Shown piece by piece: positions 1 through 64,000 of a stretch of DNA of 64,000 nucleotides. Below the pieces are notes generated by a model. That model had not been told where the DNA came from. It saw only the letters and a program-made list of their open reading frames with translations, and did not search any database. The translations under genes and the position numbers were made by a program. How positions within the stretch are numbered: position 1 is the stretch's first letter; the number at the start of each line of letters is the position of its first letter. Location of the stretch: positions 5,022,001 to 5,086,000 of the forward strand of contig NZ_JAFFHZ010000001.1 in assembly GCF_017052585.1 (NCBI RefSeq). The letters are read 5' to 3'. The stretch comes from Paenibacillus apiarius (GTDB taxonomy: Bacteria > Bacillota > Bacilli > Paenibacillales > Paenibacillaceae).

Positions 1-1364
1 CGATACCCCGCGGCAAACAATACTGGTTGGAGCAACCGGATTCGATTTGGTATACGCGTACCACCGGAATTTGGCAGACCGTATGGATTGAAGCGGTCCA
101 TTCGACGCGGATCGAGACAGTAAAGTACCATCCGAACGTCGATCGGGGAGATGTCACGCTCGAATTTGAAGTGGCAGGCGATTTTAAGGGGAAAATACTA
201 GATATCCATATATCTTTTAAAGGCGAGCTGATCGCTGCGGATCGCATCCAGCTGCAATCTGCATATACGAAGAGAGCGATTGATATATTCAATCATCATA
301 TTTTTAGAACGCCCTATCATCATAGCGGCTGGACATGGACGCCGGAAACGCCGAACTTGTTCGACGTTACCTTCGAATTGATACAGGGCGAGGATGTTCT
401 GGATCACGTGCAGTCTTACTTTGGAATGAGAAAAGTTCATACCGAAAACGGCATGGTCTATTTAAACAATAAGCCTTATTACCAAAGGCTGGTCCTCGAT
501 CAAGGTTATTGGCCGCAGGGATTATTAACGGCACCGAGCGACGAAGATTTGAAGAGAGATATCGAATTGGCCAAACGAATGGGCTTTAACGGCTGCCGCA
601 AGCATCAAAAGGTGGAGGACCCGCGCTTCTTGTATTGGGCGGACGTATTAGGGTTTATCGTATGGGGAGAATGTGCGGCAGCGCCATCCTTCAACGAACA
701 TGCCGTGGCCAGATTGACTAGAGAATGGATTGAAATTGTGGAAAGGGACTATAACCATCCTTCCATAATTGCGTGGGTGCCGCTAAATGAAAGCTGGGGA
801 ATTCCGATGGTCCGGAGTTCCGGACAACAGCAGCAGCACAGCTTGGCCATGTATCATTTGCTCCATTCTTTGGATACGACACGGCTCGTCATTTCGAATG
901 ACGGTTGGGAGCTGACGAAATCCGATATTTGCGCGATTCATAATTATTCGCATGGGGGGCAGGAGGAAACAGAGAAATACGAGTACTATAAACAATCCCT
1001 TGCGTCCAAAGAACAGATTTTGCATTCCCAGTCGGCCAAGCCCCGAATCTATGCCAACGGCTTTGCCCATCAAGGAGAACCGATCCTATTGACGGAGTTC
1101 GGGGGAATTGCCTACAACATTGGCGCCGACGAGGGTTGGGGCTATACGTCAGTGAACAATGAACAGGACTTTGTGCGAGAATACCGCAGAGTGGTGGAGG
1201 CCGTCTACGCTTCCCGCGTCATCCATGGATTTTGCTATACGCAGCTTACGGACGTGGAGCAGGAGATCAACGGTTTATTAACCTATGATCGGAAGCCGAA
1301 GTGCGATCTGAACGAAATCAAGAAAATTCATGACATGTGGAATCAAGAGATTGTCGAACAATAA
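1..1364 (+). CDS. Glycoside hydrolase family 2 protein (5' end outside window)
   Basis: The C-terminal part (about 454 residues) of a beta-galactosidase/beta-glucuronidase-like GH2 enzyme. The frame is open to the window edge, so the first internal TTG at 27 is not the true start. The visible part begins in the N-terminal sugar-binding domain (GIWQTVWIE), passes an Ig-like domain and enters the TIM barrel. The family acid/base Glu is in PLNESWG (about 780-800) and the nucleophile Glu in TEFGG (about 1094-1108), so the catalytic residues are intact. It probably hydrolyses a plant or microbial oligosaccharide in the cytoplasm, since an exported form could only be judged from the missing N-terminus. 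A GH43 gene follows 30 bases downstream on the same strand. The exact substrate cannot be told from sequence. Confidence 0.85.
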   Translation, partial: IPRGKQYWLEQPDSIWYTRTTGIWQTVWIEAVHSTRIETVKYHPNVDRGDVTLEFEVAGDFKGKILDIHISFKGELIAADRIQLQSAYTKRAIDIFNHHIFRTPYHHSGWTWTPETPNLFDVTFELIQGEDVLDHVQSYFGMRKVHTENGMVYLNNKPYYQRLVLDQGYWPQGLLTAPSDEDLKRDIELAKRMGFNGCRKHQKVEDPRFLYWADVLGFIVWGECAAAPSFNEHAVARLTREWIEIVERDYNHPSIIAWVPLNESWGIPMVRSSGQQQQHSLAMYHLLHSLDTTRLVISNDGWELTKSDICAIHNYSHGGQEETEKYEYYKQSLASKEQILHSQSAKPRIYANGFAHQGEPILLTEFGGIAYNIGADEGWGYTSVNNEQDFVREYRRVVEAVYASRVIHGFCYTQLTDVEQEINGLLTYDRKPKCDLNEIKKIHDMWNQEIVEQ

Positions 1365-1394
1365 CAGCCGGACGAGAAGGAGCTGCTCAAGACC

Positions 1395-2336
1395 ATGCAA
1401 AAGGGATTTCGAACGATAAAAACAGTGACGGCAGACCAAATTCACGTGCGCGATCCATTTGTATTTCCTTGCGAGAAAGAGCGTAAATATTATTTGTTCG
1501 GCACCACGTTTGCCGATGGATGCGGAAATGTCGATCCTGTTTTTGAAGTCTATGAAAGCGGCGATTTGCTGCAGTGGACAGGTCCTTATGTTGCGTTTCA
1601 ACCGCCGAAAGGATTCTGGGGAGTGCGGCATTACTAGGCTCCTGAAGTATTCGCGGTGGATGGGAAATATTATATGTTCGCGACATGTAAAGGCGGTATC
1701 GGCGAGCATCGGGGAACCGGCATACTCGTGGCCGATCATCCTGCCGGACCGTATCAACCGCACAGTGACGGCCCTGTTACGCCAAGTGATTGGGAATGCC
1801 TGGACGGAACTTACTATGAGGACGGCGAGGGACAGCGCTGGATTGTATTTTGCCACGAATGGACAGAACTCCATGAAGGTAAAATTAAGGCTATTCGCCT
1901 CTCGAAAGACTTAAAGTCTTCTTATGGAGAGGCGGTGACGATCCTGAACGCGGCCGATATGGAATGGATTCGTTTGTTCGGAGATCCGCGCATTGAGAAG
2001 CAAGGTTATTTGACGGATGCGCCATTTATGTATAACGCCCGCAATGGCGACTTAATTATGCTGTGGTCAAGCTACTCGGTTGCGGATTATGGGGATGAAG
2101 GCTTCGGCGGATATACGGTCGCGATTGCGCGTTCCGCTACCGGAATGGTGGAAGGTCCGTGGACCCATGACAAGCAGCTGTTGATGGATCGCAATGCAGG
2201 CCACTCCAGTCTGTTCCGCGATTTTACGAACCAGCTATGGATCTGCACGCACTACCCGGATACGCCGCACGGCAACGAAAGAGCATTGTTCGTGAAGGTC
2301 ACGGAGCTCGAGAACGGATTGAAGCTAGTAAAATAA
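1395..2336 (+). pseudogene. GH43-family glycosidase interrupted by an in-frame amber codon
   Basis: Two same-frame ORFs (1395-1637 and 1656-2336) form one glycoside hydrolase family 43 (beta-xylosidase/arabinofuranosidase-like) protein of about 313 codons. A TAG at 1635-1637 falls in GVRHY-stop-APEVF, where GH43 proteins usually have Trp, so one TGG to TAG change explains it. The rest keeps the five-bladed propeller motifs: the Asp of HVRDPF near the start, the Glu-bearing segment around DGTYYEDGEG, and the GDPRIE/TDAPFMY region. There is no other lesion, so this is a very recent nonsense mutation, a suppressed codon or a base-call error. It follows the GH2 gene, with which it probably acted on the same polysaccharide. 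An AAGGAG precedes the ATG. Confidence 0.8.
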
Positions 2337-2346
2337 AAAAATGGTA

Positions 2347-2386
2347 ACCGATCCACCTTCCTTAAGGCAAAGCGTGGTGGATCGGT
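2347..2386. terminator. Bidirectional rho-independent terminator between GH43 and the MFS gene
   Basis: A perfect 11-bp inverted repeat, ACCGATCCACC (2347-2357) and GGTGGATCGGT (2376-2386), lies between two convergent genes. Read on the minus strand it is followed by a T-rich run (complement of the A tract at 2333-2341), so it fits best as the end of the MFS transcript. On the plus strand the trailing T tract is weak. Confidence 0.75.
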
Positions 2387-2439
2387 CTGACTAATTTTGC
2401 AAGAAGCATTCTTCGTCAATCATTATTGCGATGGATCGG

Positions 2440-3642
2440 CTAGTGTTGGATTGAGCTAGGATCTGCTTTTGCTGCAGATCTGCGGGAAGTTAGGAGCACA
2501 ATCAACATATACAGCAGCGTAACGCATCCCAAAGAGAGGTATGAAAGCTTCAGTCCGATCGAATCCGTTAAGATACTGCTTGAAATCGGCCCCAACATCA
2601 TACCGATGGAATAGGCTGTATTGTAGATGGCAAAGGTGATGCCGTAGGAAGCAAGCCCGCTTTTTTCTGAGATGTCGGCAAGCTCGGGAAGGCAAGGCGC
2701 AAGCACCATTCCCATGCTGACTCCGAGCAGGGCCAGGGAAGCCCCTTGCATCCACATGGAGTCCGGCAGAGCCGCCAGCGGCAGGCTAATGGAGACCATG
2801 ACAAGTCCTGCCAGCAGGGCTTTCTTATACCCAATATTGCTGGATAGCTTTCCTATCATAGGGGTCGCCAGACCATAGGCTAACGTAGGAATGGCAAAGA
2901 GTAATCCAATGTAACCCGGCTCAGCGTTGAATTTCTCTTGCAGATGCAAGGGAAGAGTAGGCTCCAAGACGCTAGGTATGGCCGCGCCGATAATGACGAC
3001 GCCACTGATCAGCAGAATGCTCCGATTACGAAGCAAACCAAATGGCGATAGGAAATTGCTAGACCTGTTCTCCGGCAGATCGCGCAGCAACACGAGACGA
3101 AGGATCCCATCGATAATGGCAAGGGCTGCTGCACACAAGAAAGGAAGCATATAGCCTCCGAGTTGGTATAACCACCCGCCTACCGATGGTCCGAGAAGGA
3201 TTCCAGCCGCCTGCCCCGATAATGCCAGACCCATAGCTTTTCCCCGCTCTTGAGAAGGGTATAAATCGGCAAGAAGCGCCAACCCAGAAGTCCATGTTAC
3301 GGCTGCTGCCAGTCCCTGCAAGCCTCTGGCTGTTACGAGCATCCAGAAATCTTCGGCAAAGGCGAACATAAGCGTGGCTGCTGCCAAGCCCAGCAATCCC
3401 CAAAGCATGGGGCCGCGTCGTCCGATTCGGTCTGACAGAGCGCCGAAAATAGGGGTGGCGATAAATAAAACAACCGCATAACTTCCGAAAAGTAATCCGA
3501 TTTCTGTCTGGGAGGCGCCAAGAGAAGTTGCATATTTAGGAAGAATGGGCACCACGAGACCATAAATCAGCATATCAAGAAAAATGGCTAACCAGACAAC
3601 GAGAAGAGCGGATTTTTGTTTTGATTTAATAATCGTGTTCAT
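2440..3642 (-). CDS. MFS drug/peptide exporter (DHA1 type)
   Basis: A 400-residue major facilitator with about 12 hydrophobic segments and the MFS motif A between helices 2 and 3 (GALSDRIGRRG), typical of the DHA1 drug:proton antiporters. The ATG at 3642 is preferred over an upstream in-frame codon (3672) because AAAGGAGG sits 6-7 bases upstream of it. It is transcribed away from the padR-like gene. Its promoter carries the same TACTAAAC operator as the peptide synthetase promoter, so export of or self-resistance to the pathway product is the likely role. That role is inferred from context. The family also includes exporters of unrelated drugs and sugars. Confidence 0.85.
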   Translation of the reverse strand: MNTIIKSKQKSALLVVWLAIFLDMLIYGLVVPILPKYATSLGASQTEIGLLFGSYAVVLFIATPIFGALSDRIGRRGPMLWGLLGLAAATLMFAFAEDFWMLVTARGLQGLAAAVTWTSGLALLADLYPSQERGKAMGLALSGQAAGILLGPSVGGWLYQLGGYMLPFLCAAALAIIDGILRLVLLRDLPENRSSNFLSPFGLLRNRSILLISGVVIIGAAIPSVLEPTLPLHLQEKFNAEPGYIGLLFAIPTLAYGLATPMIGKLSSNIGYKKALLAGLVMVSISLPLAALPDSMWMQGASLALLGVSMGMVLAPCLPELADISEKSGLASYGITFAIYNTAYSIGMMLGPISSSILTDSIGLKLSYLSLGCVTLLYMLIVLLTSRRSAAKADPSSIQH

Positions 3643-3796
3643 ACGAGCCTCCTTTATTTCACTTATGATCACTTCTTGCGTGAGTCTGAACCATAAAGGT
3701 TAACCCTGTATCCTTTTTCCGATATTCCCTCCTTGCTGGTCAAATTTTTTTCATGCTCGATATTGCAGAAGCGCTCATCACACATGATAGATGTTA

Positions 3797-3871
3797 CATA
3801 CTAAACGATGTATACTAAACATTTAGTATTGATTGTGTTTGAATTATAACAACAAGGTCAGCCTGTGTAAA
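3797..3871 (-). promoter_or_regulatory. Promoter of the MFS exporter with putative PadR operator
   Basis: On the minus strand a TTTACA (-35, 3871-3866) and a TATAAT (-10, 3848-3843) are separated by exactly 17 bases. Just downstream, over the expected start point, lies the perfect palindrome ATACTAAACATTTAGTAT (3812-3829). A second TACTAAAC (3799-3806) sits 14 bases from the copy at 3813-3820. The same 14-nt-spaced pair occurs after the NRPS promoter. The position over the start point suggests repression. Confidence 0.7.
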
Positions 3872-3965
3872 GGGGAAATAAAACAAATTAAGACGAAAAC
3901 AATATATAAGCCCGTACTGGAAATTGACTTTACATACGACGATTTCAGATATACTATTATAGGAG

Positions 3966-3974
3966 TGCTATAAT
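3966..3974 (+). promoter_or_regulatory. Extended -10 promoter of the padR-like gene
   Basis: TGCTATAAT fits an extended -10 element about 40 bases upstream of the padR-like start codon. A TTGACT at 3924-3929 is too far away to pair with it. No TACTAAAC element is seen here, so the regulator may not control itself through this motif unless the divergent operator 140 bases upstream acts at a distance. Confidence 0.45.
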
Positions 3975-4014
3975 TTAAAAACTATTTATTTTAATACTGG
4001 GCGGAGCGAAGATA

Positions 4015-4545
4015 ATGACGATTGTTATGGTGCTTGGGCTTTTATTAAAATATGGGCCGATGTCTGGCTATGAGATTCAACAAAAGATGCAATCGGCCAA
4101 GACAGATAAATGGGCTTATGTGCAACCGGGATCGATCTACCATGCTTTGAGGAAGCTTGATAAAGAGGAATTGGTCAGATTACAAACATTAGAGAAGACG
4201 GGAAATCGCTCGAAAGCCATTTATACGATTACTTCAAAAGGAAAGTTAGAGTTTGATAGGATGCTGATTAGTTCCTTTAAGAAGGCTTCCGTTGTCTTTC
4301 CTACCGCTTTATATACGGTGCTTACTTTCATGGATGAAGCCCCTAAAGAAGATATCATTAACGCCTTGAGCGTTCAGCAGCAGGAAATTCAAAATATATA
4401 CGATGAAATGAAGGCAGGACAAAAAGTAAAAGAGGAATATTCCGAAATACCGAAGAATGTGCTCTTCATTTTCAAGAATATTTACGATCAGTGTGAATTG
4501 CAATTGAAATTTTTGGAGGAATTAAAACAGGATTTGCGTAGCTGA
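4015..4545 (+). CDS. PadR-family transcriptional repressor
   Basis: A 176-residue protein with the PadR winged helix at the N-terminus (GLLLKYGPMSGYEIQQKMQ, then QPGSIYHALRKLDKEELV for the recognition helix and wing) and an all-alpha dimerisation and ligand region from about residue 90. PadR proteins are usually repressors released when a small molecule, often an antibiotic or phenolic acid, binds at the dimer interface. It lies between the divergent exporter and the synthetase operon, and shared operators in both flanking promoters make it the likely pathway regulator. GGAG lies 8 bases before the ATG. A good terminator follows, so it is transcribed separately from the synthetase operon. Confidence 0.85.
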   Translation: MTIVMVLGLLLKYGPMSGYEIQQKMQSAKTDKWAYVQPGSIYHALRKLDKEELVRLQTLEKTGNRSKAIYTITSKGKLEFDRMLISSFKKASVVFPTALYTVLTFMDEAPKEDIINALSVQQQEIQNIYDEMKAGQKVKEEYSEIPKNVLFIFKNIYDQCELQLKFLEELKQDLRS

Positions 4546-4567
4546 ATAGAAAAAAAACCTTGGCTCC

Positions 4568-4612
4568 AAGCTGGCACCTGCATTCGACAGGCGCCAGCTT
4601 GTTTGACTTTTG
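4568..4612 (+). terminator. Rho-independent terminator after the padR-like gene
   Basis: AAGCTGGCACCTG (4568-4580) pairs with CAGGCGCCAGCTT (4588-4600) around a 7-base loop, with one mismatch. GTTTGACTTTT follows. It isolates the regulator gene from the downstream operon. Confidence 0.8.
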
Positions 4613-4763
4613 GGGACGAATATGAATTTTCAAATGGGTGGGGCATGGATCAGAACGTGGGCTGGTATCCTTGGTCGCTGTGAGCGATCATAATTCCGGT
4701 TTCACGTTCTTTGCTGTTTAACGAATCGCAGATCATTAAGTTCATAATCTTGACGAAAGAATA

Positions 4764-4836
4764 TTGACAGAAAAACAACAAATGGTAATATTAACTAGTA
4801 TATATAGTAAACATAAAATACTAAACATTTTTTATT
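4764..4836 (+). promoter_or_regulatory. Promoter and putative PadR operator of the peptide synthetase operon
   Basis: TTGACA (4764-4769) and TAATAT (4786-4791) are 16 bases apart, a strong vegetative promoter. Starting 14 bases after the -10 are two direct repeats, TAGTAAACAT (4805-4814) and TACTAAACAT (4819-4828), with 14-nt periodicity. The exporter promoter has the same repeat, spacing and placement. Repression by the adjacent PadR protein is inferred. Confidence 0.7.
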
Positions 4837-4868
4837 CAAAATTTAAAAAGGAGGGGTGACAAATTTCT

Positions 4869-4892
4869 ATGTCTAAGCAATATATAACCTAG
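4869..4892 (+). other. Possible leader peptide ORF (MSKQYIT)
   Basis: A seven-codon ORF starts 7-8 bases after the best Shine-Dalgarno sequence of the region (AAGGAGGGGTGA, 4848-4859) and ends in TAG. It lies in the leader of the synthetase operon, 64 bases before the first structural gene, which has its own AAGGAG. It may be a regulatory leader or a truncated former start. No attenuator hairpin is obvious. Confidence 0.35.
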
Positions 4893-4955
4893 TTCGGAAG
4901 TGAGGGGCATAATTCATAGGGAGGCTAAAAAAGAAGCGCCAAGGAGCTGAGATTG

Positions 4956-6008
4956 ATGCAACAACAAGCAATCAAGCGTTTTGAGAAAACATTCCATGAC
5001 GAATTGTATTTTTGGTCGCCTTCCGTTGGCTGGGAAATGAAAGAAGGACAGATTCGGATCGAGAGGCTGACTTATTCTGATACCGTCACGGACCTCTTCC
5101 CTGCTTTTTATTTTATAACGCAACAAGGAGTTAAGATAACGGATGTAATCAATCGCTTTCCAGATGTGAATCCGGACAAGTTAACTGCATTCATTAAAGA
5201 CCTGATCAAAAACAAAATTTTGGTTGACAAACTGCTCACGCCGCAGGAGTTGTATTATTCCCAAAGCAAAATATTGCCTAATCCCTATGATGAAGAGACC
5301 TTTATTCATCCCGAGAAATACGAAGCATTCAAAAAGAAGCAATTGTCCAGAAGCTATCAGAACGTTGCCGATTATTCGTTGGAACTAATTGACGGTGAAC
5401 TTCCGGAGGAGATTAGCAGGCGGAAATCCTACAGGAAGTTCGATGAGAACACGAAAATACCGTTCGAAGCATTCTCGCTATTGCTTTCTGCTTTTAAGCA
5501 AAACACGAAAAACAACTGTATTAGCTATCATTATGCGACGGCCGGAGGCCTCTACCCGATCGATTTATTCGTATACGTCAAGGATCACCGGGTTGAGAAG
5601 GTAAGGGCAGGCTTGTATTACTACAATCCGATCAGCAATGCATTGCAATTGGTGAGCAATACATGCGTCATTACGGATGAAGCGCACTATTTTGCGAATA
5701 AAGAGATTTTTAAGTCGTCAGCGATGTCTGTCTTCATGATTTACGATGCGAGTGTAACTATGCCTAAATATGGGGGGATGGGATATTATTTTGCGGGTAT
5801 TGATGCAGGTATTATGGTTCAACTCCTGACTCAGGTCGCAGAACTGAACCATCTGGGCCTGTGCTCGATTGGGGAGATGAATTTCAGAAAGATTGAAAAA
5901 TACTTCAAGTTAACCCCGGCGCACGTGCTGATTCATTCGGTTGAGGTCGGCTTAAAGCCAGAAATGAAGGAAAGGGGAAAAACCGAAGGGAAGGTGCATT
6001 TTGAATAA
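4956..6008 (+). CDS. SagB-type azoline oxidase (FMN-dependent dehydrogenase)
   Basis: A 350-residue SagB/McbC/ThcOx-family protein. Residues 1 to about 95 resemble a PqqD-like winged helix (ITDVINRFPDV, FIKDLIKNKILVDK). From about 150 a nitroreductase-fold FMN domain follows, with RKSYRKFDE and TAGGLYPIDLFVYV. Such enzymes oxidise thiazolines or oxazolines to aromatic azoles, in RiPPs and also in NRPS pathways. The two heterocyclization modules of the large synthetase downstream supply exactly such rings, so this enzyme probably acts in trans on the carrier-bound or released peptide. The ATG at 4956 has AAGGAG 9 bases upstream. Its end overlaps the first synthetase by 8 bases, which implies translational coupling. 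Confidence 0.85.
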   Translation: MQQQAIKRFEKTFHDELYFWSPSVGWEMKEGQIRIERLTYSDTVTDLFPAFYFITQQGVKITDVINRFPDVNPDKLTAFIKDLIKNKILVDKLLTPQELYYSQSKILPNPYDEETFIHPEKYEAFKKKQLSRSYQNVADYSLELIDGELPEEISRRKSYRKFDENTKIPFEAFSLLLSAFKQNTKNNCISYHYATAGGLYPIDLFVYVKDHRVEKVRAGLYYYNPISNALQLVSNTCVITDEAHYFANKEIFKSSAMSVFMIYDASVTMPKYGGMGYYFAGIDAGIMVQLLTQVAELNHLGLCSIGEMNFRKIEKYFKLTPAHVLIHSVEVGLKPEMKERGKTEGKVHFE

Positions 6009-9000
6009 TCAAGGATATTCCATAACAAAGGAGATGTTAGAAGGACTTGCGATCCATCACTGTTTTGAACAGCAAGTGAACCGGTGTCCGGATCAAATCG
6101 CGGTTGTATGTAATGACAAGCATCTGACCTATCGTCAATTAAATGAGAGGGCCAACCAGTTGGCCTCAGTACTTGCGGCAAAAAAGGCTTCTGCCAATAC
6201 GATTGTTGCGATTATGCTCGAAAGATCCTTGGAAATGATAGTCAGTATACTGGCTGTGCTCAAAGCCGGAGGCTGTTTTCTAACCATAGATATCGAATAC
6301 CCAACCAATAGAATTCACTATATGTTATCCGATAGCCAAGCAAAGACGATAATCACCACGAAGGAAATCGGGCGGAATATCCGGTTCCAAGGGGAGCACC
6401 TCCTGCTGGATGAAGCTAACATCTGGAACCTTCCTAAAGTAAATCCGTGCATCAAGGTTCAAGGAACAGATCTGGCTTACCTCATTTATACATCCGGGAC
6501 TACCGGTCAACCCAAGGGAGTTTTGCTTGAGCACAAGGGAATAGCAAACCTGAAAGTATTTTGGGAAGAAGCTTTTGGAATTACGCCACAGGACAGAATG
6601 GGTCTTTTTGCCAGCATTTCATTCGATGCTTCGGTTTGGGAAATGTTCATGGCATTGCTCAATGGTGCTGCGTTATATGTGTTATCCAAGGAGCTTCTTT
6701 CCAATTTGCGAGACTTTCAAGACTATCTCGCGGCACACTCGATTACAGTCATGACTCTGCCTCCTTCCTACGCTATACATTTGGATCCCGCTACGCTCCC
6801 CGATCTAAGGTTGTTGATTACGGCAGGTTCCTCACCACCAAGGGATTTTGTGAACAATTGGAACAAGACGGTTGCTTACGTAAATGCTTATGGACCTACG
6901 GAAGCAAGCATATGTGCCACCGCCTGGATGGCGCCCCCGCAATGGTGCAGCGGGAATCACATCTCTATTGGCAAGCCCATTCGCAACACACAGGTGTATA
7001 TTTTGGACGAAAACAAACAGCCAGCGGCATCAGGCGAATTAGGAGAACTATGTATTGGCGGCATTGGATTAGCAAGAGGATATTTGAACCGGCCTGAGCT
7101 GACCGCTGAAAAGTTTATTGATAATCCCTTTGTTCCCGGCGAAAAGATGTATTGCACTGGGGATTATGCGAAGTGGTTGCCTGACGGGAATGTGGAGTAC
7201 CACGGCAGAATGGACCAACAAGTCAAAATAAGAGGCCACCGCATAGAGCTGGGTGAGATTGAAGCGGTTCTCCAAAAATTCAATCCGATCACAGAGGCTG
7301 CAGTAATTGTGCAAAAGGATAGGCACGGTGATCCCTCTTTGTCCGCTTATTACGTTGCCAATAAGGAAATCTCTATCTCTTCGCTGCGGTTCTATCTCGA
7401 AAAAGACTTGCCCCGTTATATGGTCCCTAATCAATTTTATTGTATAGAGAAAATGCCGTTAACGATAAATGGGAAAGTAGATCATGAACAACTGCTCTTG
7501 CCCGAATATAATCAAACCGCCGCACCCGAGTATACAGCCCCCCGCAATCAATTGGAGATGATGCTAGTTGAAATCTGGCAAGAGGTTTTAGGGATAGACG
7601 CGATAGGAATTCACGATAATTTTTACCTGCTGGGCGGAGATTCTATAAAGGCTATTCAGATGGCTGCGAAACTATACGAGCGCAAATTAAAGATGGACAT
7701 CCAAGTTCTGATGATGAATCCGACAATCAGTGCCGTCGCGCCTGTTGTAGAGCCTATCGCAAAAGAATGCTGCCAAGGCATCGTACAAGGCGAAGTGCTT
7801 TTGTCCCCCATTCAACATTGGTTCTTTGAGCAACGATTCTCGTCTATGCATCATTGGAACCAGTCCATCCTGTTGTACAATCCCGAGGGATACAACAAAG
7901 ACATTATACAGATGATTCTTGCGAAATTGATAGAACACCATGATGCGTTACGGATGGTGTATAAATTTGATTATGCTTTACCGATGCAAATAAACCGGGG
8001 CATGGAAGAGGGCGTATTAGGTTTTACTGTGTTCGAGGTTCCCCGCCAAGTTGAAGCGGGGACATATATTCATCAAGAGGCCGGGCGATTGCAAAGCCGA
8101 ATCCGTTTATCCCAAGGACCGCTAGTGCAAGCGGGCCTGTTTCAAACGACGGAAGGCGACCATCTATTTCTGGCGATACATCATCTGGTTGCAGATGGCG
8201 TTTCATTCCGTATTTTGTTGGAAGATCTGTCCCGAGCGTACGATCAGGCTATCCGCGGGGAAGCGGTGGTTCTCCCCAACAAAACGGACTCTTATCAGAC
8301 TTGGACAGCCAGCCTTATCGAATATTCGGCTTCCCGCGAATTCCTAAAGGAGATTCCATACTGGAAGGAAATCGAGCGTAAAACGCTATTGACTCGCTTG
8401 CCCAAAGACAAACCAGCTAACGCGCATACACAGAAAAACAAACGTATTGCAAAAGTGGAATTAACCAAAAAACAAACACAGAAGCTGCTTAAGGATGTTC
8501 ACTGGGCTTACCGCACGGATATGAACGACATTCTTCTGACTGCGCTCGGTCTGTCCATTCACAATTGGACAGGGCAACATCAGGTGTTATTGAATTTAGA
8601 GTCTCATGGCCGCCACGATATGATCAAAGGACTTCACATTTCCAGAACGGTCGGGTGGTTCACCTCGCAATATCCTGTACTGTTAGACATGTCCCATACG
8701 GACGATGTATCTCATCAAATCAAAGTGATTAAAGAAGATCTTCGAAAAATTCCGAATAAGGGGATCGGATACGAAATGTTGAAGTACTTAACCCCTCCAG
8801 AGCATCTTTCAGACCTCTCTTTTTCGCTGGATCCGGAGATTTGCTTTAATTATCTGGGGCAGTTGGACGATGAGATGAGTTCCAGGGGATTCGCCCCGTC
8901 ACCGTACAGCAATGGCGCCTCGTTAGGAGCTGACGGCGAGGGAAATATCGGGCAAGAGAATGAAATTTATTTTCCCCTCATCTTTACGGGCTATATACAA

Positions 9001-9237
9001 AATGGCCAGCTTTATTTCACCATCTCTTATAACGAACATCAGTACTCTCGGGAAAGTATGGACCATTTAGCCAGCCAGTACAGGCAGCAGCTGCTGAATA
9101 TAATTGAACATTGCGAGCAAAAAAAGATGTCAGAGCGAACTCCCAGCGACTTCAGCTGCACGCACTTGGATATGAAGGAAATCGATAAGGTGTATGCACT
9201 GTTAGAGCAGTCATTCAACAAGTTAAAAATCAAATAA
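6001..9237 (+). CDS. Nonribosomal peptide synthetase, initiation module A(Phe)-T-E
   Basis: A 1078-residue synthetase with the same plan and nearly the same length as gramicidin S synthetase GrsA and tyrocidine TycA. The adenylation domain spans about 15-510 (YTSGTTGQPKG near 162), the carrier domain contains LLGGDS near 543 (phosphopantetheine Ser), and the epimerization domain spans about 590-1060 (HHLVADGVSF near 726, FNYLGQLD near 955). There is no N-terminal condensation domain, as expected for an initiator. The pocket residues read by eye against GrsA are DAWTIAAIC, identical to the Phe code, so it should load L-Phe and present D-Phe. The C-terminal acidic helix resembles the COM donor of GrsA/TycA. 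The TTG start overlaps the oxidase gene and GGGAAGG precedes it. An ATG at 6034 has its SD-like sequence abutting and is less likely. Confidence 0.93.
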   Translation: MNNQGYSITKEMLEGLAIHHCFEQQVNRCPDQIAVVCNDKHLTYRQLNERANQLASVLAAKKASANTIVAIMLERSLEMIVSILAVLKAGGCFLTIDIEYPTNRIHYMLSDSQAKTIITTKEIGRNIRFQGEHLLLDEANIWNLPKVNPCIKVQGTDLAYLIYTSGTTGQPKGVLLEHKGIANLKVFWEEAFGITPQDRMGLFASISFDASVWEMFMALLNGAALYVLSKELLSNLRDFQDYLAAHSITVMTLPPSYAIHLDPATLPDLRLLITAGSSPPRDFVNNWNKTVAYVNAYGPTEASICATAWMAPPQWCSGNHISIGKPIRNTQVYILDENKQPAASGELGELCIGGIGLARGYLNRPELTAEKFIDNPFVPGEKMYCTGDYAKWLPDGNVEYHGRMDQQVKIRGHRIELGEIEAVLQKFNPITEAAVIVQKDRHGDPSLSAYYVANKEISISSLRFYLEKDLPRYMVPNQFYCIEKMPLTINGKVDHEQLLLPEYNQTAAPEYTAPRNQLEMMLVEIWQEVLGIDAIGIHDNFYLLGGDSIKAIQMAAKLYERKLKMDIQVLMMNPTISAVAPVVEPIAKECCQGIVQGEVLLSPIQHWFFEQRFSSMHHWNQSILLYNPEGYNKDIIQMILAKLIEHHDALRMVYKFDYALPMQINRGMEEGVLGFTVFEVPRQVEAGTYIHQEAGRLQSRIRLSQGPLVQAGLFQTTEGDHLFLAIHHLVADGVSFRILLEDLSRAYDQAIRGEAVVLPNKTDSYQTWTASLIEYSASREFLKEIPYWKEIERKTLLTRLPKDKPANAHTQKNKRIAKVELTKKQTQKLLKDVHWAYRTDMNDILLTALGLSIHNWTGQHQVLLNLESHGRHDMIKGLHISRTVGWFTSQYPVLLDMSHTDDVSHQIKVIKEDLRKIPNKGIGYEMLKYLTPPEHLSDLSFSLDPEICFNYLGQLDDEMSSRGFAPSPYSNGASLGADGEGNIGQENEIYFPLIFTGYIQNGQLYFTISYNEHQYSRESMDHLASQYRQQLLNIIEHCEQKKMSERTPSDFSCTHLDMKEIDKVYALLEQSFNKLKIK

Positions 9238-9249
9238 AGGGTGAAGATG

Positions 9250-12200
9250 ATGACGTTTCAAAAGGAACTTGTAGAAGATATGTATATTCTTTCCCCAACG
9301 CAGGAAGGGATGCTATTTCATTCACTCGAAGACGGAAATTCAAGCGCTTACTTTGTACAGATCGTGACCCCCGTTTATGGAGAACTGGATGCTGCATTGA
9401 TGATTGAAAGCTTTGAAAGGCTTGTTCAGCGGCATGACGTGTTTAGAACCACTTTTTTGTATGACAACTTAAAGCAACCGCTTCAAATTGTGCTAATTGA
9501 AAGGCCTGCCAGCATTGTCATCGAAAAATTGGACGATTCAAACGATGAAATGAAGCATGAACGTATAGGCCAATTTCTTCAGAAGGACAGGGAGGCGGGA
9601 TTTCATCTGACAACAGATCCCCTTATTCGGCTGGCTCTGCTGCAGACTGCCGGCAGTGAATGGGTCATTGTGCTTAGTTTTCATCACATCCTGATGGATG
9701 GGTGGTGTTCGGATCTGGTATTCAACGAGTTATTCCATATGTATGCTTCTTTAAAGGAGAGGATTGCTGTTGAATTGCCTCCCCCCGCACCGTATAGCCA
9801 ATATATCAAATGGCTGGAGAATCAGGACAAAGAAGCGGCGGGCCGCTATTGGAAAACCTGCCTGGATCGTTGCGAACAATCAGCCAGATTGCCATGGTTG
9901 AAAAAGAAGGAAACATCCTTACCCTATACACCCATGGAGTACAGCTTTTCATTCGGCAGAGAGGCGACCGGACAGCTGGCATGGATAGCCAAACAAAATC
10001 AGGTTACATTGAACGCGATATTTCAAGCGATATGGGGATTGATTTTACAGAAATATAACGATCAGACCGATGTTGTATTTGGTTCCGTTGTAACAGCAAG
10101 ACCCGCTGCGATACGGGGAATGGAGCAAATGATAGGTTTATTTATCAATACTCTGCCTGTCCGGGTGCAGACTCAAGCGAACCAGTCCTTCCAGTCACTT
10201 ATGCGTCAAATGCACGAACAGACGGTGAAATCTTATGAATTCGCTTACTTTCCTTTATCCCGTATTCAAAGAGAAGCAGTTGGAGGATCGCAAATATTCG
10301 ATCATATCCTTGTATTTGACCATCATCCGGTTGAGCAGCAGTGGGAACAGATCTCAACTGGACTAGGATTACAGGTTGGGGAACAGAAGGTGATTGAGCA
10401 TACGAACTATGATGTCAGTATTACGGCTGCTCTGAAAAATGATGAGTTGACAGTAACATTCATATACAATTCCAACGTTATCCACGAAAAAGAAATCAAA
10501 CGAATATCAACTCATATTGTCAATGTTGCCAATTGCGTCAGAGACGATATATCCATACCGGTTCGTAAGATTTCCTTGACATCCTCTGCGGAAATACAAG
10601 GCCTGTTACGATCAAATATGACGAAAACAAACCACACTAAAGATCAAACGATTGCCGATTTGTTTGAAAAACAAGTCTGTGAGACCCCGAAACATACGGC
10701 ACTGATTTTTGCAGGCCAGACCCTAACATATGAAAAATTGAATAGGAAGGCGAACCAGCTTGCCCATCTTCTTCAGGGAAAGGGAGCAGAGCCGGATTGC
10801 CTTGTAGGCTTAATGGCGGAAAGATCTATGGAGATGGTGATCGGCATTATAGGGATACTGAAATCCAATGGCGCTTATGTCCCCATGGATCCTGACAATC
10901 CCGTTCATCGGCTTCGCATGATACTGGATGACTCCAAAGTTCCTATAGTTTTGGTCCAACGTTCCGCTTTGCCGAAGTTGAAGGAAGTATTGCAGCACAC
11001 CGAAGGCAAGGAAGAAATCGAATATTGCGTGATTGAAGATGCGTTGCGGGAGACGAAGCCGGATATGCTCGTAAATCCAGTGCGCACATGCGCCCCCCAT
11101 CATTTGGGTTATGTGATGTATACCTCCGGTTCAACGGGAAGGCCAAAGGGAATTTTAACGCAACAGAATAATATTATCAGGGTTGTCAAAGATACCAATT
11201 ATATTACAATCAATCCGGAAGATACGCTCTTGCAATTATCCAGCTTTTCTTTTGACGGATCTGCTTTTGATATATTCGGTCCCCTGCTGAACGGGGCTGC
11301 ACTGGTGCTGGTTCGCCAGGAAGCGCTTCTTGAGATGAATATGCTGCTTCAGATCATAGCGGATGAAGAAGTATCCGTGTTCTTCACTACGACAGCCCTT
11401 TTTAATACACTCGTTGATGTGGATATGAAGAGCCTTGCGAAGGTTCGCAAGGTGCTTTTCGGCGGAGAACGCGTTTCCCTGCTGCATGTAAAAAAAGCGT
11501 TCGAGTATATGGGGAAGGGCAAAATCTTGCATATGTACGGGCCCACCGAAAGTACCGTATATGCAGCCTATCATGAAGTCAATGCAATAGACGAATCCTT
11601 AGGGACGGTTCCCATTGGCGTGCCTCTTTCCAATACCGAAATTTTAATCTTAAGCAAAGAGAACCATTTGCAGCCTGTCGGAGTGATTGGCGAATTATGC
11701 ATAGCGGGGGACGGATTAGCAAGAGGCTACTTAAATAATGAAGTTCTTACGCAAGAGAAGTTTGCTGCGCATCCATTTAATCCGGAAGAGCGAATGTATA
11801 GAACCGGTGACCTGGCCAGATGGCTAGAGGATGGAACCATTGAATTTGTGGGCAGGGCGGATCATCAAGTGAAGCTGAGGGGATTCCGGATTGAACTGGG
11901 GGAGATCGAGTACAGGCTGCTAAGTCATGAGGCTGTTAAAGAAGCGGTTGTAGTAGATTGCCAGGATCCAAGCGGCGGGAAAACATTGTGCGCCTATTAC
12001 GTGGCTCATCGAAACATAAGCAGTGCAGAGCTCAGGGAGAGATTATCTGAAAGTTTACCGTACTACATGATTCCATCTTATTTTGTGCGGATGGAAGCCT
12101 GGCCTTTAAACTCGAACGGCAAGGTGGAGAAAAAGCGGCTCCCATTACCGGATTGGAACGCGGATCACGGCAATGGGTTCGAACCCCCACATGGCGAACT

Positions 12201-12513
12201 GGAAGAGCAACTGGCGGAAGTGTGGCAGGACGTACTCGGCATCGGAAATATTGGGATATTTGATAATTACTATGAACTTGGAGGAGACTCCATCAAAGCC
12301 ATTCAGATTTGCGCCCGGCTCCGAGATCATCAACTGAACTTGAGCGTGACCGATTTACTGAAAAACCCCACGATCAAAGAGTTGAAACGGCGCATTCGCT
12401 TGTTGAACCCAAATAAGGAAAATGAGCTGAGTGATTCGGATTATTCAGGGATATCCATCGATGAGCTTTCAGACTTGGAGGAGGATCTAAGAGCTTCCAT
12501 AGATCAGGGGTAG
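9250..12513 (+). CDS. Nonribosomal peptide synthetase, elongation module C-A(Ile)-T
   Basis: A synthetase of 1087 residues with one module. The condensation domain covers about 5-440, with the active-site motif HHILMDGW near 145. The adenylation domain covers about 465-960, with YTSGSTGRPKG near 625, and the carrier has LGGDS near 1010. The specificity residues align to DGFFLGMVY, one change from the well-known Ile code DGFFLGVVY, so Ile (or a close branched residue) is predicted. The N-terminal FQKELVEDMYILSPTQEGMLF looks like a COM acceptor matching the upstream synthetase. The ATG at 9250 is chosen because AAAGGG lies 8 bases upstream, while a GTG at 9241 would abut it. The gene follows the A-T-E synthetase by a few bases in one operon. 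There is no epimerase, so Ile stays L. Confidence 0.9.
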   Translation: MTFQKELVEDMYILSPTQEGMLFHSLEDGNSSAYFVQIVTPVYGELDAALMIESFERLVQRHDVFRTTFLYDNLKQPLQIVLIERPASIVIEKLDDSNDEMKHERIGQFLQKDREAGFHLTTDPLIRLALLQTAGSEWVIVLSFHHILMDGWCSDLVFNELFHMYASLKERIAVELPPPAPYSQYIKWLENQDKEAAGRYWKTCLDRCEQSARLPWLKKKETSLPYTPMEYSFSFGREATGQLAWIAKQNQVTLNAIFQAIWGLILQKYNDQTDVVFGSVVTARPAAIRGMEQMIGLFINTLPVRVQTQANQSFQSLMRQMHEQTVKSYEFAYFPLSRIQREAVGGSQIFDHILVFDHHPVEQQWEQISTGLGLQVGEQKVIEHTNYDVSITAALKNDELTVTFIYNSNVIHEKEIKRISTHIVNVANCVRDDISIPVRKISLTSSAEIQGLLRSNMTKTNHTKDQTIADLFEKQVCETPKHTALIFAGQTLTYEKLNRKANQLAHLLQGKGAEPDCLVGLMAERSMEMVIGIIGILKSNGAYVPMDPDNPVHRLRMILDDSKVPIVLVQRSALPKLKEVLQHTEGKEEIEYCVIEDALRETKPDMLVNPVRTCAPHHLGYVMYTSGSTGRPKGILTQQNNIIRVVKDTNYITINPEDTLLQLSSFSFDGSAFDIFGPLLNGAALVLVRQEALLEMNMLLQIIADEEVSVFFTTTALFNTLVDVDMKSLAKVRKVLFGGERVSLLHVKKAFEYMGKGKILHMYGPTESTVYAAYHEVNAIDESLGTVPIGVPLSNTEILILSKENHLQPVGVIGELCIAGDGLARGYLNNEVLTQEKFAAHPFNPEERMYRTGDLARWLEDGTIEFVGRADHQVKLRGFRIELGEIEYRLLSHEAVKEAVVVDCQDPSGGKTLCAYYVAHRNISSAELRERLSESLPYYMIPSYFVRMEAWPLNSNGKVEKKRLPLPDWNADHGNGFEPPHGELEEQLAEVWQDVLGIGNIGIFDNYYELGGDSIKAIQICARLRDHQLNLSVTDLLKNPTIKELKRRIRLLNPNKENELSDSDYSGISIDELSDLEEDLRASIDQG

Positions 12514-12552
12514 ATACACTATTCAGGAACAAATCGGAGGGTGAAGATACAC

Positions 12553-15500
12553 ATGAGCACGAAACCATTCATTAAAAAAGTATATCCGTTAACACCAATG
12601 CAAGAAGGCATGTTGTACCATTCGTTGGCTGAGAATAATAATAACACGTTCTTTATCCAGCTCTCTTTTAAGGCCGAGGGGATACTGGAGAGCCATTTGC
12701 TAAGTCAAAGCTTGCGGCAATTGATTCAAAGACATGAAGTGTTTCGTACGGTTTTTAACTACGACAAAGCGAAACAGCCTATTCAAGTTGTTCTGGAAGA
12801 GAGAAATAATGAAATCTATTATAGAGACATTGCCCATTATCGCAAAGAAGAGCAAACAGAACTATTGAATGCGTTTACAGAACAGGATAGGAATAAAGGC
12901 TTTGACCTGACCAAGGAGTCTCTGCTGCGTTTGGCTGTATTTAGGCTGGGGGAGAGGGCGTATGAATTTATTTTTAGCTTTCATCATATCATTATTGACG
13001 GCTGGTGTTTGAGCACCGTGGTGAAGCAATTCTTTACAATCTATCAAGGATTGGAAAGAAACCGGCCTCTCGTATTGGATGAGGTTCCGCCATTCAGCGC
13101 GTACATCAAATGGTTGGAAGCTAAAGACAAAGAACAAGCGGGACTCTATTGGAGAAAGTATATCGAAGGAATCGAGCAGCAAACAAATTTGCCGTGGACA
13201 AGACATTCTGTTCAGCAAGGTTATGTGTTGGACAAAGTGCAGTTTATGATTCCTAAAGCCGATACGGAAAGATTAACGCACATTGCAAGGGATAACAGAG
13301 TTACCTTGAGTACGCTGGTTCACGCCATCTGGGGCATTGTGCTCCAGCGTTATAATTATTCCGACGACGTTGTATTCGGCACGGTTGTGTCGGGCCGAAA
13401 TGCGGATGTTGCGGGAATTGAAAAGATGGTTGGCCTCTTTATTAATACCAATCCTGTGCGGGTAACCTTGCGTCATGGAATGAAGTTCGATGAACTTGTC
13501 AAGGAATTGCACTGTTCTATGCTGGAGTCCGAGGAGCACAGCCATTATCCGCTATCGGCCATCCAAGCGGATTCCCAATGGGGCAGGCAGTTCATCAATC
13601 ATATCGTTGGGTTCGAGAACGTTCCTTTAGATATTGATTTACTTGGGGAAGAAGACCTTTCAGGTATTCGAATTTATGATTTTGAACTTTCCGATCAAAC
13701 CAACTTTGACTTCAATTTAGTTGTCATTCCATCCGATGAACTCTCGGTGTCTATAAAGTTCAATGCTCTGGCCTACAAGAGAAATGACATGGAGACCGTT
13801 GCCGGTCACATTCAGCAATTGGTGCGAGCTGTTATTGACAACCCGACTGCTGAAATTGATCGGCTGGAGCTCATTGCTCCGGAAGAGAAGAATCAATTGC
13901 TGCATGCATGCAATGAAAGGCTCGCCAGGAACCATCCTTTCCAACCCGTTCATGAGCTGATTGCCGAACAAGTCAGGAAAACCCCTAACCAGACAGCGGT
14001 TGTATATCAAGATAAAAAGGTTACTTATCAAGAACTGGATCATGTAGCGGAAAAGATCTCGGAGAGGCTCATACAATGGGGTGTAAAGCGCGGTGAGATT
14101 GTCGCCCTGTCCCTGAGCCCGTCGATTGGCATGATAGCCGCAATATTGGGTGTGTGTAAGTCAGGAGCAGCTTTTTTGCCTATCGATATGAATTACCCTG
14201 ATCAAAGGATCGAGTATCTGCTCAAAGACAGTGGAGCCTCCATATTCATCTGTCAAAAAGAAATGTCCGATCGAATTGATTTTGGTGGCATCGTCATGGA
14301 CATCCTTGATATCCAGCCGGTTTCCATGGAGGGGATGAAAGCAGGGAGCGGAGAACGCATTAGGAATCACCCGGACAATCTGGCGTATGTGGTCTATACT
14401 TCAGGTTCGACCGGACAGCCCAAAGGGGTCATGATCGAACACAAGGCTTTGTTGAATTTATGCAGGTGGCACATCGACAGATTCGAAGTCACGGCCTCCG
14501 ATCGGGCAACGAAATATGCGGGATTTGGTTTTGACGCTTCTGTGTGGGAGGTATTCCCTTATCTCGCGTGCGGGGCTTCCCTCTATATTATAGATGAAGA
14601 GCTTAAATATGATGTGGAGAAGGTCAATCATTTTTTTGAAGACAAAGGAATTACAATCAGCTTTTTGCCCACTCCATTTTGCGAGCAATTCATCAAACTT
14701 GAGAATCATTCCTTGCGATTGCTGCTAACAGGAGGAGACAAGCTGAAGCAGTTCACGAAGCAAACTTATGAGATTATCAATAACTACGGTCCCTCGGAAA
14801 ATACGGTAGTAACCACATGCTATACGGTTATGGAGGAAAGCGTTAACATTCCGATTGGCAAACCCATAAGCAATACGCAGGTTTATATTTTGAAGCATAA
14901 TCAGCTTCAACCCATAGGCGTCGCCGGAGAATTATGCATAAGCGGAGAAAGCTTGTCCAAAGGATATCTCAACCATGAAGAACTTACGAGGGAGAAGTTT
15001 GTAAAAAACCCGTTTGTTCCTGGAGAAAGAATGTACAGAACGGGAGATTTGGCAAGATGGCTTCCGGACGGCAATATGGAGTTCATTGGAAGAATAGACC
15101 AGCAGGTAATGATCAGAGGGTTCCGGATTGAGCTTGGCGAGATAGAGAACCAATTGTTGAAGAAGGCTGGCGTAAAAGAAGCAGTTGTCATCGATAGAGC
15201 AGACGAATCGGGCGCCAAATATTTATGCGCCTACGTAGTTACCGAGGAACCGCTCGCCATACAGGCAATGAAGGAGCATTTATCAAAAGAGCTGCCTGAT
15301 TATATGATACCGGCATTCTTCATTCCAATCGAGAAAATGCCTGTAACGCCTAACGGCAAGGTGGATAGGAAAGCACTGCCTGAGCCGGATAGAACAACTC
15401 TCGAAGCAATCGTATACGAAGCGCCGCGGAATGAGATTGAGGCCAACATGGCGTTCGTATGGCAGAACATCTTGGGAGTTCAACATATAGGAATCAACGA

Positions 15501-18500
15501 TAATTTCTTTCAACTAGGCGGGGACTCCATCAAGGCCATTCAAGTGTCATCACACCTTAAAAAGCATAGCATTCATATCGAGATTAAAGATCTGTTTAAC
15601 CATCCTTCCATTAAACGATTATCCAATTGTGCCAAGAACGTTTTCAATACGAAAGCATTTCAGGGGCTCGTAGAAGGTGAAACTCCGCTTACTCCAATAC
15701 AACGATGGTTTTTTGAGCATCAATTGACAGATATCCATCACTGGAATCAGTCTGTGATGTTGGTTAATAAGAAGAGATTTGATGTTCAGGCGCTTAGACA
15801 AGCAATCGACAAAATGCTGGAACATCATGACGCGCTCCGAATGGTGTACTCGATTCAGAACGGCCGAGTCATTCAAACGAACAGAGGCTGGATACCCGAT
15901 CTGTTTGAACTTGATGTATTTGATTTCATCAATGATACAAATATTGAGGCTAAAATTGAAGCGGCCGCGCAAACCATTCAGACAGGAATGGATTTGGCTT
16001 CCGGACCGTTAGTAAAGGCAGGTTTGTTTCAAACGCGGGGTGGGGACCATGTGCTGCTCGCCATCCATCATTTGGTGATTGATGGTGTGTCATGGCGCAT
16101 CTTGCTTGAAGATCTGGCAATGGCCTATGAGCAGGTTGTTTCTGGTGAAATGGTCAAGCTGCCAAGGAAAACCTCTTCCTACAAGAAATGGGCAGAATGC
16201 TTGAAGGAATATGCGAACAGCGAAGACCTGCTCCAAGAGCACGAATATTGGAGCAAGCTTGGTGAGAGCCAGTGGCGCAGGCTTCCCAAGGAGAAGGCCG
16301 CTGCTTCCAACCGAGTGAAAGATGCTCAGAATGTTAAGTTGAAACTTCCGGCATGCGCGACGGAAAGACTGTTGCGCCAAACCAATCGGGCTTATAACAC
16401 TGAAATCAATGACATTCTATTGACGGCGCTTGGAACGGCATTAACGCAGTGGCTTGGTAGCGGGCGGATTCTGATTGGTGTGGAAGGCCACGGGCGCGAG
16501 GGGATCTTCAAGGATCTGGACGTAAACCGAACCGTAGGCTGGTTTACATCGCTATATCCGGTCATGCTTAGCCTGCCTCTAACAGACGATATGGGGCGAC
16601 AGATTATGGCGGTCAAAAAGACATTGCGAGCCATTCCGAACAAGGGTATCGGGTATGGGGTCATTCAATATTTGACTGCGCAGAACAACAAAGAGTGTCT
16701 GAAGAGCGAGTTGAATCCAGAGATTACTTTTAACTATTTGGGTCAATTTGATCCGGTTCATGACCTATTCTCCTTCTCAAACCTGTCAAGCGGTCAAATG
16801 TTGAGCCCGGAGGCCGAGAGGGCGCATGCAATAGATATTACAGGCGTCGTGATCAATGGCGAACTGCAGCTCTCGTTCCTATATAACGGCCTTGAATTGC
16901 ATGAAGAAACCATAGTTAAGCTGTCACGGGATTTCAAACGGAATTTATTGCGCATCATTGAGCATTGTGTCCGAGAGATCCCGGCAGGGGAGGCGTCAAT
17001 TGATAAGGAGCAACAGCAAGAAATACCCCAATCGGTGTATCCGCCTGCGCTCTCCGATCCGGAACGTAGAAATGAACCTTTCCCCCTTACGGATATTCAA
17101 ATGGCATATTGGTTAGGAAGAAATAAAGAGTTTGACATCGGCGGTGTATCCACACACGCTTATACCGAAGTGGAAACGGCCATAGACATGCGCCGCTTTA
17201 ATGATAGTTTGAATAAAGTCATTCGTCGCCATCCCATGTTGCGGGCTATCTTTCTGCCTAACGGAGAACAGCATGTTCTTGACGATGTGCCGGATTATAC
17301 AATCGAAATTACGGATATCCGCCATTTAGGAGAAAAATTGCGGGAGGAATGCATTGAAGCCGGGCGCAGACGAATGTCTCACCATGTTTTCCAGACGAAT
17401 CAATGGCCGTTGTTTGAATTTACCGCTTATCAGACGGAAGATGACCAATATCTCCTTTGTATAAGCCGTGACTTGCTTATTGCTGATGCCGCCAGCATGG
17501 ACATTATGGGGCAGGATTTAATGAAATATTATGAAAATCCTGATGCAGAGTTGCCTGAACTGGAGTTTACATTCCGGGATTATGTTCTGGCGTACAAGCA
17601 GCTTAAGACCTCGAATACCTATGAGGCTGACAAAGAGTACTGGCAACAGCAGCTGGAACACTTTCCTTCAGCACCTCAGCTTCCGGTTAAAAAGCTGGCG
17701 GCGGAAGTGGCTCAACCCCAATTCAAACGTGTAGAAAAAACGTATTCGATGGAAGACTGGAAGCAACTTAAAAGCATTTCCTTCCAACATGGGGTAACGC
17801 CAGCCACTTTGTTTTTAACCATTTATGCGCGAATCTTGTCCCTTTGGAGCAACCAGCCGGAATTAGCCATCAACTTAACCGTGTATAATCGTTACCCGTT
17901 TCATAAAGACACGGATAAGATCATTGGTGATTTTACATCGAACCTGCTGTTGGGTGTCAGCTTGCATGCAAGCCACTCATTCTGGGATCAGGCCAAGGAG
18001 GTGCAAAGAGGGCTGCTGGACGCATTGGAGCACAGACATTATGAAGGAGTTGAATTCATCAGGGATATTGCCAGGCACAAGGGGGTGGATTACGGCAAAG
18101 CCATCATGCCTATTGTATTTACCGCCGTGCTTAACGATAATCCTGCGAATGCCGAACCCGGCTTTGAGCAATTAGGCAATTTAAAAACAGGAATCTCCCA
18201 AACTTCTCAGGTATATATCGATTTTCAAGCGACTATTTTGTCCGATGAGCTGTGGCTGTTCTGGGACTATGTCGATCAATTGTTCGATGCTGAAGTTGTG
18301 CAGGAGATGTTTGCGCAGTTTACTGTCGTTGTAGACGCCATCCTAACTGCAGGGAAACCGATTGACCCGCAAATTGCAGAGTCAGATGAAGCGTTGATCG
18401 AAGCCTTCAATCAGACGGACGAGGAGATTGCGTATACGACCCTGCACGGCATGTTCGCCAAGCAAGTGAAGCGGGTGCCGGACGGAATCGCGGTCATTTG

Positions 18501-21500
18501 CGGCGATGCCAGCATGACCTATCGCGAATTGAACGAGCGTTCCAATCAGATCGCTCATTACCTACAGGAACAAGGCGTAGGCAGAAATGACTTTGTCGGA
18601 GTGCGGGCAGAGCGCCAAGTCGGGACTATCGTCAACATCCTCGGGATATTAAAAGCGGGAGCGGCCTATGTGCCGATTGATCCGGAGTACCCCGAAGACC
18701 GGATAAGCTACATGGCAGAGAACAGCAGCTGCAAGATGGTCATGGATCCGGGTTGGTATGAATCCTGGCATACCGCAAGCTGTCCGACAGCAGATCCGGA
18801 GGATATTCATCAGCCGCAGGACGTGGCGTATGTGGTCTATACTTCGGGCAGTACAGGAAGGCCGAAGGGGGTCGTCATTTCCCATGGAGCGGCCGCGAAT
18901 ACGATTCAGGACATCAACAACAAGCACGCCGTGGACGAAACGGATCGAATCATCGGCTTATCCTCCATGTGCTTTGATTTGTCGGTGTATGATATTTTCG
19001 GCGCCCTCGGAGCCGGGGCTGCCTTGGTGATGGTGCAGGATCAGCGGGAAGTAGCCGGCCTGTGGGCGACCGTTGAGAAAGAAGGAATAACGATATGGAA
19101 CTCCGTACCGGCCATCATGGAAATGCTGGCGGATAACATCGGGAAGGATTCGATCCACTGCAAGATGAAGGCGGTATTGCTGAGCGGCGATTGGATTCCG
19201 TTGCATCTGGCCGGCAAAGTCAGACGTCACTTCCCCCATGCGCAAATCATCAGCTTGGGCGGGGCAACGGAAGCGTCCATCTGGTCCATCTACTATCCAA
19301 TCGGGGAGTTGGCGGAAGGGATGTCCTCGATACCGTATGGGATGCCGCTGGCAAATCAACAGATCTATGTGTTGAACTATGAATTGAAGCATTGTCCGGT
19401 GGGCGTGCAGGGAGAGCTGTACATTGGCGGCATCGGTCTGGCCGAAGGGTATTTGAATGACGGGGAGAAGACGCGGAGCGCCTTCATTATGCACCCGGAA
19501 CTGGGCAGAATTTACCGGACCGGTGATTATGGCATATTGCACCGGGCGGGCTACATTGAATTCCTTGGGCGCAAGGACCAGCAGGTCAAGATACGCGGCT
19601 ACAGGGTCGAGCTGGGCGAGATTGAACGAAGACTGGTTGAACATGACTTTGTGGGCAGCGCCGTCGTTGTGGACTGCCGTGACCCAAGGGGAAAAACCGC
19701 CCTGTGCGCCTATTATGTAAGCGGCGATGAAGAATTGACGGCAGAGGAGCTGCGCATCTACTTGCTGCGTGAGCTGCCGGAATACATGGTGCCTGCTTAT
19801 TTTATCGAGCTGCCGGAGCTGCCGCTGACCGCAAATGGAAAGGTGGACCGGAAATCACTTCCTGAACCAGATGCGGAGGCTGGCGGCCGCTCCTTGTATG
19901 AAGCGCCGCGCAACGAGACGGAAACCAAGCTTGCGGGAATCTGGGAGGAGGCGCTGGGAGTTGAGAGAGTCGGCATACACGATAATTTCTTTGAATTGGG
20001 AGGCAACTCGATTCAGATGGTGCAGATCCGCACGCGGATCGGCAAGGAGCTGGGGAGCGATGTTAGTCTGCGGGATTTCCTGCAAAATAACACGATCGCT
20101 AGACTGGGAGAACGGATAGCGGCAGGCAGCCAAGCGCAAACGGTCAAATATCCGGAGCTAGTGCCGGATCCTGCCCGCATGTATGAACCGTTCCCTCTCA
20201 CGGATGTCCAGATGGCCTATCTGATAGGAAGAGAGGACCATTTTGAGCTGGGCGGCGTTTCCACCCATGCTTATCTGGAGCTAGAGACGCATTTGGACAT
20301 GGGCCGGTTTAATGAGGCTTTGCTGAAAGTAATTGACCGCCATTCCATGCTCCGGACGATCGTGCTGCCAACCGGGCAACAAAGAGTTCTGGAGCATGTT
20401 CCGAACTATAGGATTGAGATTGCAGATATTTCTCACTTGGACGCGATGGCACAAGAACAATGCATTGCCAGAGAGCGGGAACGAATGTCGCATTATGTAT
20501 TCCCGTCGGATCAATGGCCATTGTTTGAATATAAGGCATATAAGCTGTCTGAAGGACTGCATTATTTATTCATCGGTTATGACATGCTGATAACAGACGG
20601 AGCCAGCTTTCAGCTTATTCATAAAGAAGTGATGAGCTATTATAATCAACCTGATCGGCTGCTGCCGGAACTCCCTGTCACATTTCGCGACTATATGATG
20701 TCATACACCGATTTTCAGAATTCGGAGAGTTATGCCAAGGATAAGCAGTATTGGTTGAACAAACTGGAAGATTTTCCGGAAGCTCCGGCTCTTCTTTATG
20801 CAACGAAGCCTGAGAATATAATAAAGCCCCATTTTTACAGAAAAACGAATCATCTGAACGAGGACGTATATAAGAAGCTGAAAAAGAAAGCAAGAGAATA
20901 TAATGTCACTCCTTCGGCGGTGCTATGCACCGCATTTGCCAAGGTCTTATCTTATTGGAGCAATCAGGAGCGAATCGCGCTCAACTGCACCGTTTTCAAC
21001 CGGTTTCCGTTCCATGAGGATGTATATAGCCTGATTGGCGATTTCACATCGGTTATGCTGCTTGATATTCAGATATCGCCGGAGGCATCGTTCTGGGGGA
21101 ATGCGGAAACGGTTCAGGATGTGATGATGGAAGCTCTTGAGCATAGACACTATGACGGAGTTAAGTTCATACGGGACATTGCCCGCTATAACAATTTGAG
21201 CGGCAACAAGGCGATTATGCCGATCGTATTTACCAGTATGCTGCTGGATGCGAATGCGGATTCGCAGGAAGAACAGCACCAGATGGGGGAAGTCAAGATG
21301 GCTCTTTCCCAGACCTCTCAAGTAATTATAGATTATCAAGTGCTAGAGGCAGACGGGGGCTTAACCATCACTTGGGACTATGTTAAGGAATTATTTGATC
21401 CTGGCGTAATCGAAGTAATGTTCACCGAATACTTCACCATGCTTGATCAGGTGTTAGGCACTGAGTCTGCCTATGTGATGAGCGGCAGAGATGAAGACAG

Positions 21501-24042
21501 GGCGCTGGCCGGAGAGTACAATGACACAGATGAGGATATCCGGGTTACGACACTCCATACACTGTTTGCAGAACAAGCTAAGCGTATGTCGAATGAAATA
21601 GCCGTAATAAGTGAGGAAGGTCAAATAACCTATGGTGAGCTGAATAAACGCTCTAATCAAATTGCGCATTTCTTGAACGAACAGGGAATAGGCCGACATG
21701 ATTGTGTTGGCGTGCTGGCTTACAGGCACATTGAAACCATCGTTAATATCATGGGAATATTAAAAGCCGGAGCGGCTTATGTGCCGATAGATCCGGAATA
21801 CCCGGAAGATAGAAGAGCCTACATGCTCGACAACAGCAACAGCAAGCTTCTGGCTGACACTGATCTGTATGTGAAGGAAAAAGTGGAATTCTGCTCAACT
21901 GAAAATAGTAACACGGATGATCATCCGGAGGACGTAGCATATGTCATCTATACCTCTGGGAGCACAGGCAGACCTAAGGGTGTTGTGATTACCCACGGAG
22001 CCGCTGCCAATACGATCCGGGACATGAATAATAAATTCGCAGTGGGCAAGGGAGACCGGATTCTGAATTTATCATCTATGTGCTTTGATTTATCGGTGTA
22101 TGATATTTTCGGTGCCCTTAGTTCCGGCGCGGCGCTCGTGATGATTAAGGATCAGCGGGATCTTGCCGCTATCGGCAAGATCGTGGAGGACAAAGGAATC
22201 ACCATTTGGAACTCGGTGCCTGCGATTATGGATTTGCTGCTGGACCATATTCTTGGCGAGCATGTTGAAGAAGAACATCTGTATTATTGGTCCGCTGCGC
22301 ATATGCAGACGAATGACACGACGATTAGAGTGAAGAACAGTACTCTGCGGCTGGTATTGCTAAGCGGAGACTGGATACCGTTGAAACTGCCGAATAGAAT
22401 AAGCAACTATTTCATGAACGCGAATGTTATCAGTTTGGGCGGTGCAACGGAAGCATCTATTTGGTCTGTCTACTATCCGATTCATGAACAGGAACTGGAA
22501 CGCGAGATGGCATCTGTACCGTACGGAATGCCGTTGGCTAATCAGAAGTTGTATGTATTGAATTATGAGCTCAAGCTTTGCCCAATTGGCGTAGAAGGAG
22601 AATTGTATATTGGAGGCGCAGGTCTTGCCAAGGAGTATCTCAATGATAAGGCAAAGACTCAGAAGGCATTTATCGTGCATCCCGAATACGGCAGGCTATA
22701 CCGAACGGGAGACTGTGGTGTTCTGCATAGTGGGGGTTACATTGAATTCACGGGACGGAAAGATCAGCAAGTGAAGATTAGCGGATACCGGGTGGAGCTT
22801 GGAGAAATTGAGCACCAGTTGCTTCATCAGGAAGGGATTAAGGAAGCAGTCGTTGTCGACAAAAAGGACAGTAAAAATAAGAAGTTCCTTTGTGCTTATC
22901 TGGCAACCGATCAGCCGATTAACACGGAAAGCCTCAAAAAGGAGCTCGCTAAGGTTTTGCCAAGCTATATGATCCCCTCCTATTATATGCGAATTGATAA
23001 AGTGCCTCTGACACCTAACGGCAAGGTAAACCGAAAAGCTCTGCCTGATCCGGATGAAAGTGTCATCCCATTCACAGAGTACGCGGCTCCTAATCCTGGG
23101 TTAGAGCAGATGTTTGTTGATGTTTGGCATGAAATTCTGGACGTCGAAAAAATTGGTGTCACCGATAATCTGTTTGATCTTGGGGTTGACTCAACAAGCA
23201 TCATTAAATTTGTTGCCAAAACCACAGAGCACAACGTGAAAATTTCTATCCAGCAAATATTTCTGACCCCAACCATTAGACAAACGGTTCAAGCCATTTC
23301 GGACAAGGATAGCGCAACGGCTGATTTCTCTAATGAGAGAATACGGTTAAGCCCTATCCATCATTCGGACAAAAACATCTTCTGCTTCCCGCCAATTGTA
23401 GCATTAGGTGTGGTGTACCAGCGTCTATCGGAGATTATAGACAACTATGCATTCTATAGCTTCAATTTTATTGAATCTGACAACAGAATTCAGGCGTACA
23501 TCCAGTTGATCAAAGAGATTCAACCGCGGGGACCATACACATTTCTGGGGATCTCAGCCGGGGGCAACCTCGCGTTCGAGTTGACGAAGGAGCTGGAGAA
23601 ACAAGGCGACAGGGTTGCGGATCTGATTCTGATGGACTCCTTCTTTATCCAAGAAGCCGGCCAGGAACGGTCTAATGAAGAGGAAAGCCGCCGATATGCG
23701 TATGAAACGGTAGATTATATGCTGGAACAATATCCTCAGCTGCAAAGTGAAGGCGAGTATTTCCGGAATCATATCGGACATAAAATTCAAAGCTACTATG
23801 TGTATTTGGATGAGTTGATTAATTCTGGCCGAATTGCAGCCAACATCAGCGTGATTAAGTCGCCTTCGAGCAAAAGCAAGCATGTGCACGGGGATATTCA
23901 TAGGTGGAAACATTGTACTACGGCCAGGTTTGCATCCTACGCCGGCTATGGCGATCACGAAAAGATGCTGGACCATGGTTTTGTTGAAGAAAATGCCGTT
24001 CTTATTCAAAAGATACTGAACGACAATGCTTTACTCCTGTAG
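12553..24042 (+). CDS. Nonribosomal peptide synthetase C-A(Leu)-T-E-Cy-A(Cys)-T-Cy-A(Cys)-T-TE
   Basis: A 3829-residue three-module synthetase. Approximate order: C 5-440 (HHIIIDGW); A1 465-965; T1 (LGGDS near 990); E 1045-1490; Cy1 1510-1950 with the cyclization motif DLLIADAAS in place of HHxxxDG; A2 1965-2440; T2 (LGGNS near 2483); Cy2 2545-2985 with DMLITDGAS; A3 3000-3525; T3 (LGVDS near 3543); thioesterase from about 3590 with GISAGG. Pocket codes read by eye are DAWFLGNVV (Leu) for A1 and DLYNLSLIW (Cys) for both A2 and A3. The first module is followed by epimerization, giving D-Leu, then two Cys are condensed and cyclized to thiazolines. The TE releases a linear or cyclic product. The ATG at 12553 is preferred because a GTG at 12541 directly abuts GGAGG. 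No MbtH or phosphopantetheinyl transferase gene is nearby. Confidence 0.93.
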   Translation: MSTKPFIKKVYPLTPMQEGMLYHSLAENNNNTFFIQLSFKAEGILESHLLSQSLRQLIQRHEVFRTVFNYDKAKQPIQVVLEERNNEIYYRDIAHYRKEEQTELLNAFTEQDRNKGFDLTKESLLRLAVFRLGERAYEFIFSFHHIIIDGWCLSTVVKQFFTIYQGLERNRPLVLDEVPPFSAYIKWLEAKDKEQAGLYWRKYIEGIEQQTNLPWTRHSVQQGYVLDKVQFMIPKADTERLTHIARDNRVTLSTLVHAIWGIVLQRYNYSDDVVFGTVVSGRNADVAGIEKMVGLFINTNPVRVTLRHGMKFDELVKELHCSMLESEEHSHYPLSAIQADSQWGRQFINHIVGFENVPLDIDLLGEEDLSGIRIYDFELSDQTNFDFNLVVIPSDELSVSIKFNALAYKRNDMETVAGHIQQLVRAVIDNPTAEIDRLELIAPEEKNQLLHACNERLARNHPFQPVHELIAEQVRKTPNQTAVVYQDKKVTYQELDHVAEKISERLIQWGVKRGEIVALSLSPSIGMIAAILGVCKSGAAFLPIDMNYPDQRIEYLLKDSGASIFICQKEMSDRIDFGGIVMDILDIQPVSMEGMKAGSGERIRNHPDNLAYVVYTSGSTGQPKGVMIEHKALLNLCRWHIDRFEVTASDRATKYAGFGFDASVWEVFPYLACGASLYIIDEELKYDVEKVNHFFEDKGITISFLPTPFCEQFIKLENHSLRLLLTGGDKLKQFTKQTYEIINNYGPSENTVVTTCYTVMEESVNIPIGKPISNTQVYILKHNQLQPIGVAGELCISGESLSKGYLNHEELTREKFVKNPFVPGERMYRTGDLARWLPDGNMEFIGRIDQQVMIRGFRIELGEIENQLLKKAGVKEAVVIDRADESGAKYLCAYVVTEEPLAIQAMKEHLSKELPDYMIPAFFIPIEKMPVTPNGKVDRKALPEPDRTTLEAIVYEAPRNEIEANMAFVWQNILGVQHIGINDNFFQLGGDSIKAIQVSSHLKKHSIHIEIKDLFNHPSIKRLSNCAKNVFNTKAFQGLVEGETPLTPIQRWFFEHQLTDIHHWNQSVMLVNKKRFDVQALRQAIDKMLEHHDALRMVYSIQNGRVIQTNRGWIPDLFELDVFDFINDTNIEAKIEAAAQTIQTGMDLASGPLVKAGLFQTRGGDHVLLAIHHLVIDGVSWRILLEDLAMAYEQVVSGEMVKLPRKTSSYKKWAECLKEYANSEDLLQEHEYWSKLGESQWRRLPKEKAAASNRVKDAQNVKLKLPACATERLLRQTNRAYNTEINDILLTALGTALTQWLGSGRILIGVEGHGREGIFKDLDVNRTVGWFTSLYPVMLSLPLTDDMGRQIMAVKKTLRAIPNKGIGYGVIQYLTAQNNKECLKSELNPEITFNYLGQFDPVHDLFSFSNLSSGQMLSPEAERAHAIDITGVVINGELQLSFLYNGLELHEETIVKLSRDFKRNLLRIIEHCVREIPAGEASIDKEQQQEIPQSVYPPALSDPERRNEPFPLTDIQMAYWLGRNKEFDIGGVSTHAYTEVETAIDMRRFNDSLNKVIRRHPMLRAIFLPNGEQHVLDDVPDYTIEITDIRHLGEKLREECIEAGRRRMSHHVFQTNQWPLFEFTAYQTEDDQYLLCISRDLLIADAASMDIMGQDLMKYYENPDAELPELEFTFRDYVLAYKQLKTSNTYEADKEYWQQQLEHFPSAPQLPVKKLAAEVAQPQFKRVEKTYSMEDWKQLKSISFQHGVTPATLFLTIYARILSLWSNQPELAINLTVYNRYPFHKDTDKIIGDFTSNLLLGVSLHASHSFWDQAKEVQRGLLDALEHRHYEGVEFIRDIARHKGVDYGKAIMPIVFTAVLNDNPANAEPGFEQLGNLKTGISQTSQVYIDFQATILSDELWLFWDYVDQLFDAEVVQEMFAQFTVVVDAILTAGKPIDPQIAESDEALIEAFNQTDEEIAYTTLHGMFAKQVKRVPDGIAVICGDASMTYRELNERSNQIAHYLQEQGVGRNDFVGVRAERQVGTIVNILGILKAGAAYVPIDPEYPEDRISYMAENSSCKMVMDPGWYESWHTASCPTADPEDIHQPQDVAYVVYTSGSTGRPKGVVISHGAAANTIQDINNKHAVDETDRIIGLSSMCFDLSVYDIFGALGAGAALVMVQDQREVAGLWATVEKEGITIWNSVPAIMEMLADNIGKDSIHCKMKAVLLSGDWIPLHLAGKVRRHFPHAQIISLGGATEASIWSIYYPIGELAEGMSSIPYGMPLANQQIYVLNYELKHCPVGVQGELYIGGIGLAEGYLNDGEKTRSAFIMHPELGRIYRTGDYGILHRAGYIEFLGRKDQQVKIRGYRVELGEIERRLVEHDFVGSAVVVDCRDPRGKTALCAYYVSGDEELTAEELRIYLLRELPEYMVPAYFIELPELPLTANGKVDRKSLPEPDAEAGGRSLYEAPRNETETKLAGIWEEALGVERVGIHDNFFELGGNSIQMVQIRTRIGKELGSDVSLRDFLQNNTIARLGERIAAGSQAQTVKYPELVPDPARMYEPFPLTDVQMAYLIGREDHFELGGVSTHAYLELETHLDMGRFNEALLKVIDRHSMLRTIVLPTGQQRVLEHVPNYRIEIADISHLDAMAQEQCIARERERMSHYVFPSDQWPLFEYKAYKLSEGLHYLFIGYDMLITDGASFQLIHKEVMSYYNQPDRLLPELPVTFRDYMMSYTDFQNSESYAKDKQYWLNKLEDFPEAPALLYATKPENIIKPHFYRKTNHLNEDVYKKLKKKAREYNVTPSAVLCTAFAKVLSYWSNQERIALNCTVFNRFPFHEDVYSLIGDFTSVMLLDIQISPEASFWGNAETVQDVMMEALEHRHYDGVKFIRDIARYNNLSGNKAIMPIVFTSMLLDANADSQEEQHQMGEVKMALSQTSQVIIDYQVLEADGGLTITWDYVKELFDPGVIEVMFTEYFTMLDQVLGTESAYVMSGRDEDRALAGEYNDTDEDIRVTTLHTLFAEQAKRMSNEIAVISEEGQITYGELNKRSNQIAHFLNEQGIGRHDCVGVLAYRHIETIVNIMGILKAGAAYVPIDPEYPEDRRAYMLDNSNSKLLADTDLYVKEKVEFCSTENSNTDDHPEDVAYVIYTSGSTGRPKGVVITHGAAANTIRDMNNKFAVGKGDRILNLSSMCFDLSVYDIFGALSSGAALVMIKDQRDLAAIGKIVEDKGITIWNSVPAIMDLLLDHILGEHVEEEHLYYWSAAHMQTNDTTIRVKNSTLRLVLLSGDWIPLKLPNRISNYFMNANVISLGGATEASIWSVYYPIHEQELEREMASVPYGMPLANQKLYVLNYELKLCPIGVEGELYIGGAGLAKEYLNDKAKTQKAFIVHPEYGRLYRTGDCGVLHSGGYIEFTGRKDQQVKISGYRVELGEIEHQLLHQEGIKEAVVVDKKDSKNKKFLCAYLATDQPINTESLKKELAKVLPSYMIPSYYMRIDKVPLTPNGKVNRKALPDPDESVIPFTEYAAPNPGLEQMFVDVWHEILDVEKIGVTDNLFDLGVDSTSIIKFVAKTTEHNVKISIQQIFLTPTIRQTVQAISDKDSATADFSNERIRLSPIHHSDKNIFCFPPIVALGVVYQRLSEIIDNYAFYSFNFIESDNRIQAYIQLIKEIQPRGPYTFLGISAGGNLAFELTKELEKQGDRVADLILMDSFFIQEAGQERSNEEESRRYAYETVDYMLEQYPQLQSEGEYFRNHIGHKIQSYYVYLDELINSGRIAANISVIKSPSSKSKHVHGDIHRWKHCTTARFASYAGYGDHEKMLDHGFVEENAVLIQKILNDNALLL

Positions 24043-24102
24043 CTGGATGAAAACAAAGAGAAACCCTCGTCTTGAAAAAAACAAGGGTTCTCGACAAGCT
24101 GA

Positions 24103-24133
24103 GGAGCGAACTTCAAGTTCGCTCCTTTGACTT
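24103..24133 (+). terminator. Terminator of the peptide synthetase operon
   Basis: GGAGCGAA (24103-24110) pairs with TTCGCTCC (24118-24125) and the stem can extend to 11 bp. TTTGACTT follows. A second hairpin just upstream (GAGAAACCCT with AGGGTTCTC, about 24058-24093) lies right after the stop codon. The two in tandem mark the operon end. Confidence 0.7.
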
Positions 24134-24173
24134 ATAACTCGCATTTCAAACTTATTCTGAATTCAGGATAATC

Positions 24174-24202
24174 TTGTCTTTTAGAAGATATATAGATATA
24201 AT
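24174..24202 (+). promoter_or_regulatory. Promoter of the SLH/TraB gene
   Basis: TTGTCT (24174-24179) and TATAAT (24197-24202) are separated by 17 bases, about 50 bases upstream of the GTG start at 24251. No operator-like repeat was noticed. Confidence 0.6.
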
Positions 24203-24250
24203 CATTGGGGTTTGTTGTTATACATAGATTCTATTGAGAGGGGAATATTG

Positions 24251-25642
24251 GTGAAAGCTAGCAGATGGAATATGCTTAAGCGCAGCGTGGCCAGCGGGTT
24301 AGTTGCCTTGATCGCTATGCTCGGATTCGTCATACCGGCACAAGCGAATGAAGTGCCTGCCGCCGTTCCGCAGATTAGTCCGTGGTCGATGAAAGTTCTG
24401 AATGAAGGGGAGAAGTACGGCATTTTCCCGCTTGCGTGGTACTATGACGGAACTTTTCAGCAGCCGATTACACAAGACAAGTTTGAAGCTTTAATTGAAG
24501 CTACTTCAGCCAAATTGGATGCGCTCGAATTAAAGAAAAAAAGGAATGCCGTTGTACCGACGGGAACAAAGGAAATTACGAGAGAAACGGTAGTGAATGC
24601 TGTGTACGGCGTGTTGGCCCAGTATGAATTGCCTGAATCGCTAGAAATGGATAAGTACGAGCCAATCGCGTTCTTGCAGAAGAAAGGCATTGTCAACGGA
24701 ACGGACAAAGGGCTTGAGCTTGATAAGCCGAGCACCGTGGAGCAAGCGGCTGTAATCGCAAGTCGTCTTGTTGAATACACATATGACGCTGTTGGAGGCG
24801 GAGCAAAGGGGCTTTTCTGGAAAGCAACGAAAGGGCAAAATACGCTCTACTTGTTAGGTGCGATTCACTTGGGTATTCCTGATATGTATCCAATGCAAAA
24901 AAATGTAAGAGACGCATTTCAACAGTCCGATGCATTGTGGGTAGAAGTGAATTTGCAAGGCAACAAAGATATGGTGTATTTTCTTGAGTCGATGGCGTAC
25001 AGCGACGGCACGGCATTGAAAGATCATGTTTCTACAGAAACATACGAAAAGCTGCATAAGGTTCTGGAGCAACTGAAATTGCCTTTGGATACCTTTGACG
25101 CTTTCAAGCCTTGGGCAATCTCGAACAATCTCGTGCTGTCCAATATGACAGGCTCTTCTGAAGAAATGGCTCAGGCAGCAGCATTAGGCGTCGATATGTA
25201 CTTTACGAGTTCGGCATTGTTAACTGGAAAGCCGATTCATGAGTTAGAAGGACTCAAGTTCCAAGCTGACCTCTTCAACAATGTGCCGATTACAGTTCAA
25301 GAAAAAGAATTAAACGATGCGTTGGATCAGATCCTGACGCCGACAGGAAAGCCTGATGATGCGCTTGAGCAGTTTAAGCAATGGCAGCAGCTATGGACCA
25401 AAGCTGAACTGGACCAATTCACTCAATCCTTCACGGGTTCGGAGGAAATGGTGAAGAGCGATTCAGCCCAAAGATTGTTCGGGGAACGGGACAAAAATAT
25501 GACGAAGAAGCTGATGGAACTATTGGATAAAGAAGGTTCTTCCACCCACTTTGTTGTCGTCGGAGCAGGGCACTTCGTTATCAAAGATATGATTATCGAT
25601 CAGTTAAAAGCGAAAGGCTACGACGTTGAGTTCGTAAAATAA
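24251..25642 (+). CDS. Exported TraB/GumN-family protein with SLH-like N-terminus
   Basis: A 463-residue protein with a signal peptide (positive start, then LVALIAMLGFVIPAQANE). Residues of about 40-175 look like two degenerate S-layer-homology repeats (PITQDKFEALI; KKGIVNGTDKGLELDKPSTVEQAAVIASRLV). The rest is a TraB/GumN (PrgY-like) domain that begins with FWKATKGQNTLYLLGAIHLG and ends with the conserved VVVGAGHFV segment. TraB domains are thought to be metallopeptidase-related, with conserved GxxH and Glu. The protein probably sits on the cell wall. The GTG at 24251 fits AGGGGA 7-9 bases upstream and places the signal peptide at the N-terminus, unlike the upstream TTG at 24212. It is monocistronic, between two terminators. 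Confidence 0.8.
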   Translation: MKASRWNMLKRSVASGLVALIAMLGFVIPAQANEVPAAVPQISPWSMKVLNEGEKYGIFPLAWYYDGTFQQPITQDKFEALIEATSAKLDALELKKKRNAVVPTGTKEITRETVVNAVYGVLAQYELPESLEMDKYEPIAFLQKKGIVNGTDKGLELDKPSTVEQAAVIASRLVEYTYDAVGGGAKGLFWKATKGQNTLYLLGAIHLGIPDMYPMQKNVRDAFQQSDALWVEVNLQGNKDMVYFLESMAYSDGTALKDHVSTETYEKLHKVLEQLKLPLDTFDAFKPWAISNNLVLSNMTGSSEEMAQAAALGVDMYFTSSALLTGKPIHELEGLKFQADLFNNVPITVQEKELNDALDQILTPTGKPDDALEQFKQWQQLWTKAELDQFTQSFTGSEEMVKSDSAQRLFGERDKNMTKKLMELLDKEGSSTHFVVVGAGHFVIKDMIIDQLKAKGYDVEFVK

Positions 25643-25660
25643 AAGAATACGGCCATGAGA

Positions 25661-25707
25661 GGGCTAATCCGCACGTTATGAACAATGACGCAGGGTTAGC
25701 CTTTTTG
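25661..25707 (+). terminator. Rho-independent terminator after the SLH/TraB gene
   Basis: GGCTAATCC (25662-25670) pairs with GGGTTAGCC (25693-25701), with a bulge, and is followed directly by TTTTT. The distance from the stop codon fits the end of the TraB gene. Confidence 0.7.
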
Positions 25708-25764
25708 CTTCGCACAACGCACAGAAAGGAACGAATGCCGCATGCCAAGCAAGATCGTGAGTGA

Positions 25765-25896
25765 GACGCTCGGTTGTTCGCCCATACGTATCATGATGAA
25801 GTTGCTGGATTGGTGCTGATCGATGCCTGGCCCGAAGATGATGAGCGGGAGATAGCGCCGATACTTGTTGATAATGATAACTATTATCAACTATAA
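25765..25896 (+). pseudogene. Remnant of an alpha/beta hydrolase gene
   Basis: In one frame about 40 codons read LFAHTYHDEVAGLVLIDAWPEDD, a close match to the segment just after the nucleophile elbow of alpha/beta hydrolases (YAxxYPDEVAGLVLIDxxHED). No start, no GxSxG motif and no C-terminal half are present. The frame runs on into the Fur box of the next gene. It is the stump of a deleted gene whose tail was replaced by the iron-regulated promoter. Confidence 0.45.
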
Positions 25897-25897
25897 T
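25868..25897 (+). promoter_or_regulatory. Fur-regulated promoter of the first AraC-lipoprotein ORF
   Basis: TTGATA (25868-25873) and TATAAT (25892-25897) are 18 bases apart. Between and over them lies GATAATGATAACTATTATC (25870-25888), which matches the classical 19-bp Fur box at 17 positions. Fur with iron should block RNA polymerase here. Confidence 0.8.
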
Positions 25898-25949
25898 AAA
25901 AATGGTTGCCCATTGATGTACTGGCGGATCAAGACTGCCGAGGAGTTGA

Positions 25950-27959
25950 TTGAACATAATGCGGTTACGCGAACAACTTGTACTGTGGAATCAGGCATCC
26001 ATTAAGGTGATGGATATTCGTCATATCACAATGAGAGCAAACGAGGAACTTCGCTCATATCCATTGCCAGCCAGCAGTTTCTTTTATACCGTGAACGGCA
26101 GCGCGAACATACAGTTGGATGACGTGATGCACCAGGCCAACCCATTTTATATCGTACATGGCGGAAAAGGCTGCTGCGTAGACATTTTTCCGACGGAAGA
26201 GGCTTTCGAATACTATCTTCTATACTATAAAGCGTCAATTTCTCCTCATGTCCACCAGAGATTCGGCAAGATGCTGGAGCGAAGCAATCCGTTTCTTATC
26301 CAGTATGGATTTGCGCCGGGTCATCCTATTTCATTGCTGCGCAGTGTACAGCTCATGCATAAGGAGTGGGAGGAGAACGGGGAGCTGGAACAGTTCCACG
26401 TGAAGGCGCTGTTCCATCAATTTGTATACGAGCTGCTATGGCAAATTCACAGCCAGCATATACCGACACGAAAGGCTGATGTGGTGGCACAAGCAATCCA
26501 ATATGTGCATAGGCATTATGCTGACCTCATTACGATGGAGAAGCTTGCAGCAATGCTGGACAGCAGTCCGCGCCATCTATCCAGGTTGTTCAAGCAGCAT
26601 ACTGGCAGCAGCCCCGTGGATTACGTCATTCAGATTCGCATGGACAAGGCGAGGGAATTGCTCCTTTCAACAGGAGCGAACTTGCAGGAGATCGCAGAAA
26701 GCGTCGGGTATTCAGACAGCTATTATTTTGCGAAAATGTTCAAAAAACACGTGGGAGTCGCGCCAATCCGTTATCGCACGGAGAACAGAGGAAAGTCATG
26801 TCCGAATGTGCCATCGGCTGTGGCTCGATATAACATTGTGCAGCAGACAAGCCGCTATTATAGTGAATATGAGAATCATTATCACTATAAATCAGGGGGA
26901 AACCTATCTATGCATGACAGTCGAACATCTTCTGTGGCGGTCACTCTATTGCTCTGCCTTACTCTATTGCTTAGCGCTTGCTCGACAGGAACGACAGGGA
27001 GCACATCCTTGAACGGAAGCGCACAGTCCAAACAAGCAGCATCGAATCACACTTCGGATACACCAGTTGCCGGCAACGCAGATAACAAGCAATCAACAGG
27101 GACAGCAGAACAGCCCAAAACCAAAATTGTGTCCACCGTCAAAGGCGATGTAGAAGTGCCGGTTAATCCGAAGCGGGTTGTCGTCTTATATTTGCTTGGT
27201 GATGTGCTTGCTTTTGGCGTGGATCCTGTGGGTATCTCAGACGTGTATAAAGGGGCAGCATTTGAAAGTGAATTGGCAGGCATTCAATCATTGGGTGAAT
27301 GGTTCCAGCCAAGTCCCGAGGCAGTGCTTGCGCTTAACCCAGACTTAATTATCGTTCCTTCCGAAGAAACCTATGCAATGCTCAATCAGATTGCACCTAC
27401 GGTTTATTTGCCCTATGAGCAAATGTCTTTAGAAGAACGCTTGAAGAAGCTCGGAGAAGCCTTGGGCAAGGAAGGCGGGCAGTCACAGGCTTTGCTGGAC
27501 AACTTCTACGCAAAGGTGGTACAGAGTAAGCAGAAGCTGAAGGAAGCCGGCATATTGGACAAGACGGTATCCATTATGGAAGGCGGCGCGGGCAACATGG
27601 GTGTCATCTCCAGCAAGCAATATGGTCGTGGGTCACAGATAATATATGAATACTTGGGGATGAAGGCTCCGGCAATTGTTCAGAAGGAAATAGACAAGAA
27701 CGGTGAGAAACCAGCGACTCTGCTTCCTGCCTCTATGGAAGTATTGCATGGATTTTCCGGAGATTACATATTCCGCTCCGCGTATGAAGGAATGGAGGAT
27801 CTTTCCGACAATAAAATTTGGAACAGCATGCTGGCTGTGAAGGAAGGCCGACTTATCGACATAAGCTTCGGACTGTCCTACTATAATGACATTTATTCAC
27901 TAGATAAGCAGCTAGATTACATTGTGAACAGTTTGCTGGAAACTGCTAAGGCTAAATAA
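25950..27959 (+). CDS. AraC-type regulator fused in frame to a siderophore-binding lipoprotein (paralogue 1)
   Basis: A 669-codon ORF. Residues 1 to about 165 are the effector domain of an AraC regulator related to Bacillus Btr. About 185-285 hold the paired helix-turn-helix (LAAMLDSSPRHLSRLFKQHTG; LQEIAESVGYSDSYYFAKMFKKHVG). From 321 a complete lipoprotein begins: a hydrophobic signal and lipobox LLSAC with Cys near 344, a low-complexity linker, then a FeuA/FecB-like binding domain from about 390. There is no stop between the parts. The join encodes YENHYHYK through a Fur box, followed by AGGGGGA and an ATG at 26910. So the locus can make both the fusion and a free lipoprotein. The start is taken as TTG 25950 (AGGAG 4 bases away); ATG 25959 is the alternative. 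No permease or ATPase partner is nearby. Confidence 0.85.
   Translation: MNIMRLREQLVLWNQASIKVMDIRHITMRANEELRSYPLPASSFFYTVNGSANIQLDDVMHQANPFYIVHGGKGCCVDIFPTEEAFEYYLLYYKASISPHVHQRFGKMLERSNPFLIQYGFAPGHPISLLRSVQLMHKEWEENGELEQFHVKALFHQFVYELLWQIHSQHIPTRKADVVAQAIQYVHRHYADLITMEKLAAMLDSSPRHLSRLFKQHTGSSPVDYVIQIRMDKARELLLSTGANLQEIAESVGYSDSYYFAKMFKKHVGVAPIRYRTENRGKSCPNVPSAVARYNIVQQTSRYYSEYENHYHYKSGGNLSMHDSRTSSVAVTLLLCLTLLLSACSTGTTGSTSLNGSAQSKQAASNHTSDTPVAGNADNKQSTGTAEQPKTKIVSTVKGDVEVPVNPKRVVVLYLLGDVLAFGVDPVGISDVYKGAAFESELAGIQSLGEWFQPSPEAVLALNPDLIIVPSEETYAMLNQIAPTVYLPYEQMSLEERLKKLGEALGKEGGQSQALLDNFYAKVVQSKQKLKEAGILDKTVSIMEGGAGNMGVISSKQYGRGSQIIYEYLGMKAPAIVQKEIDKNGEKPATLLPASMEVLHGFSGDYIFRSAYEGMEDLSDNKIWNSMLAVKEGRLIDISFGLSYYNDIYSLDKQLDYIVNSLLETAKAK
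26870..26912 (+). promoter_or_regulatory. Intragenic Fur box, RBS and start codon for the lipoprotein half (paralogue 1)
   Basis: TGAGAATCATTATCA (26870-26884) is a 7-1-7 Fur box with one mismatch. A -10-like TATAAA (26886-26891), AGGGGGA (26894-26900) and ATG (26910-26912) follow, the last in frame with the AraC ORF. A longer inverted repeat, TTATAGTGA and TCACTATAA, brackets the box. No good -35 is visible, so an independent promoter is uncertain, but the ribosome binding site is strong. Confidence 0.65.
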
Positions 27960-28080
27960 CAATCGGATATCGAGAGTAGGGCATCTGTCTTGTGCAGGTG
28001 CCCTTCACGCATTTCTGGCATATCGCAGGAGAAGAATGCATGGGGAATTGAAATTCGGAGGCGAGAGAGGAGATGATGCG

Positions 28081-29718
28081 TTGAACGTCAATGAACATAT
28101 CTGGCTATGGAACCACGCGTCGATTCATGTGCTTGACGTCCGCCATGTCATGATGGAGCTTGGGGAGCAGCTGCATGTTCGTGCGTTATTCCTCCAATTT
28201 GTATACGAGCTGCTATGGCAAATGGATAGGCAAGGCATTACAACCGTGAAGCCGGATCTGATTACACAAGCTATACGTTATATACATGATAAGTTCCCTG
28301 AATCGTTATCATTGGATTCGATTGCTCAAGCGTTGAACTACAACGTTCATTATTTTTCCAGAAAATTCAAACGGCAAATGGGACAAAGCCCAATTGCTTA
28401 CTTGATTCAGGTTAGGATGGAACATGCGCAGAATTTGCTGCTGAATACGAATGCGACGCTGCAGGAAATTGCGGAACGAGTAGGATACACAGACTTGTAT
28501 TACTTCATCCGGATTTTCAAGAAGCATGCGGGGCTATCCCCAGGGAAATATAGGGATTCTATGTTGAATATGAAAAAGGCTCCGGATCGTCCATTCAGCA
28601 GGTTCAGAACCTCCATTGTGAAGCGAAGTCCTCAGCGATATAGTATGGATGTGTGTGAGAATCATTATCAATACTATAAAGAAGGAGATCTACCAATGCA
28701 TAGACGGACCAAATTAACAATGGCGGCGACGGCATTCCTGTGCTTGGCTTTATTGCTGAGCGCCTGCTCCAGTGGGGCGACACCAACACAAGGAAGTGCT
28801 GTGAGTGGGGGAGAGACATTGCCGGCGCCAACTGCAAGCAGCTCCCAATCGGCAGACGATCAGACAAGCTCTTTAACTGCAACGAGATTATACAAGGATA
28901 GTGGAGGGCATGAGATAGACATCCCGAAGAATCCGCAGCGCATCGTATTGCAAGGCAATCCGATCGGCGATTTGCTGGCACTTGGCATACAACCGGTCGG
29001 GATTGATCGTCGGTTTATTGAAGGTTCGGTATACAAGGATAAGGAGCATACACCAGCAGAGGATATCGGCTATCCAACGAATATGGAAACCGTTCTTTCC
29101 CTGGATCCAGACTTGACCATGCTATCCTATATTTTAGACAAGGAATATGAGGAAGCGTCCAAGATTTCTCCGGTCGTCGTGTTCGACGGGGCTTTGCCTA
29201 TGAAGGAGCGCTTTCCCGTCATTGCGGATATAGTGGGGAAGAAAACGGAAGCAGAACAACTGCTAGCGAACTACAATCACAAGGCTGAAGCGATGTGGAA
29301 CAATTTGCGGGACAGCGGTAAGATAGCCGATGGTGAGACGGCCGTTATACTTCAGTATTTTTGGAATCGCTCGATGTATGTGATGAAGACAGGTGGACTT
29401 GCTGAACTGCTTTATCAGCCTGCCGGGTTCGCGATGGATGCGAAGGTGAAGACGTTAGAGCCCAATAGCGGTCCCTATATTGAGGTGGCTGAGGAAGCCA
29501 TGCACGAAACACTGATCGGAGATCATCTTTTTGTACTGTACACGGGCGATAAAGGGGCTAAGAAGTCATTTGACGAATTAGTGAAGTCTCCATTGTGGAA
29601 ATCACTCCCTGCAGTAAAGAACGGCAACGTTCATTTTATGGAGGACAAATGGAATTATAATGACATGATGACGAGCGGCATGCTGCTGGATGAATTCCCT
29701 AAGGTGATATCTCCGTAA
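28081..29718 (+). CDS. AraC-lipoprotein ORF with deleted sensor domain (paralogue 2)
   Basis: A 545-codon relative of the preceding ORF. After the shared start (HIWLWNHASIHVLDVRHVMMELGEQL) it jumps to HVRALFLQFVYELLWQ, skipping about 110 residues that are present in paralogues 1 and 3. Most of the AraC effector domain is therefore missing in frame, while both helix-turn-helices remain (IAQALNYNVHYFSRKFKRQ; LQEIAERVGYTDLYYFIRIFKK). The lipoprotein half starts at an internal ATG (28696) with lipobox LLSAC and an iron-siderophore-type binding domain. The TTG at 28081 is chosen because AGGAG is 8 bases upstream and the N-terminus then aligns with the paralogues. An ATG at 28036 is possible. No separate promoter or T-rich terminator lies in the 121-base gap, so it is probably cotranscribed with paralogue 1. 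Confidence 0.8.
   Translation: MNVNEHIWLWNHASIHVLDVRHVMMELGEQLHVRALFLQFVYELLWQMDRQGITTVKPDLITQAIRYIHDKFPESLSLDSIAQALNYNVHYFSRKFKRQMGQSPIAYLIQVRMEHAQNLLLNTNATLQEIAERVGYTDLYYFIRIFKKHAGLSPGKYRDSMLNMKKAPDRPFSRFRTSIVKRSPQRYSMDVCENHYQYYKEGDLPMHRRTKLTMAATAFLCLALLLSACSSGATPTQGSAVSGGETLPAPTASSSQSADDQTSSLTATRLYKDSGGHEIDIPKNPQRIVLQGNPIGDLLALGIQPVGIDRRFIEGSVYKDKEHTPAEDIGYPTNMETVLSLDPDLTMLSYILDKEYEEASKISPVVVFDGALPMKERFPVIADIVGKKTEAEQLLANYNHKAEAMWNNLRDSGKIADGETAVILQYFWNRSMYVMKTGGLAELLYQPAGFAMDAKVKTLEPNSGPYIEVAEEAMHETLIGDHLFVLYTGDKGAKKSFDELVKSPLWKSLPAVKNGNVHFMEDKWNYNDMMTSGMLLDEFPKVISP
28656..28698 (+). promoter_or_regulatory. Intragenic Fur box, RBS and start codon for the lipoprotein half (paralogue 2)
   Basis: TGAGAATCATTATCA (28656-28670), identical to the box in paralogue 1, then TATAAA (28675-28680), AAGGAGA (28682-28688) and an in-frame ATG (28696) 7 bases later. 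The DNA is also read as CENHYQYYK in the fusion. Confidence 0.65.
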
Positions 29719-29774
29719 GTCAAGAAGCGACCAAATCTCTGAGATGTTCAAGAGATAGTCAAACCTATTATCCG

Positions 29775-29873
29775 CTCCGGGATATTACCAAGGCTTTTGG
29801 CTTGCAGATGAAATTTCGCAATTCACGAGCCAATGATGCCACTTACGGATTTCCGGAAATCGAAATCTACTAG
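29775..29873 (+). pseudogene. Possible C-terminal stump of an F5/8 type C (discoidin-like) domain gene
   Basis: A stretch of 32 codons ends in ATYGFPEIEIY and a stop, which resembles the last strand of carbohydrate-binding discoidin domains (YGFxEIEVY). There is no start codon or upstream part. It lies in the 264-base gap between paralogue 2 and the peptidase gene, with no other feature there apart from a weak hairpin near 29920-29945. Confidence 0.25.
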
Positions 29874-29982
29874 CCTTCAGCTAATGGAGGTTGAGAGAGG
29901 CTCCGCAAAAGGTCAGAAGGACAGCTGTAAGCCGTCTTTCTGAGCTTCTTGCAGAGATTATTGGTCAGCGGCAGCAGGGGAG

Positions 29983-31197
29983 CTACAGCGAAATCAGATC
30001 CCGGGACAGCTTGTTCAGCCGCTCGCAGCCATTGTCCGTGATTAACACCATATCCTCGATCATGATCGAGCCGATACCGTAGCCGTAGTACGGTGTTTCC
30101 AGGCAGATGACCATGCCCGGGAGAAAGACGGTATCCTCCGATGGACTCAGGAACGGAGCTTCCTCGGCCGCGAGACTCAGTCCTGCGCTGTGCCCCAGAT
30201 GGCCCCGATTGTAATTCGGGAGTCCCGAGCGGCGGATCAAAGCCATCACTTCATCGAACGCGCGCTTCATCGGCAGGCCTGGTTCGATTAGCTCCAGCAG
30301 CCGATCGTGTCCGGCCCGCAGCGCGCCGTATATGCGCTTCACCGTGTCCGAAGGAGAGCCGAGCACGAAGGTGCGGGCAATGTCCGAACCGTAACCGGCC
30401 ACATCGACGCCGACATCGAATTTGATCAAGTCGCCCGGCTGTCCCGGACGCGTATCGAAAATATGCGCAGGGGCGAAATGCGCGCCGACGGAAATCATGT
30501 GGAAGCGGGATGACGATCCGTCCGCATGGGTCAGCAAAGCGCGCCGGAAATGGTCGGCAATCTCGGCGGCCGAGCTGCCAGTCCGGATTCCCTTTATCGT
30601 TTCGGTGATGCCAATTTCGGCGTAAGCGCAGCTCTTGCGCAACTGCTCGATTTCCCAAGGCGTCTTGCGTGCGCGCAGCTCGGTCAGTAACGCGCTCGCT
30701 TCCGTCAGCTCAAGACCCGGTATAGCTTCGCGCAACGCATTCACGGCCGGATATCGCATCGAGCTCAGCTCCACAGCCGCCTTGCCGCTGCTAATTCCGT
30801 GTTCAGCCAGCACCTGCCGGAGGAGCCCGAACATCCCCTGCACTTGATGGTTTACAGGCCGCCGCCCCTCGTACTTGGCGCCGCGCAGCCCAAGCGGATC
30901 GTCTACGTCGACCCAGGTCGGATACGTTCGCAGCTCGCATTGAGGCAAATCTTCCTGTACGCCCGCGGCCTCAAACTCATTCATAATGATGACTGTGCGG
31001 CGGGTCGGGTCGCGAAACATAACAGCCAGCGCAACTTCGCTCATGCGCAATGTATACATGAACGTGCTGGGGTGGCCGGACAAGTAGTAGAAATTTTCGC
31101 AGCTCGATGCCACAAGAACTTCTACATTTTCCTTCTCCATGATCGCTCGCGCCCGCTCCGCGACATTCTTCAAATGCTCTGCTTTGCCGTGAACCAC
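29983..31197 (-). CDS. M24-family metallopeptidase (Xaa-Pro dipeptidase/aminopeptidase-like)
   Basis: A 404-residue pita-bread-fold peptidase. The N-terminal creatinase-like domain covers about 1-165 and the catalytic domain the rest. The five metal ligands are visible: Asp in KFDVGVD, Asp in GSDIARTF, His in GHLGHSAGL, Glu in CLETPYYG and Glu in IMIEDMV. It probably cleaves Xaa-Pro peptides or a related amide in the cytoplasm. It is the last gene of a TetR-binding protein-permease-ATPase-peptidase operon, so the imported solute may be a peptide or modified amino acid that this enzyme hydrolyses. The GTG start at 31197 has GAAGGAG 8 bases upstream. Confidence 0.87.
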   Translation of the reverse strand: MVHGKAEHLKNVAERARAIMEKENVEVLVASSCENFYYLSGHPSTFMYTLRMSEVALAVMFRDPTRRTVIIMNEFEAAGVQEDLPQCELRTYPTWVDVDDPLGLRGAKYEGRRPVNHQVQGMFGLLRQVLAEHGISSGKAAVELSSMRYPAVNALREAIPGLELTEASALLTELRARKTPWEIEQLRKSCAYAEIGITETIKGIRTGSSAAEIADHFRRALLTHADGSSSRFHMISVGAHFAPAHIFDTRPGQPGDLIKFDVGVDVAGYGSDIARTFVLGSPSDTVKRIYGALRAGHDRLLELIEPGLPMKRAFDEVMALIRRSGLPNYNRGHLGHSAGLSLAAEEAPFLSPSEDTVFLPGMVICLETPYYGYGIGSIMIEDMVLITDNGCERLNKLSRDLISL

Positions 31198-31224
31198 ACT
31201 GTCAACTCCTTCGAATCTTTCTCG

Positions 31225-31992
31225 TTATTCCGTTTCCGGTTCGCTCGCGAGCTGCCGCAAAAACTTGCGGGCCCGCTCCGTCTGCGGCTGAACGAAAAAT
31301 CGGTCAGGCGAACCTTCTTCCTGAATTTTTCCGTCGCTCATAAAAATAACCCGATTCGCCACTTCCCGCGCAAACTTCATCTCGTGGGTGACGACGATCA
31401 TCGTCATACCTTCCGTGGCAAGCTGCTTCATGACCGACAGCACTTCTCCCGTCAATTCGGGGTCCAGTGCGGATGTTGGCTCGTCGAACAGCATCATTTG
31501 CGGCTGCATGGCGAGAGCCCGGGCAATGGCTACCCGCTGCTGCTGGCCGCCGGACAGCCGGGAAGGATATTCATTCTTTTTGTTTAACAGCCCCACTTTT
31601 GCGAGCAGAGACTCTCCGGTTTCGACCGCCTGCGCTTTGCTCATCTTTTTTACAATCGTGGGAGCCATAATGACGTTCTCCAAGGCGGTCATATGCGGAA
31701 ACAGATTAAAAGACTGGAACACCATGCCGGTTAACGTCCGGATGTGCCGTACCGCCTCCTTCTTAGCTGGTGCGCCCATCGAGGCGTTCCATGTTGCATC
31801 GCCCACCCGGATCGACCCTTCGTCAGGCGCCTCCAGACCGTTCAAGCAGCGCAGCAGCGTGCTTTTGCCGGAACCGCTCGGTCCGACCAAGACCACGATT
31901 TCTCCGGAACGAATATGCAGATCGATATCGCGGAACACGACCAGATCGCCGAAGCTCTTGCCAAGTTTGTTTACCTCAATCATGTCATTCAC
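31225..31992 (-). CDS. Polar amino acid ABC transporter, ATP-binding protein
   Basis: A 255-residue GlnQ/HisP-type ATPase with Walker [10 protein letters not shown] near 37, a Q-loop [11 protein letters not shown], the signature LSGGQQQR and Walker [13 protein letters not shown]. It energises the uptake complex formed with the permease and binding protein encoded upstream in the same operon. Its start lies 6 bases after the permease stop codon. The substrate is not fixed by this subunit. Confidence 0.92.
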
Positions 31993-31998
31993 ACGCCC

Positions 31999-32643
31999 TT
32001 AATATGCTTTTGACAACCGCGTTTCGATACGGTTCAGAATCGAAGAGAAGAACACGCTCATAATCCAATACATGAGCGCAATGGCCACATAAAAAGGCAT
32101 GGCGATATAATACTGCGCAATTAGCAGTTGCGCGGAGCGCAGCAGCTCGGTAACGGTAACGACGGACACGAGCGACGTCTCCTTCAGCATCCCGATAAAC
32201 GTATTGCCGAGCGGCGGAATCGCCACGCGGGCCGCCTGCGGCAGCACGACCCGCCGCATCGTCTGCCACGGCGTCAATCCTAGGGATAGAGCGGCTTCCG
32301 TCTGCCCATTGGATACGGATAATATCGCGCCGCGGAAGGTTTCGGACAAGTATGCGCTGATGTTGACGCTAAGTGAAATAAAGGCCGCAGTGAGCGGCCC
32401 AAGCGTAATCCCGAAATCGGGCAGTCCGTAATAAATAATGAAGATTTGCACCAGGATTGGTGTTCCCCGAACGATGGAAACGTAACCTTTGGCCAAATTA
32501 CGGACGAACCAATTTCCTTTCAAGCGGGCAATGGCGACGATCATCCCGATGAGGAGTCCGAAGAACATGGAAACGATGGTGATCAAGAGTGTGTAATACG
32601 CGCCCGTCAATAGAAATTGTAAGTTTTGTGTAACGAGTTCCAT
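31999..32643 (-). CDS. Polar amino acid ABC transporter, permease protein
   Basis: A 214-residue HisM/GlnP-type membrane subunit with about five transmembrane helices and the EAA loop (EAALSLGLTPWQTMRRVVLPQA begins near 124) that contacts the ATPase. Typical permeases of this family work as homodimers. It lies between the binding-protein gene (27-base gap) and the ATPase gene (6-base gap). Confidence 0.9.
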   Translation of the reverse strand: MELVTQNLQFLLTGAYYTLLITIVSMFFGLLIGMIVAIARLKGNWFVRNLAKGYVSIVRGTPILVQIFIIYYGLPDFGITLGPLTAAFISLSVNISAYLSETFRGAILSVSNGQTEAALSLGLTPWQTMRRVVLPQAARVAIPPLGNTFIGMLKETSLVSVVTVTELLRSAQLLIAQYYIAMPFYVAIALMYWIMSVFFSSILNRIETRLSKAY

Positions 32644-32670
32644 TTCCTGTACCCTCCCGGTTCGTATGGA

Positions 32671-33495
32671 TTAAAAGTTCGGATCCACGCCAAACCATTT
32701 TTGGAAAATCTCTTTAAATGTGCCGTCGGATTTCATCTCGGCGAGCGCTTTATTGATTGCATCGAGCAGCTCCGGATTGTTTTGGCGGATCGCGATTCCG
32801 GCGAAATCCTCTTTAATCGGATCTCCGACCGCCTTGACGGCGAAGTGATTTTTCTCGATTAGAGGCTTGATGGCGAATACGTTATTAATGGTCGCATCGA
32901 TGCGGCCGACGTTCAAATCTTGCAGGGACGTGATGACATCGTTATACGTGGCGATTTCGAACGTGCCGACTTCCGGCATCGCGACGTCACGCAAATATTT
33001 CTCATCGTTCGTGCCGAGCCCGACGCCAATCTTTTTGTCTTTGAAATCTTCAAGTTTCTCGATCGTCGTATTGTCGCTTTTGACGAGGACATTCACGGCG
33101 TTTTTCACGTAAGGCGTCGAGAAATCCATCTTTTGCTTGCGATCCTCCGTAATCGTTACTTGGCTTACAAGCGCATCGTATTTATCCTTCTGCAGCCCTT
33201 CGATCAGCCCGGAGAATTCGCCGGTGATGAATTCCACTTCCACACCCAAACGCTTCGCCACTGCTTTAGCGACATCCGCATCGAAGCCGTCGACTTCGCG
33301 CTTGTCGTTCAGGAAGTTGTATGGGGCATAGGTGCCCATTAGCCCGACTCTGATTTTTCCGGCTTTCTTGATTTGCTCAAGCGAGTTGGCGGCGTTCGCA
33401 TCCGGTGCTGGCTTGCTTCCGCATCCAACGAGCGCAATGGCTAAAACAGTTAGCAGTGAAGCAGCTTTCATGAATTTTTTGAATTTGACTGACAT
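32671..33495 (-). CDS. Amino acid ABC transporter substrate-binding lipoprotein
   Basis: A 274-residue extracellular solute-binding protein of family 3 with a lipobox (ALVGC, Cys near 25) and the family pattern GKIRVGLMGTYAPYNFLNDKREVDGFDADVA. Residues such as the Arg/Asp clamps suggest an amino acid or cystine-like ligand, but the exact one cannot be told. TAGGAGG lies 7 bases before the ATG. The gene is 34 bases downstream of the tetR-like gene and is probably cotranscribed with it. Confidence 0.9.
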   Translation of the reverse strand: MSVKFKKFMKAASLLTVLAIALVGCGSKPAPDANAANSLEQIKKAGKIRVGLMGTYAPYNFLNDKREVDGFDADVAKAVAKRLGVEVEFITGEFSGLIEGLQKDKYDALVSQVTITEDRKQKMDFSTPYVKNAVNVLVKSDNTTIEKLEDFKDKKIGVGLGTNDEKYLRDVAMPEVGTFEIATYNDVITSLQDLNVGRIDATINNVFAIKPLIEKNHFAVKAVGDPIKEDFAGIAIRQNNPELLDAINKALAEMKSDGTFKEIFQKWFGVDPNF

Positions 33496-33529
33496 GTTGG
33501 TTTCCTCCTAAGGGATCTATTTTAGTGGA

Positions 33530-34156
33530 TTATCCGAGTAACCCCCGGAATTCGAACTTGGCGGTTTCTTCAGCTATTTCCGATGGCGAATAGACTGACT
33601 TATAATCAACCTCGTGCATCGGTCCGAACAACCATTTGGACAGCACGCCGGTAATTAAACAGACAAGAATGTTGGCACGAAGCGCCAGATCGTTCGTACG
33701 GGGCAGCATCTCCAGCTCCATAGCCCGCTGAATATTGCTTTTGAACGCTTCTTCGAACGCAATCCAGGTTTGCGAGACGGCTTCCCGAACCGGCGGGTCG
33801 GCGCCTTGGCCTTTAATGAGCAGCAGAGCCATCAGACTTCGGTTCCGGTCGGCGAATAGGAACAAATCTGTGAGCAGTCGAGCGGACGAGCTTACCATAT
33901 CGTCAATCGTGCCTGTGTGTTTGCGGTAGCCTTGCGCAATCACCTTAATCAGCTTCTCCTTGCCGTCTTCGATTAACTTCAGCACAAGCTGCTCTTTGCT
34001 TTGGAAATACCAGTAGAACGTTCCTTGCGATACTCCTGCGGCTTTGACCACATCGGAAATTTTGGTGCTGTGATATCCTTTGCAGGCAATTATATTTAGC
34101 GCGGCGTCCATCAGTTGCTGACGACGATCCTGATCTTGTTTTGGTATGGCAGGCAG
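33530..34156 (-). CDS. TetR-family autoregulator of the ABC transporter/M24 operon
   Basis: A TetR regulator with the N-terminal helix-turn-helix (ISDVVKAAGVSQGTFYWYFQSKEQLV) and an all-alpha ligand domain. The first ATG (34111) lacks a ribosome binding site and would cut off helix 1. Reading upstream in frame gives PAIPKQDQDRRQQL, a normal TetR N-terminus, back to a CTG at 34156 that has GGAGAGGGG 9 bases upstream. A CTG start is therefore favoured, giving 208 residues; ATG 34111 (193 residues) is the fallback. It heads the operon whose promoter contains a perfect palindrome, so it should repress itself and the transporter until its ligand binds. Confidence 0.8.
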   Translation of the reverse strand: MPAIPKQDQDRRQQLMDAALNIIACKGYHSTKISDVVKAAGVSQGTFYWYFQSKEQLVLKLIEDGKEKLIKVIAQGYRKHTGTIDDMVSSSARLLTDLFLFADRNRSLMALLLIKGQGADPPVREAVSQTWIAFEEAFKSNIQRAMELEMLPRTNDLALRANILVCLITGVLSKWLFGPMHEVDYKSVYSPSEIAEETAKFEFRGLLG

Positions 34157-34176
34157 CTCCCATCGCCCCTCTCCAC

Positions 34177-34244
34177 TTAACTGACGAGTCAGTTAATATT
34201 AATTCCGATGGGAATACTATATTTAAAAGTTAACCTCGTGTCAA
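34177..34244 (-). promoter_or_regulatory. Promoter and TetR operator of the transporter operon
   Basis: On the minus strand TTGACA (34244-34239) and TATAGT (34221-34216) are 17 bases apart. Just after the expected start point lies the perfect 20-base palindrome TTAACTGACGAGTCAGTTAA (34177-34196), a typical TetR-type operator. Confidence 0.8.
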
Positions 34245-34257
34245 GCAAAATCATTAT

Positions 34258-34420
34258 GGCGTTGGACAATCTGCAGCAGCCATTATCTTAAATGAACGCA
34301 ATGAAATCTTATTGATCAAAGGGCCATCGCAGAGGCTGGGAGATGCCGGGCGGTCAACTGACAACAACAGAGGAAGCGCTGGAAGTTGGATATTATTCGA
34401 TAGAGGATGCTAAATCTTAA
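34258..34420 (+). pseudogene. Decayed Nudix hydrolase fragment
   Basis: Frame one reads GQSAAAIILNERNEILLIKGP, the N-terminal strand pair of a Nudix hydrolase. From about 34334 the match continues one frame over as GWEMPGGQLTTTEEALEVG and ends at a stop at 34418. So there is a frameshift, and most of the REVxEExG part of the Nudix box is deleted. Start and C-terminus are absent. Confidence 0.5.
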
Positions 34421-34443
34421 TGTTGATTTTTGACCAAAAGAAA

Positions 34444-34465
34444 ACCGCCCTGATGAAAAGGCGGT
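34444..34465 (-). terminator. Orphan hairpin with minus-strand T tract
   Basis: ACCGCC (34444-34449) and GGCGGT (34460-34465) form a stem. On the minus strand it is followed by TTTTCTTTT. No intact minus-strand gene ends here, so it may be left over from a lost gene. Confidence 0.4.
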
Positions 34466-34470
34466 AAATT

Positions 34471-34821
34471 GAAAACTATGATTACTATCCGCCTTCCTGG
34501 TGCATCATTGATGAGATGATCGAGGGAGCAGGCGGAGAGTATATGCAATTGTCCGAGGACGGATACGTTGAGCTGTCAATGGAGGCAATCATTGCCGCCA
34601 ATCCGGAAAAAATCATTCTCACGCAATTTCAGGAACCCGATAACGAAGTCATAAAGGACAAGCTGCTTGCGAACGAAAAGTTGAAAAATGTCGATGCCAT
34701 AAAAACAGGGAATGTTATGATGGCCGACTATACAAATGCAATTCGAGGCAGTCTTCAACTCGCCGATCTTTATGAAAAGGTAGCGGCGTTTATTCATCCG
34801 GAATTATTCCCGGGAAAGTAA
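34471..34821 (+). pseudogene. Truncated iron-siderophore/cobalamin ABC binding protein
   Basis: A frame from 34471 (first ATG 34516) reads IIDEMIEGAGGEYMQL, then AANPEKIILTQFQEP and a C-terminal AIRGSLQLADLYEKVAAFIHPELF. This is the C-lobe of a class III (BtuF/FecB-like) substrate-binding protein. The N-lobe, signal peptide and ribosome binding site are missing, so it is a 5'-deleted gene. It lies just before the Fur-controlled promoter of paralogue 3, among other debris. Confidence 0.65.
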
Positions 34822-34927
34822 ATAGGTTGCCACAAAAATAACATGGTGCCGTAAAAGGCCTGCGATAACGACCGCTTCTTGCATTTCCCTTGCCCTCCAA
34901 GATTTTTCGCCGTTCCCGCGCTCTTGG

Positions 34928-34957
34928 TTGTCATTGAGAATTATTATCATCTATAAT
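34928..34957 (+). promoter_or_regulatory. Fur-regulated promoter of the third AraC-lipoprotein ORF
   Basis: TTGTCA (34928-34933) and TATAAT (34952-34957) are 18 bases apart, and the Fur box TGAGAATTATTATCA (34935-34949) fills the spacer. The geometry is the same as upstream of paralogue 1. Confidence 0.8.
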
Positions 34958-35005
34958 GGTTATTGAAACAGCTGGAATTGAAGCGGAGAGGGTTGACTGG
35001 ACACG

Positions 35006-36976
35006 ATGATCGAGAATGACCATATATTGCTGTGGAATCATGCTTCCATCAAGGTGATGGATGTGCGCCATACGCTGATGAGAACGGGTGAAGCCCTGCA
35101 TTCTTACCGGCTGCCGGCCAGTATGTTCCTGCTCGCGACGCGCGGCGGCGCACATGTGCAGCTCGACGGCACGGAATATATCATAGAGCGATGTCAAGTG
35201 ATGCATAGCGGCAAGGGGGCTCATCTGGACATTTTCCTGATCGAAGAAGAATTTGAATACTATATGATTTTTTATAAAGCATCGATTCCGCTTCCAAGTC
35301 GTCAGGAAGTGATGAACGTATTGGAGAGAAGCAGTCCGTTTCATATGCAATACCGTTTTTCGCCGCACCAACCGATTTCACTTTTTTACAAAGTGAAGGC
35401 AATGGATCGAGAGTGGAGAAAGTCAGGCTCCCTGGAGCGATTCCAGGTGAAATCGTTGTTTTATCAATTCGTCCATACTATTTTGCAGCAGCTTTATGGA
35501 CAAGGGATTGAGATGAAAGAGCCGGATCTTGCTGCTCAAGCGATCTTGTACATTCAGGAGCATTATTCGGAAACGATCACGTTGGAGTCGCTTGCAGAAA
35601 GCCTCAACTACAGTGTGCCGCATTTATCGGCTTTGTTCAAAAAAAGAACGGGATACAGCCCGATCGATTATTTGATTCAGATACGGATCGACAGGGCGGC
35701 AAGCTTGCTGGTGGAAACGGATGCGACCTTGCGTGAAATTGCTGAAGGCGTGGGGTATAGGGATCCTTATTATTTTAGCCGTCTATTCAAAAAGTACAGG
35801 GGAGTATCGCCTGACCGCTTTAGAATCAGGGAATCGAGGCGGCGCACAGGAGAAGATAGTCCCTCCAACTCTATTGGATCCTCCATTGCTGGCCGAAGGT
35901 TTCAGCGTTATATTGATGATGATAATCGTTATCAATATAAGAGGGTGGGAGATATACCGATGTACAGACAATCCAAATCAACCGCTGCAGCAACATTATT
36001 TCTTTGTTTGGCTTTGCTGCTCAGCGCATGCTCTGGCGGCGCTTCAAGCACGGGCGCGGCTGCTGGAGGGAACCAAGGGCCGGCAGGTTCAGTGTCGGCG
36101 CCACTGAGTCCGGCCCAAGCGAATAACGGCCAAAATTCCGATAACCTGCAAACCAAAGTGGTATCGACGATGAACGGTGATGTAAAAATCCCGGTTCATC
36201 CCCAGCGCATTGTTGCGGATCAGTATTTAGGCAGCTTGATTGCGCTCGGCATTACTCCGATCGGAACGCCCGGATTGCACCGGAAAAACCCGTATTTCGC
36301 CGAAGCCCTTCAAAATGTGGCGGATATTGGCGATGAGAATGGCAATTTGGAGAAGGTGCTCGATTTGCAGCCGGATCTGATCGTGACCGGGGTGACACCC
36401 GATAAGAGCAGATATGAGCAATTATCCCAAATCGCTCCTACTGTTTCTATTCCCTATGGCGAATTGAAGAACGCGCATGAAGAGTTGACCTACTTCGGCA
36501 AGCTGCTGGGTAAAGAAAAGGAAGCGGAAGCCTGGCTGGCCGAATACGACCGCCGTATTGCCGCCGCACGGGAAAGCGCGCGCACAGCAGTACCGTCCGA
36601 CGCGACGTTTTCGATCTTTGAGCTGACGAGCAAGGCAACCTATGTGTACGGCGACAATTTCGGACGGGGGGGACAGGCTGTATACCAGGCGCTGGGCTTC
36701 AAACCGCCTGCCCATATTGCGGCGGAAATTTTGGAAAAGCAGTGGGCCGAGTTGTCCAATGAGTTATTGCCGCAATATGCCGGCGACTATATCATCCTGA
36801 CGTCTAACGACCGCACCTTGGAAGATATTAAAGCCGACCCGATCTGGGCTACGCTTGATGCGGTCAAAAACAATCGTGTGTACGTATGGAAAGAGGAGCG
36901 TTCCTGGTACTTTGATCCGATTGCCGTGCTGTCGCAAACGGAGGAAATCGCGGCTTGGCTGGCGGGGCAGCATTAA
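35006..36976 (+). CDS. AraC-type regulator fused in frame to a siderophore-binding lipoprotein (paralogue 3)
   Basis: A 656-codon ORF with the full plan: an AraC effector domain (about 1-165), paired helix-turn-helix (LAESLNYSVPHLSALFKKRTG; LREIAEGVGYRDPYYFSRLFKKYRG), then from residue 319 a lipoprotein with lipobox LLSAC and a class III siderophore-binding domain beginning near VPVHP-like KIPVHPQRIVADQYLG. As in the other two paralogues no stop separates the parts, and the join (DDNRYQYK) is a Fur box. The ATG at 35006 aligns with paralogue 2; GGAGAGG lies upstream at some distance. If made as one chain, the lipoprotein signal could act as a membrane anchor or be cut at the lipobox. It has its own Fur-box promoter. 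Confidence 0.85.
   Translation: MIENDHILLWNHASIKVMDVRHTLMRTGEALHSYRLPASMFLLATRGGAHVQLDGTEYIIERCQVMHSGKGAHLDIFLIEEEFEYYMIFYKASIPLPSRQEVMNVLERSSPFHMQYRFSPHQPISLFYKVKAMDREWRKSGSLERFQVKSLFYQFVHTILQQLYGQGIEMKEPDLAAQAILYIQEHYSETITLESLAESLNYSVPHLSALFKKRTGYSPIDYLIQIRIDRAASLLVETDATLREIAEGVGYRDPYYFSRLFKKYRGVSPDRFRIRESRRRTGEDSPSNSIGSSIAGRRFQRYIDDDNRYQYKRVGDIPMYRQSKSTAAATLFLCLALLLSACSGGASSTGAAAGGNQGPAGSVSAPLSPAQANNGQNSDNLQTKVVSTMNGDVKIPVHPQRIVADQYLGSLIALGITPIGTPGLHRKNPYFAEALQNVADIGDENGNLEKVLDLQPDLIVTGVTPDKSRYEQLSQIAPTVSIPYGELKNAHEELTYFGKLLGKEKEAEAWLAEYDRRIAAARESARTAVPSDATFSIFELTSKATYVYGDNFGRGGQAVYQALGFKPPAHIAAEILEKQWAELSNELLPQYAGDYIILTSNDRTLEDIKADPIWATLDAVKNNRVYVWKEERSWYFDPIAVLSQTEEIAAWLAGQH
35920..35962 (+). 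promoter_or_regulatory. Intragenic Fur box, RBS and start codon for the lipoprotein half (paralogue 3)
   Basis: TGATAATCGTTATCA (35920-35934) is a Fur box with one mismatch. GAGGGTGGGAG (35941-35951) and an in-frame ATG (35960) follow. The order box-RBS-ATG is the same as in paralogues 1 and 2. Confidence 0.65.
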
Positions 36977-37181
36977 AGGCGGCCATACTTGAAGCTGCGT
37001 TAGCAAGGACGAGCACACATATACTCGTACGGCAACATTTGCGGGCTTCAGCCTGGCAGACAGCTTCTCCTCACTCCGGTTGAAAGGGGAAAAAACCGAA
37101 AAATCAGTGTTCCTGGGCATTCACATAAACACCTTCCTCTAGTCGATAATACAATGTCTCAAAACCAAGAGGAGGTTTATC

Positions 37182-37598
37182 ATGGCGAATGTTAAAGTAA
37201 GCCAGCGATTCCAAAGATTATGCAACCAATTTGCCGCGATTTTAGGTGGGGAACATCAAGTTGTTCCAGGACCCGTTTGTTTTGTCAACCGGGCCAGAAG
37301 AGTGAATGCGACCATTTTAGGAAGACGCACAACTTCACCTTTGGTTGGTCATCAACTTTTCTCATTCGAATCCCTTGATACGCAGGGACGCGCGCTCTGC
37401 TTAGGTGAAACCGCGGTATTTCAAAACCAGGCTAACCGATTAATTCGCAATTTGCAAAGAAATGGTATCACGGTAACGGCCCTTCACAATCACTGGCTGA
37501 ATGAGAGACCTCGATTAATGTACATTCACTGGGAGTCCATTGACAACCCAATCGCATTTGCCAGGAAAACGAAAGCGTCCATTGCCTTCTTGGGCTAA
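37182..37598 (+). CDS. DUF1259-family protein
   Basis: A 138-residue protein that matches the LppY/LpqO (DUF1259) pattern, in particular VTALHNHWLNERPRLMYIHWESIDNP near 97-122, with several conserved His that could bind metal. No signal peptide is present. Function unknown for the family. AGAGGAGG lies 7 bases before the ATG. It stands alone: paralogue 3 ends 205 bases upstream and a structured region plus a broken gene follow. Confidence 0.75.
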   Translation: MANVKVSQRFQRLCNQFAAILGGEHQVVPGPVCFVNRARRVNATILGRRTTSPLVGHQLFSFESLDTQGRALCLGETAVFQNQANRLIRNLQRNGITVTALHNHWLNERPRLMYIHWESIDNPIAFARKTKASIAFLG

Positions 37599-37613
37599 CC
37601 ATAACCCTAAACG

Positions 37614-37745
37614 AAGGGGTGCTTGGTAGGAAAAACGGTTTTGCGAAAGCTTAACCATGTTGAGGCATTCCCCACGAAGTAAAGCAAGCTTTTGCAGCTT
37701 ATTCCAATTACTTTGTGGGGACCCCTGCATCTACCAATGCTTTGA
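37614..37745. repeat. Structured element with nested inverted repeats
   Basis: CCCCACGAAGTAA (37670-37682) pairs along all 13 bases with TTACTTTGTGGGG (37708-37720). An outer TTGGTAG/CTACCAA pair (about 37623-37629 and 37731-37737) can extend it. Nothing in it codes convincingly. It could be a small mobile-element relic or a structured RNA. The gap 37599-37816 holds nothing else. Confidence 0.45.
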
Positions 37746-37816
37746 ACCAGGATGTCAATTACATAAAGGGAATAGATGGAAGTTAGACGTCCCAACATGC
37801 CTGCTCCGCAACCGAA

Positions 37817-38275
37817 TCATTCTTCTTCCGATTCCATGCTTCGCAAGCGAGGGGCTTTTTTTCGTAATTGCCTGGCAATCGTATAACCAATGAGGAACGC
37901 AGCGGCTGAAGTGTTGCCGTCTACCGTAAATGGAATGATCGGAGCATCGGCAACGATTAAATCTTTCACCCCGTGTACCTTTCCTAAGCGATCGACGACT
38001 CCGCCTTTATTTAATGGGGCCATCCGGAGAAAGCTTTGTTGGTGATGATTATGATCGAAATTGTCCTGAATAAACTTCTCTAGCTTTAAGTCGTCATCGA
38101 TAACATCAAGCGTTGAAACAGAATCCCTAATCGGTTCATCTTTATCGTTATTTATCACCCGCCTCCAGAACAAGCACAGACGTATTTTTATTATCCGTAA
38201 GAGTCTTTGCGATGACGGCACCTGCCGGACCTGTGCCAATAACAATGTAATCAAAGGTTAATTCCCTTTTCATCC
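37817..38275 (-). pseudogene. Internally deleted GMC-family oxidoreductase
   Basis: The ATG at 38275 has AAGGAGAG just upstream and opens an FAD Rossmann fold ([28 protein letters not shown]). The frame then shifts within about 45 codons, and after a short stretch ([11 protein letters not shown]) it jumps to the C-terminal GMC region (VHGVKDLIVADAPIIPF, DGNTSAAAFLIGYTIA). About 1 kb of a roughly 1.5-kb gene is missing. It is not functional. A LysR gene lies just upstream on the same strand. Confidence 0.75.
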
Positions 38276-38360
38276 AAGCTCTCCTTTTTAAAATAGACTA
38301 CTGTAGGATATTACTTTGATCTGTCCGGTGTGCCTATTTCATCGTCCTTTTCGATTCGCT

Positions 38361-39272
38361 CTAAAAGGACAATGCGCCGTTTCGGGAAAGGTTTTCACGA
38401 ATGATGGTTAGGAACTCTTTCACAAAGGGTTCGGGTTTTTCGTGTTTACGCGTACATAATGCAATCGTGTTGATGGGGACCAGCTCATCGACATAAACTT
38501 TGGCAAGCTCTCCTCGCTCAACAAATTCACAGGCTGCCAAAGATGAGATGAAGCTTGCTCCGTAACCGGAAGCTACCGCATGAATCGTCTCGGTTAGTCC
38601 GCTAAATTGAAGGGCTACTTGAGGGGGTTCAACCATGTTAGTCTTACACAGTGCGAATAACCTTTCTCTAGTCGCGCTTCCTTCCTCCCTCATAATAAAA
38701 GGCTCCGTCATCATTTGATTAAAGGTGATATGCTGATTCGCATACTTGTGGCCAGGGGCCACCACAAACCAAACTTCGTCTTTGCTGAGCTCCTCCCATT
38801 CGACTTCTTCCGGATAAAATGCTGGTTCACCTCCACATATGGCGATATCTGCAGCATAATTCACCAGTTGATCAAGAACGTCCTTTGAATTAGCTGTTGT
38901 AATCGTTACCTCGATTTCTGCATGATTCGTTTTGAATTTGGCGGCCCATCTGGGAATAAGAATGCTCGTTGCCAAATACGTTCCAACCACACGTAATTTA
39001 CCATTTTTATGATTTCGATAATCCTCAATGATAGACTCGATTTGATTTTCCACAGTAAATAATCTTTTCGCCGGATTTATTAGTTTTTGTCCAACAGAAG
39101 TAAGGGCTACTCCCCTTCCTTTGGGCTCGAACAAGACAACATTTAATTCTTTCTCGAATTTCTTGATCTGGGCAGTAATGGCCGGTTGGCTTATGTTAAG
39201 TTTGCTCGCTGCTTGGGTAACGCTTCCCGTCACTGCAACCGTGTAAAATATTTTGAGAGCATGTAAATTCAT
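38361..39272 (-). CDS. LysR-family transcriptional regulator
   Basis: A 303-residue LysR protein with the N-terminal winged helix (VTQAASKLNISQPAITAQIKKFEKEL) and a type 2 periplasmic-binding-fold effector domain from about 90. The GMC oxidoreductase remnant downstream on the same strand may have been a target or partner. The divergent gene is a histidine phosphatase, and the A/T-rich intergenic stretch between them (39273-39393) is where its operator would lie. Ligand unknown. Confidence 0.85.
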   Translation of the reverse strand: MNLHALKIFYTVAVTGSVTQAASKLNISQPAITAQIKKFEKELNVVLFEPKGRGVALTSVGQKLINPAKRLFTVENQIESIIEDYRNHKNGKLRVVGTYLATSILIPRWAAKFKTNHAEIEVTITTANSKDVLDQLVNYAADIAICGGEPAFYPEEVEWEELSKDEVWFVVAPGHKYANQHITFNQMMTEPFIMREEGSATRERLFALCKTNMVEPPQVALQFSGLTETIHAVASGYGASFISSLAACEFVERGELAKVYVDELVPINTIALCTRKHEKPEPFVKEFLTIIRENLSRNGALSF

Positions 39273-39393
39273 AAAGGGGCACTCCCTTTTATATAATTTT
39301 TAATTATAGATTCCGTTTAAAATATATTATTATTATATATTTTTCAATAGTATACTTTAGACAATAACTTGTGTAAATATGGAGGGCAACACG

Positions 39394-40041
39394 ATGACTG
39401 AGACTATTTTATATTTGACCAGACATGGACAGACGGAGTGGAATGTAGAGCAGAGAATGCAGGGACATAAGGATTCGCCGCTTACAAGCTTAGGAGTTCT
39501 TCAAGCAGAATGGTTGCAACAGAGATTAAAGCCAATCCATTTCGATGCCGTATATTCAAGCTCCAGCCTGCGGGCATTGAGAACAGCTCAGATTGCAGCA
39601 GGGAGTAACCATGTAACGATCAAGCCCATCGATGAGTTAAAGGAAATAAATATGGGACTGTGGGAGGGACAGTGTATCGACTTCATACAGAAGCATTACG
39701 CTCAAGAGTACTTTGATTTTTTCAATCAGCCTCATTTGTACAAGCCAACAGGTTCAGGAGAAACATATACAGAGTTGATAAACAGAGTAATACCCGCCAT
39801 AGACAGCATCTTATCAGAACATAAGGGACAAAAGGTGCTGATTGTTACTCACAGATTAACCTTAAAGACAATCATGGGCTATTATGGAAATAAAGAATTA
39901 AATGAACTTTCAACCTTACCGGATATTGAATCGACTAGTCTTAGCAGAATTTCAGTGAAGGAGAATGTTCCATCGATTGAAATGTACGGGGATACGTCTC
40001 ATTATCAGATGGCGGAGGTAAGAGCATGGTCGGGCAAGTGA
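39394..40041 (+). CDS. Histidine phosphatase family protein (phosphoglycerate mutase-like)
   Basis: A 215-residue enzyme with the phosphohistidine motif LTRHGQTEWN at the N-terminus, the Arg of YSSSSLRALRTAQ, the Glu of EINMGLWEGQ and the second catalytic His in VTHR. These residues place it among the cofactor-independent-type small phosphatases (PhoE/CobC-like), acting on small phosphate esters in the cytoplasm. The ATG at 39394 is chosen because GGAGG lies 8 bases upstream. An ATG at 39379 has no ribosome binding site. Confidence 0.87.
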   Translation: MTETILYLTRHGQTEWNVEQRMQGHKDSPLTSLGVLQAEWLQQRLKPIHFDAVYSSSSLRALRTAQIAAGSNHVTIKPIDELKEINMGLWEGQCIDFIQKHYAQEYFDFFNQPHLYKPTGSGETYTELINRVIPAIDSILSEHKGQKVLIVTHRLTLKTIMGYYGNKELNELSTLPDIESTSLSRISVKENVPSIEMYGDTSHYQMAEVRAWSGK

Positions 40042-40067
40042 TCGATTCTGAATGAGGGGGGCTTGGG

Positions 40068-40310
40068 ATGGATTCGGACGCCTTCTTCGGTACGGATTTG
40101 CATGGCAATCAGTTAGTGATGGGCTTTTTGAACGCAACGCTCGGCAGTGATGGTTCGGAGTTCAGTGCCATCGGTATTTGGGGCCATTATATTTATGTGA
40201 ATCAGAAAGAAGGTGTCGTCATCGTCAAGACAAGCACCGATCCAGACTTTCTGGCTAATGAGCACGAAACGATGATTGCCTTCCGAGCCATTGCTGATGC
40301 GGTGAAGTAA
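40068..40310 (+). pseudogene. C-terminal fragment of a serine hydrolase (class C beta-lactamase-like)
   Basis: An 80-codon ORF reads FSAIGIWGHYIYVNQKEGVVIVKTSTDPDF, the last strands and helix of beta-lactamase/D-aminopeptidase-type serine hydrolases. The catalytic SxxK and YxN motifs and the whole N-terminal part are absent. A purine-rich stretch (GAGGGGGGC) precedes the ATG, so it might still be translated. It is best read as a 5'-deleted gene. Confidence 0.6.
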
Positions 40311-40338
40311 TTCAAACGGCAGTTTTATTTAAGCTTAG

Positions 40339-41730
40339 CTATGGCGGATCGAGTTGCTCCGACAAGCGAATCAGCTTCTTCATCCCGGCGCTTAGCTGGT
40401 GTTCATTGATGTAGGAGTAGCTTAAGCGAATCCATGATTTTGCCTCTTTGGACGGGTCGCAGATGGAGCCGGGGACAAACGAGATCGATTGCTCGATGCT
40501 CTTGGCAAGAAGCATATCCATGGAAATGGAAGCCGGCAATTTGACCCAGAGGTTAAGTCCCCCGGCGGGGCTGTCCCATGTCCAGTTGGTGCCAGAGAGC
40601 TCCTCTTCCATAATCGATTTGCGAACGTTTAACGCGATCCGGAGCTTTTTAATATGCTGCTGCAGGCGCTTGGACATGAAGTAATGCAGGAAAATCTTCT
40701 GGTTGAGCAACGGGGTGCCATTATCCGCCAGCGACTTGACTGTAAAGAGATGTTTCATCAACGAAGGCTGAGAGCAGACAGCTGCGATCCGCAATCCGGG
40801 CGCAACGTATTTGCTGAAGCTGCGGATATATACGACATAGCCTTCCGTACCATACGCAAACAGAGGCGGAGGAGGCTCCCGGTCAAAATAGATATCACGG
40901 AACGGGTCATCCTCCAAGAGAAAACAGCGATACCGCTCGGCAAGCTCCACCAGTTGTTTCCGCTGTTCTGCCGGAACGGTGTACCCCGTTGGATTGTGGA
41001 AGGTTGGATTGAGATAAAAGAAACGCGGCTTGAATTGCTTCATATACGATTCAACCTGTTCCAAATCATAGCCGTATGGGTGTATGTCGACAGGAATAAT
41101 CTGTGCGCCCTGCTGCCTGAAAATATCAATCGCGGCGCTATAGGTCGGCCGCTCCAGTAACACGGCATCCATTGGCTGCACAAGCATGCGCGCGAGTATA
41201 TCGATGGCTTGTTGGGAGCCCGATGTAATCAAGATGTCATCCGCAGATAGATGAAACTGGAGCTTATTCGTGAAAAAACGGGAAAGCGTCTCCCGCAGCT
41301 CCTCATCTCCTTGAATGGTCGAATAGGTGCTGAGCACCTTGGGATACCGATCGAATATCTCTTTGGCGTATTCGGAGAAGTAGCGATTCGGCAAAAGATT
41401 GGGGTCTATCAGCGAATAGGAAAACTGATAGGCAGCCGGCACCCGATGAATCTCCGACAGGTGACTCTTCTGCACGTAGGACGACACGATTGGATAATCC
41501 AGATCATCGAATGGCATCGTCATGCCGGGATGAACATAATAACCGGATTTATCTTTTACATACACTTTCTTCTCGTCCTTAAGTTGTTGATAGGCTTTAA
41601 ATACGGTCAAACGGTGGACATTAAGCTCCTCTGCGAGCATGCGCACGGAGGGGAGCTTATCATGCTCTTGCCATTCTCCGCGCTGGACGCGATTCCAGAT
41701 GTATTCGTATACTTGTTTACACTTATCCAT
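40339..41730 (-). CDS. MocR/GntR-type regulator with aminotransferase domain
   Basis: A 463-residue PLP-dependent transcription factor. Residues 1-75 are a GntR winged helix (LPSVRMLAEELNVHRLTVFKAYQQL). The rest is a fold-type I aminotransferase domain with the PLP lysine in IRSFSKYVAPGLR and the Asn and Tyr of the cofactor site (NPTFHNPTGY). Such regulators sense PLP, amines or amino acids. It is divergent from an EamA exporter, a common arrangement in which the regulator controls the transporter. Direct repeats in the shared promoter region fit MocR binding. Confidence 0.9.
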   Translation of the reverse strand: MDKCKQVYEYIWNRVQRGEWQEHDKLPSVRMLAEELNVHRLTVFKAYQQLKDEKKVYVKDKSGYYVHPGMTMPFDDLDYPIVSSYVQKSHLSEIHRVPAAYQFSYSLIDPNLLPNRYFSEYAKEIFDRYPKVLSTYSTIQGDEELRETLSRFFTNKLQFHLSADDILITSGSQQAIDILARMLVQPMDAVLLERPTYSAAIDIFRQQGAQIIPVDIHPYGYDLEQVESYMKQFKPRFFYLNPTFHNPTGYTVPAEQRKQLVELAERYRCFLLEDDPFRDIYFDREPPPPLFAYGTEGYVVYIRSFSKYVAPGLRIAAVCSQPSLMKHLFTVKSLADNGTPLLNQKIFLHYFMSKRLQQHIKKLRIALNVRKSIMEEELSGTNWTWDSPAGGLNLWVKLPASISMDMLLAKSIEQSISFVPGSICDPSKEAKSWIRLSYSYINEHQLSAGMKKLIRLSEQLDPP

Positions 41731-41761
41731 AGCCGGATGCCCCTTTCCTATAACTGGCCAA

Positions 41762-41808
41762 AACTGTTCTGTTCCAACCCAACTGTTCTATTATCGCCTT
41801 ATTATAAT
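41762..41808 (+). promoter_or_regulatory. Direct repeats and -10 between the MocR and EamA genes
   Basis: AACTGTTCT occurs at 41762-41770 and again at 41781-41789, 19 bases apart. TATAAT (41803-41808) follows 13 bases later, with no consensus -35. Direct repeats at the -35 position fit activation by a MocR-type regulator. Confidence 0.6.
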
Positions 41809-41828
41809 GATGACAAGGAGGCGTTACA

Positions 41829-42746
41829 ATGGTCATCGTGAATTATGTGATAATGTGCATGGTATTTGGAACAACTTTTTTGGCGATTAAGATAGGGGTT
41901 GACGCGGGGGCCCCTCCCTTTTTCTCGGCCGGCGTCCGATTCGTTCTGGCAGGTCTGCTGCTCTTTATTTGGATGGTCTGGAAAAAGAGAGCGAGCGTAT
42001 CTTTGCTATTGCATAAGGAGATGTGGCTCACAGGCATTGGCCTCACCTTTGGAACGTTTGCGATGCTGTATTGGGCGGAGCAATACGTAAATTCAGGGAC
42101 GGCAGCGATACTTTCGGCGACGGGGCCGATTATGATTCTGCTGCTGCAGGCGGCCGTCCTCCGCGAACGGGTAGCGGGCAAAGCGATGTTTGGGTGCTTG
42201 ATCGGTTTTGCGGGAGTGATTCTATTGGTCTTGCCTCAGGTATCGATTAAGGCGGGCATGTTTTGGTTGCTGGGGTGTATGGCGATTTTGATCGGGCAAT
42301 TATTTTATTCCGCCGGGGCCTTGTATTCAAAAAAAGTCATCCAACGCTTTGCAGATACTTCGCCCGTTGCTTTAAATGCGGCTCAAATGATGTATGGGGG
42401 TGCCATGCTGATTGTCCTATCCATGTTTACGGAACGTGTTCATATGGATTCGATGCTTACTCCCGAAGCAATCGGTTCCCTTTTGTATTTAATCGTGATG
42501 GGTTCCATGGTGGGCCATACCATTTTTTATTGGCTCGTAGCCAAAACGAACCCGCTCTTTCCCTCGACTTGGCTCTATATCTCACCGGTAATTGCGATGG
42601 TGATGGGAAAGATCCTGTATAACGAAGCCGTATCCTCGTTCACGGCAGCAGGCGCAGTTGCGACGATTCTGGGCATTGTGTTCGTAAATACGAAATCACG
42701 GAGGCCTGCAGTGAAAAAGGCATATATCGAGGGCATTCAGGAATGA
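41829..42746 (+). CDS. EamA/DMT-superfamily exporter
   Basis: A 305-residue membrane protein with about ten helices in two EamA repeats, the second starting near 150. It opens with the typical FGTTFLAIKIGVDAGAPPFFSAGVRF. Members export amino acids, nucleotides or other metabolites. AAGGAGG lies 7 bases before the ATG. It is divergent from the MocR-type gene, which likely controls it. Confidence 0.88.
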   Translation: MVIVNYVIMCMVFGTTFLAIKIGVDAGAPPFFSAGVRFVLAGLLLFIWMVWKKRASVSLLLHKEMWLTGIGLTFGTFAMLYWAEQYVNSGTAAILSATGPIMILLLQAAVLRERVAGKAMFGCLIGFAGVILLVLPQVSIKAGMFWLLGCMAILIGQLFYSAGALYSKKVIQRFADTSPVALNAAQMMYGGAMLIVLSMFTERVHMDSMLTPEAIGSLLYLIVMGSMVGHTIFYWLVAKTNPLFPSTWLYISPVIAMVMGKILYNEAVSSFTAAGAVATILGIVFVNTKSRRPAVKKAYIEGIQE

Positions 42747-42795
42747 CGGAGATAACGAGGCATCAATAAGGCAACAAGGGAATCGCACCGGTGTG

Positions 42796-42846
42796 CCGCG
42801 CTGATTGGATCGCGCTCTTGCCAAGTTAGAGCGAAATACAGCGCGG
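42796..42846. terminator. Nested hairpin between EamA and the small minus-strand gene
   Basis: CCGCGCTG (42796-42803) and CAGCGCGG (42839-42846) enclose a second stem, CGCTCT with AGAGCG (about 42813-42833). The two flanking genes converge on it. There is no clear T tract, so termination is only likely. Confidence 0.4.
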
Positions 42847-42876
42847 CTCCAGCCTTATTCTTATATACGGAATTTC

Positions 42877-43041
42877 CTAGTCCTCCGGTGTGCGGTCGAG
42901 GAATAGGCGAGTCACTTCCGTATACTCGCCTTGTTCGATATCTTTCCCGGTTGCCTTTTCTTCGAGCGGATCGTGCCCATTCATACTAGGCGCAATCGTT
43001 GGTTCTTCCTTGTGTTTCTGCTTTTTGCTATCCATTCTCAT
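42877..43041 (-). CDS. Small acidic hypothetical protein (54 aa)
   Basis: An ORF too short for most gene finders. It encodes 54 residues rich in Lys, Glu and Asp, with MNGHDPLEEKATGKDI and ending TRLFLDRTPED. AAGGAG lies 5 bases before the ATG at 43041 (an in-frame ATG at 43035 is an alternative). It has no hydrophobic segment. The ordered, stop-free frame and ribosome binding site support a real gene. I do not recognise the family with certainty; similar short acidic proteins of unknown role are common in Paenibacillus. Confidence 0.6.
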   Translation of the reverse strand: MRMDSKKQKHKEEPTIAPSMNGHDPLEEKATGKDIEQGEYTEVTRLFLDRTPED

Positions 43042-43173
43042 CCACGCTCCTTACTGTTAGATTTCCGAAAGGCCGGGAAATTATACCGGACATCTCGGCG
43101 AATCCGTGCACTGGCGTGAAATAAGCAAGGAAAAACTTCATCCCCCATCATCTGCAATTTATAAATTTCACGC

Positions 43174-43202
43174 TTGACATTGTAGTGTACTACAGGCTTT
43201 AT
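43174..43202 (+). promoter_or_regulatory. Promoter with palindromic operator before the PAF-AH-like gene
   Basis: TTGACA (43174-43179) is followed 17 bases later by a weak -10, CTTTAT (43197-43202). The palindrome TGTAGTGTACTACA (43181-43194) fills the spacer, an ideal repressor site. No regulator gene is next to it, so the repressor is unknown. Confidence 0.6.
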
Positions 43203-43267
43203 CCTCTATGTATCATAACTAACCGTCCTTCAATTAGAGGACTGGGCTCAAGAGGAGGACCTGCAAC

Positions 43268-44722
43268 ATGAGAACGTTAGAGATTATTGTGATTCTGATG
43301 AGCTTGGCTGCCGCAGGAGTCATGATCTTTGGAAAAAGAGAAAGGCGTCTAGATGCAGCTTTGTTAACGTTGCTGGCATTCGTCGTACTTCTGCACGGAT
43401 TGATTGATCATTTCCGCATTCAGATGGTGCCGGCATACGTGGTGACGTTGTCGCTCTTTATCGTTTTAGTCCGAAGACTGGTCAAGCCTCAGAGTCAAGC
43501 TCGTATCCAATCGCGATTCAAAAAAGGGGTTTTATCCATATTGGTGTTGGCCGTCGCTTTTGCATCAATCTATATGACTCATTTGCTCCCTGCATTTTCA
43601 ATGCCTGAGCCGACAGGCAAATATGCGATTGGCACGATATCCCGGCAATTGACGGATGAGACTCGGGAAGAAACACTGACTGCCCAGCAAGGGGACAAGC
43701 GGGAGTTAATGGTTAATGTCTGGTATCCTGTCGATCCCGGCATGGCCAAGCAGAAGCCTAGAGAGCATTACCCGTCGGAGCTGGGGGAAGCCATTAGCCT
43801 CGTGTTCGGCATACCTAAGCAATTGTTCAGTCATGTAACCACGATTCCAACGCATGCGGTCCAAGGAGCAGAGCTGTCAGCGGCTGAAGCAAGCTATCCA
43901 GTGCTGCTGTTCTCTCCCGGGGTCCGGTCCACTCGTTTCCAGAGCATGACCGCTATAGAGGAATTGGTTAGTCATGGTTATATTGTAGCGGGCATCGATC
44001 ATCCTTACACGTCCGCGAAGGTCTCCTTTCCTGATGGCCGGACTGCTGTCTATCAGGCGGGTCCGGAAGTGCCGACGTCGACGCCGGCGGAGGTGTATGA
44101 GAGCAACATTGTCGGGGTCGGCATTCGCGCGGCGGATGCCAGGTTCGTGTTGGACACGCTCACGGAGTGGAATAAACAGGACCCGAACCGCTTGTTCGAA
44201 GGCAAATTGGATCTGGAGCGGGTCGGAATATTCGGCCATTCCTACGGCGGCGCAACGACGGCTGAGACTTTGGCCACGGACGTGCGTTTCAAAGCTGGCG
44301 TCAGTCTAGAGGGCGGATTCTGGGGGAATGTCGCTCATGCCGCTTTGCAGCAACCGTTTATGTATATCATGTCCGGCATCACAGCCGAGAGCTTGAATCC
44401 GGCAGCGACCAAAAAGGATAAAGTGTTCTATGAGGAATTTGCCGGAGATCTGGACTCCGTCATGAAGAAGAGCCAAAGCGATACGTACTATTTGACGGTT
44501 GATAAATTTTTTCACCAAAGCTTTACGGATATAGCGCTTATGTCACCGTCTATTTTTGCTGAAAATATGGACCCTGTGCATAATGTCGATATTACGAGGA
44601 CATATGTAAGAGCATTTTTCGATCGATATTTAAAAGGGGAACAGCAGCCGCTTCTGGATGGGGCCTCGCCTGAATTCCCGGAGGTAACGTTCGATAAGGT
44701 GTATACGAAGAAGCGATTGTAA
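43268..44722 (+). CDS. Membrane-anchored alpha/beta hydrolase, PAF-acetylhydrolase-like
   Basis: A 484-residue protein. Residues 1 to about 115 hold four hydrophobic segments, and the remainder is an alpha/beta hydrolase resembling platelet-activating factor acetylhydrolase (lipase family). The nucleophile Ser is in GHSYGG near 324 and the catalytic His probably in FFHQSFTD near 418. MVNVWYPV marks the first strand of the domain, as in PAF-AH. It likely cleaves short acyl groups from (oxidised) lipids or other esters at the outer face of the membrane. GAGGAGG lies before the ATG. A strong terminator follows, so it is monocistronic. Confidence 0.82.
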   Translation: MRTLEIIVILMSLAAAGVMIFGKRERRLDAALLTLLAFVVLLHGLIDHFRIQMVPAYVVTLSLFIVLVRRLVKPQSQARIQSRFKKGVLSILVLAVAFASIYMTHLLPAFSMPEPTGKYAIGTISRQLTDETREETLTAQQGDKRELMVNVWYPVDPGMAKQKPREHYPSELGEAISLVFGIPKQLFSHVTTIPTHAVQGAELSAAEASYPVLLFSPGVRSTRFQSMTAIEELVSHGYIVAGIDHPYTSAKVSFPDGRTAVYQAGPEVPTSTPAEVYESNIVGVGIRAADARFVLDTLTEWNKQDPNRLFEGKLDLERVGIFGHSYGGATTAETLATDVRFKAGVSLEGGFWGNVAHAALQQPFMYIMSGITAESLNPAATKKDKVFYEEFAGDLDSVMKKSQSDTYYLTVDKFFHQSFTDIALMSPSIFAENMDPVHNVDITRTYVRAFFDRYLKGEQQPLLDGASPEFPEVTFDKVYTKKRL

Positions 44723-44732
44723 GCAACATACC

Positions 44733-44777
44733 GAGCCCGGACTGATTCAGCAAATGGAATCGGTCCGGGTTCATTTT
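44733..44777 (+). terminator. Strong terminator after the PAF-AH-like gene
   Basis: GAGCCCGGACTGATTC (44733-44748) pairs over 16 bases, with some G-T pairs, with GAATCGGTCCGGGTTC (44757-44772). ATTTTC follows. Confidence 0.8.
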
Positions 44778-44965
44778 CAATACGGCCGAACTATCAGTGC
44801 TATATCTCGCCAAGCTTTGCAACACTCCGCATTTTTCTCGTTTTTATTTAGAATAAACAGGATTGCCTATTGTAATTTATAAATAGCTGCATTAGAGTGT
44901 GGTGATTGGAAAATTGTTCAAAGATTATCTGACAGGTTAGTACAGCTATGAGAAGAGAGCGTGTG

Positions 44966-45034
44966 AGCTGCAAATGTGCAGTTATTTTTGCGAAATCCCG
45001 GCTATTTCGTCCTTTGAACTGCAAATGTACAGTT
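44966..45034. repeat. Dispersed palindromic repeat, two tandem units
   Basis: The gene-free stretch 44778-45225 contains GCTGCAAATGTGCAGTT followed by ATTTTTGCGAAATCCCGG (unit 1, 44966-45009) and AACTGCAAATGTACAGTT (unit 2, 45017-45034). Further degenerate pieces (TGCACTTTTGCAGT, TGTACATTTGCA) lie at 45080-45150. A reversed copy is found at 62263-62294. Each core can form a hairpin. The rest of the stretch shows nothing recognisable. Confidence 0.6.
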
Positions 45035-45225
45035 GAAATCGATTCATTTACCATTATTTGTTAGATTGTGCCAGGGTGAAATGCACTTTTGCAGTCCAGC
45101 ACCCTAAATAGAGAGTGATAGGTCAAAACAAATGTACATTTGCATTTGGAGCGGGTGTCCATGCATGCAAAGCGCTGATTGCATCGTAAAAACAGGAAGT
45201 TTATATTCAAGAAAGGGGGGGTTAG

Positions 45226-45840
45226 GTGGAAGTAAACTATGGAAAATCGTTGAAGGAATATACCTCGAATTATCCGGTTACGTTCTACTTAATTGCGATA
45301 AACACATGTGTCCTTGTAATATCCATATTATTAGATTTCATATATGAAAGTAGAGTGTTAAAAAGTCTACTCGGCATCAATACGAATGAATTTGAGCCTT
45401 GGAGGTTTGTTTCGTACGCATTTGTACATAATGGACTACAGCATTATCTCTCCAACCATTTTTTCTTTCTGATTATGGGGCCGCCTTTAGAAATAGCATT
45501 AGGAAAAATAAGATATGTGCTGTTTATCATTACTTCTATTTTATCAACCTCAGTTATTGTTTATATATTTGATTCTGCTGAGGGGGTTGTGGGTGCATCA
45601 GGGATTGGTTTTGGAATGATGGCCATATTTATCTATCTTTTCGTGTTCGTCAAGCATGTCATGAGCAAGCGTTTGAAAATAGTAGTTCTTGCATGGACGA
45701 TTATCGCTTGGATAACGACATTTACGATAGCAGGAACAAGCATAAGCGGACACGTTGGCGGTTTTGTGGGGGGAGCTTTATTCAGCCTGATTGCGTTAAA
45801 CAAAGAAAAGATTGTAGGAAATTGGAACCGGAAACGATAA
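45226..45840 (+). CDS. Rhomboid-family intramembrane serine protease
   Basis: A 204-residue membrane protein with about six helices. It has the rhomboid features FVSYAFVHNGLQHYLSNHFFF (loop 1/helix 2 region), the catalytic Ser in VGASGIGFG near 128 and the catalytic His in SGHVGGFVGG near 179. Rhomboids cut transmembrane helices of client proteins in the plane of the membrane. The GTG at 45226 follows AAAGGGGGG. It converges with the large protease-nuclease gene, with no other partner in the operon. Confidence 0.87.
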   Translation: MEVNYGKSLKEYTSNYPVTFYLIAINTCVLVISILLDFIYESRVLKSLLGINTNEFEPWRFVSYAFVHNGLQHYLSNHFFFLIMGPPLEIALGKIRYVLFIITSILSTSVIVYIFDSAEGVVGASGIGFGMMAIFIYLFVFVKHVMSKRLKIVVLAWTIIAWITTFTIAGTSISGHVGGFVGGALFSLIALNKEKIVGNWNRKR

Positions 45841-45974
45841 AAATGCGGGCATATCCATTTCGTCGCTTACGGGGCGGTCTCCATTGCCAAGCTCGCGATT
45901 TTTTCGTTTTTATAAACGAGCCGCTCGTCTCACTATAAAGAAACAGAGCGGCAGCAGTTACGGCTTGTCCCATT

Positions 45975-48686
45975 TTATAACCCCAACGAGAAGTTGATGT
46001 TATCCGCGCATTCCGGGAAATCAATCAGCGGGTTGCGGTTACCTTGCGCTTCATAGATGGCTTGGTTGCGGTGTTTCTCATGCAGCGTTACGGGATGAGC
46101 ATGATGCCAAGTCAACAGCAGCTCCCAGTTTACCTTGCTCACCATGTCGTTCTTGATTTTTCCCGGATAACGAAGCAGGAAATACAAGACGGCTCTTGCC
46201 GCTTCTCCTTTACTGCTTTCAGGTTCAAATTTACTACTTCCGCCTCTTTTTCCGCACTTGGTTCGTATCGTTTCCGTATACGCTTCCGGATTGTAATCGG
46301 CAAAGTCATAGTAGGGGATGTTCCCGCGAAAGCTGTTGCATTCCGATTCGCAGACGAACAAATGGTGCAAGTCTCCGACCATGGGGCTTAGCCTGTTGAA
46401 CCAGGATTGAGGAACAACATGCTCGATGTTAAACTGGAATCTTTCTTCAAGCATGTGCAGCAGCTCTTCTTCGTCCACGAATTCGGAGCGGGACAAGGAT
46501 GTAAATAATTTTGTCTTCTGCTGTTCGAATCGATGGTCCTCCCGAATTAATCGCTCCGCATCCAGATCTTTGCCTGAATAAAGGCTTCGGAGCGCTCCGT
46601 TTTCCCGCAAATCGATCCATGAATACAGCTCTGATCGACTTCGGCGATACGATAATATCGTGGTATGCGTATTAAGCAGTAAACGGTGGAGAGTTTGATA
46701 GAGCTCCGAACCATTACTTGCTTGAAGATTGACGGAGCGATAATAATCAACCATCGCCACCCTGTCTTTGTCTTCATTATAGTAGGGCCGTTCAAGCTCC
46801 AAATTGCCGCGATTCAACTGCAGTCTGAGCAAAGTACGTTCCAGCGTGCTTTCATCCAAGTATTGAACCGGGAAATTGATACGTTCCGTTTCTTCTTCAT
46901 TGCCATCTTTATAAATGACCCGCAGGACAAGTGGCGCATGATCGGAAATGTTTCTCACGAAATGTTGCAAGCTCCGATCAAGCCTGACGATGGCCGCATC
47001 ATCGTCTTCGATCGCGCCCACATGAACTTTCATGTCTTTGCTGACGACGATATGATCGATCAAGGAATGCCACGGTTCTTTCAAATACGAAATATGGCCG
47101 GCAGCTGCATCATCCCGGGTTAGCGTGACAAGGGACCGAGAATTCATAAGATGTGACAGTGAGTCGCTGTCTGCATCGTCATTCAGATCTCCGCCCAGGA
47201 CAATGGGAAGATTTTTGAAGACCCGATCTTGTTTCAAATCCTCAATAATAACCGACAGAACTTGGGCTGCAAGCTTTCGTTGTTTTTGGCTGCGCTCATC
47301 GCGCATAGCTTTAAGGTGACAAACAATCATCAAAAACTGTACGTTTTGTCCTTCCTCTTTGATGGTGCACATGGCAAAAAGCGGTTCCCTTTGATTGGGA
47401 AAAGCGGGCCGATTCTCAATCGTCGAACGAAGCAGGCTGCTATATTTTTGGTTTATGTCGCTCCGAAGCTCCACTTTCGTCGTAGAGGTATCGAAGACAA
47501 CCGCCAAATCTTGCGCGCCTTGCGTTTCCAAATAAACATAATCCATCTTCGCGCCATGCTCTTCTTCAAGAGCAACCATTAGCCGCTGCAAAGCGCCTTT
47601 CTCAACTTCGACCAAGCCCAATGCGTCCATGGATAAATCGTAGATTACTTTGGCGACATCATTGATTCTCTGCTCGTTCACGGCATTGTTAAAGTGCTCT
47701 ATATTCCAAAAGCCAATGTCGGCAAAGCGCTTATCGCCTTTGAAGGTCGGAACCTCGATTTCAGCAGCGTCTCTTGGTGTGTCAACAAGACCTTTTACAT
47801 CGTAAAAGCCCAAGTATGGAGATGTATCCTCCAGCGTTCGTACCACTCGGGCAGCACCTTCATCTCCGGCGACAGCCAACGATATCAATTTACTTACAAT
47901 CGCGGAGATACGGATTCCTTCGTTCACGGTTGAGCCTTCTTTGGCGAATCCGGCATGGTGCAGCGCCACTAATTGCCAATCGTTGTTGAATACGGCGGAA
48001 CCGGACGATCCTCTTTCGGTATCTGTCGAGTAATGAATCACTTTGTCGTATACATAGATTACCGTGTTATCCTGCAGGGCGACTTCTTTTTTTCTGCCTC
48101 TTGGATGTTGAATAATATTAACATATTCGCCGCGAGTGATGGTCGTAGGGTTTCGTAACAGTTTGATCGGCGTTACCTGCTCGATTCCGGTCGTCTCGCA
48201 TGCTACAATCGTAAAGTCCAATTCCTCAAATGGAGAAGTTATAAACAACTCGGCTGGTTTTAATTTCACCTCGATGGCTTGTTTATTTTCTTCATAATCG
48301 AATTCGACGAAGCTATTCTCAGCCGTATCGGCATCTTCCAGAACGTGATGGTTCGTCATCACCATTCCCTTGCCAATCATAAAACCGGTGCCGACTCCGG
48401 ATGGCGTTACAAACCGGCATACGGCTTTCGCCATTTCCAACCCTTTACTCAGAAATTCAATCGGGAGCAAATTATTCTCCCTAATGATTTTTTCGAGAAT
48501 CAAATTTTCCGTTTCTCTTCTCAATTCTTCATTGTTTTCCCATTCATGTTCATTAGGCGATATATGCAAGATGGAAGCCGCTCTGCGTTTCACTAAATCG
48601 CGGAAATCGTCAGGCGCCAGCGGAGACACGTTGGGCAACGCATATTGATCGCCAATGAGAGAGATTGGTTTGTCCGGTAAAATCAA
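45975..48686 (-). CDS. Multidomain trypsin-like protease - EEP phosphodiesterase - endonuclease I protein
   Basis: A 903-residue protein with no signal peptide or membrane segment. After a helical leader of about 80 residues (NNLLPIEFLSKGLEMAKAVCRF is typical of prokaryotic conflict-system trypsins) comes a chymotrypsin-fold protease, about 85-280, with the triad His in TNHHVL, Asp in LDFTIVA and Ser in GSSGSAVF. About 325-610 is an endonuclease/exonuclease/phosphatase domain (FADIGFWNIEHF, GLVEVEKG, LGGDLNDDADSD, SDHAPLVLRV). About 730-880 is an endonuclease I (NucM-like, His-Me finger) domain (NIEHVVPQSWF, DLHHLFVCESECNSFRGN, SSKGEAARAVLYFLLRYP). All active-site residues look intact. TTG 48686 is chosen because AGGAGGAG lies 7 bases upstream and overlaps the stop of a 24-codon upstream ORF. 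A role as a protease-activated nuclease, perhaps in defence, is inference. Confidence 0.85.
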   Translation of the reverse strand: MILPDKPISLIGDQYALPNVSPLAPDDFRDLVKRRAASILHISPNEHEWENNEELRRETENLILEKIIRENNLLPIEFLSKGLEMAKAVCRFVTPSGVGTGFMIGKGMVMTNHHVLEDADTAENSFVEFDYEENKQAIEVKLKPAELFITSPFEELDFTIVACETTGIEQVTPIKLLRNPTTITRGEYVNIIQHPRGRKKEVALQDNTVIYVYDKVIHYSTDTERGSSGSAVFNNDWQLVALHHAGFAKEGSTVNEGIRISAIVSKLISLAVAGDEGAARVVRTLEDTSPYLGFYDVKGLVDTPRDAAEIEVPTFKGDKRFADIGFWNIEHFNNAVNEQRINDVAKVIYDLSMDALGLVEVEKGALQRLMVALEEEHGAKMDYVYLETQGAQDLAVVFDTSTTKVELRSDINQKYSSLLRSTIENRPAFPNQREPLFAMCTIKEEGQNVQFLMIVCHLKAMRDERSQKQRKLAAQVLSVIIEDLKQDRVFKNLPIVLGGDLNDDADSDSLSHLMNSRSLVTLTRDDAAAGHISYLKEPWHSLIDHIVVSKDMKVHVGAIEDDDAAIVRLDRSLQHFVRNISDHAPLVLRVIYKDGNEEETERINFPVQYLDESTLERTLLRLQLNRGNLELERPYYNEDKDRVAMVDYYRSVNLQASNGSELYQTLHRLLLNTHTTILSYRRSRSELYSWIDLRENGALRSLYSGKDLDAERLIREDHRFEQQKTKLFTSLSRSEFVDEEELLHMLEERFQFNIEHVVPQSWFNRLSPMVGDLHHLFVCESECNSFRGNIPYYDFADYNPEAYTETIRTKCGKRGGSSKFEPESSKGEAARAVLYFLLRYPGKIKNDMVSKVNWELLLTWHHAHPVTLHEKHRNQAIYEAQGNRNPLIDFPECADNINFSLGL

Positions 48687-48757
48687 CTGTGCTCTCCTCC
48701 TTGATGCTCTGGCTGAGCAGCCCGCAGCATGCACACTATTGCTTCATCTTGGTTCAT
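48683..48757 (-). CDS. Short upstream ORF coupled to the protease-nuclease gene
   Basis: A 24-codon ORF starts at ATG 48757 behind GGAAGG and ends in a TGA that overlaps the TTG start of the large gene (sequence TTGA). It starts MNQDEAIVCMLRAAQ and codes through the AGGAGGAG of the next gene. Its stop-start overlap suggests translational coupling. It may be a leader peptide, a small partner or chance. Confidence 0.4.
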   Translation of the reverse strand: MNQDEAIVCMLRAAQPEHQGGEHS

Positions 48758-49029
48758 GGGTTAACACCTTCCTAATGTGATTTCTTTCTCCAGTTTATTG
48801 ATTCCAATTTCCATAATTTTATATGCAAAATAAAATAATAATCCCTTCCGCTGGAACCGGGAGTCTTCAAGTTGAATTCTGCACATCTCCACCATGAGTG
48901 CTGGATACTTACACCGACATGTCCTATATTGATTATATTCGCTGCAGTTTCAATAACAGACAGATAACTATAATCCGGGGTGATTCGAAAAATGAGTATT
49001 AGCACTAAGAACGCTGGCTGCTATGTGTA

Positions 49030-49258
49030 GACTTCAACAGTGATGAATTCCGTGACGGGATTATCGTAACCTCTGCGCATATGGCGAAAGGTTTGGAGTT
49101 TGACCAAGTCATTGTGCCGTTTGCCGATGCATCAGCCTATCAGACGGAGTTAGACCAAAGCTTGCTGTATTGCGTGCACCCGAGCCATGCACAAATTGAA
49201 TGTAACATATTCTGGCAAGATAACTCGTTTTTTGCACCATGAAGTGAACTCGAAGTAA
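49030..49258 (+). pseudogene. C-terminal remnant of a UvrD/Rep-like helicase
   Basis: The frame from 49030 reads GIIVTSAHMAKGLEFDQVIV, helicase motif V/VI of superfamily 1 proteins, then TELDQSLLY. After a one-base shift near 49170 it continues as ACTRAMHKLNVTYSGKITRF and ends at TAA 49256. The rest of the gene is gone. The 48758-49029 stretch shows nothing else. Confidence 0.7.
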
Positions 49259-49298
49259 ACTTCTTTATATTTCAAAATAACCTAGGGGAGCGATTTAC

Positions 49299-50075
49299 AT
49301 GAATTCAAATGAAATCGTTGACAGCTTTCTCCACTTCCTAGACGTGCCAAAACGCGAAAATGATATTGGCTTTTTGAATGATCTGATTCAAAGTCATCAA
49401 GTAAAGGTTAGATGGGAAAACCTGACGAAAATATTGGACTATGAGCGCGGTTACGCAACTGGCGATTTTATGCCGCCGATTGAAACCTATTTTGACCGCA
49501 TCATGAATTACGGGTATGGCGGCACTTGCTGGACGATATCGAGAGGCTGTTATTGGCTGCTGAAGCAGTTGGGCTTTGATGTTCATTATTTGTATATGGA
49601 CCCTGGCCATTTGTGTTTGCGCGTAGATTTAGATAGGCCTTATTATGTCGATCTTGGTTTTGGCGCTCCGTTGTATCAAGCCTATCCGCTGTATGAATCG
49701 TTCGTCGCCATCGACAACAGGGAAACGTTCGAATATATCGTCTCAACAGATAGCATCAAGATCATCCGAAATCCAGGTCCGAGCAAAACCCTGAATACGA
49801 ACCCAGTCCTTATGGAAGAGATGCTGCCCATCATAAAGAGTTCTAACCAATGGAATTCTTCTTTTGCGCTTAAAGAGATCATGATTTTCGGACATGTCGA
49901 GAATATCCCTACTTCATTAACCAACTATACTTTAAAACAATACTTTCCTGCCCATAAAAGTGAACAAGAACTGAGTTCAGAAGAGTTGGAATATTGGATA
50001 ACCGAGCGGTTCCATATGGATTATGGGTTGTTTAAGGAAGCTCTTGACATATTCCAGAAGTATAGGAAGCACTGA
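49299..50075 (+). CDS. Arylamine N-acetyltransferase family protein
   Basis: A 258-residue NAT-fold protein. The catalytic Cys-His-Asp triad is visible as GGTCWTISRG (Cys near 77), PGHLCLRVDL (His near 105) and YYVDLGFGAP (Asp near 120). Such enzymes transfer acetyl groups from acetyl-CoA to aryl amines or hydrazines, and some act as amide synthases in natural product pathways. No pathway genes adjoin it. GGGGAGCG precedes the ATG. It ends at a bidirectional terminator. Confidence 0.82.
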   Translation: MNSNEIVDSFLHFLDVPKRENDIGFLNDLIQSHQVKVRWENLTKILDYERGYATGDFMPPIETYFDRIMNYGYGGTCWTISRGCYWLLKQLGFDVHYLYMDPGHLCLRVDLDRPYYVDLGFGAPLYQAYPLYESFVAIDNRETFEYIVSTDSIKIIRNPGPSKTLNTNPVLMEEMLPIIKSSNQWNSSFALKEIMIFGHVENIPTSLTNYTLKQYFPAHKSEQELSSEELEYWITERFHMDYGLFKEALDIFQKYRKH

Positions 50076-50153
50076 GGAAGGCTGCGTAACGGGAAAGATT
50101 GAAAGATTAGGCATGATTGAAGTATAAATCATTCTCTGTACCATTTGAATTAA

Positions 50154-50190
50154 AAACAGCCTTCATCCAAAGTCGGGATAAAGGCTGTTT
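50154..50190. terminator. Bidirectional terminator between the NAT gene and the exported repeat protein
   Basis: AAACAGCCTT (50154-50163) and AAGGCTGTTT (50181-50190) form a 10-bp stem. The minus-strand side continues into TTTTTAATT, the plus side has a short T run. Confidence 0.75.
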
Positions 50191-50280
50191 GAACCCTATA
50201 TATATGAGGTGCATTGTATCTAAGAATTATCTATATTTGGTCGTCTAACCTTTTTTTGTGTCATTCTCCATACGTCAAAA

Positions 50281-51216
50281 TTATGATTTCACAAGCAGCA
50301 GCTTAACACCTGCGGCAGCAGGGAAAGATTTCGTCATGAACAAGCCATGGTAGATGGTTACGTTCATGCCGGGTTTCAGTTCATCCATGGTTAGGCGTTT
50401 TCCTTGTTCCGTCATTATGACGACATGATCGTTCAAGAGGTACATGATGTCGTCTATGGCAGTTGTGCTGTTGTCATGACTGATTTTCATCGACATGCTG
50501 CCGTTGCTCGCTTCCGATCCTTTGAGCAACTCCGCAATCGTGCCGTCGGTATGACTGTACTTGGCTTTTACAACGATACGATCAGCGGTAACCGTGCCTG
50601 GGAATGTGACCATCATGCGCGGTCCATGATCGATCGTCAACTCGGCGCCTTCCTTGATGGAATCAAGTGCCACAGCTTGTCCATTCGCATTCACGATAGC
50701 GGTCTGATCGGTCACCTTCACTGCCATGTAACGCTCTCCGCGCATATATATCGCATTGTCGTTCACTTTCTCCACAATTCCGTTCAGCGTAAGATGATGT
50801 GCAGGATCGTCCGCAGTTACGGCAATGAATTTGGCTTTCCCGCTATTTAGTATTCGAGCCTCGGTTAGAAGCGGGGCATACTCGGCTGTAATTTTTAATC
50901 CTTTACCTATCAAGATAGAGCTTCCGAGGGCTGTACGCTTGGTTGCGGCATCCCTGATGCGCGTGTCTTTGTCGATGATTAAGCTCGTCTTCGCGCCGGA
51001 ATCGGATGTCACTGTCACGACGCGGCCGTTCGGATCGTCTTTCATTTCGGTAATGATTCCGGTAACAGAGCGTACGTCTAGCCGTTGCGCAGCCGAATTG
51101 GGGACGGCAGCATTCTCCTGAACAAGCTGAGCTTGAGCCGGCATGGATAGTTGGGCGCCCAATGCGGATGCGAGTATGACGAGGGCGATGCTCTTAGCTG
51201 CAATTTTTGAATTCAT
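50281..51216 (-). CDS. Exported hypothetical protein with three beta-rich repeats
   Basis: A 311-residue protein with a clear signal peptide (basic start, ALVILASALGAQLSMPAQAQ). The mature part has three similar modules of about 85 residues, beginning SVTGIITEM, LNGIVEKVN and TDGTIAELL. Each runs through a Thr-Ile strand and a G-L-xx-G turn, and modules 2 and 3 end in a HGPRMM or HGLFMT type segment (module 1 has YAPLLT). This resembles OB-like or DUF5666-type repeats. I do not recognise the family. It is probably released or wall-associated. AAACGGGAGG lies 8 bases before the ATG. No operon partner. Confidence 0.7.
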   Translation of the reverse strand: MNSKIAAKSIALVILASALGAQLSMPAQAQLVQENAAVPNSAAQRLDVRSVTGIITEMKDDPNGRVVTVTSDSGAKTSLIIDKDTRIRDAATKRTALGSSILIGKGLKITAEYAPLLTEARILNSGKAKFIAVTADDPAHHLTLNGIVEKVNDNAIYMRGERYMAVKVTDQTAIVNANGQAVALDSIKEGAELTIDHGPRMMVTFPGTVTADRIVVKAKYSHTDGTIAELLKGSEASNGSMSMKISHDNSTTAIDDIMYLLNDHVVIMTEQGKRLTMDELKPGMNVTIYHGLFMTKSFPAAAGVKLLLVKS

Positions 51217-51370
51217 GATGTGTACCTCCCGTTTTATCTATGTAGATAAGCTTATCTTGTAATCATAAACGATCGGTAACTCCAAGATGTTGCATAGTCA
51301 TGCAAAAAATAATTGGAGCAGTCTCGGATAGTGATATTCTGCACCGGTCTGGGGACAGATAAAATAACAA

Positions 51371-51414
51371 AAAGCGGGACGGAACAGAAAATAGCGCCTG
51401 TTTAGTCCCGTTTT
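51371..51414 (-). terminator. Terminator of the acyl-CoA ligase gene
   Basis: GCGGGAC (51374-51380) and GTCCCG (51405-51410) form the stem. On the minus strand it runs into CTTTTTGTTATTTT. Confidence 0.7.
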
Positions 51415-51427
51415 CATCCTTTTCACT

Positions 51428-52924
51428 TTAAGTCGCTTGTTCCCTTAAGATTCGTTTCATCACTTTGCCTAAGCTATTTTTCGGCAGAGCATCAGTGAAC
51501 CTAATTTGCGGGACCTTATAGCTGGCAAACCTTTGCTTGCAGTAATGATGCACCTCATCCTCTGAAAGCATACTCCCCGTTTCTTTCACAATATAGGCGC
51601 GCGGGATTTCTCCTAAAACGTCATCTGGAACAGCAACTACGGCTGCTTCCAGTACGTGCGGAATTTGCATAATAACGTCTTCTACTTGATCGGGATATAT
51701 ATTTCTTCCACCAGATATAATGACATCTTTGTATCGTCCCAGCACATATAAGAAACCATCCTCATCTAATTTGCCGCTATCGCCGGTATGCAGCCATCCT
51801 TCTCTCAGCACCTTGCTCGTGGCTTCGGGATTCTTCCAATAGCCTTTGAAGACGTAGGGGCTTTTTACAACGATTTCGCCGATCTCTCCTGCCGGCAGAT
51901 CTTCTCCTTTTTCAGGATGGACGATTTTACATTCCACATTCGGCATTGGCATTCCAGCCGAGTCGGCTCTATCGATCCCCATTTCGGGAGAATAGTGGCT
52001 AATTCCGAGCCCTTCTGTGCAGCCATATCCGGCTGACATGGTAATTCCCAGCTCGTGATACTGCAGGATTAGAGTCGAAGGCACTTTGGTGCCGCCTACG
52101 CTGGCTATTTTCAGTGACGTCGTTTTTCGCCGGCTGCTTTTAAACTCTTGCAACATATAGGTATACATATGCGGAAAAGCAAACATTCTCGTGATTTTTT
52201 CCTTCTCTATCATTCCCCAAATGGTTGCTGGATCGGATTCGGTTAAAAAGACGAGTGTAGTCCCAGAGATAATGCTGTATATCATGTTAAAAACAGAACT
52301 TAAATGATAGAGATGATGTACGGCAAGGAACCTTTCATTACTATTGGCAGAGGGATAAGAAAAAACTTCTTTAAAGGATTCTGAAAAGCCGCGATGGATA
52401 AGCTCGCAAGCTTTTGGATTTCCAGTGGTTCCAGAAGTAAACATGAAAAATGCCGTATCGCTCTCGCTGACGGTAACAGAGGGTTCCGTAACAGGATAGC
52501 GGCCCATAAAGATTTCATCAAAAGGAGTTGAAGTCGCCATACCTTCTCCAGCCAGTATGAGAAAGGGGAGAGGCTGCTTATTGGGAAGGGCTGCTTCGAA
52601 TTCTTTGTCATAGAAGAGAACTTTGGGCTGGCAGTGCTTTGTGATTCCTTCTAACTCATGGGAGGTATATAGATGATTCAACGGAACAACGATCGCTCCT
52701 ATGGTCAAGGCTGCCATCATGATAGTTGGGTAAGGATGATTGTTTTTGCACAAAATCGCAACCCGATCGCCTTTTTCTACGCCCAATTCCAGTAAATAGT
52801 GTGACAATTGATTTACTCTTTCTAAATAGGCGCGGAACGAATAGCGAGTATGGCCACCTACCAGAGCTTCCGCATCAGGGGTCTGCTCAGCGCGAATTTT
52901 GAGTGCTTCTTGTAATGCATGCAT
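51428..52924 (-). CDS. AMP-forming acyl-CoA synthetase/ligase
   Basis: A 498-residue ANL-superfamily enzyme with the AMP-binding motif FMFTSGTTGNPKA near 160, YGCTEGLGISHYSPEMG, the hinge YVLGRYKDVIISGGRNIYP and the catalytic C-terminal Lys in PKNSLGKVMKR. It most likely activates a fatty or aromatic acid to its CoA thioester. No carrier domain is attached, and it lies 27 kb from the synthetase locus on the other strand, so a link to that pathway is not supported. The ATG at 52924 is chosen over 53065 because GAGG lies 8-9 bases upstream and the family N-terminus then fits. Confidence 0.85.
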   Translation of the reverse strand: MHALQEALKIRAEQTPDAEALVGGHTRYSFRAYLERVNQLSHYLLELGVEKGDRVAILCKNNHPYPTIMMAALTIGAIVVPLNHLYTSHELEGITKHCQPKVLFYDKEFEAALPNKQPLPFLILAGEGMATSTPFDEIFMGRYPVTEPSVTVSESDTAFFMFTSGTTGNPKACELIHRGFSESFKEVFSYPSANSNERFLAVHHLYHLSSVFNMIYSIISGTTLVFLTESDPATIWGMIEKEKITRMFAFPHMYTYMLQEFKSSRRKTTSLKIASVGGTKVPSTLILQYHELGITMSAGYGCTEGLGISHYSPEMGIDRADSAGMPMPNVECKIVHPEKGEDLPAGEIGEIVVKSPYVFKGYWKNPEATSKVLREGWLHTGDSGKLDEDGFLYVLGRYKDVIISGGRNIYPDQVEDVIMQIPHVLEAAVVAVPDDVLGEIPRAYIVKETGSMLSEDEVHHYCKQRFASYKVPQIRFTDALPKNSLGKVMKRILREQAT

Positions 52925-53082
52925 AAGAATAACCTCATTTCCTCTTAATTTCACTTTTATCAATTGGAATGTAGGGTTCAAAATGTTGGTATTTCTATAT
53001 TTTACCATTTGGAAGATAGAATGTAAACGATAGGATGGTTTATGCATTTGCATGTAATATAACAAAAGGTATATAGGAACGT

Positions 53083-53110
53083 ATGATCCTTTTCTGGAGG
53101 GTCATTTTTT
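53083..53110 (+). terminator. Orphan hairpin with T tract in the leader of the sigma factor gene
   Basis: ATGATCC (53083-53089) pairs with GGGTCAT (53099-53105), followed by TTTTT. No plus-strand gene ends here. It may be an attenuator for the downstream gene or the end of a lost gene. Confidence 0.45.
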
Positions 53111-53122
53111 ATGGTCGAAACA

Positions 53123-53136
53123 AGAACAAATGTTCT
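53123..53136. promoter_or_regulatory. LexA-like (SOS) box
   Basis: AGAACAAATGTTCT is a perfect palindrome and fits the Gram-positive LexA consensus GAAC-N4-GTTC. It lies 75-88 bases upstream of the sigma-factor start. It could control that gene or be left over from an SOS gene. Confidence 0.45.
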
Positions 53137-53210
53137 ATGTTTGAGGTTGTTTTCAGACCTCTTAGAGGCACTTTAATACTATGAGAAAACGAGAAAGTAG
53201 GGGTGATTAC

Positions 53211-53810
53211 ATGCTTTCAGAAAAACAAAGATGGCGATTTCAAGATTATTGCAATATTAATAAGTCTGTGTTTTCAAATCGGGTTGTAAAAGACTTTTTT
53301 CGAAAAGATGACCACATCCTGCTGCTATTATTTGCACTTGATGGCGACCACGCAAGTCAGAGTAAATTAAATGAAAAGTTTCGCAAACATTTCTTCCGGA
53401 TTAGATTCATTACGTTCATTGTTTCAACTATTAAATATTGCACCCTTGATCAGTTGCGGTTGTATCAAAAAAACGATATGCGATATCAACTTATTTTCGA
53501 TCGTCCTGCTTCGGAGGAAGGGGACGCCACACCGCTTGGAGAACTGCTGCTAGGCAGTCAATGCACCAATCCAAGCGAGCCACCCACCTCAGATCCTGCG
53601 GAATTTCAATCATCCCTTATTAATGAGTGTCTGGCAAATGCATTTTCGAAGTTGTCTCCAAAACAACAAGTAATCACTACGCTAGGCTATTCAATGTGTT
53701 ATAAAGATAATGAAATCGCACAAATACTTGGTGTTTCACAACAAGCAGTATGTAAAACCCGAAATCTTGCCTTGCAGAAGCTGCGGGTCGCCCTGCCAGA
53801 GAGGAGGTAA
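53211..53810 (+). CDS. SigO-like sigma factor subunit (region 4 type)
   Basis: A 199-residue protein whose C-terminus is a sigma-70 region 4 helix-turn-helix (LSPKQQVITTLGYSMCYKDNEIAQILGVSQQAVCKTRNLALQKLR). The N-terminal half is not a typical region 2. Size, layout and the downstream partner match Bacillus subtilis SigO (YvrI), which works together with RsoA as a two-part sigma factor. The ATG at 53211 has AGGGGTGA upstream, while an ATG at 53181 has none. The pair probably directs RNA polymerase to a small set of envelope or stress genes. Confidence 0.7.
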   Translation: MLSEKQRWRFQDYCNINKSVFSNRVVKDFFRKDDHILLLLFALDGDHASQSKLNEKFRKHFFRIRFITFIVSTIKYCTLDQLRLYQKNDMRYQLIFDRPASEEGDATPLGELLLGSQCTNPSEPPTSDPAEFQSSLINECLANAFSKLSPKQQVITTLGYSMCYKDNEIAQILGVSQQAVCKTRNLALQKLRVALPERR

Positions 53811-53815
53811 TCTTA

Positions 53816-54103
53816 TTGGACTCTCAACCGCTTGCCATGGAAGATGAATTATTCGATCTGGTAGTAAAAGCACAAAGTGGTGACGATGAGGCCGTATACC
53901 AGATTATCGCAGCCTTTTTACCCGTTATCCGCTCCGCTCGTAGTAGAATTAAAGCAGACCGACGAGATGATTTAGAGCAGAGCATTGTAGAAACACTTAT
54001 TAGAAAGATAATATCCTACGATTTAACCCATGCACCGGACTTTTCTGCGTTTTGTCGTCAGCTACATGAATCCCAAGACACCGGCAATTACAAACAATTC
54101 TAA
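53816..54103 (+). CDS. RsoA-like co-sigma factor (HTH_16 type)
   Basis: A 95-residue protein with a sigma region 2-like helical domain (MEDELFDLVVKAQSGDDEAVYQIIAAF, RADRRDDLEQSIVETLIRKI pattern), as in B. subtilis RsoA (79 residues) and conjugation-element HTH proteins. The TTG start follows GAGGAGG by 8 bases and lies 5 bases after the SigO-like gene, so the two are coupled. RsoA supplies the -10-recognition half that SigO lacks. Confidence 0.65.
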   Translation: MDSQPLAMEDELFDLVVKAQSGDDEAVYQIIAAFLPVIRSARSRIKADRRDDLEQSIVETLIRKIISYDLTHAPDFSAFCRQLHESQDTGNYKQF

Positions 54104-54168
54104 TCGGGAATGGAGAGAAACGTGAAGCAGATTGGGCACCGATTGCTTCTTTCTCTCCTTATTTGCAT

Positions 54169-54233
54169 AAGCACTTTTCTAAGTGTTTGATCGAATGGCT
54201 CCTATTCTCGATCGAGTACTTGGAAAAGTGCTT
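54169..54233. repeat. Long imperfect inverted repeat after the sigma factor pair
   Basis: AAGCACTTTTC... (54169-54194) and its near-complement (54208-54233) match at 22 of 26 positions around a 13-base loop. The right arm is followed by TCTTGCT. It may end the sigma operon, but the stem is unusually long for a terminator. The stretch 54104-54393 contains nothing else. Confidence 0.6.
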
Positions 54234-54393
54234 TCTTGCTTAGGTGATCTCAAATGAAGCGATGGTTTACTTCCATGGCGGTGAATGGTAGCCTTATACT
54301 GGAATTGGGGAATCGTACTAATTTATGCGATTTCAAACTATACTGATCTAGGTCAGATAGCAAGAAGTAAATAAGGTGAGGGAGTGTGATGAT

Positions 54394-54672
54394 TTGAATC
54401 CCCCTAACATGCGGTCAGTTGCGATTGGAGCCTTTTTGGCAGCCGTTATCTTGTTTATGATTGATGGTTGGTTTGTCCGGTATGATCAATGGTATGACGG
54501 AATTGGCTTGTTATCGACTTTCATCTTTCCGCCAATAGGCATTATAGCTGCAAGTATTGCATTAAAAAAAACAGGTTCCATGAAAGACAAAATTCTCATA
54601 CTGCTTAATGCTATTGGCTTTTTTCTCTTTTTTATATGGATGTTTTTTGGGACGTTATTTTTCGGTCCTTAA
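54394..54672 (+). CDS. Small membrane protein (92 aa)
   Basis: A 92-residue protein with three hydrophobic segments (IGAFLAAVILFMIDGWF; GLLSTFIFPPIGIIAASIAL; ILLNAIGFFLFFIWMFFGTLFF). No recognised domain. The TTG at 54394 has GAGGGAG 8 bases upstream. A GTG at 54376 is less well placed. It lies downstream of the sigma pair, whose B. subtilis counterparts control small membrane proteins, but a link here is only positional. A strong terminator follows. Confidence 0.6.
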   Translation: MNPPNMRSVAIGAFLAAVILFMIDGWFVRYDQWYDGIGLLSTFIFPPIGIIAASIALKKTGSMKDKILILLNAIGFFLFFIWMFFGTLFFGP

Positions 54673-54686
54673 TTGTGAATGGATAT

Positions 54687-54720
54687 AAAAATGACCCAGC
54701 GACGAACTGGGTCATTTTTT
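54687..54720. terminator. Bidirectional terminator
   Basis: AAAAATGACCCAG (54687-54699) and CTGGGTCATTTTT (54707-54719) form a perfect stem with a 7-base loop and A/T tracts on both sides. It serves the small membrane protein gene and the converging phospholipase gene. Confidence 0.9.
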
Positions 54721-54759
54721 ATATTATGATTGCCGTACATTACGTGATATGATCAACGG

Positions 54760-55392
54760 TTAAGCACAAAAACCTGCTACCTGTGCCGCAATGAAGTAAG
54801 CTCTAACCATAAACGCTTTCCAACCCGGAATGCCATTTGTACATTCGATAACGTCTATATCACACTGGCAGTTGAAGTAGCCTTCTCTTTCATAACACTT
54901 GTCATGAACCATGCAGCAAGCATCCAGATCATCGATTGGATCGCTAGGACCGCTACATCCAGGGCCACACCAGTTGCCATGCACAAAGCAATTATCTTGA
55001 GTGATAAATCTATCGTCATCATGATTAGCTTCAAGCACTATCGTTTCATTAATTAACTTTACTTCACCATTATCGACCTCAAATTGCTGCTCCTTATTGT
55101 CTTTTACGACAACTCCAGTTACTTTCTCAATAGCATTTGGAATCTTTAGATGATTAAAATGACTATACCAGATAAAAACATCATTACCAAGAGAGACTTC
55201 AGATACGGTTCCTGATTCCGTTTCCGTTTGCAATTGAATTGATTTTGTTACATCGAAGCTGTCTCTTTGTATAAAACCCCGTTCAGAAAAGTACTCAATG
55301 ATCAATTGGGCCTCTTCGTTCGCGATTAGCTTGTTAGCTACATATTTTTTTTCTGCCTCACTTAATTCTCTTTGATAAAATGGACTGTTCAT
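54760..55392 (-). CDS. Phospholipase A2-like protein
   Basis: A 210-residue protein. The C-terminal half has the PLA2 calcium loop (WCGPGCSG) and the catalytic His-Asp pair in DACCMVHDKCY, with many Cys that could form disulfides (CQCDIDVIEC, CTNG). The N-terminal 125 residues are of unknown fold. No signal peptide is visible, which is odd for a Cys-rich PLA2, so export by another route or a cytoplasmic role is possible. The enzyme would release the sn-2 fatty acid from phospholipids. ATG 55392 has AAGGAGG 10 bases upstream; an in-frame GTG at 55398 is closer to it. Confidence 0.75.
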   Translation of the reverse strand: MNSPFYQRELSEAEKKYVANKLIANEEAQLIIEYFSERGFIQRDSFDVTKSIQLQTETESGTVSEVSLGNDVFIWYSHFNHLKIPNAIEKVTGVVVKDNKEQQFEVDNGEVKLINETIVLEANHDDDRFITQDNCFVHGNWCGPGCSGPSDPIDDLDACCMVHDKCYEREGYFNCQCDIDVIECTNGIPGWKAFMVRAYFIAAQVAGFCA

Positions 55393-55638
55393 AAACACCC
55401 ATCCTCCTTGAATAAAAAAAGTATGCGGATTAAACCCTGCAGTAATTTAATCCTGAAGAATGTCAGCATGCAGGCAACATCCTTATCATATAAAGAGTAT
55501 GGCAGACTCGATTTTACAACCTATCTCAGCGATAAAATGAGCTTCAGCAGGCAGAACCAAAATAAAAAGAAAAAGGGTTGTATGAACAAGCCTTTCGTTC
55601 ACTATTATTATGTATCGTGCAATTTGAGGAGGGGTATT

Positions 55639-55836
55639 ATGGAAGAATTGCGTAATTGGAGAGACAGGCATCGCACCATTAAAATAGAGCTATTACATGT
55701 AAGCAAACGAATTGAAGGCGCCGATCCTGAGGATAGGCTGTTTTACCAAGAAATTTGTGAAAAGTACGGATACCATTTAAAAAGAATAGAGGCCGACTGC
55801 TATAAAAAAACGGGCGTCCAAATGCGAGGGGAGTGA
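55639..55836 (+). CDS. Small hypothetical protein (65 aa) heading the rhamnose operon
   Basis: A 65-residue charged, probably all-helical protein (MEELRNWRDRHRTIKIELLH at the start, EICEKYGYHLKRIE in the middle). The ATG at 55639 has GAGGAGGGG 4-6 bases upstream. The longer in-frame ORF from 55372 lacks such support. It ends 7 bases before the kinase gene, whose ribosome binding site lies in its last codons, so it belongs to the same operon. It is not similar to rhamnose mutarotase. Function unknown. Confidence 0.6.
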   Translation: MEELRNWRDRHRTIKIELLHVSKRIEGADPEDRLFYQEICEKYGYHLKRIEADCYKKTGVQMRGE

Positions 55837-55843
55837 TAAGCTG

Positions 55844-57289
55844 GTGGGCTATGTAGCGGTGGATATCGGCGCTTCAAGCGGCCGATTGATACTGGGAGAA
55901 ATCATCAACGATAAGTTGGAAATCAGAGAAATACATCGATTTTCCAACGGCTTTACGCTTCAAGACGGGATTTGCCATTGGGATATGGACTATTTATTGC
56001 ATGAAATGTTAACAGGCTTAGAAATGGTTAAATCAAGCGGATGCATCAGCTGTACCGTCGGTATCGATACATGGGCGGTTGACTATGTGTTAGTAGATCA
56101 GGATGGAAAACGTTTGCAAGAAGCTGTTTCCTACCGCGATGCAAGAACGGAGCATACGCTAGAGAAACTGACCCAACATATTTCCAAAGAACACCTGTAT
56201 CAAAAAACAGGGATTCAGTTTCTGCCATTTAATACGCTCTGCCAGTTGTATGAAGAAGATAAGCAGAAGCTGGAACAAGCCAAATCCATTTTAATGATCC
56301 CCGATTATTTAGGTTACTGTCTGACCGGAGTCGCCGTTGCGGAAATAACGAATGCTTCGACAACGCAGCTGCTCAATTTCCAAAGCCGAACTTTTGACGA
56401 AGAACTGCTCGATTTGCTTTCCATAGGGAGAGAGAAATGGGGAGAGCTGACGGAGCCGGGACAAGAGCTTGGAATGCTGAGAAAAGATTGGTTCGCCTCA
56501 TACGATCTTCCGGATTGCAAAATGATGATAGTGGCGACGCATGATACGGCTTCAGCGGTAATCGGCACGCCCGGTATAGGAGATAATTGGGCTTATTTAA
56601 GCAGCGGAACGTGGTCGTTGTTAGGGATAGAAAGTGATGCGCCGATTGTGAATGAGAGGGCCCTCCGCAACAATTACTCGAATGAGTGGGGGGCTTTCCA
56701 CACTACGCGGTTCCTGAAAAATATGATTGGGATGTGGCTCATTCAAGAACTGAGGAACCAATTAGAGGGGGATTATTCTTACACGCGGCTCGTGGAAGAA
56801 GCCCAGAAGGTCAAAGCCTTTGCGCAATATGTTAATTTCAACGATGAACGTTTCCTGAACCCGGACAACATGATGGAAGAAATTCAGAACTATTGCAGGG
56901 AGACCAATCAGCAAGTACCTGTAACGGCGGGCGAATTCGCCAATTGCATTTACAATAATCTCGCCATCTTGTATGCGATTGCGCTTGAGGAATTGGAGGA
57001 GATTACGGGCAGAAGAATAGACCGGCTGCATATCGTCGGCGGAGGAGCTCGCAATGAATGGCTCAATCAATTAACCGCTGACGTAAGCGGAACAGCGGTA
57101 TACGCGGGCCCGGCGGAAGCGGCGGCGATTGGAAACTTGATCATGCAGATGATTGCAACGAAGGAAGTCGCGGACTTGGCCGAAGCGCGTCAGCTTGTAA
57201 GGAACTCATTTGATATTAAGGAGTATCTGCCGGGTAAAATGGATCGGGCGTCCATCATTCATAACTATAAGGAGGCGGTACCGCAATGA
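55844..57289 (+). CDS. rhaB: Rhamnulokinase
   Basis: A 481-residue FGGY-family sugar kinase that phosphorylates L-rhamnulose to L-rhamnulose 1-phosphate. The N-terminal phosphate loop ([15 protein letters not shown]), the [13 protein letters not shown] segment with the catalytic-lobe Asp, and the C-terminal [18 protein letters not shown] match RhaB. GTG start with GAGGGGAG about 10 bases upstream. It overlaps the next gene by 4 bases (ATGA), a classical coupled pair. The aldolase (RhaD) and a dedicated regulator are not in this window. Confidence 0.93.
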
Positions 57290-58545
57290 ACGCACAACTG
57301 GAAAGAGATTATGAAGCGGCCAAAGCATTATATGCGAAGCACGGAGTGGATCCGGACAAAGCGCTGGATAAGCTCAAGGACATCAAGATTTCAATGCACT
57401 GCTGGCAGGGCGATGACGTACAGGGCTTTATGAACAAAGATCGGAAATTAACAGGAGGAATTTCGGTTACAGGCAATTATCCGGGCGCGGCAAGAACTCC
57501 TGAAGAGCTGCGGCAAGATGTGGAGAAGGCGTATTCCTTGATACCGGGTAGACATAAATTGAACCTGCACGCGATATATGCGGATACGGATGAGAAAATT
57601 GATTACGATGACATCGAGCCCCGTCATTATGCGAAATGGATCGAGTGGGCGAAAGAACAGGGATTAGGGCTTGATTTTAACCCGACTTGCTTCTCGCACC
57701 CCAAATCGGACGATGGATTTACGTTAAGTCATCCCGATAAAGAAATTCGTGATTTTTGGATCAATCACTGTAAGCGCGCCCGTAAAATAGGAGAAGCCTT
57801 CGGCAGAGAAACGGGGCAACCGTGCGTGACAAATATATGGATACCGGACGGATATAAAGATGCGCCGGTGGATCGCCTCGCTCCGAGAAAGCGCTTGGAA
57901 CAATCTTTAGATGCCATTTTTCAAGAAGATATAGATCCGAAATATAACCTGGACGCGGTTGAAAGCAAGCTGTTTGGCATCGGTTCCGAAAGTTACGTTG
58001 TTGGCTCCCATGAATTTTACATGGGTTACGGGCTCACGCGCAACAAACTGATTTGCCTGGACGCCGGTCATTTCCATCCGACGGAAACGGTCTCGAACAA
58101 ACTATCCGCCCTATCTTTGTTCAGCGAAGGCATGCTGCTGCATGTCAGCCGCCCCGTGCGCTGGGACAGCGACCATGTTGTTGTGCTGGATGATGAATTG
58201 CTGGAGATTGCGCGCGAATTGGTAATGAACGATTTGCTGGGCAAAACCCATATCGGACTTGATTTCTTCGATGCCAGCATCAACCGCGTCGCCGCTTGGG
58301 TGATCGGCACGCGCAATATGCTGAAAGCATTGCTGCGCGCATTGTTGGAACCGGCGGATCAACTGAAGCAAATTGAATTGGCAGGCGACTTTACGACACG
58401 ATTGGCTCTAAGAGAAGAGTTGAAATGTTACCCCTTCGGCGCCGTATGGGATTATTATTGCGCCTCTCAAGGCGTGCCTGTTCGCGAAGAATGGCTGCAA
58501 GACGTGAAAGATTATGAGCGGGAGGTACAACTACAGAGAGGTTAG
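57286..58545 (+). CDS. rhaA: L-rhamnose isomerase
   Basis: A 419-residue enzyme that converts L-rhamnose to L-rhamnulose, the first step of rhamnose breakdown. Length and landmarks fit Rha[15 protein letters not shown] near 34, [21 protein letters not shown] near 148, and the metal-site region [20 protein letters not shown] near 259. Start codon overlaps the stop of the kinase gene. The gene ends 22 bases from a converging LysR gene. Confidence 0.95.
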
Positions 58546-58566
58546 CGCCAATGTTCTGTGAACGAA

Positions 58567-59451
58567 TCATAGTTCAAATTTAAGCCTATTCAGAAATCTC
58601 TTTGCGAGCTGTGAAGCGTGCTTCTCTTCCGGCAGCACCCATCCATAATATATGGGCGCGGTATTGGGCGACTCCAGCTCTAAAGGGATAATATGCGATC
58701 CATCGCCTTTAAACGAATAATCCAGTCCGATGGTAAGCGCCAGTCCTTCTTTGACCGCATTTTGGATAGCCTCTGTATTGTTGCTGACAAAAAGAATATC
58801 GACGTCCCCATATGTTGAAATAAACTGTGTCATGAATTCGCGAATGTGCTCATCATCATACAAAACCAACGTTTGCCCAACTAATTTTTCCGGTGTTATC
58901 TTTTTCTCAAGCAAAAGAGGCGACTGTTTATTTACTCCCACAACGATTTTTCCTTCCAACAGCCGTTCAAAGGATAGAGTTTGATGTTTCTCTATTAGAT
59001 TTTTGGACAAAGCGATTAACCCGATATCAATTTTGTCGTGCTTCATTAGATCTAATATTTCCTGCGGCCCTTTTTCGAATATTTCGATTTTGACATTGGG
59101 AAAATCTCGTTTGAAATGTGATACAACGCCCACCAGCAAATGCATGGGTCCGGGTATGGTGGCGATTCTTAATTGTCCGCTTAACGCATTGCTATAGGAC
59201 TGGGCTTCTTCTCTTAGTTCATTGATCTTCATTAATACTTCACTGGCTCTGCTGATGATGGCCTTGCCCTCCGGCGTCGGGACTGCTCCCAAGCCGCGCG
59301 AGCGGTTGAATAAACTTAATCCTAATTCCGATTCGATTAAGGATATCGATTGGCTAATAGCCGAGAGGGTCACATGGGAATTTTGCGCAGCCTTCGTCAG
59401 CGACCCGGTTTTTGCCACTTCAACGATGTATTCCAATTGTTCAAGATTCAT
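58567..59451 (-). CDS. LysR-family transcriptional regulator
   Basis: A 294-residue LysR protein with the winged helix LTKAAQNSHVTLSAISQSISLIESELGLSLFNRS and an effector domain from about 88. The ATG at 59451 has GAGGTG 8 bases upstream; the ORF could start 5 codons earlier without a ribosome binding site. It is divergent from an SDR gene 166 bases away, the usual arrangement for a LysR regulator and its target. The A/T-rich region between (59470-59520) is where it would bind. Confidence 0.87.
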   Translation of the reverse strand: MNLEQLEYIVEVAKTGSLTKAAQNSHVTLSAISQSISLIESELGLSLFNRSRGLGAVPTPEGKAIISRASEVLMKINELREEAQSYSNALSGQLRIATIPGPMHLLVGVVSHFKRDFPNVKIEIFEKGPQEILDLMKHDKIDIGLIALSKNLIEKHQTLSFERLLEGKIVVGVNKQSPLLLEKKITPEKLVGQTLVLYDDEHIREFMTQFISTYGDVDILFVSNNTEAIQNAVKEGLALTIGLDYSFKGDGSHIIPLELESPNTAPIYYGWVLPEEKHASQLAKRFLNRLKFEL

Positions 59452-59616
59452 CTGTTTACACCTCATATTAAGTATTTCTTAACTATAATTTAATATATAT
59501 AAATTTAAGTAAATAGTAAGCGGTGCTACAATAAGAACATAAAACAATATTCAATGTCAATGATTATGCTCACTGCGGAACAAAAAACGAGGAATCAGGT
59601 AAAGGAGGAACAAGAA

Positions 59617-60366
59617 ATGGCGAATAAAAGAGTGGCCGTCATTACGGGTGGGGCCAGCGGGATCGGAAGACATACGGCGATTAAATTTGCGGGTAAAGGC
59701 GATCAAGTCGTTGTCGCCGATTTCAACGAAGAAGCGGGAAAAGAAACGGTCGAGTTGATTAAAGCCGCGGGCGGGGAAGCGATCTTCGTCAAGACGGATG
59801 TATCCAAGCTTGAAGATGTGGAAGCTTTAGTGGACAAAGCGGTCGAAACCTTTGGCAGAATCGACGTCATGTTCAATAATGCCGGCATTGGACGAGTAAC
59901 GCCAGTTCTGGACCAAAACTTGAATGATTATCACAGCGTAATTAATGTGAATCAGCACGGAGTGGCCTATGGAATTATTGCAGCCGGGCGCAAAATGAGA
60001 GAGTTGGGCATTAAAGGCGTCATTATCAACACAGCGTCCGTGTTTGGATTTTTGGCGTCACCCGGAACTTTTGCCTACCATGCAACCAAAGGGGCCGTTA
60101 TTATGATGACCAAATCAGCGGCGCTGGAGTTAATTGCCTATGGTATTCGCGTCGTGGCAGTCGCGCCAGGAGCGGTAGATACGCCAATTATTCAAGGATA
60201 CAAGGATAATGGCCTAGTAGATGCGATGAAAGCCAAGGTTATGGGCAACAAACTGACTCTGCCTGAACAAGTGGCGGATACCGTTTATTTGGTCTCACTG
60301 GATGAAGCTAGCGCAATCAATGGCAGCGTTGTGATGGCTGATGAAGGATATGCCTCTTTCAAGTAA
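59617..60366 (+). CDS. Short-chain dehydrogenase/reductase
   Basis: A 249-residue classical SDR with the NAD(P) motif TGGASGIG near 11, Asp at the end of strand 2 (VVADFNEE, suggesting NAD preference), NNAGIG, the catalytic Ser in NTASVFG, and YHATKGA with Tyr and Lys of the active site. It probably oxidises or reduces a small alcohol or ketone. The ATG at 59617 has AAAGGAGG 7 bases upstream, better than the ATG at 59554. Likely controlled by the divergent LysR. Confidence 0.9.
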   Translation: MANKRVAVITGGASGIGRHTAIKFAGKGDQVVVADFNEEAGKETVELIKAAGGEAIFVKTDVSKLEDVEALVDKAVETFGRIDVMFNNAGIGRVTPVLDQNLNDYHSVINVNQHGVAYGIIAAGRKMRELGIKGVIINTASVFGFLASPGTFAYHATKGAVIMMTKSAALELIAYGIRVVAVAPGAVDTPIIQGYKDNGLVDAMKAKVMGNKLTLPEQVADTVYLVSLDEASAINGSVVMADEGYASFK

Positions 60367-60396
60367 TGAATACTTATGATCTACAGTTGCATCATC

Positions 60397-60438
60397 AAAA
60401 TGACATGCTGACGGGAAACCGCACGGCATGTCATTTTT
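60397..60438. terminator. Terminator after the SDR gene
   Basis: AAAATGACATGC (60397-60408) pairs with GCATGTCATTTT (60426-60437), followed by more T. The stem is a perfect 12 bp. Confidence 0.9.
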
Positions 60439-60443
60439 GCCTA

Positions 60444-60505
60444 TTGAGAAAAACAGGAACAGGATTTATAATGTTTTTAATGACTATTAATAGAATTATT
60501 GGTCA
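60444..60505 (+). promoter_or_regulatory. Promoter and putative TetR operator of the TetR-hydrolase operon
   Basis: TTGAGA (60444-60449) and TATAAT (60467-60472) are 17 bases apart. An inverted repeat, TGACTATTAAT (60481-60491) and ATTATTGGTCA (60495-60505), 9 of 11 positions matching, lies over the start point. It fits autorepression by the TetR protein encoded next. Confidence 0.7.
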
Positions 60506-60525
60506 ATAAAAAAGGGGCGGGATGA

Positions 60526-61119
60526 ATGCCTAAGATCGTCAGTGAACGCGAAAAAGAGATGGTGAGAGCAGCCATGCATGTAAAAGGAATTGAGCTTATT
60601 CGCAAAAAAGGTATGAAGCGGGTCACGGTTGAGGAAATCACAATTGCGGCTAATATCGGTAAAGGCTCCTTTTACTCTTACTATAACTCCAAAGAAGAAC
60701 TGCTCTATACGATCATAAAAAAGTGTGAGAACAATATGTTCGAAAGAGTGGAAGCCATTTTGTCCGAAAAAGCAGAAGTAAAGGAAAAATTAATAAAGGC
60801 ATTAAAGGAAATCTATCTGGCGGAGGATAGCATTGTTTTTTACGTTTCTCCATCGGATATTGAGTATCTGCTTCGCAAGCTTCCTGCTGCAGCTGCGGAC
60901 TGGGAAGCAAGGAAATCAAACGACTATTTCAGCAGGACTTTATCGCTTTGCGGCATTGATGAATCTGATTGCGATTTGGAGGTGCTTGCCTATTTAATGA
61001 ATGCGCTCCATTTTGTTGGGGCGGCCGATACTCCTTCTGGGGAGGAAGGAAAAAAGAAGGCCTTGGATATTCTCGTCCATTCCATTGCCGGTTACATGGC
61101 GGGAGGAGTACAACAATGA
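60526..61119 (+). CDS. TetR-family transcriptional regulator
   Basis: A 197-residue TetR protein with the DNA-binding domain MKRVTVEEITIAANIGKGSFYSYYNSKEELL and a helical ligand domain. AAAAGGGGCGGG lies before the ATG. It is followed 6 bases later by an alpha/beta hydrolase gene whose ribosome binding site overlaps its stop codon, so both form one operon that it probably represses. Confidence 0.87.
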   Translation: MPKIVSEREKEMVRAAMHVKGIELIRKKGMKRVTVEEITIAANIGKGSFYSYYNSKEELLYTIIKKCENNMFERVEAILSEKAEVKEKLIKALKEIYLAEDSIVFYVSPSDIEYLLRKLPAAAADWEARKSNDYFSRTLSLCGIDESDCDLEVLAYLMNALHFVGAADTPSGEEGKKKALDILVHSIAGYMAGGVQQ

Positions 61120-61125
61120 GAGGAT

Positions 61126-62220
61126 GTGGAAGCGATCATTGCGTTGATGATTGTGGGCGGAATATTTATGTTAATCGCTGGTCTGGCTCTGCTGGTTCAG
61201 TTCAAGAAGCAGAAGACTGCGAGCCGTATTCGGATGGCTCTCGGGCATAATGGTATGGATTGCAGAGAATATGTAACCATTGGCGGCATTTCACAATATC
61301 TGCATCATCGTGGCACGGACGTTGACCATCCAGTGCTGCTGTTTTTACACGGCGGCCCCGGTTCGCCTATGCTGCCGTTTGCCCAAGAGTTCCAGATTCC
61401 GTGGGAGAAGCGCGTGACGGTCGTTCATTGGGATCAAAGAAGCAGCGGTAAAACCTACTTCAATAATTGTCCGAAACAAGTTGGTCCGACAACGACCGTT
61501 GAGCAGGCGATTCAGGATACCTATGAAGTCGTGGAATATTTAAAATGTAAATATAACAAACAGAAGATTATCATTATGGGACATTCATGGGGCTCGGTGC
61601 TGGGCAGCCTGTTTGTCAAACAATATCCGGAGCTCGTGCAGGCCTATATTGGCGTTGGACAGGTAATAAATATGATTGACAATGAACGTATTGGCTATGA
61701 AAAAGCACTGGAATCGGCGAAAGCAGCAGGCAACGAAAAAGATTATCAGGCCCTGCTCCGTTTGGAAACTTACCCGCCGCTCGAATTCAGTAATGACATG
61801 CTCAAAAAGCTTGCAAGGGTTCGAAGATATCAAAGCAAATATAATTTAGCGGCTGGAGCTACATTCGATTTAGTGGTAAGCGGGCTCTGTTCACCGTTCT
61901 ATACACTCAAAGATGTGAGCTCCCTTTTCCGCACTGGAGCTGGCAGTGACGGACAGCGTCATATCATGAAATATTTGATGGAATCGTTCGATCTGCCATC
62001 ACTCGGCACAGAATATGAAATACCTGTATTTTATATCCAGGGTGAACGAGACTGGCAAACGCCCTATCCATTAGCAAAAGAATTTTTTCCGAAAATAACA
62101 GCGCCGCTCAAGCTATTTTATTCTATTCCAGATGCGGGACACATTCCGATGATAGACCAGAAGGAGAAGTTCAATGAGGCGTTATTTGATATTTTGGAAC
62201 GAATAGAATACTTGGCTTGA
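61126..62220 (+). CDS. Membrane-anchored alpha/beta hydrolase (proline iminopeptidase-like)
   Basis: A 364-residue protein with one N-terminal transmembrane helix (IIALMIVGGIFMLIAGLALLVQF) and an alpha/beta hydrolase domain: oxyanion motif HGGPGSP, VVHWDQRSSGKT, nucleophile Ser in GHSWGS near 152, and the acid/His near IQGERDWQTP and PDAGHIPM. The HGGPGS and WDQRxxG motifs are typical of the S33 prolyl aminopeptidase group, but substrates vary widely. GTG start with GAGAGGAT upstream. It is coupled to the preceding TetR gene. Confidence 0.85.
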   Translation: MEAIIALMIVGGIFMLIAGLALLVQFKKQKTASRIRMALGHNGMDCREYVTIGGISQYLHHRGTDVDHPVLLFLHGGPGSPMLPFAQEFQIPWEKRVTVVHWDQRSSGKTYFNNCPKQVGPTTTVEQAIQDTYEVVEYLKCKYNKQKIIIMGHSWGSVLGSLFVKQYPELVQAYIGVGQVINMIDNERIGYEKALESAKAAGNEKDYQALLRLETYPPLEFSNDMLKKLARVRRYQSKYNLAAGATFDLVVSGLCSPFYTLKDVSSLFRTGAGSDGQRHIMKYLMESFDLPSLGTEYEIPVFYIQGERDWQTPYPLAKEFFPKITAPLKLFYSIPDAGHIPMIDQKEKFNEALFDILERIEYLA

Positions 62221-62262
62221 TTCCAAGCGATAGTCGTGCGGTTTAGACGCCTATAAGGGTAG

Positions 62263-62294
62263 AATTTCGCAAAAACAACTGCACAAACGCAGTT
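62263..62294. repeat. Dispersed palindromic repeat, reversed copy
   Basis: AATTTCGCAAAAACAACTGC and the following ACAAACGCAGTT match the reverse complement of the repeat at 44966-44997 at 26 of 32 positions. The core AACTGC...GCAGTT can fold into a hairpin. Confidence 0.6.
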
Positions 62295-62362
62295 CATCGG
62301 TTCTATTCTTCCTTATCCAAATCGAAAAGCAATTCATTCTGTAATGAGTGGAGGGATTCGTG

Positions 62363-62866
62363 GTGGAAACGAATAGATGCAGACTAAGTAAACTACAAGA
62401 ATGTGATTATGACGATGTTAAAAAACTTTATATGAATGAAGAGGTGCGGAAATTCCTCGGAGGAACGATTGCCGATGAAAAAACATTCAAAGCAAAATTT
62501 TTCGATGTGTTAGAAAACTCCAATAGGGGCTCATTGGATTGGGTTATTAGAGCGAAAAGCAATGATGAATTTATCGGATTGATAACGTTAGATAGGCATC
62601 ATGATGGCATGAACACCGAAGTTTCTTACCAGCTGTTGCCCAACTGGTGGGGGGATGGATATGCCACCGAAGTGATTAGTCAAATCATCCGTTACGCATT
62701 TCAGGAAATGGGATTACCAAAAGTAATAGCGGAGACTCAAACAGCAAACAAATCTTCCTGTAAGCTTCTAGAGAGAGTAGGGATGAAACTAGAGCAAACG
62801 GTACAAAGGTATGGTGCTGAACAAGCGATATATGGTATTGAGCTGTCCGATGTCAGAGTTAGGTGA
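62363..62866 (+). CDS. GNAT-family N-acetyltransferase
   Basis: A 167-residue acetyltransferase of the RimJ/RimL type: ETNRCRLSKLQECDYDDVKKLY at the start, VSYQLLPNWWGDGYATEVISQII for the acetyl-CoA-binding strand and loop, and NKSSCKLLERVGMKLE near the end. It probably acetylates a small molecule or an N-terminus. The GTG at 62363 is favoured because GGAGGG lies 7 bases upstream; GTGs at 62348 and 62360 are alternatives. Monocistronic. Confidence 0.85.
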   Translation: METNRCRLSKLQECDYDDVKKLYMNEEVRKFLGGTIADEKTFKAKFFDVLENSNRGSLDWVIRAKSNDEFIGLITLDRHHDGMNTEVSYQLLPNWWGDGYATEVISQIIRYAFQEMGLPKVIAETQTANKSSCKLLERVGMKLEQTVQRYGAEQAIYGIELSDVRVR

Positions 62867-63071
62867 CGAGCTTCCCGCTGGTTCTTTTCAAGCACTGGGG
62901 ATAACGGGGTGTGTTATGTCTCGTCATCCCGCAATGCAAGACGGTTGCCGTGGATGTATAACCAGACGGGACCTAATCCAGATACATATGATTACCTGCA
63001 GGACATCTAAACGTTAGGGAATATTGGCTTATAAGTTGCCCGAGAAGTTAAACCTTAAAGGTGGGGATGTT

Positions 63072-63620
63072 ATGCTGTCAAGAAAAGAAGAACAGAGCCT
63101 AAGCAAGTTGATGAGCAAAATACTTCGTCACACCCCTCACGAATTCGGCTTATCCTTAGATCATCACGGATATTGCAGGATTGAAGATTTACTTCATGCT
63201 ATCCGAAGTGAAAAAAGATGGATCAGTGTGGAACAAGAGGATATTCAATTAGTCGTGAACAATTGCGATAAACAACGTTACGAGATTATGGGCGAACATA
63301 TTCGCGCTAAATACGGTCATAGCTCTGAGCGTTTGAACTATAAAGCTTTGAAGCCTCCCGAAGTCTTATATCATGGGACGAACAGTAAAGCGGCGGACCG
63401 TATATTTGCCGAAGGGATCAAACCTATGGGCAGAAAGTATGTTCATTTATCAGAAAAGCTGGACTTCGCTATCATTGCCGGTAAAAGAAGAGGCGAGTTA
63501 GTGATCATTCAGGTTGATACGAGCAAGGCGTTGCTGGATGGAGTCGAATTTTATTTTGCTGAAAACGGGGTGTGGTTAGCCGATTATGTGTCGCCCAAAT
63601 ATTTGGCGTTATATGAGTAG
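63072..63620 (+). CDS. kptA: RNA 2'-phosphotransferase, Tpt1/KptA family
   Basis: A 182-residue enzyme of the family that removes an internal 2'-phosphate from RNA with NAD, yielding ADP-ribose 1'',2''-cyclic phosphate. The N-terminal winged helix holds MSKILRHTPHEFGLSLD with the catalytic Arg. The ADP-ribosyltransferase lobe has LYHGT and YVHLS (two His) and KRRGELVIIQVD (second Arg), so the catalytic tetrad is complete. The ATG at 63072 follows AAAGGTGGGG. The natural RNA substrate in bacteria is not known, since they lack the tRNA splicing pathway of yeast. No RNA ligase gene adjoins it. Confidence 0.88.
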   Translation: MLSRKEEQSLSKLMSKILRHTPHEFGLSLDHHGYCRIEDLLHAIRSEKRWISVEQEDIQLVVNNCDKQRYEIMGEHIRAKYGHSSERLNYKALKPPEVLYHGTNSKAADRIFAEGIKPMGRKYVHLSEKLDFAIIAGKRRGELVIIQVDTSKALLDGVEFYFAENGVWLADYVSPKYLALYE

Positions 63621-63726
63621 TTTGTTACTGTTATTCAACTATTGATCCCCGTTAGTTCAATTATCAATACCAATTCAGGTTCATTTCGTACTTTTCCAAT
63701 CGGAATTATTCTCAGTTGATGAAAAA

Positions 63727-63753
63727 AAGAAGGAGCAGTATCCGCTCCTTCTT
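63727..63753 (-). terminator. Terminator of the DJ-1/PfpI-like gene
   Basis: AAGAAGGAGC (63727-63736) pairs with GCTCCTTCTT (63744-63753). Read on the minus strand it runs into TTTTTTTC. No plus-strand T tract. Confidence 0.8.
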
Positions 63754-63809
63754 TAGCTAAAATAGGTTACCATATAAATGCAAAGGTACGTGACTGACTT
63801 ATTTGTGAT

Positions 63810-64000
63810 TTACAAATCGGGCTCCTGCTTTGAAAGCTCTTGAAGCCTCCCGCTTATCTGTTCTACCATTGGCGCCGGCGCTTTCTTAGTTGAACCCGTA
63901 TCGAACGGAGGCTGAAGATCATATTCCAAAATCAACTGGACTCCTTTGCTCATATCTTCCCCCAATTCCCATGCTACTATTTGGAGTGCCATTTCGATAC
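63810..64000 (-). CDS. C-terminus of a DJ-1/PfpI-like protein (5' end outside window)
   Basis: About 60 codons reach the window edge with no stop, so the ATG at 63992 is probably internal. The sequence VAWELGEDMSKGVQLILEYD then LQPPFDTGSTKKAPAP resembles the tail of DJ-1/PfpI-type glutamine amidotransferase-like proteins (QLxLEYxPxPPFDxGSP). The catalytic Cys region would lie outside the window. It ends at a strong terminator. Confidence 0.5.
   Translation of the reverse strand, partial: IEMALQIVAWELGEDMSKGVQLILEYDLQPPFDTGSTKKAPAPMVEQISGRLQELSKQEPDL

Follow-up and report, generated by a model that had tools for sequence, protein, structure and literature searches.

Gaballa and Helmann are said to have described in 2007 the bacillibactin regulator of Bacillus subtilis, Btr (YbbB). 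Btr works beside a separate receptor, FeuA; its own receptor domain comes directly after the HTH, and its two halves are not known to be separated by a signal peptide, a lipobox, an internal operator or a start codon. The fused genes analyzed here resemble Btr in that an AraC regulator is followed by a siderophore-binding domain in a single, Fur-linked chain, but they carry a signal peptide, a lipobox and an embedded operator and start between the halves. Btr is their nearest relative in domain order, and the signal peptide and embedded start set the fused genes apart. Against NF049932 (Btr), the fused ORFs scored 86–110 bits as compared to a cut-off of 900, with the HTH region as the best stretch, and none of the 11 matches in G000 reached 900 bits.

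The FhuD, FhuD2 and FtsB lipoproteins share with the fused genes the receptor fold, the lipobox, the docking glutamates and, in some copies, FecCD neighbors, but here the receptor sequence forms the 3’ portion of a gene that begins with AraC. ToxR, TcpP and other transmembrane regulators, as presented in the portion of PMC10269533 cited here, are similar to the topology proposed below, with a DNA-binding part inside at the N-terminus, a single helix, and a sensor outside at the C-terminus. However, the helix in the fused genes is a lipoprotein signal peptide with a lipobox, the sensor would be a complete receptor of the transport kind, and translation of another product would begin inside the gene. 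The same Pfam pair as in the fused genes is recorded in Table 1 of PMC13293324, where HTH_18 is present in 98.7% of 229 Peripla_BP_2 genes with a co-occurring domain in siderophore clusters. The main text of PMC13293324 does not contain the terms ‘signal peptide’, ‘fusion’ or ‘Btr’, and no description of an embedded operator was found in the portion cited here. The design of a fusion with an embedded promoter and start was not found described in the open-access literature searched.

The window, which is the whole stretch of DNA analyzed, consists of 64,000 nt of the forward strand of Paenibacillus apiarius (GCF_017052585.1, NZ_JAFFHZ010000001.1, 5,022,001–5,086,000); coordinates are window positions, and the three fused ORFs with their elements lie on the plus strand. 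Three window ORFs have the order AraC regulator, linker (containing a Fur box, RBS and start codon), lipoprotein signal peptide, and FhuD-type siderophore-binding domain. HTH_18/HTH_AraC and Peripla_BP_2 are present in each (the HTH above the Pfam cut-off), and the signal peptide ends in LSAC in all three. The original prediction that the AraC frame stays open through the Fur box, RBS, ATG and signal peptide was borne out, as no stop interrupts any of the three ORFs between the AraC part and the lipoprotein, the Fur box included. Just 5’ of each junction Fur box, an element of the form TTGnnn-17 bp-TATAnT was recognized by eye.

ORF 1 (669 aa, 25950–27959) has a likely start at ATG 25959 and encodes HTH_18 at aa 199–277 and Peripla_BP_2 at aa 423–638. 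A Fur box with one mismatch precedes its AraC part (25875–25889). At the junction, the promoter-like element (26836–26864) consists of TTGTGC (26836–26841), 17 bp and TATAGT (26859–26864). It is followed by the Fur box TGAGAATCATTATCA (26870–26884, one mismatch; frame T GAG AAT CAT TAT CA), a G-rich RBS (26894–26899), the internal ATG (26910–26912) and the Cys codon of the LSAC lipobox (26979–26981). ORF 2 (560 aa, 28036–29718; likely start TTG 28081) retains the HTH and receptor, but the N-terminal cupin domain of its AraC part (28036–28350) is mostly lost. Nothing is missing from its junction elements or its receptor: the promoter-like element is TTGTGA, 17 bp, TATAGT (28616–28644), and the Fur box (28656–28670, one mismatch), RBS AAGGAGAT (28682–28689), internal ATG (28696–28698) and lipobox Cys codon (28765–28767) follow. 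An apparent ORF 2 orthologue in another genome (G010, locus L147) has an intact AraC part and a damaged receptor half. ORF 3 (656 aa, 35006–36976) is preceded by a Fur box (34935–34949) located in a scan of the window. Its junction contains TTGCTG, 17 bp, TATATT (35886–35914), the Fur box TGATAATCGTTATCA (35920–35934, one mismatch), the internal ATG (35960–35962) and the lipobox Cys codon (Cys342, 36029–36031). The promoter element, the cupin loss in ORF 2 and the second Fur boxes of genes 1 and 3 had not been part of the original prediction. Across the whole window, 14 Fur-box matches with at most three mismatches were found, some overlapping, as compared to 5.5 expected; a count of 14 was reached in none of 100 shuffles.

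In ORF 3, an AraC regulatory domain (1–165), HTH (175–282) and receptor (381–656) were delimited, and a structure model placed a low-confidence linker (283–325), a helix (325–342) and a second low-confidence stretch (343–380) between HTH and receptor. The N-terminal domain was modelled with a pLDDT of 92.8 and matches the regulatory domains of AraC, BgaR and RhaR. In the full-length model (mean pLDDT 80.8, pTM 0.45), the AraC part is ordered, the linker falls under pLDDT 50 and the receptor resembles FhuD2/FtsB; the helix at 325–342 was modelled with middling confidence.

Three paralogues had been predicted, which holds for the window; the genome as a whole contains five fused genes and one fragment. 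The start of the fourth is some 5.8 kb ahead of the window; the fifth is found some 0.75 Mb beyond it and is followed by a FecCD permease gene. The fragment of a sixth copy (L007, G000:C1:3098897-3099532) runs, within a frame of 229 aa, from the HTH to where the receptor begins. Upstream of the fused genes, window 4953–24042 holds a nitroreductase-family ORF and then three consecutive NRPS ORFs (1078, 1090 and 3833 aa), of which the third carries a thioesterase; these NRPS ORFs are possibly a siderophore cluster. A TraB/PrgY/gumN-family protein is encoded directly 5’ of ORF 1 (24212–25642), and the interval between ORF 2 and ORF 3 contains, on the minus strand (29983–34111), a peptidase M24, an ABC importer with an SBP_bac_3 component (amino-acid type) and a TetR regulator.

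Conservation was assessed in 104 distinct fused genes, five of them from the P. apiarius genome. A FecCD-type permease gene, defined as a relative of the L004 permease (PF01032), lies directly 3’ of 15 of the 104 and within 4 kb in three more, and another AraC fusion is directly 3’ of eight. Neither was present for 78/104 in up to 4 kb of downstream sequence, which was under 1 kb for three genes and under 4 kb for others. The lipobox Cys was retained in every fused gene and is invariant in the 41 that were aligned. The junction Fur box scored at least 12/14 in 100 genes and 11 in the remaining four, and its phase, T GAT AAT CAT TAT CA, was identical in all 104 even though the spacing from box to Cys takes seven different values between 100 and 118 nt. 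In each gene, 38–49 codons separate the HTH from an internal start codon (ATG in 95), which is followed by the signal peptide and, 20–27 codons downstream of the start, by the Cys. The hydrophobic segment has a mean Kyte-Doolittle value of 1.86–2.81 over 15 aa and is preceded by K/R. A second Fur box was found upstream of AraC in 67/104 genes, compared to 7/2080 shuffles. In a set of named Bacilli that shares genomes with the 104-gene set, 57/57 boxes scoring at least 12 were in this same phase; two of these (L260, L265) come from loci in which the AraC part is disrupted upstream, and the four lower-scoring rows besides the 57 include one Btr-like protein. The conserved junction supports the earlier proposal that the same DNA serves as operator, start region and coding linker.

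The arrangement is widely distributed. Full-protein searches matched 192 of 394 genomes of the family, some through the receptor half only, and surveys of the order and class matched 121/296 and 40/398 genomes, respectively. When only the AraC part was used as query, which leaves fusion out of the selection, matches were obtained in 24 of 25 genomes picked from those matching the full protein. One hundred regions were fetched by AraC similarity among the matches listed, regardless of fusion and with all short or interrupted frames noticed there included; in 93 of them, a fused ORF 590 aa long or longer was present. In the class survey, which scored at most five candidates per genome, at least 112 AraC matches were found, and 108/112, counted as rows, lay in open frames with a length of 616 aa or above. 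Named examples come from Paenibacillus, Cohnella, Brevibacillus, Lysinibacillus and Neobacillus, and one genome (G358) has at least 20 AraC matches among the matches listed. A sequencing or annotation artefact was rejected, as the same design is found in many genomes and several families, with some copies within one contig.

The 104 stop-free linkers, with lengths in multiples of three, are a consequence of choosing fused ORFs and were discounted; the argument relies instead on the samples fetched without regard to fusion and on the phase of the Fur box. If linker columns varied independently, 65.9 of the 104 linkers would be expected to contain a stop, a figure that ignores relatedness, and the other two frames of the same linkers contain 84 and 406 stops in 3264 codons each. 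As the box begins with TGA, an open frame alone rules out one of the three phases. Stand-alone receptors provided a control. Among 25 stand-alone lipoproteins of the same family without AraC, 22 had a Fur box scoring at least 12, in phases of 8/8/6. Their lipobox calls were automatic, with L044, L292 and L307 doubtful, and the phases are 8/7/5 without L292 and L307. Stops upstream of these receptors follow from the choice of short ORFs, so only the Fur phase was used. Since the box occurs in all three phases in stand-alone relatives, these data show, at the level of sequence, that selection maintains an uninterrupted and in-phase AraC frame leading into the receptor of the fused genes.

Frequent junction stops in orthologues, which according to the original prediction would speak against it, were not seen. 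In the sample seen, both halves were intact but split at three loci, compared to 104 fused. L165 (G280:C10) and L185 (G235:C1) have a frameshift at or just after the Fur box, and L184 (G280:C20) has a stop before it. Separate products are therefore tolerated at least sometimes. Damaged loci among the 100 regions were L147 (second gene), L183, L186, L164 and L181; unfused or broken loci in the named set were L227, L259 (the L165 locus), L260, L262, L265 and the second gene of L236. Two separate proteins could be made even with a stop codon in place, and selection on the open frame consequently favors a role for the covalent link. Chance read-through was rejected on the basis of the unselected regions, the expected number of stops and the phases of stand-alone receptors.

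Random synonymous recoding of 73 non-redundant junctions was used to assess selection on the DNA itself. The promoter score was 8.60 as compared to 7.48 after recoding (z 12.8), and the Fur score was 13.15 as compared to 11.72 (z 14.9). A Shine-Dalgarno match of at least 4 preceded the internal start in 67/73 junctions, with 53.4 expected (z 4.6); the mean Shine-Dalgarno length in these junctions was not clearly raised over recoding (z 1.3). Codon choice within the junction is skewed, with TAT used for 96% of Tyr and GAT for 99% of Asp, compared to 69% and 67% elsewhere in the same genes. Pooled over 161 non-independent pairs, dN/dS was 0.17 in both AraC and the signal peptide and 0.10 in the receptor, whereas the two parts of the linker gave 0.75 and 0.69. 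Linker dS was low (0.54 and 0.46 versus 1.43), as expected of constraint at the DNA level. The linker holds a predicted sigma-A-like promoter that, by these measures, is maintained by selection at synonymous sites. The linker peptides noted previously (ENHYHY, ENHYQYY, DNRYQY) are indeed coded by the operator, but they are barely conserved and, with a dN/dS of about 0.7, look like by-products of it. Conservation of the linker peptide itself was rejected on the basis of the same value, and the motif SIV.....RYI...DNHYQY mirrors promoter and operator. As judged from substitution patterns, the open frame is maintained and the linker amino acids are not.

In the receptor half, Glu449 and Glu586 align with glutamates of Bacillus FhuD, FtsB and FhuD2. 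According to the portion of PMC3741162 cited here, docking of the receptor to the permease is mediated by the equivalent residues in BtuF, FecB, FhuD2 and FeuA. Both were present in 148/148 fused and 36/36 stand-alone receptors (seven damaged rows dropped), compared to 14/35 and 15/35 for the two positions in Btr-like fusions without a signal peptide, and both are among the ten columns found in a scan for class-separating positions. This pattern indicates that the receptor half was selected for transport, and by its sequence it is a transport protein, a predicted FhuD-type siderophore-binding lipoprotein.

The two halves appear to have different histories. In an AraC tree (117 rows), fused and Btr-like sequences separate with three changes, and the fused AraC halves form nearly one group. 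In a receptor tree (148 rows), fused and stand-alone receptors intermingle, the fused label requiring 18 changes, at least 12 of them on starred branches. Both are quick LG trees with long branches flagged, which makes single placements unsure, and only their contrast was used. This contrast suggests that the AraC-junction unit exchanged receptors with stand-alone genes while the frame was kept, and such exchange seems to have taken place. Stand-alone receptors close to that of ORF 3 include L025, L026, L027, L043, L287–L295 and similar loci. Many of them have a Btr-like AraC-receptor gene without a signal peptide in the same fetched stretch, and they share an upstream stretch near AAGGCATAGNCAT, which may be an operator of the Btr-like gene.

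We infer two products per locus, as originally predicted, this being the simplest account of the conserved open frame, internal promoter, operator, start codon and lipobox. A single gene can apparently yield both the receptor on its own and a regulator joined to it. The internal Fur-controlled promoter, RBS, start codon and lipobox would give rise to a free FhuD-type receptor lipoprotein for uptake. In the long product, the signal-peptide helix would hold AraC at the inner face of the membrane and the receptor would face outward, an N-in, C-out arrangement like that of ToxR/CadC; this chain is probably a transmembrane siderophore sensor. Fe-siderophore bound outside would alter AraC activity at uptake-gene promoters once Fur repression is lifted, and the AraC targets would probably include its own junction promoter. 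A shared AraC binding site upstream was not identified in a brief look at six relatives. In close orthologues, an inverted repeat like CCCTTGC...GCAAGGG is present upstream of the AraC Fur box (window 34880–34935) and is a possible AraC site. Because the transporting and sensing receptor domains would be the same sequence, their specificity could not drift apart. We lean, with slightly better than even confidence, towards a dual-product gene for ligand-specific siderophore uptake, in which a free receptor is made alongside a long AraC-membrane-receptor chain acting as transmembrane sensor.

A chain started at AraC might instead stay in the cytoplasm with its internal signal peptide unexported and, like Btr, sense imported Fe-siderophore; the short form alone would then be exported, and one receptor sequence would serve two compartments. 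The domain order is that of Btr, NF049932 is the top NCBIfam match (over the HTH region), and fusions without a signal peptide adjoin many stand-alone lipoproteins. However, a strong hydrophobic segment with K/R before it would be expected to insert, and both docking glutamates are kept, unlike in Btr-like receptors, although the short form alone could explain the latter. On balance, a cytosolic long chain is considered unlikely.

Retention of the lipobox in every fused gene seen argues against an intact sensor, since an inserted long chain may be cut. The near-neutral linker dN/dS, the three split loci, the 78 genes with neither a FecCD gene nor another fusion downstream, the AraC site not identified in the brief look at six relatives and the middling confidence of the modelled helix also weigh against the preferred reading. 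Eep-type proteases cleave lipoprotein signal peptides. In a further alternative, the inserted chain would be a precursor cut by LspA at the lipobox, and an RseP/Eep-type intramembrane protease would free the AraC part held by the remaining stub. The invariant lipobox Cys and the flexible, unconserved linker are compatible with this, but a stop before the internal start would yield the same products and yet the frame is kept; quick cutting would leave the fusion unneeded. Such processing is slightly less probable than cytosolic retention. Two ordinary adjacent genes that lost a stop codon and are read through without function would fit the nearly neutral linker amino acids and the three split loci, but this is very improbable given the predominance of fused or fused-length frames in samples not chosen for fusion (93/100 regions, 108/112 matches), the single Fur phase across seven spacings as opposed to three phases in stand-alone genes, and the spread of the design over several families of Bacilli.

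The fused genes offer a clear natural case of one DNA stretch under three constraints, as promoter/operator, translation start and coding linker. The broader proposal is of a widespread Bacilli design in which a Fur-controlled promoter with its operator, RBS and start codon would also code for the tether of an AraC receptor that spans the membrane in one piece. One gene would then supply a free siderophore receptor and a membrane sensor with identical receptor domains, and receptors would have been swapped in frame onto a constant AraC-junction unit; we give this proposal somewhat less than an even chance. If true, each AraC match in a genome, of which there can be 20 or more, would correspond to a separate xenosiderophore module that induces itself. 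Among the genera compared in the portion of PMC13293324 cited here, the ratio of such receptor genes to siderophore clusters is highest in Paenibacillus (29.43), which raises the question of how each receptor is switched on by its own ligand. The gene design suggests a testable answer, namely that each receptor carries its own regulator. If a copy is annotated as a single long AraC protein, the transport receptor within it would go unnoticed.
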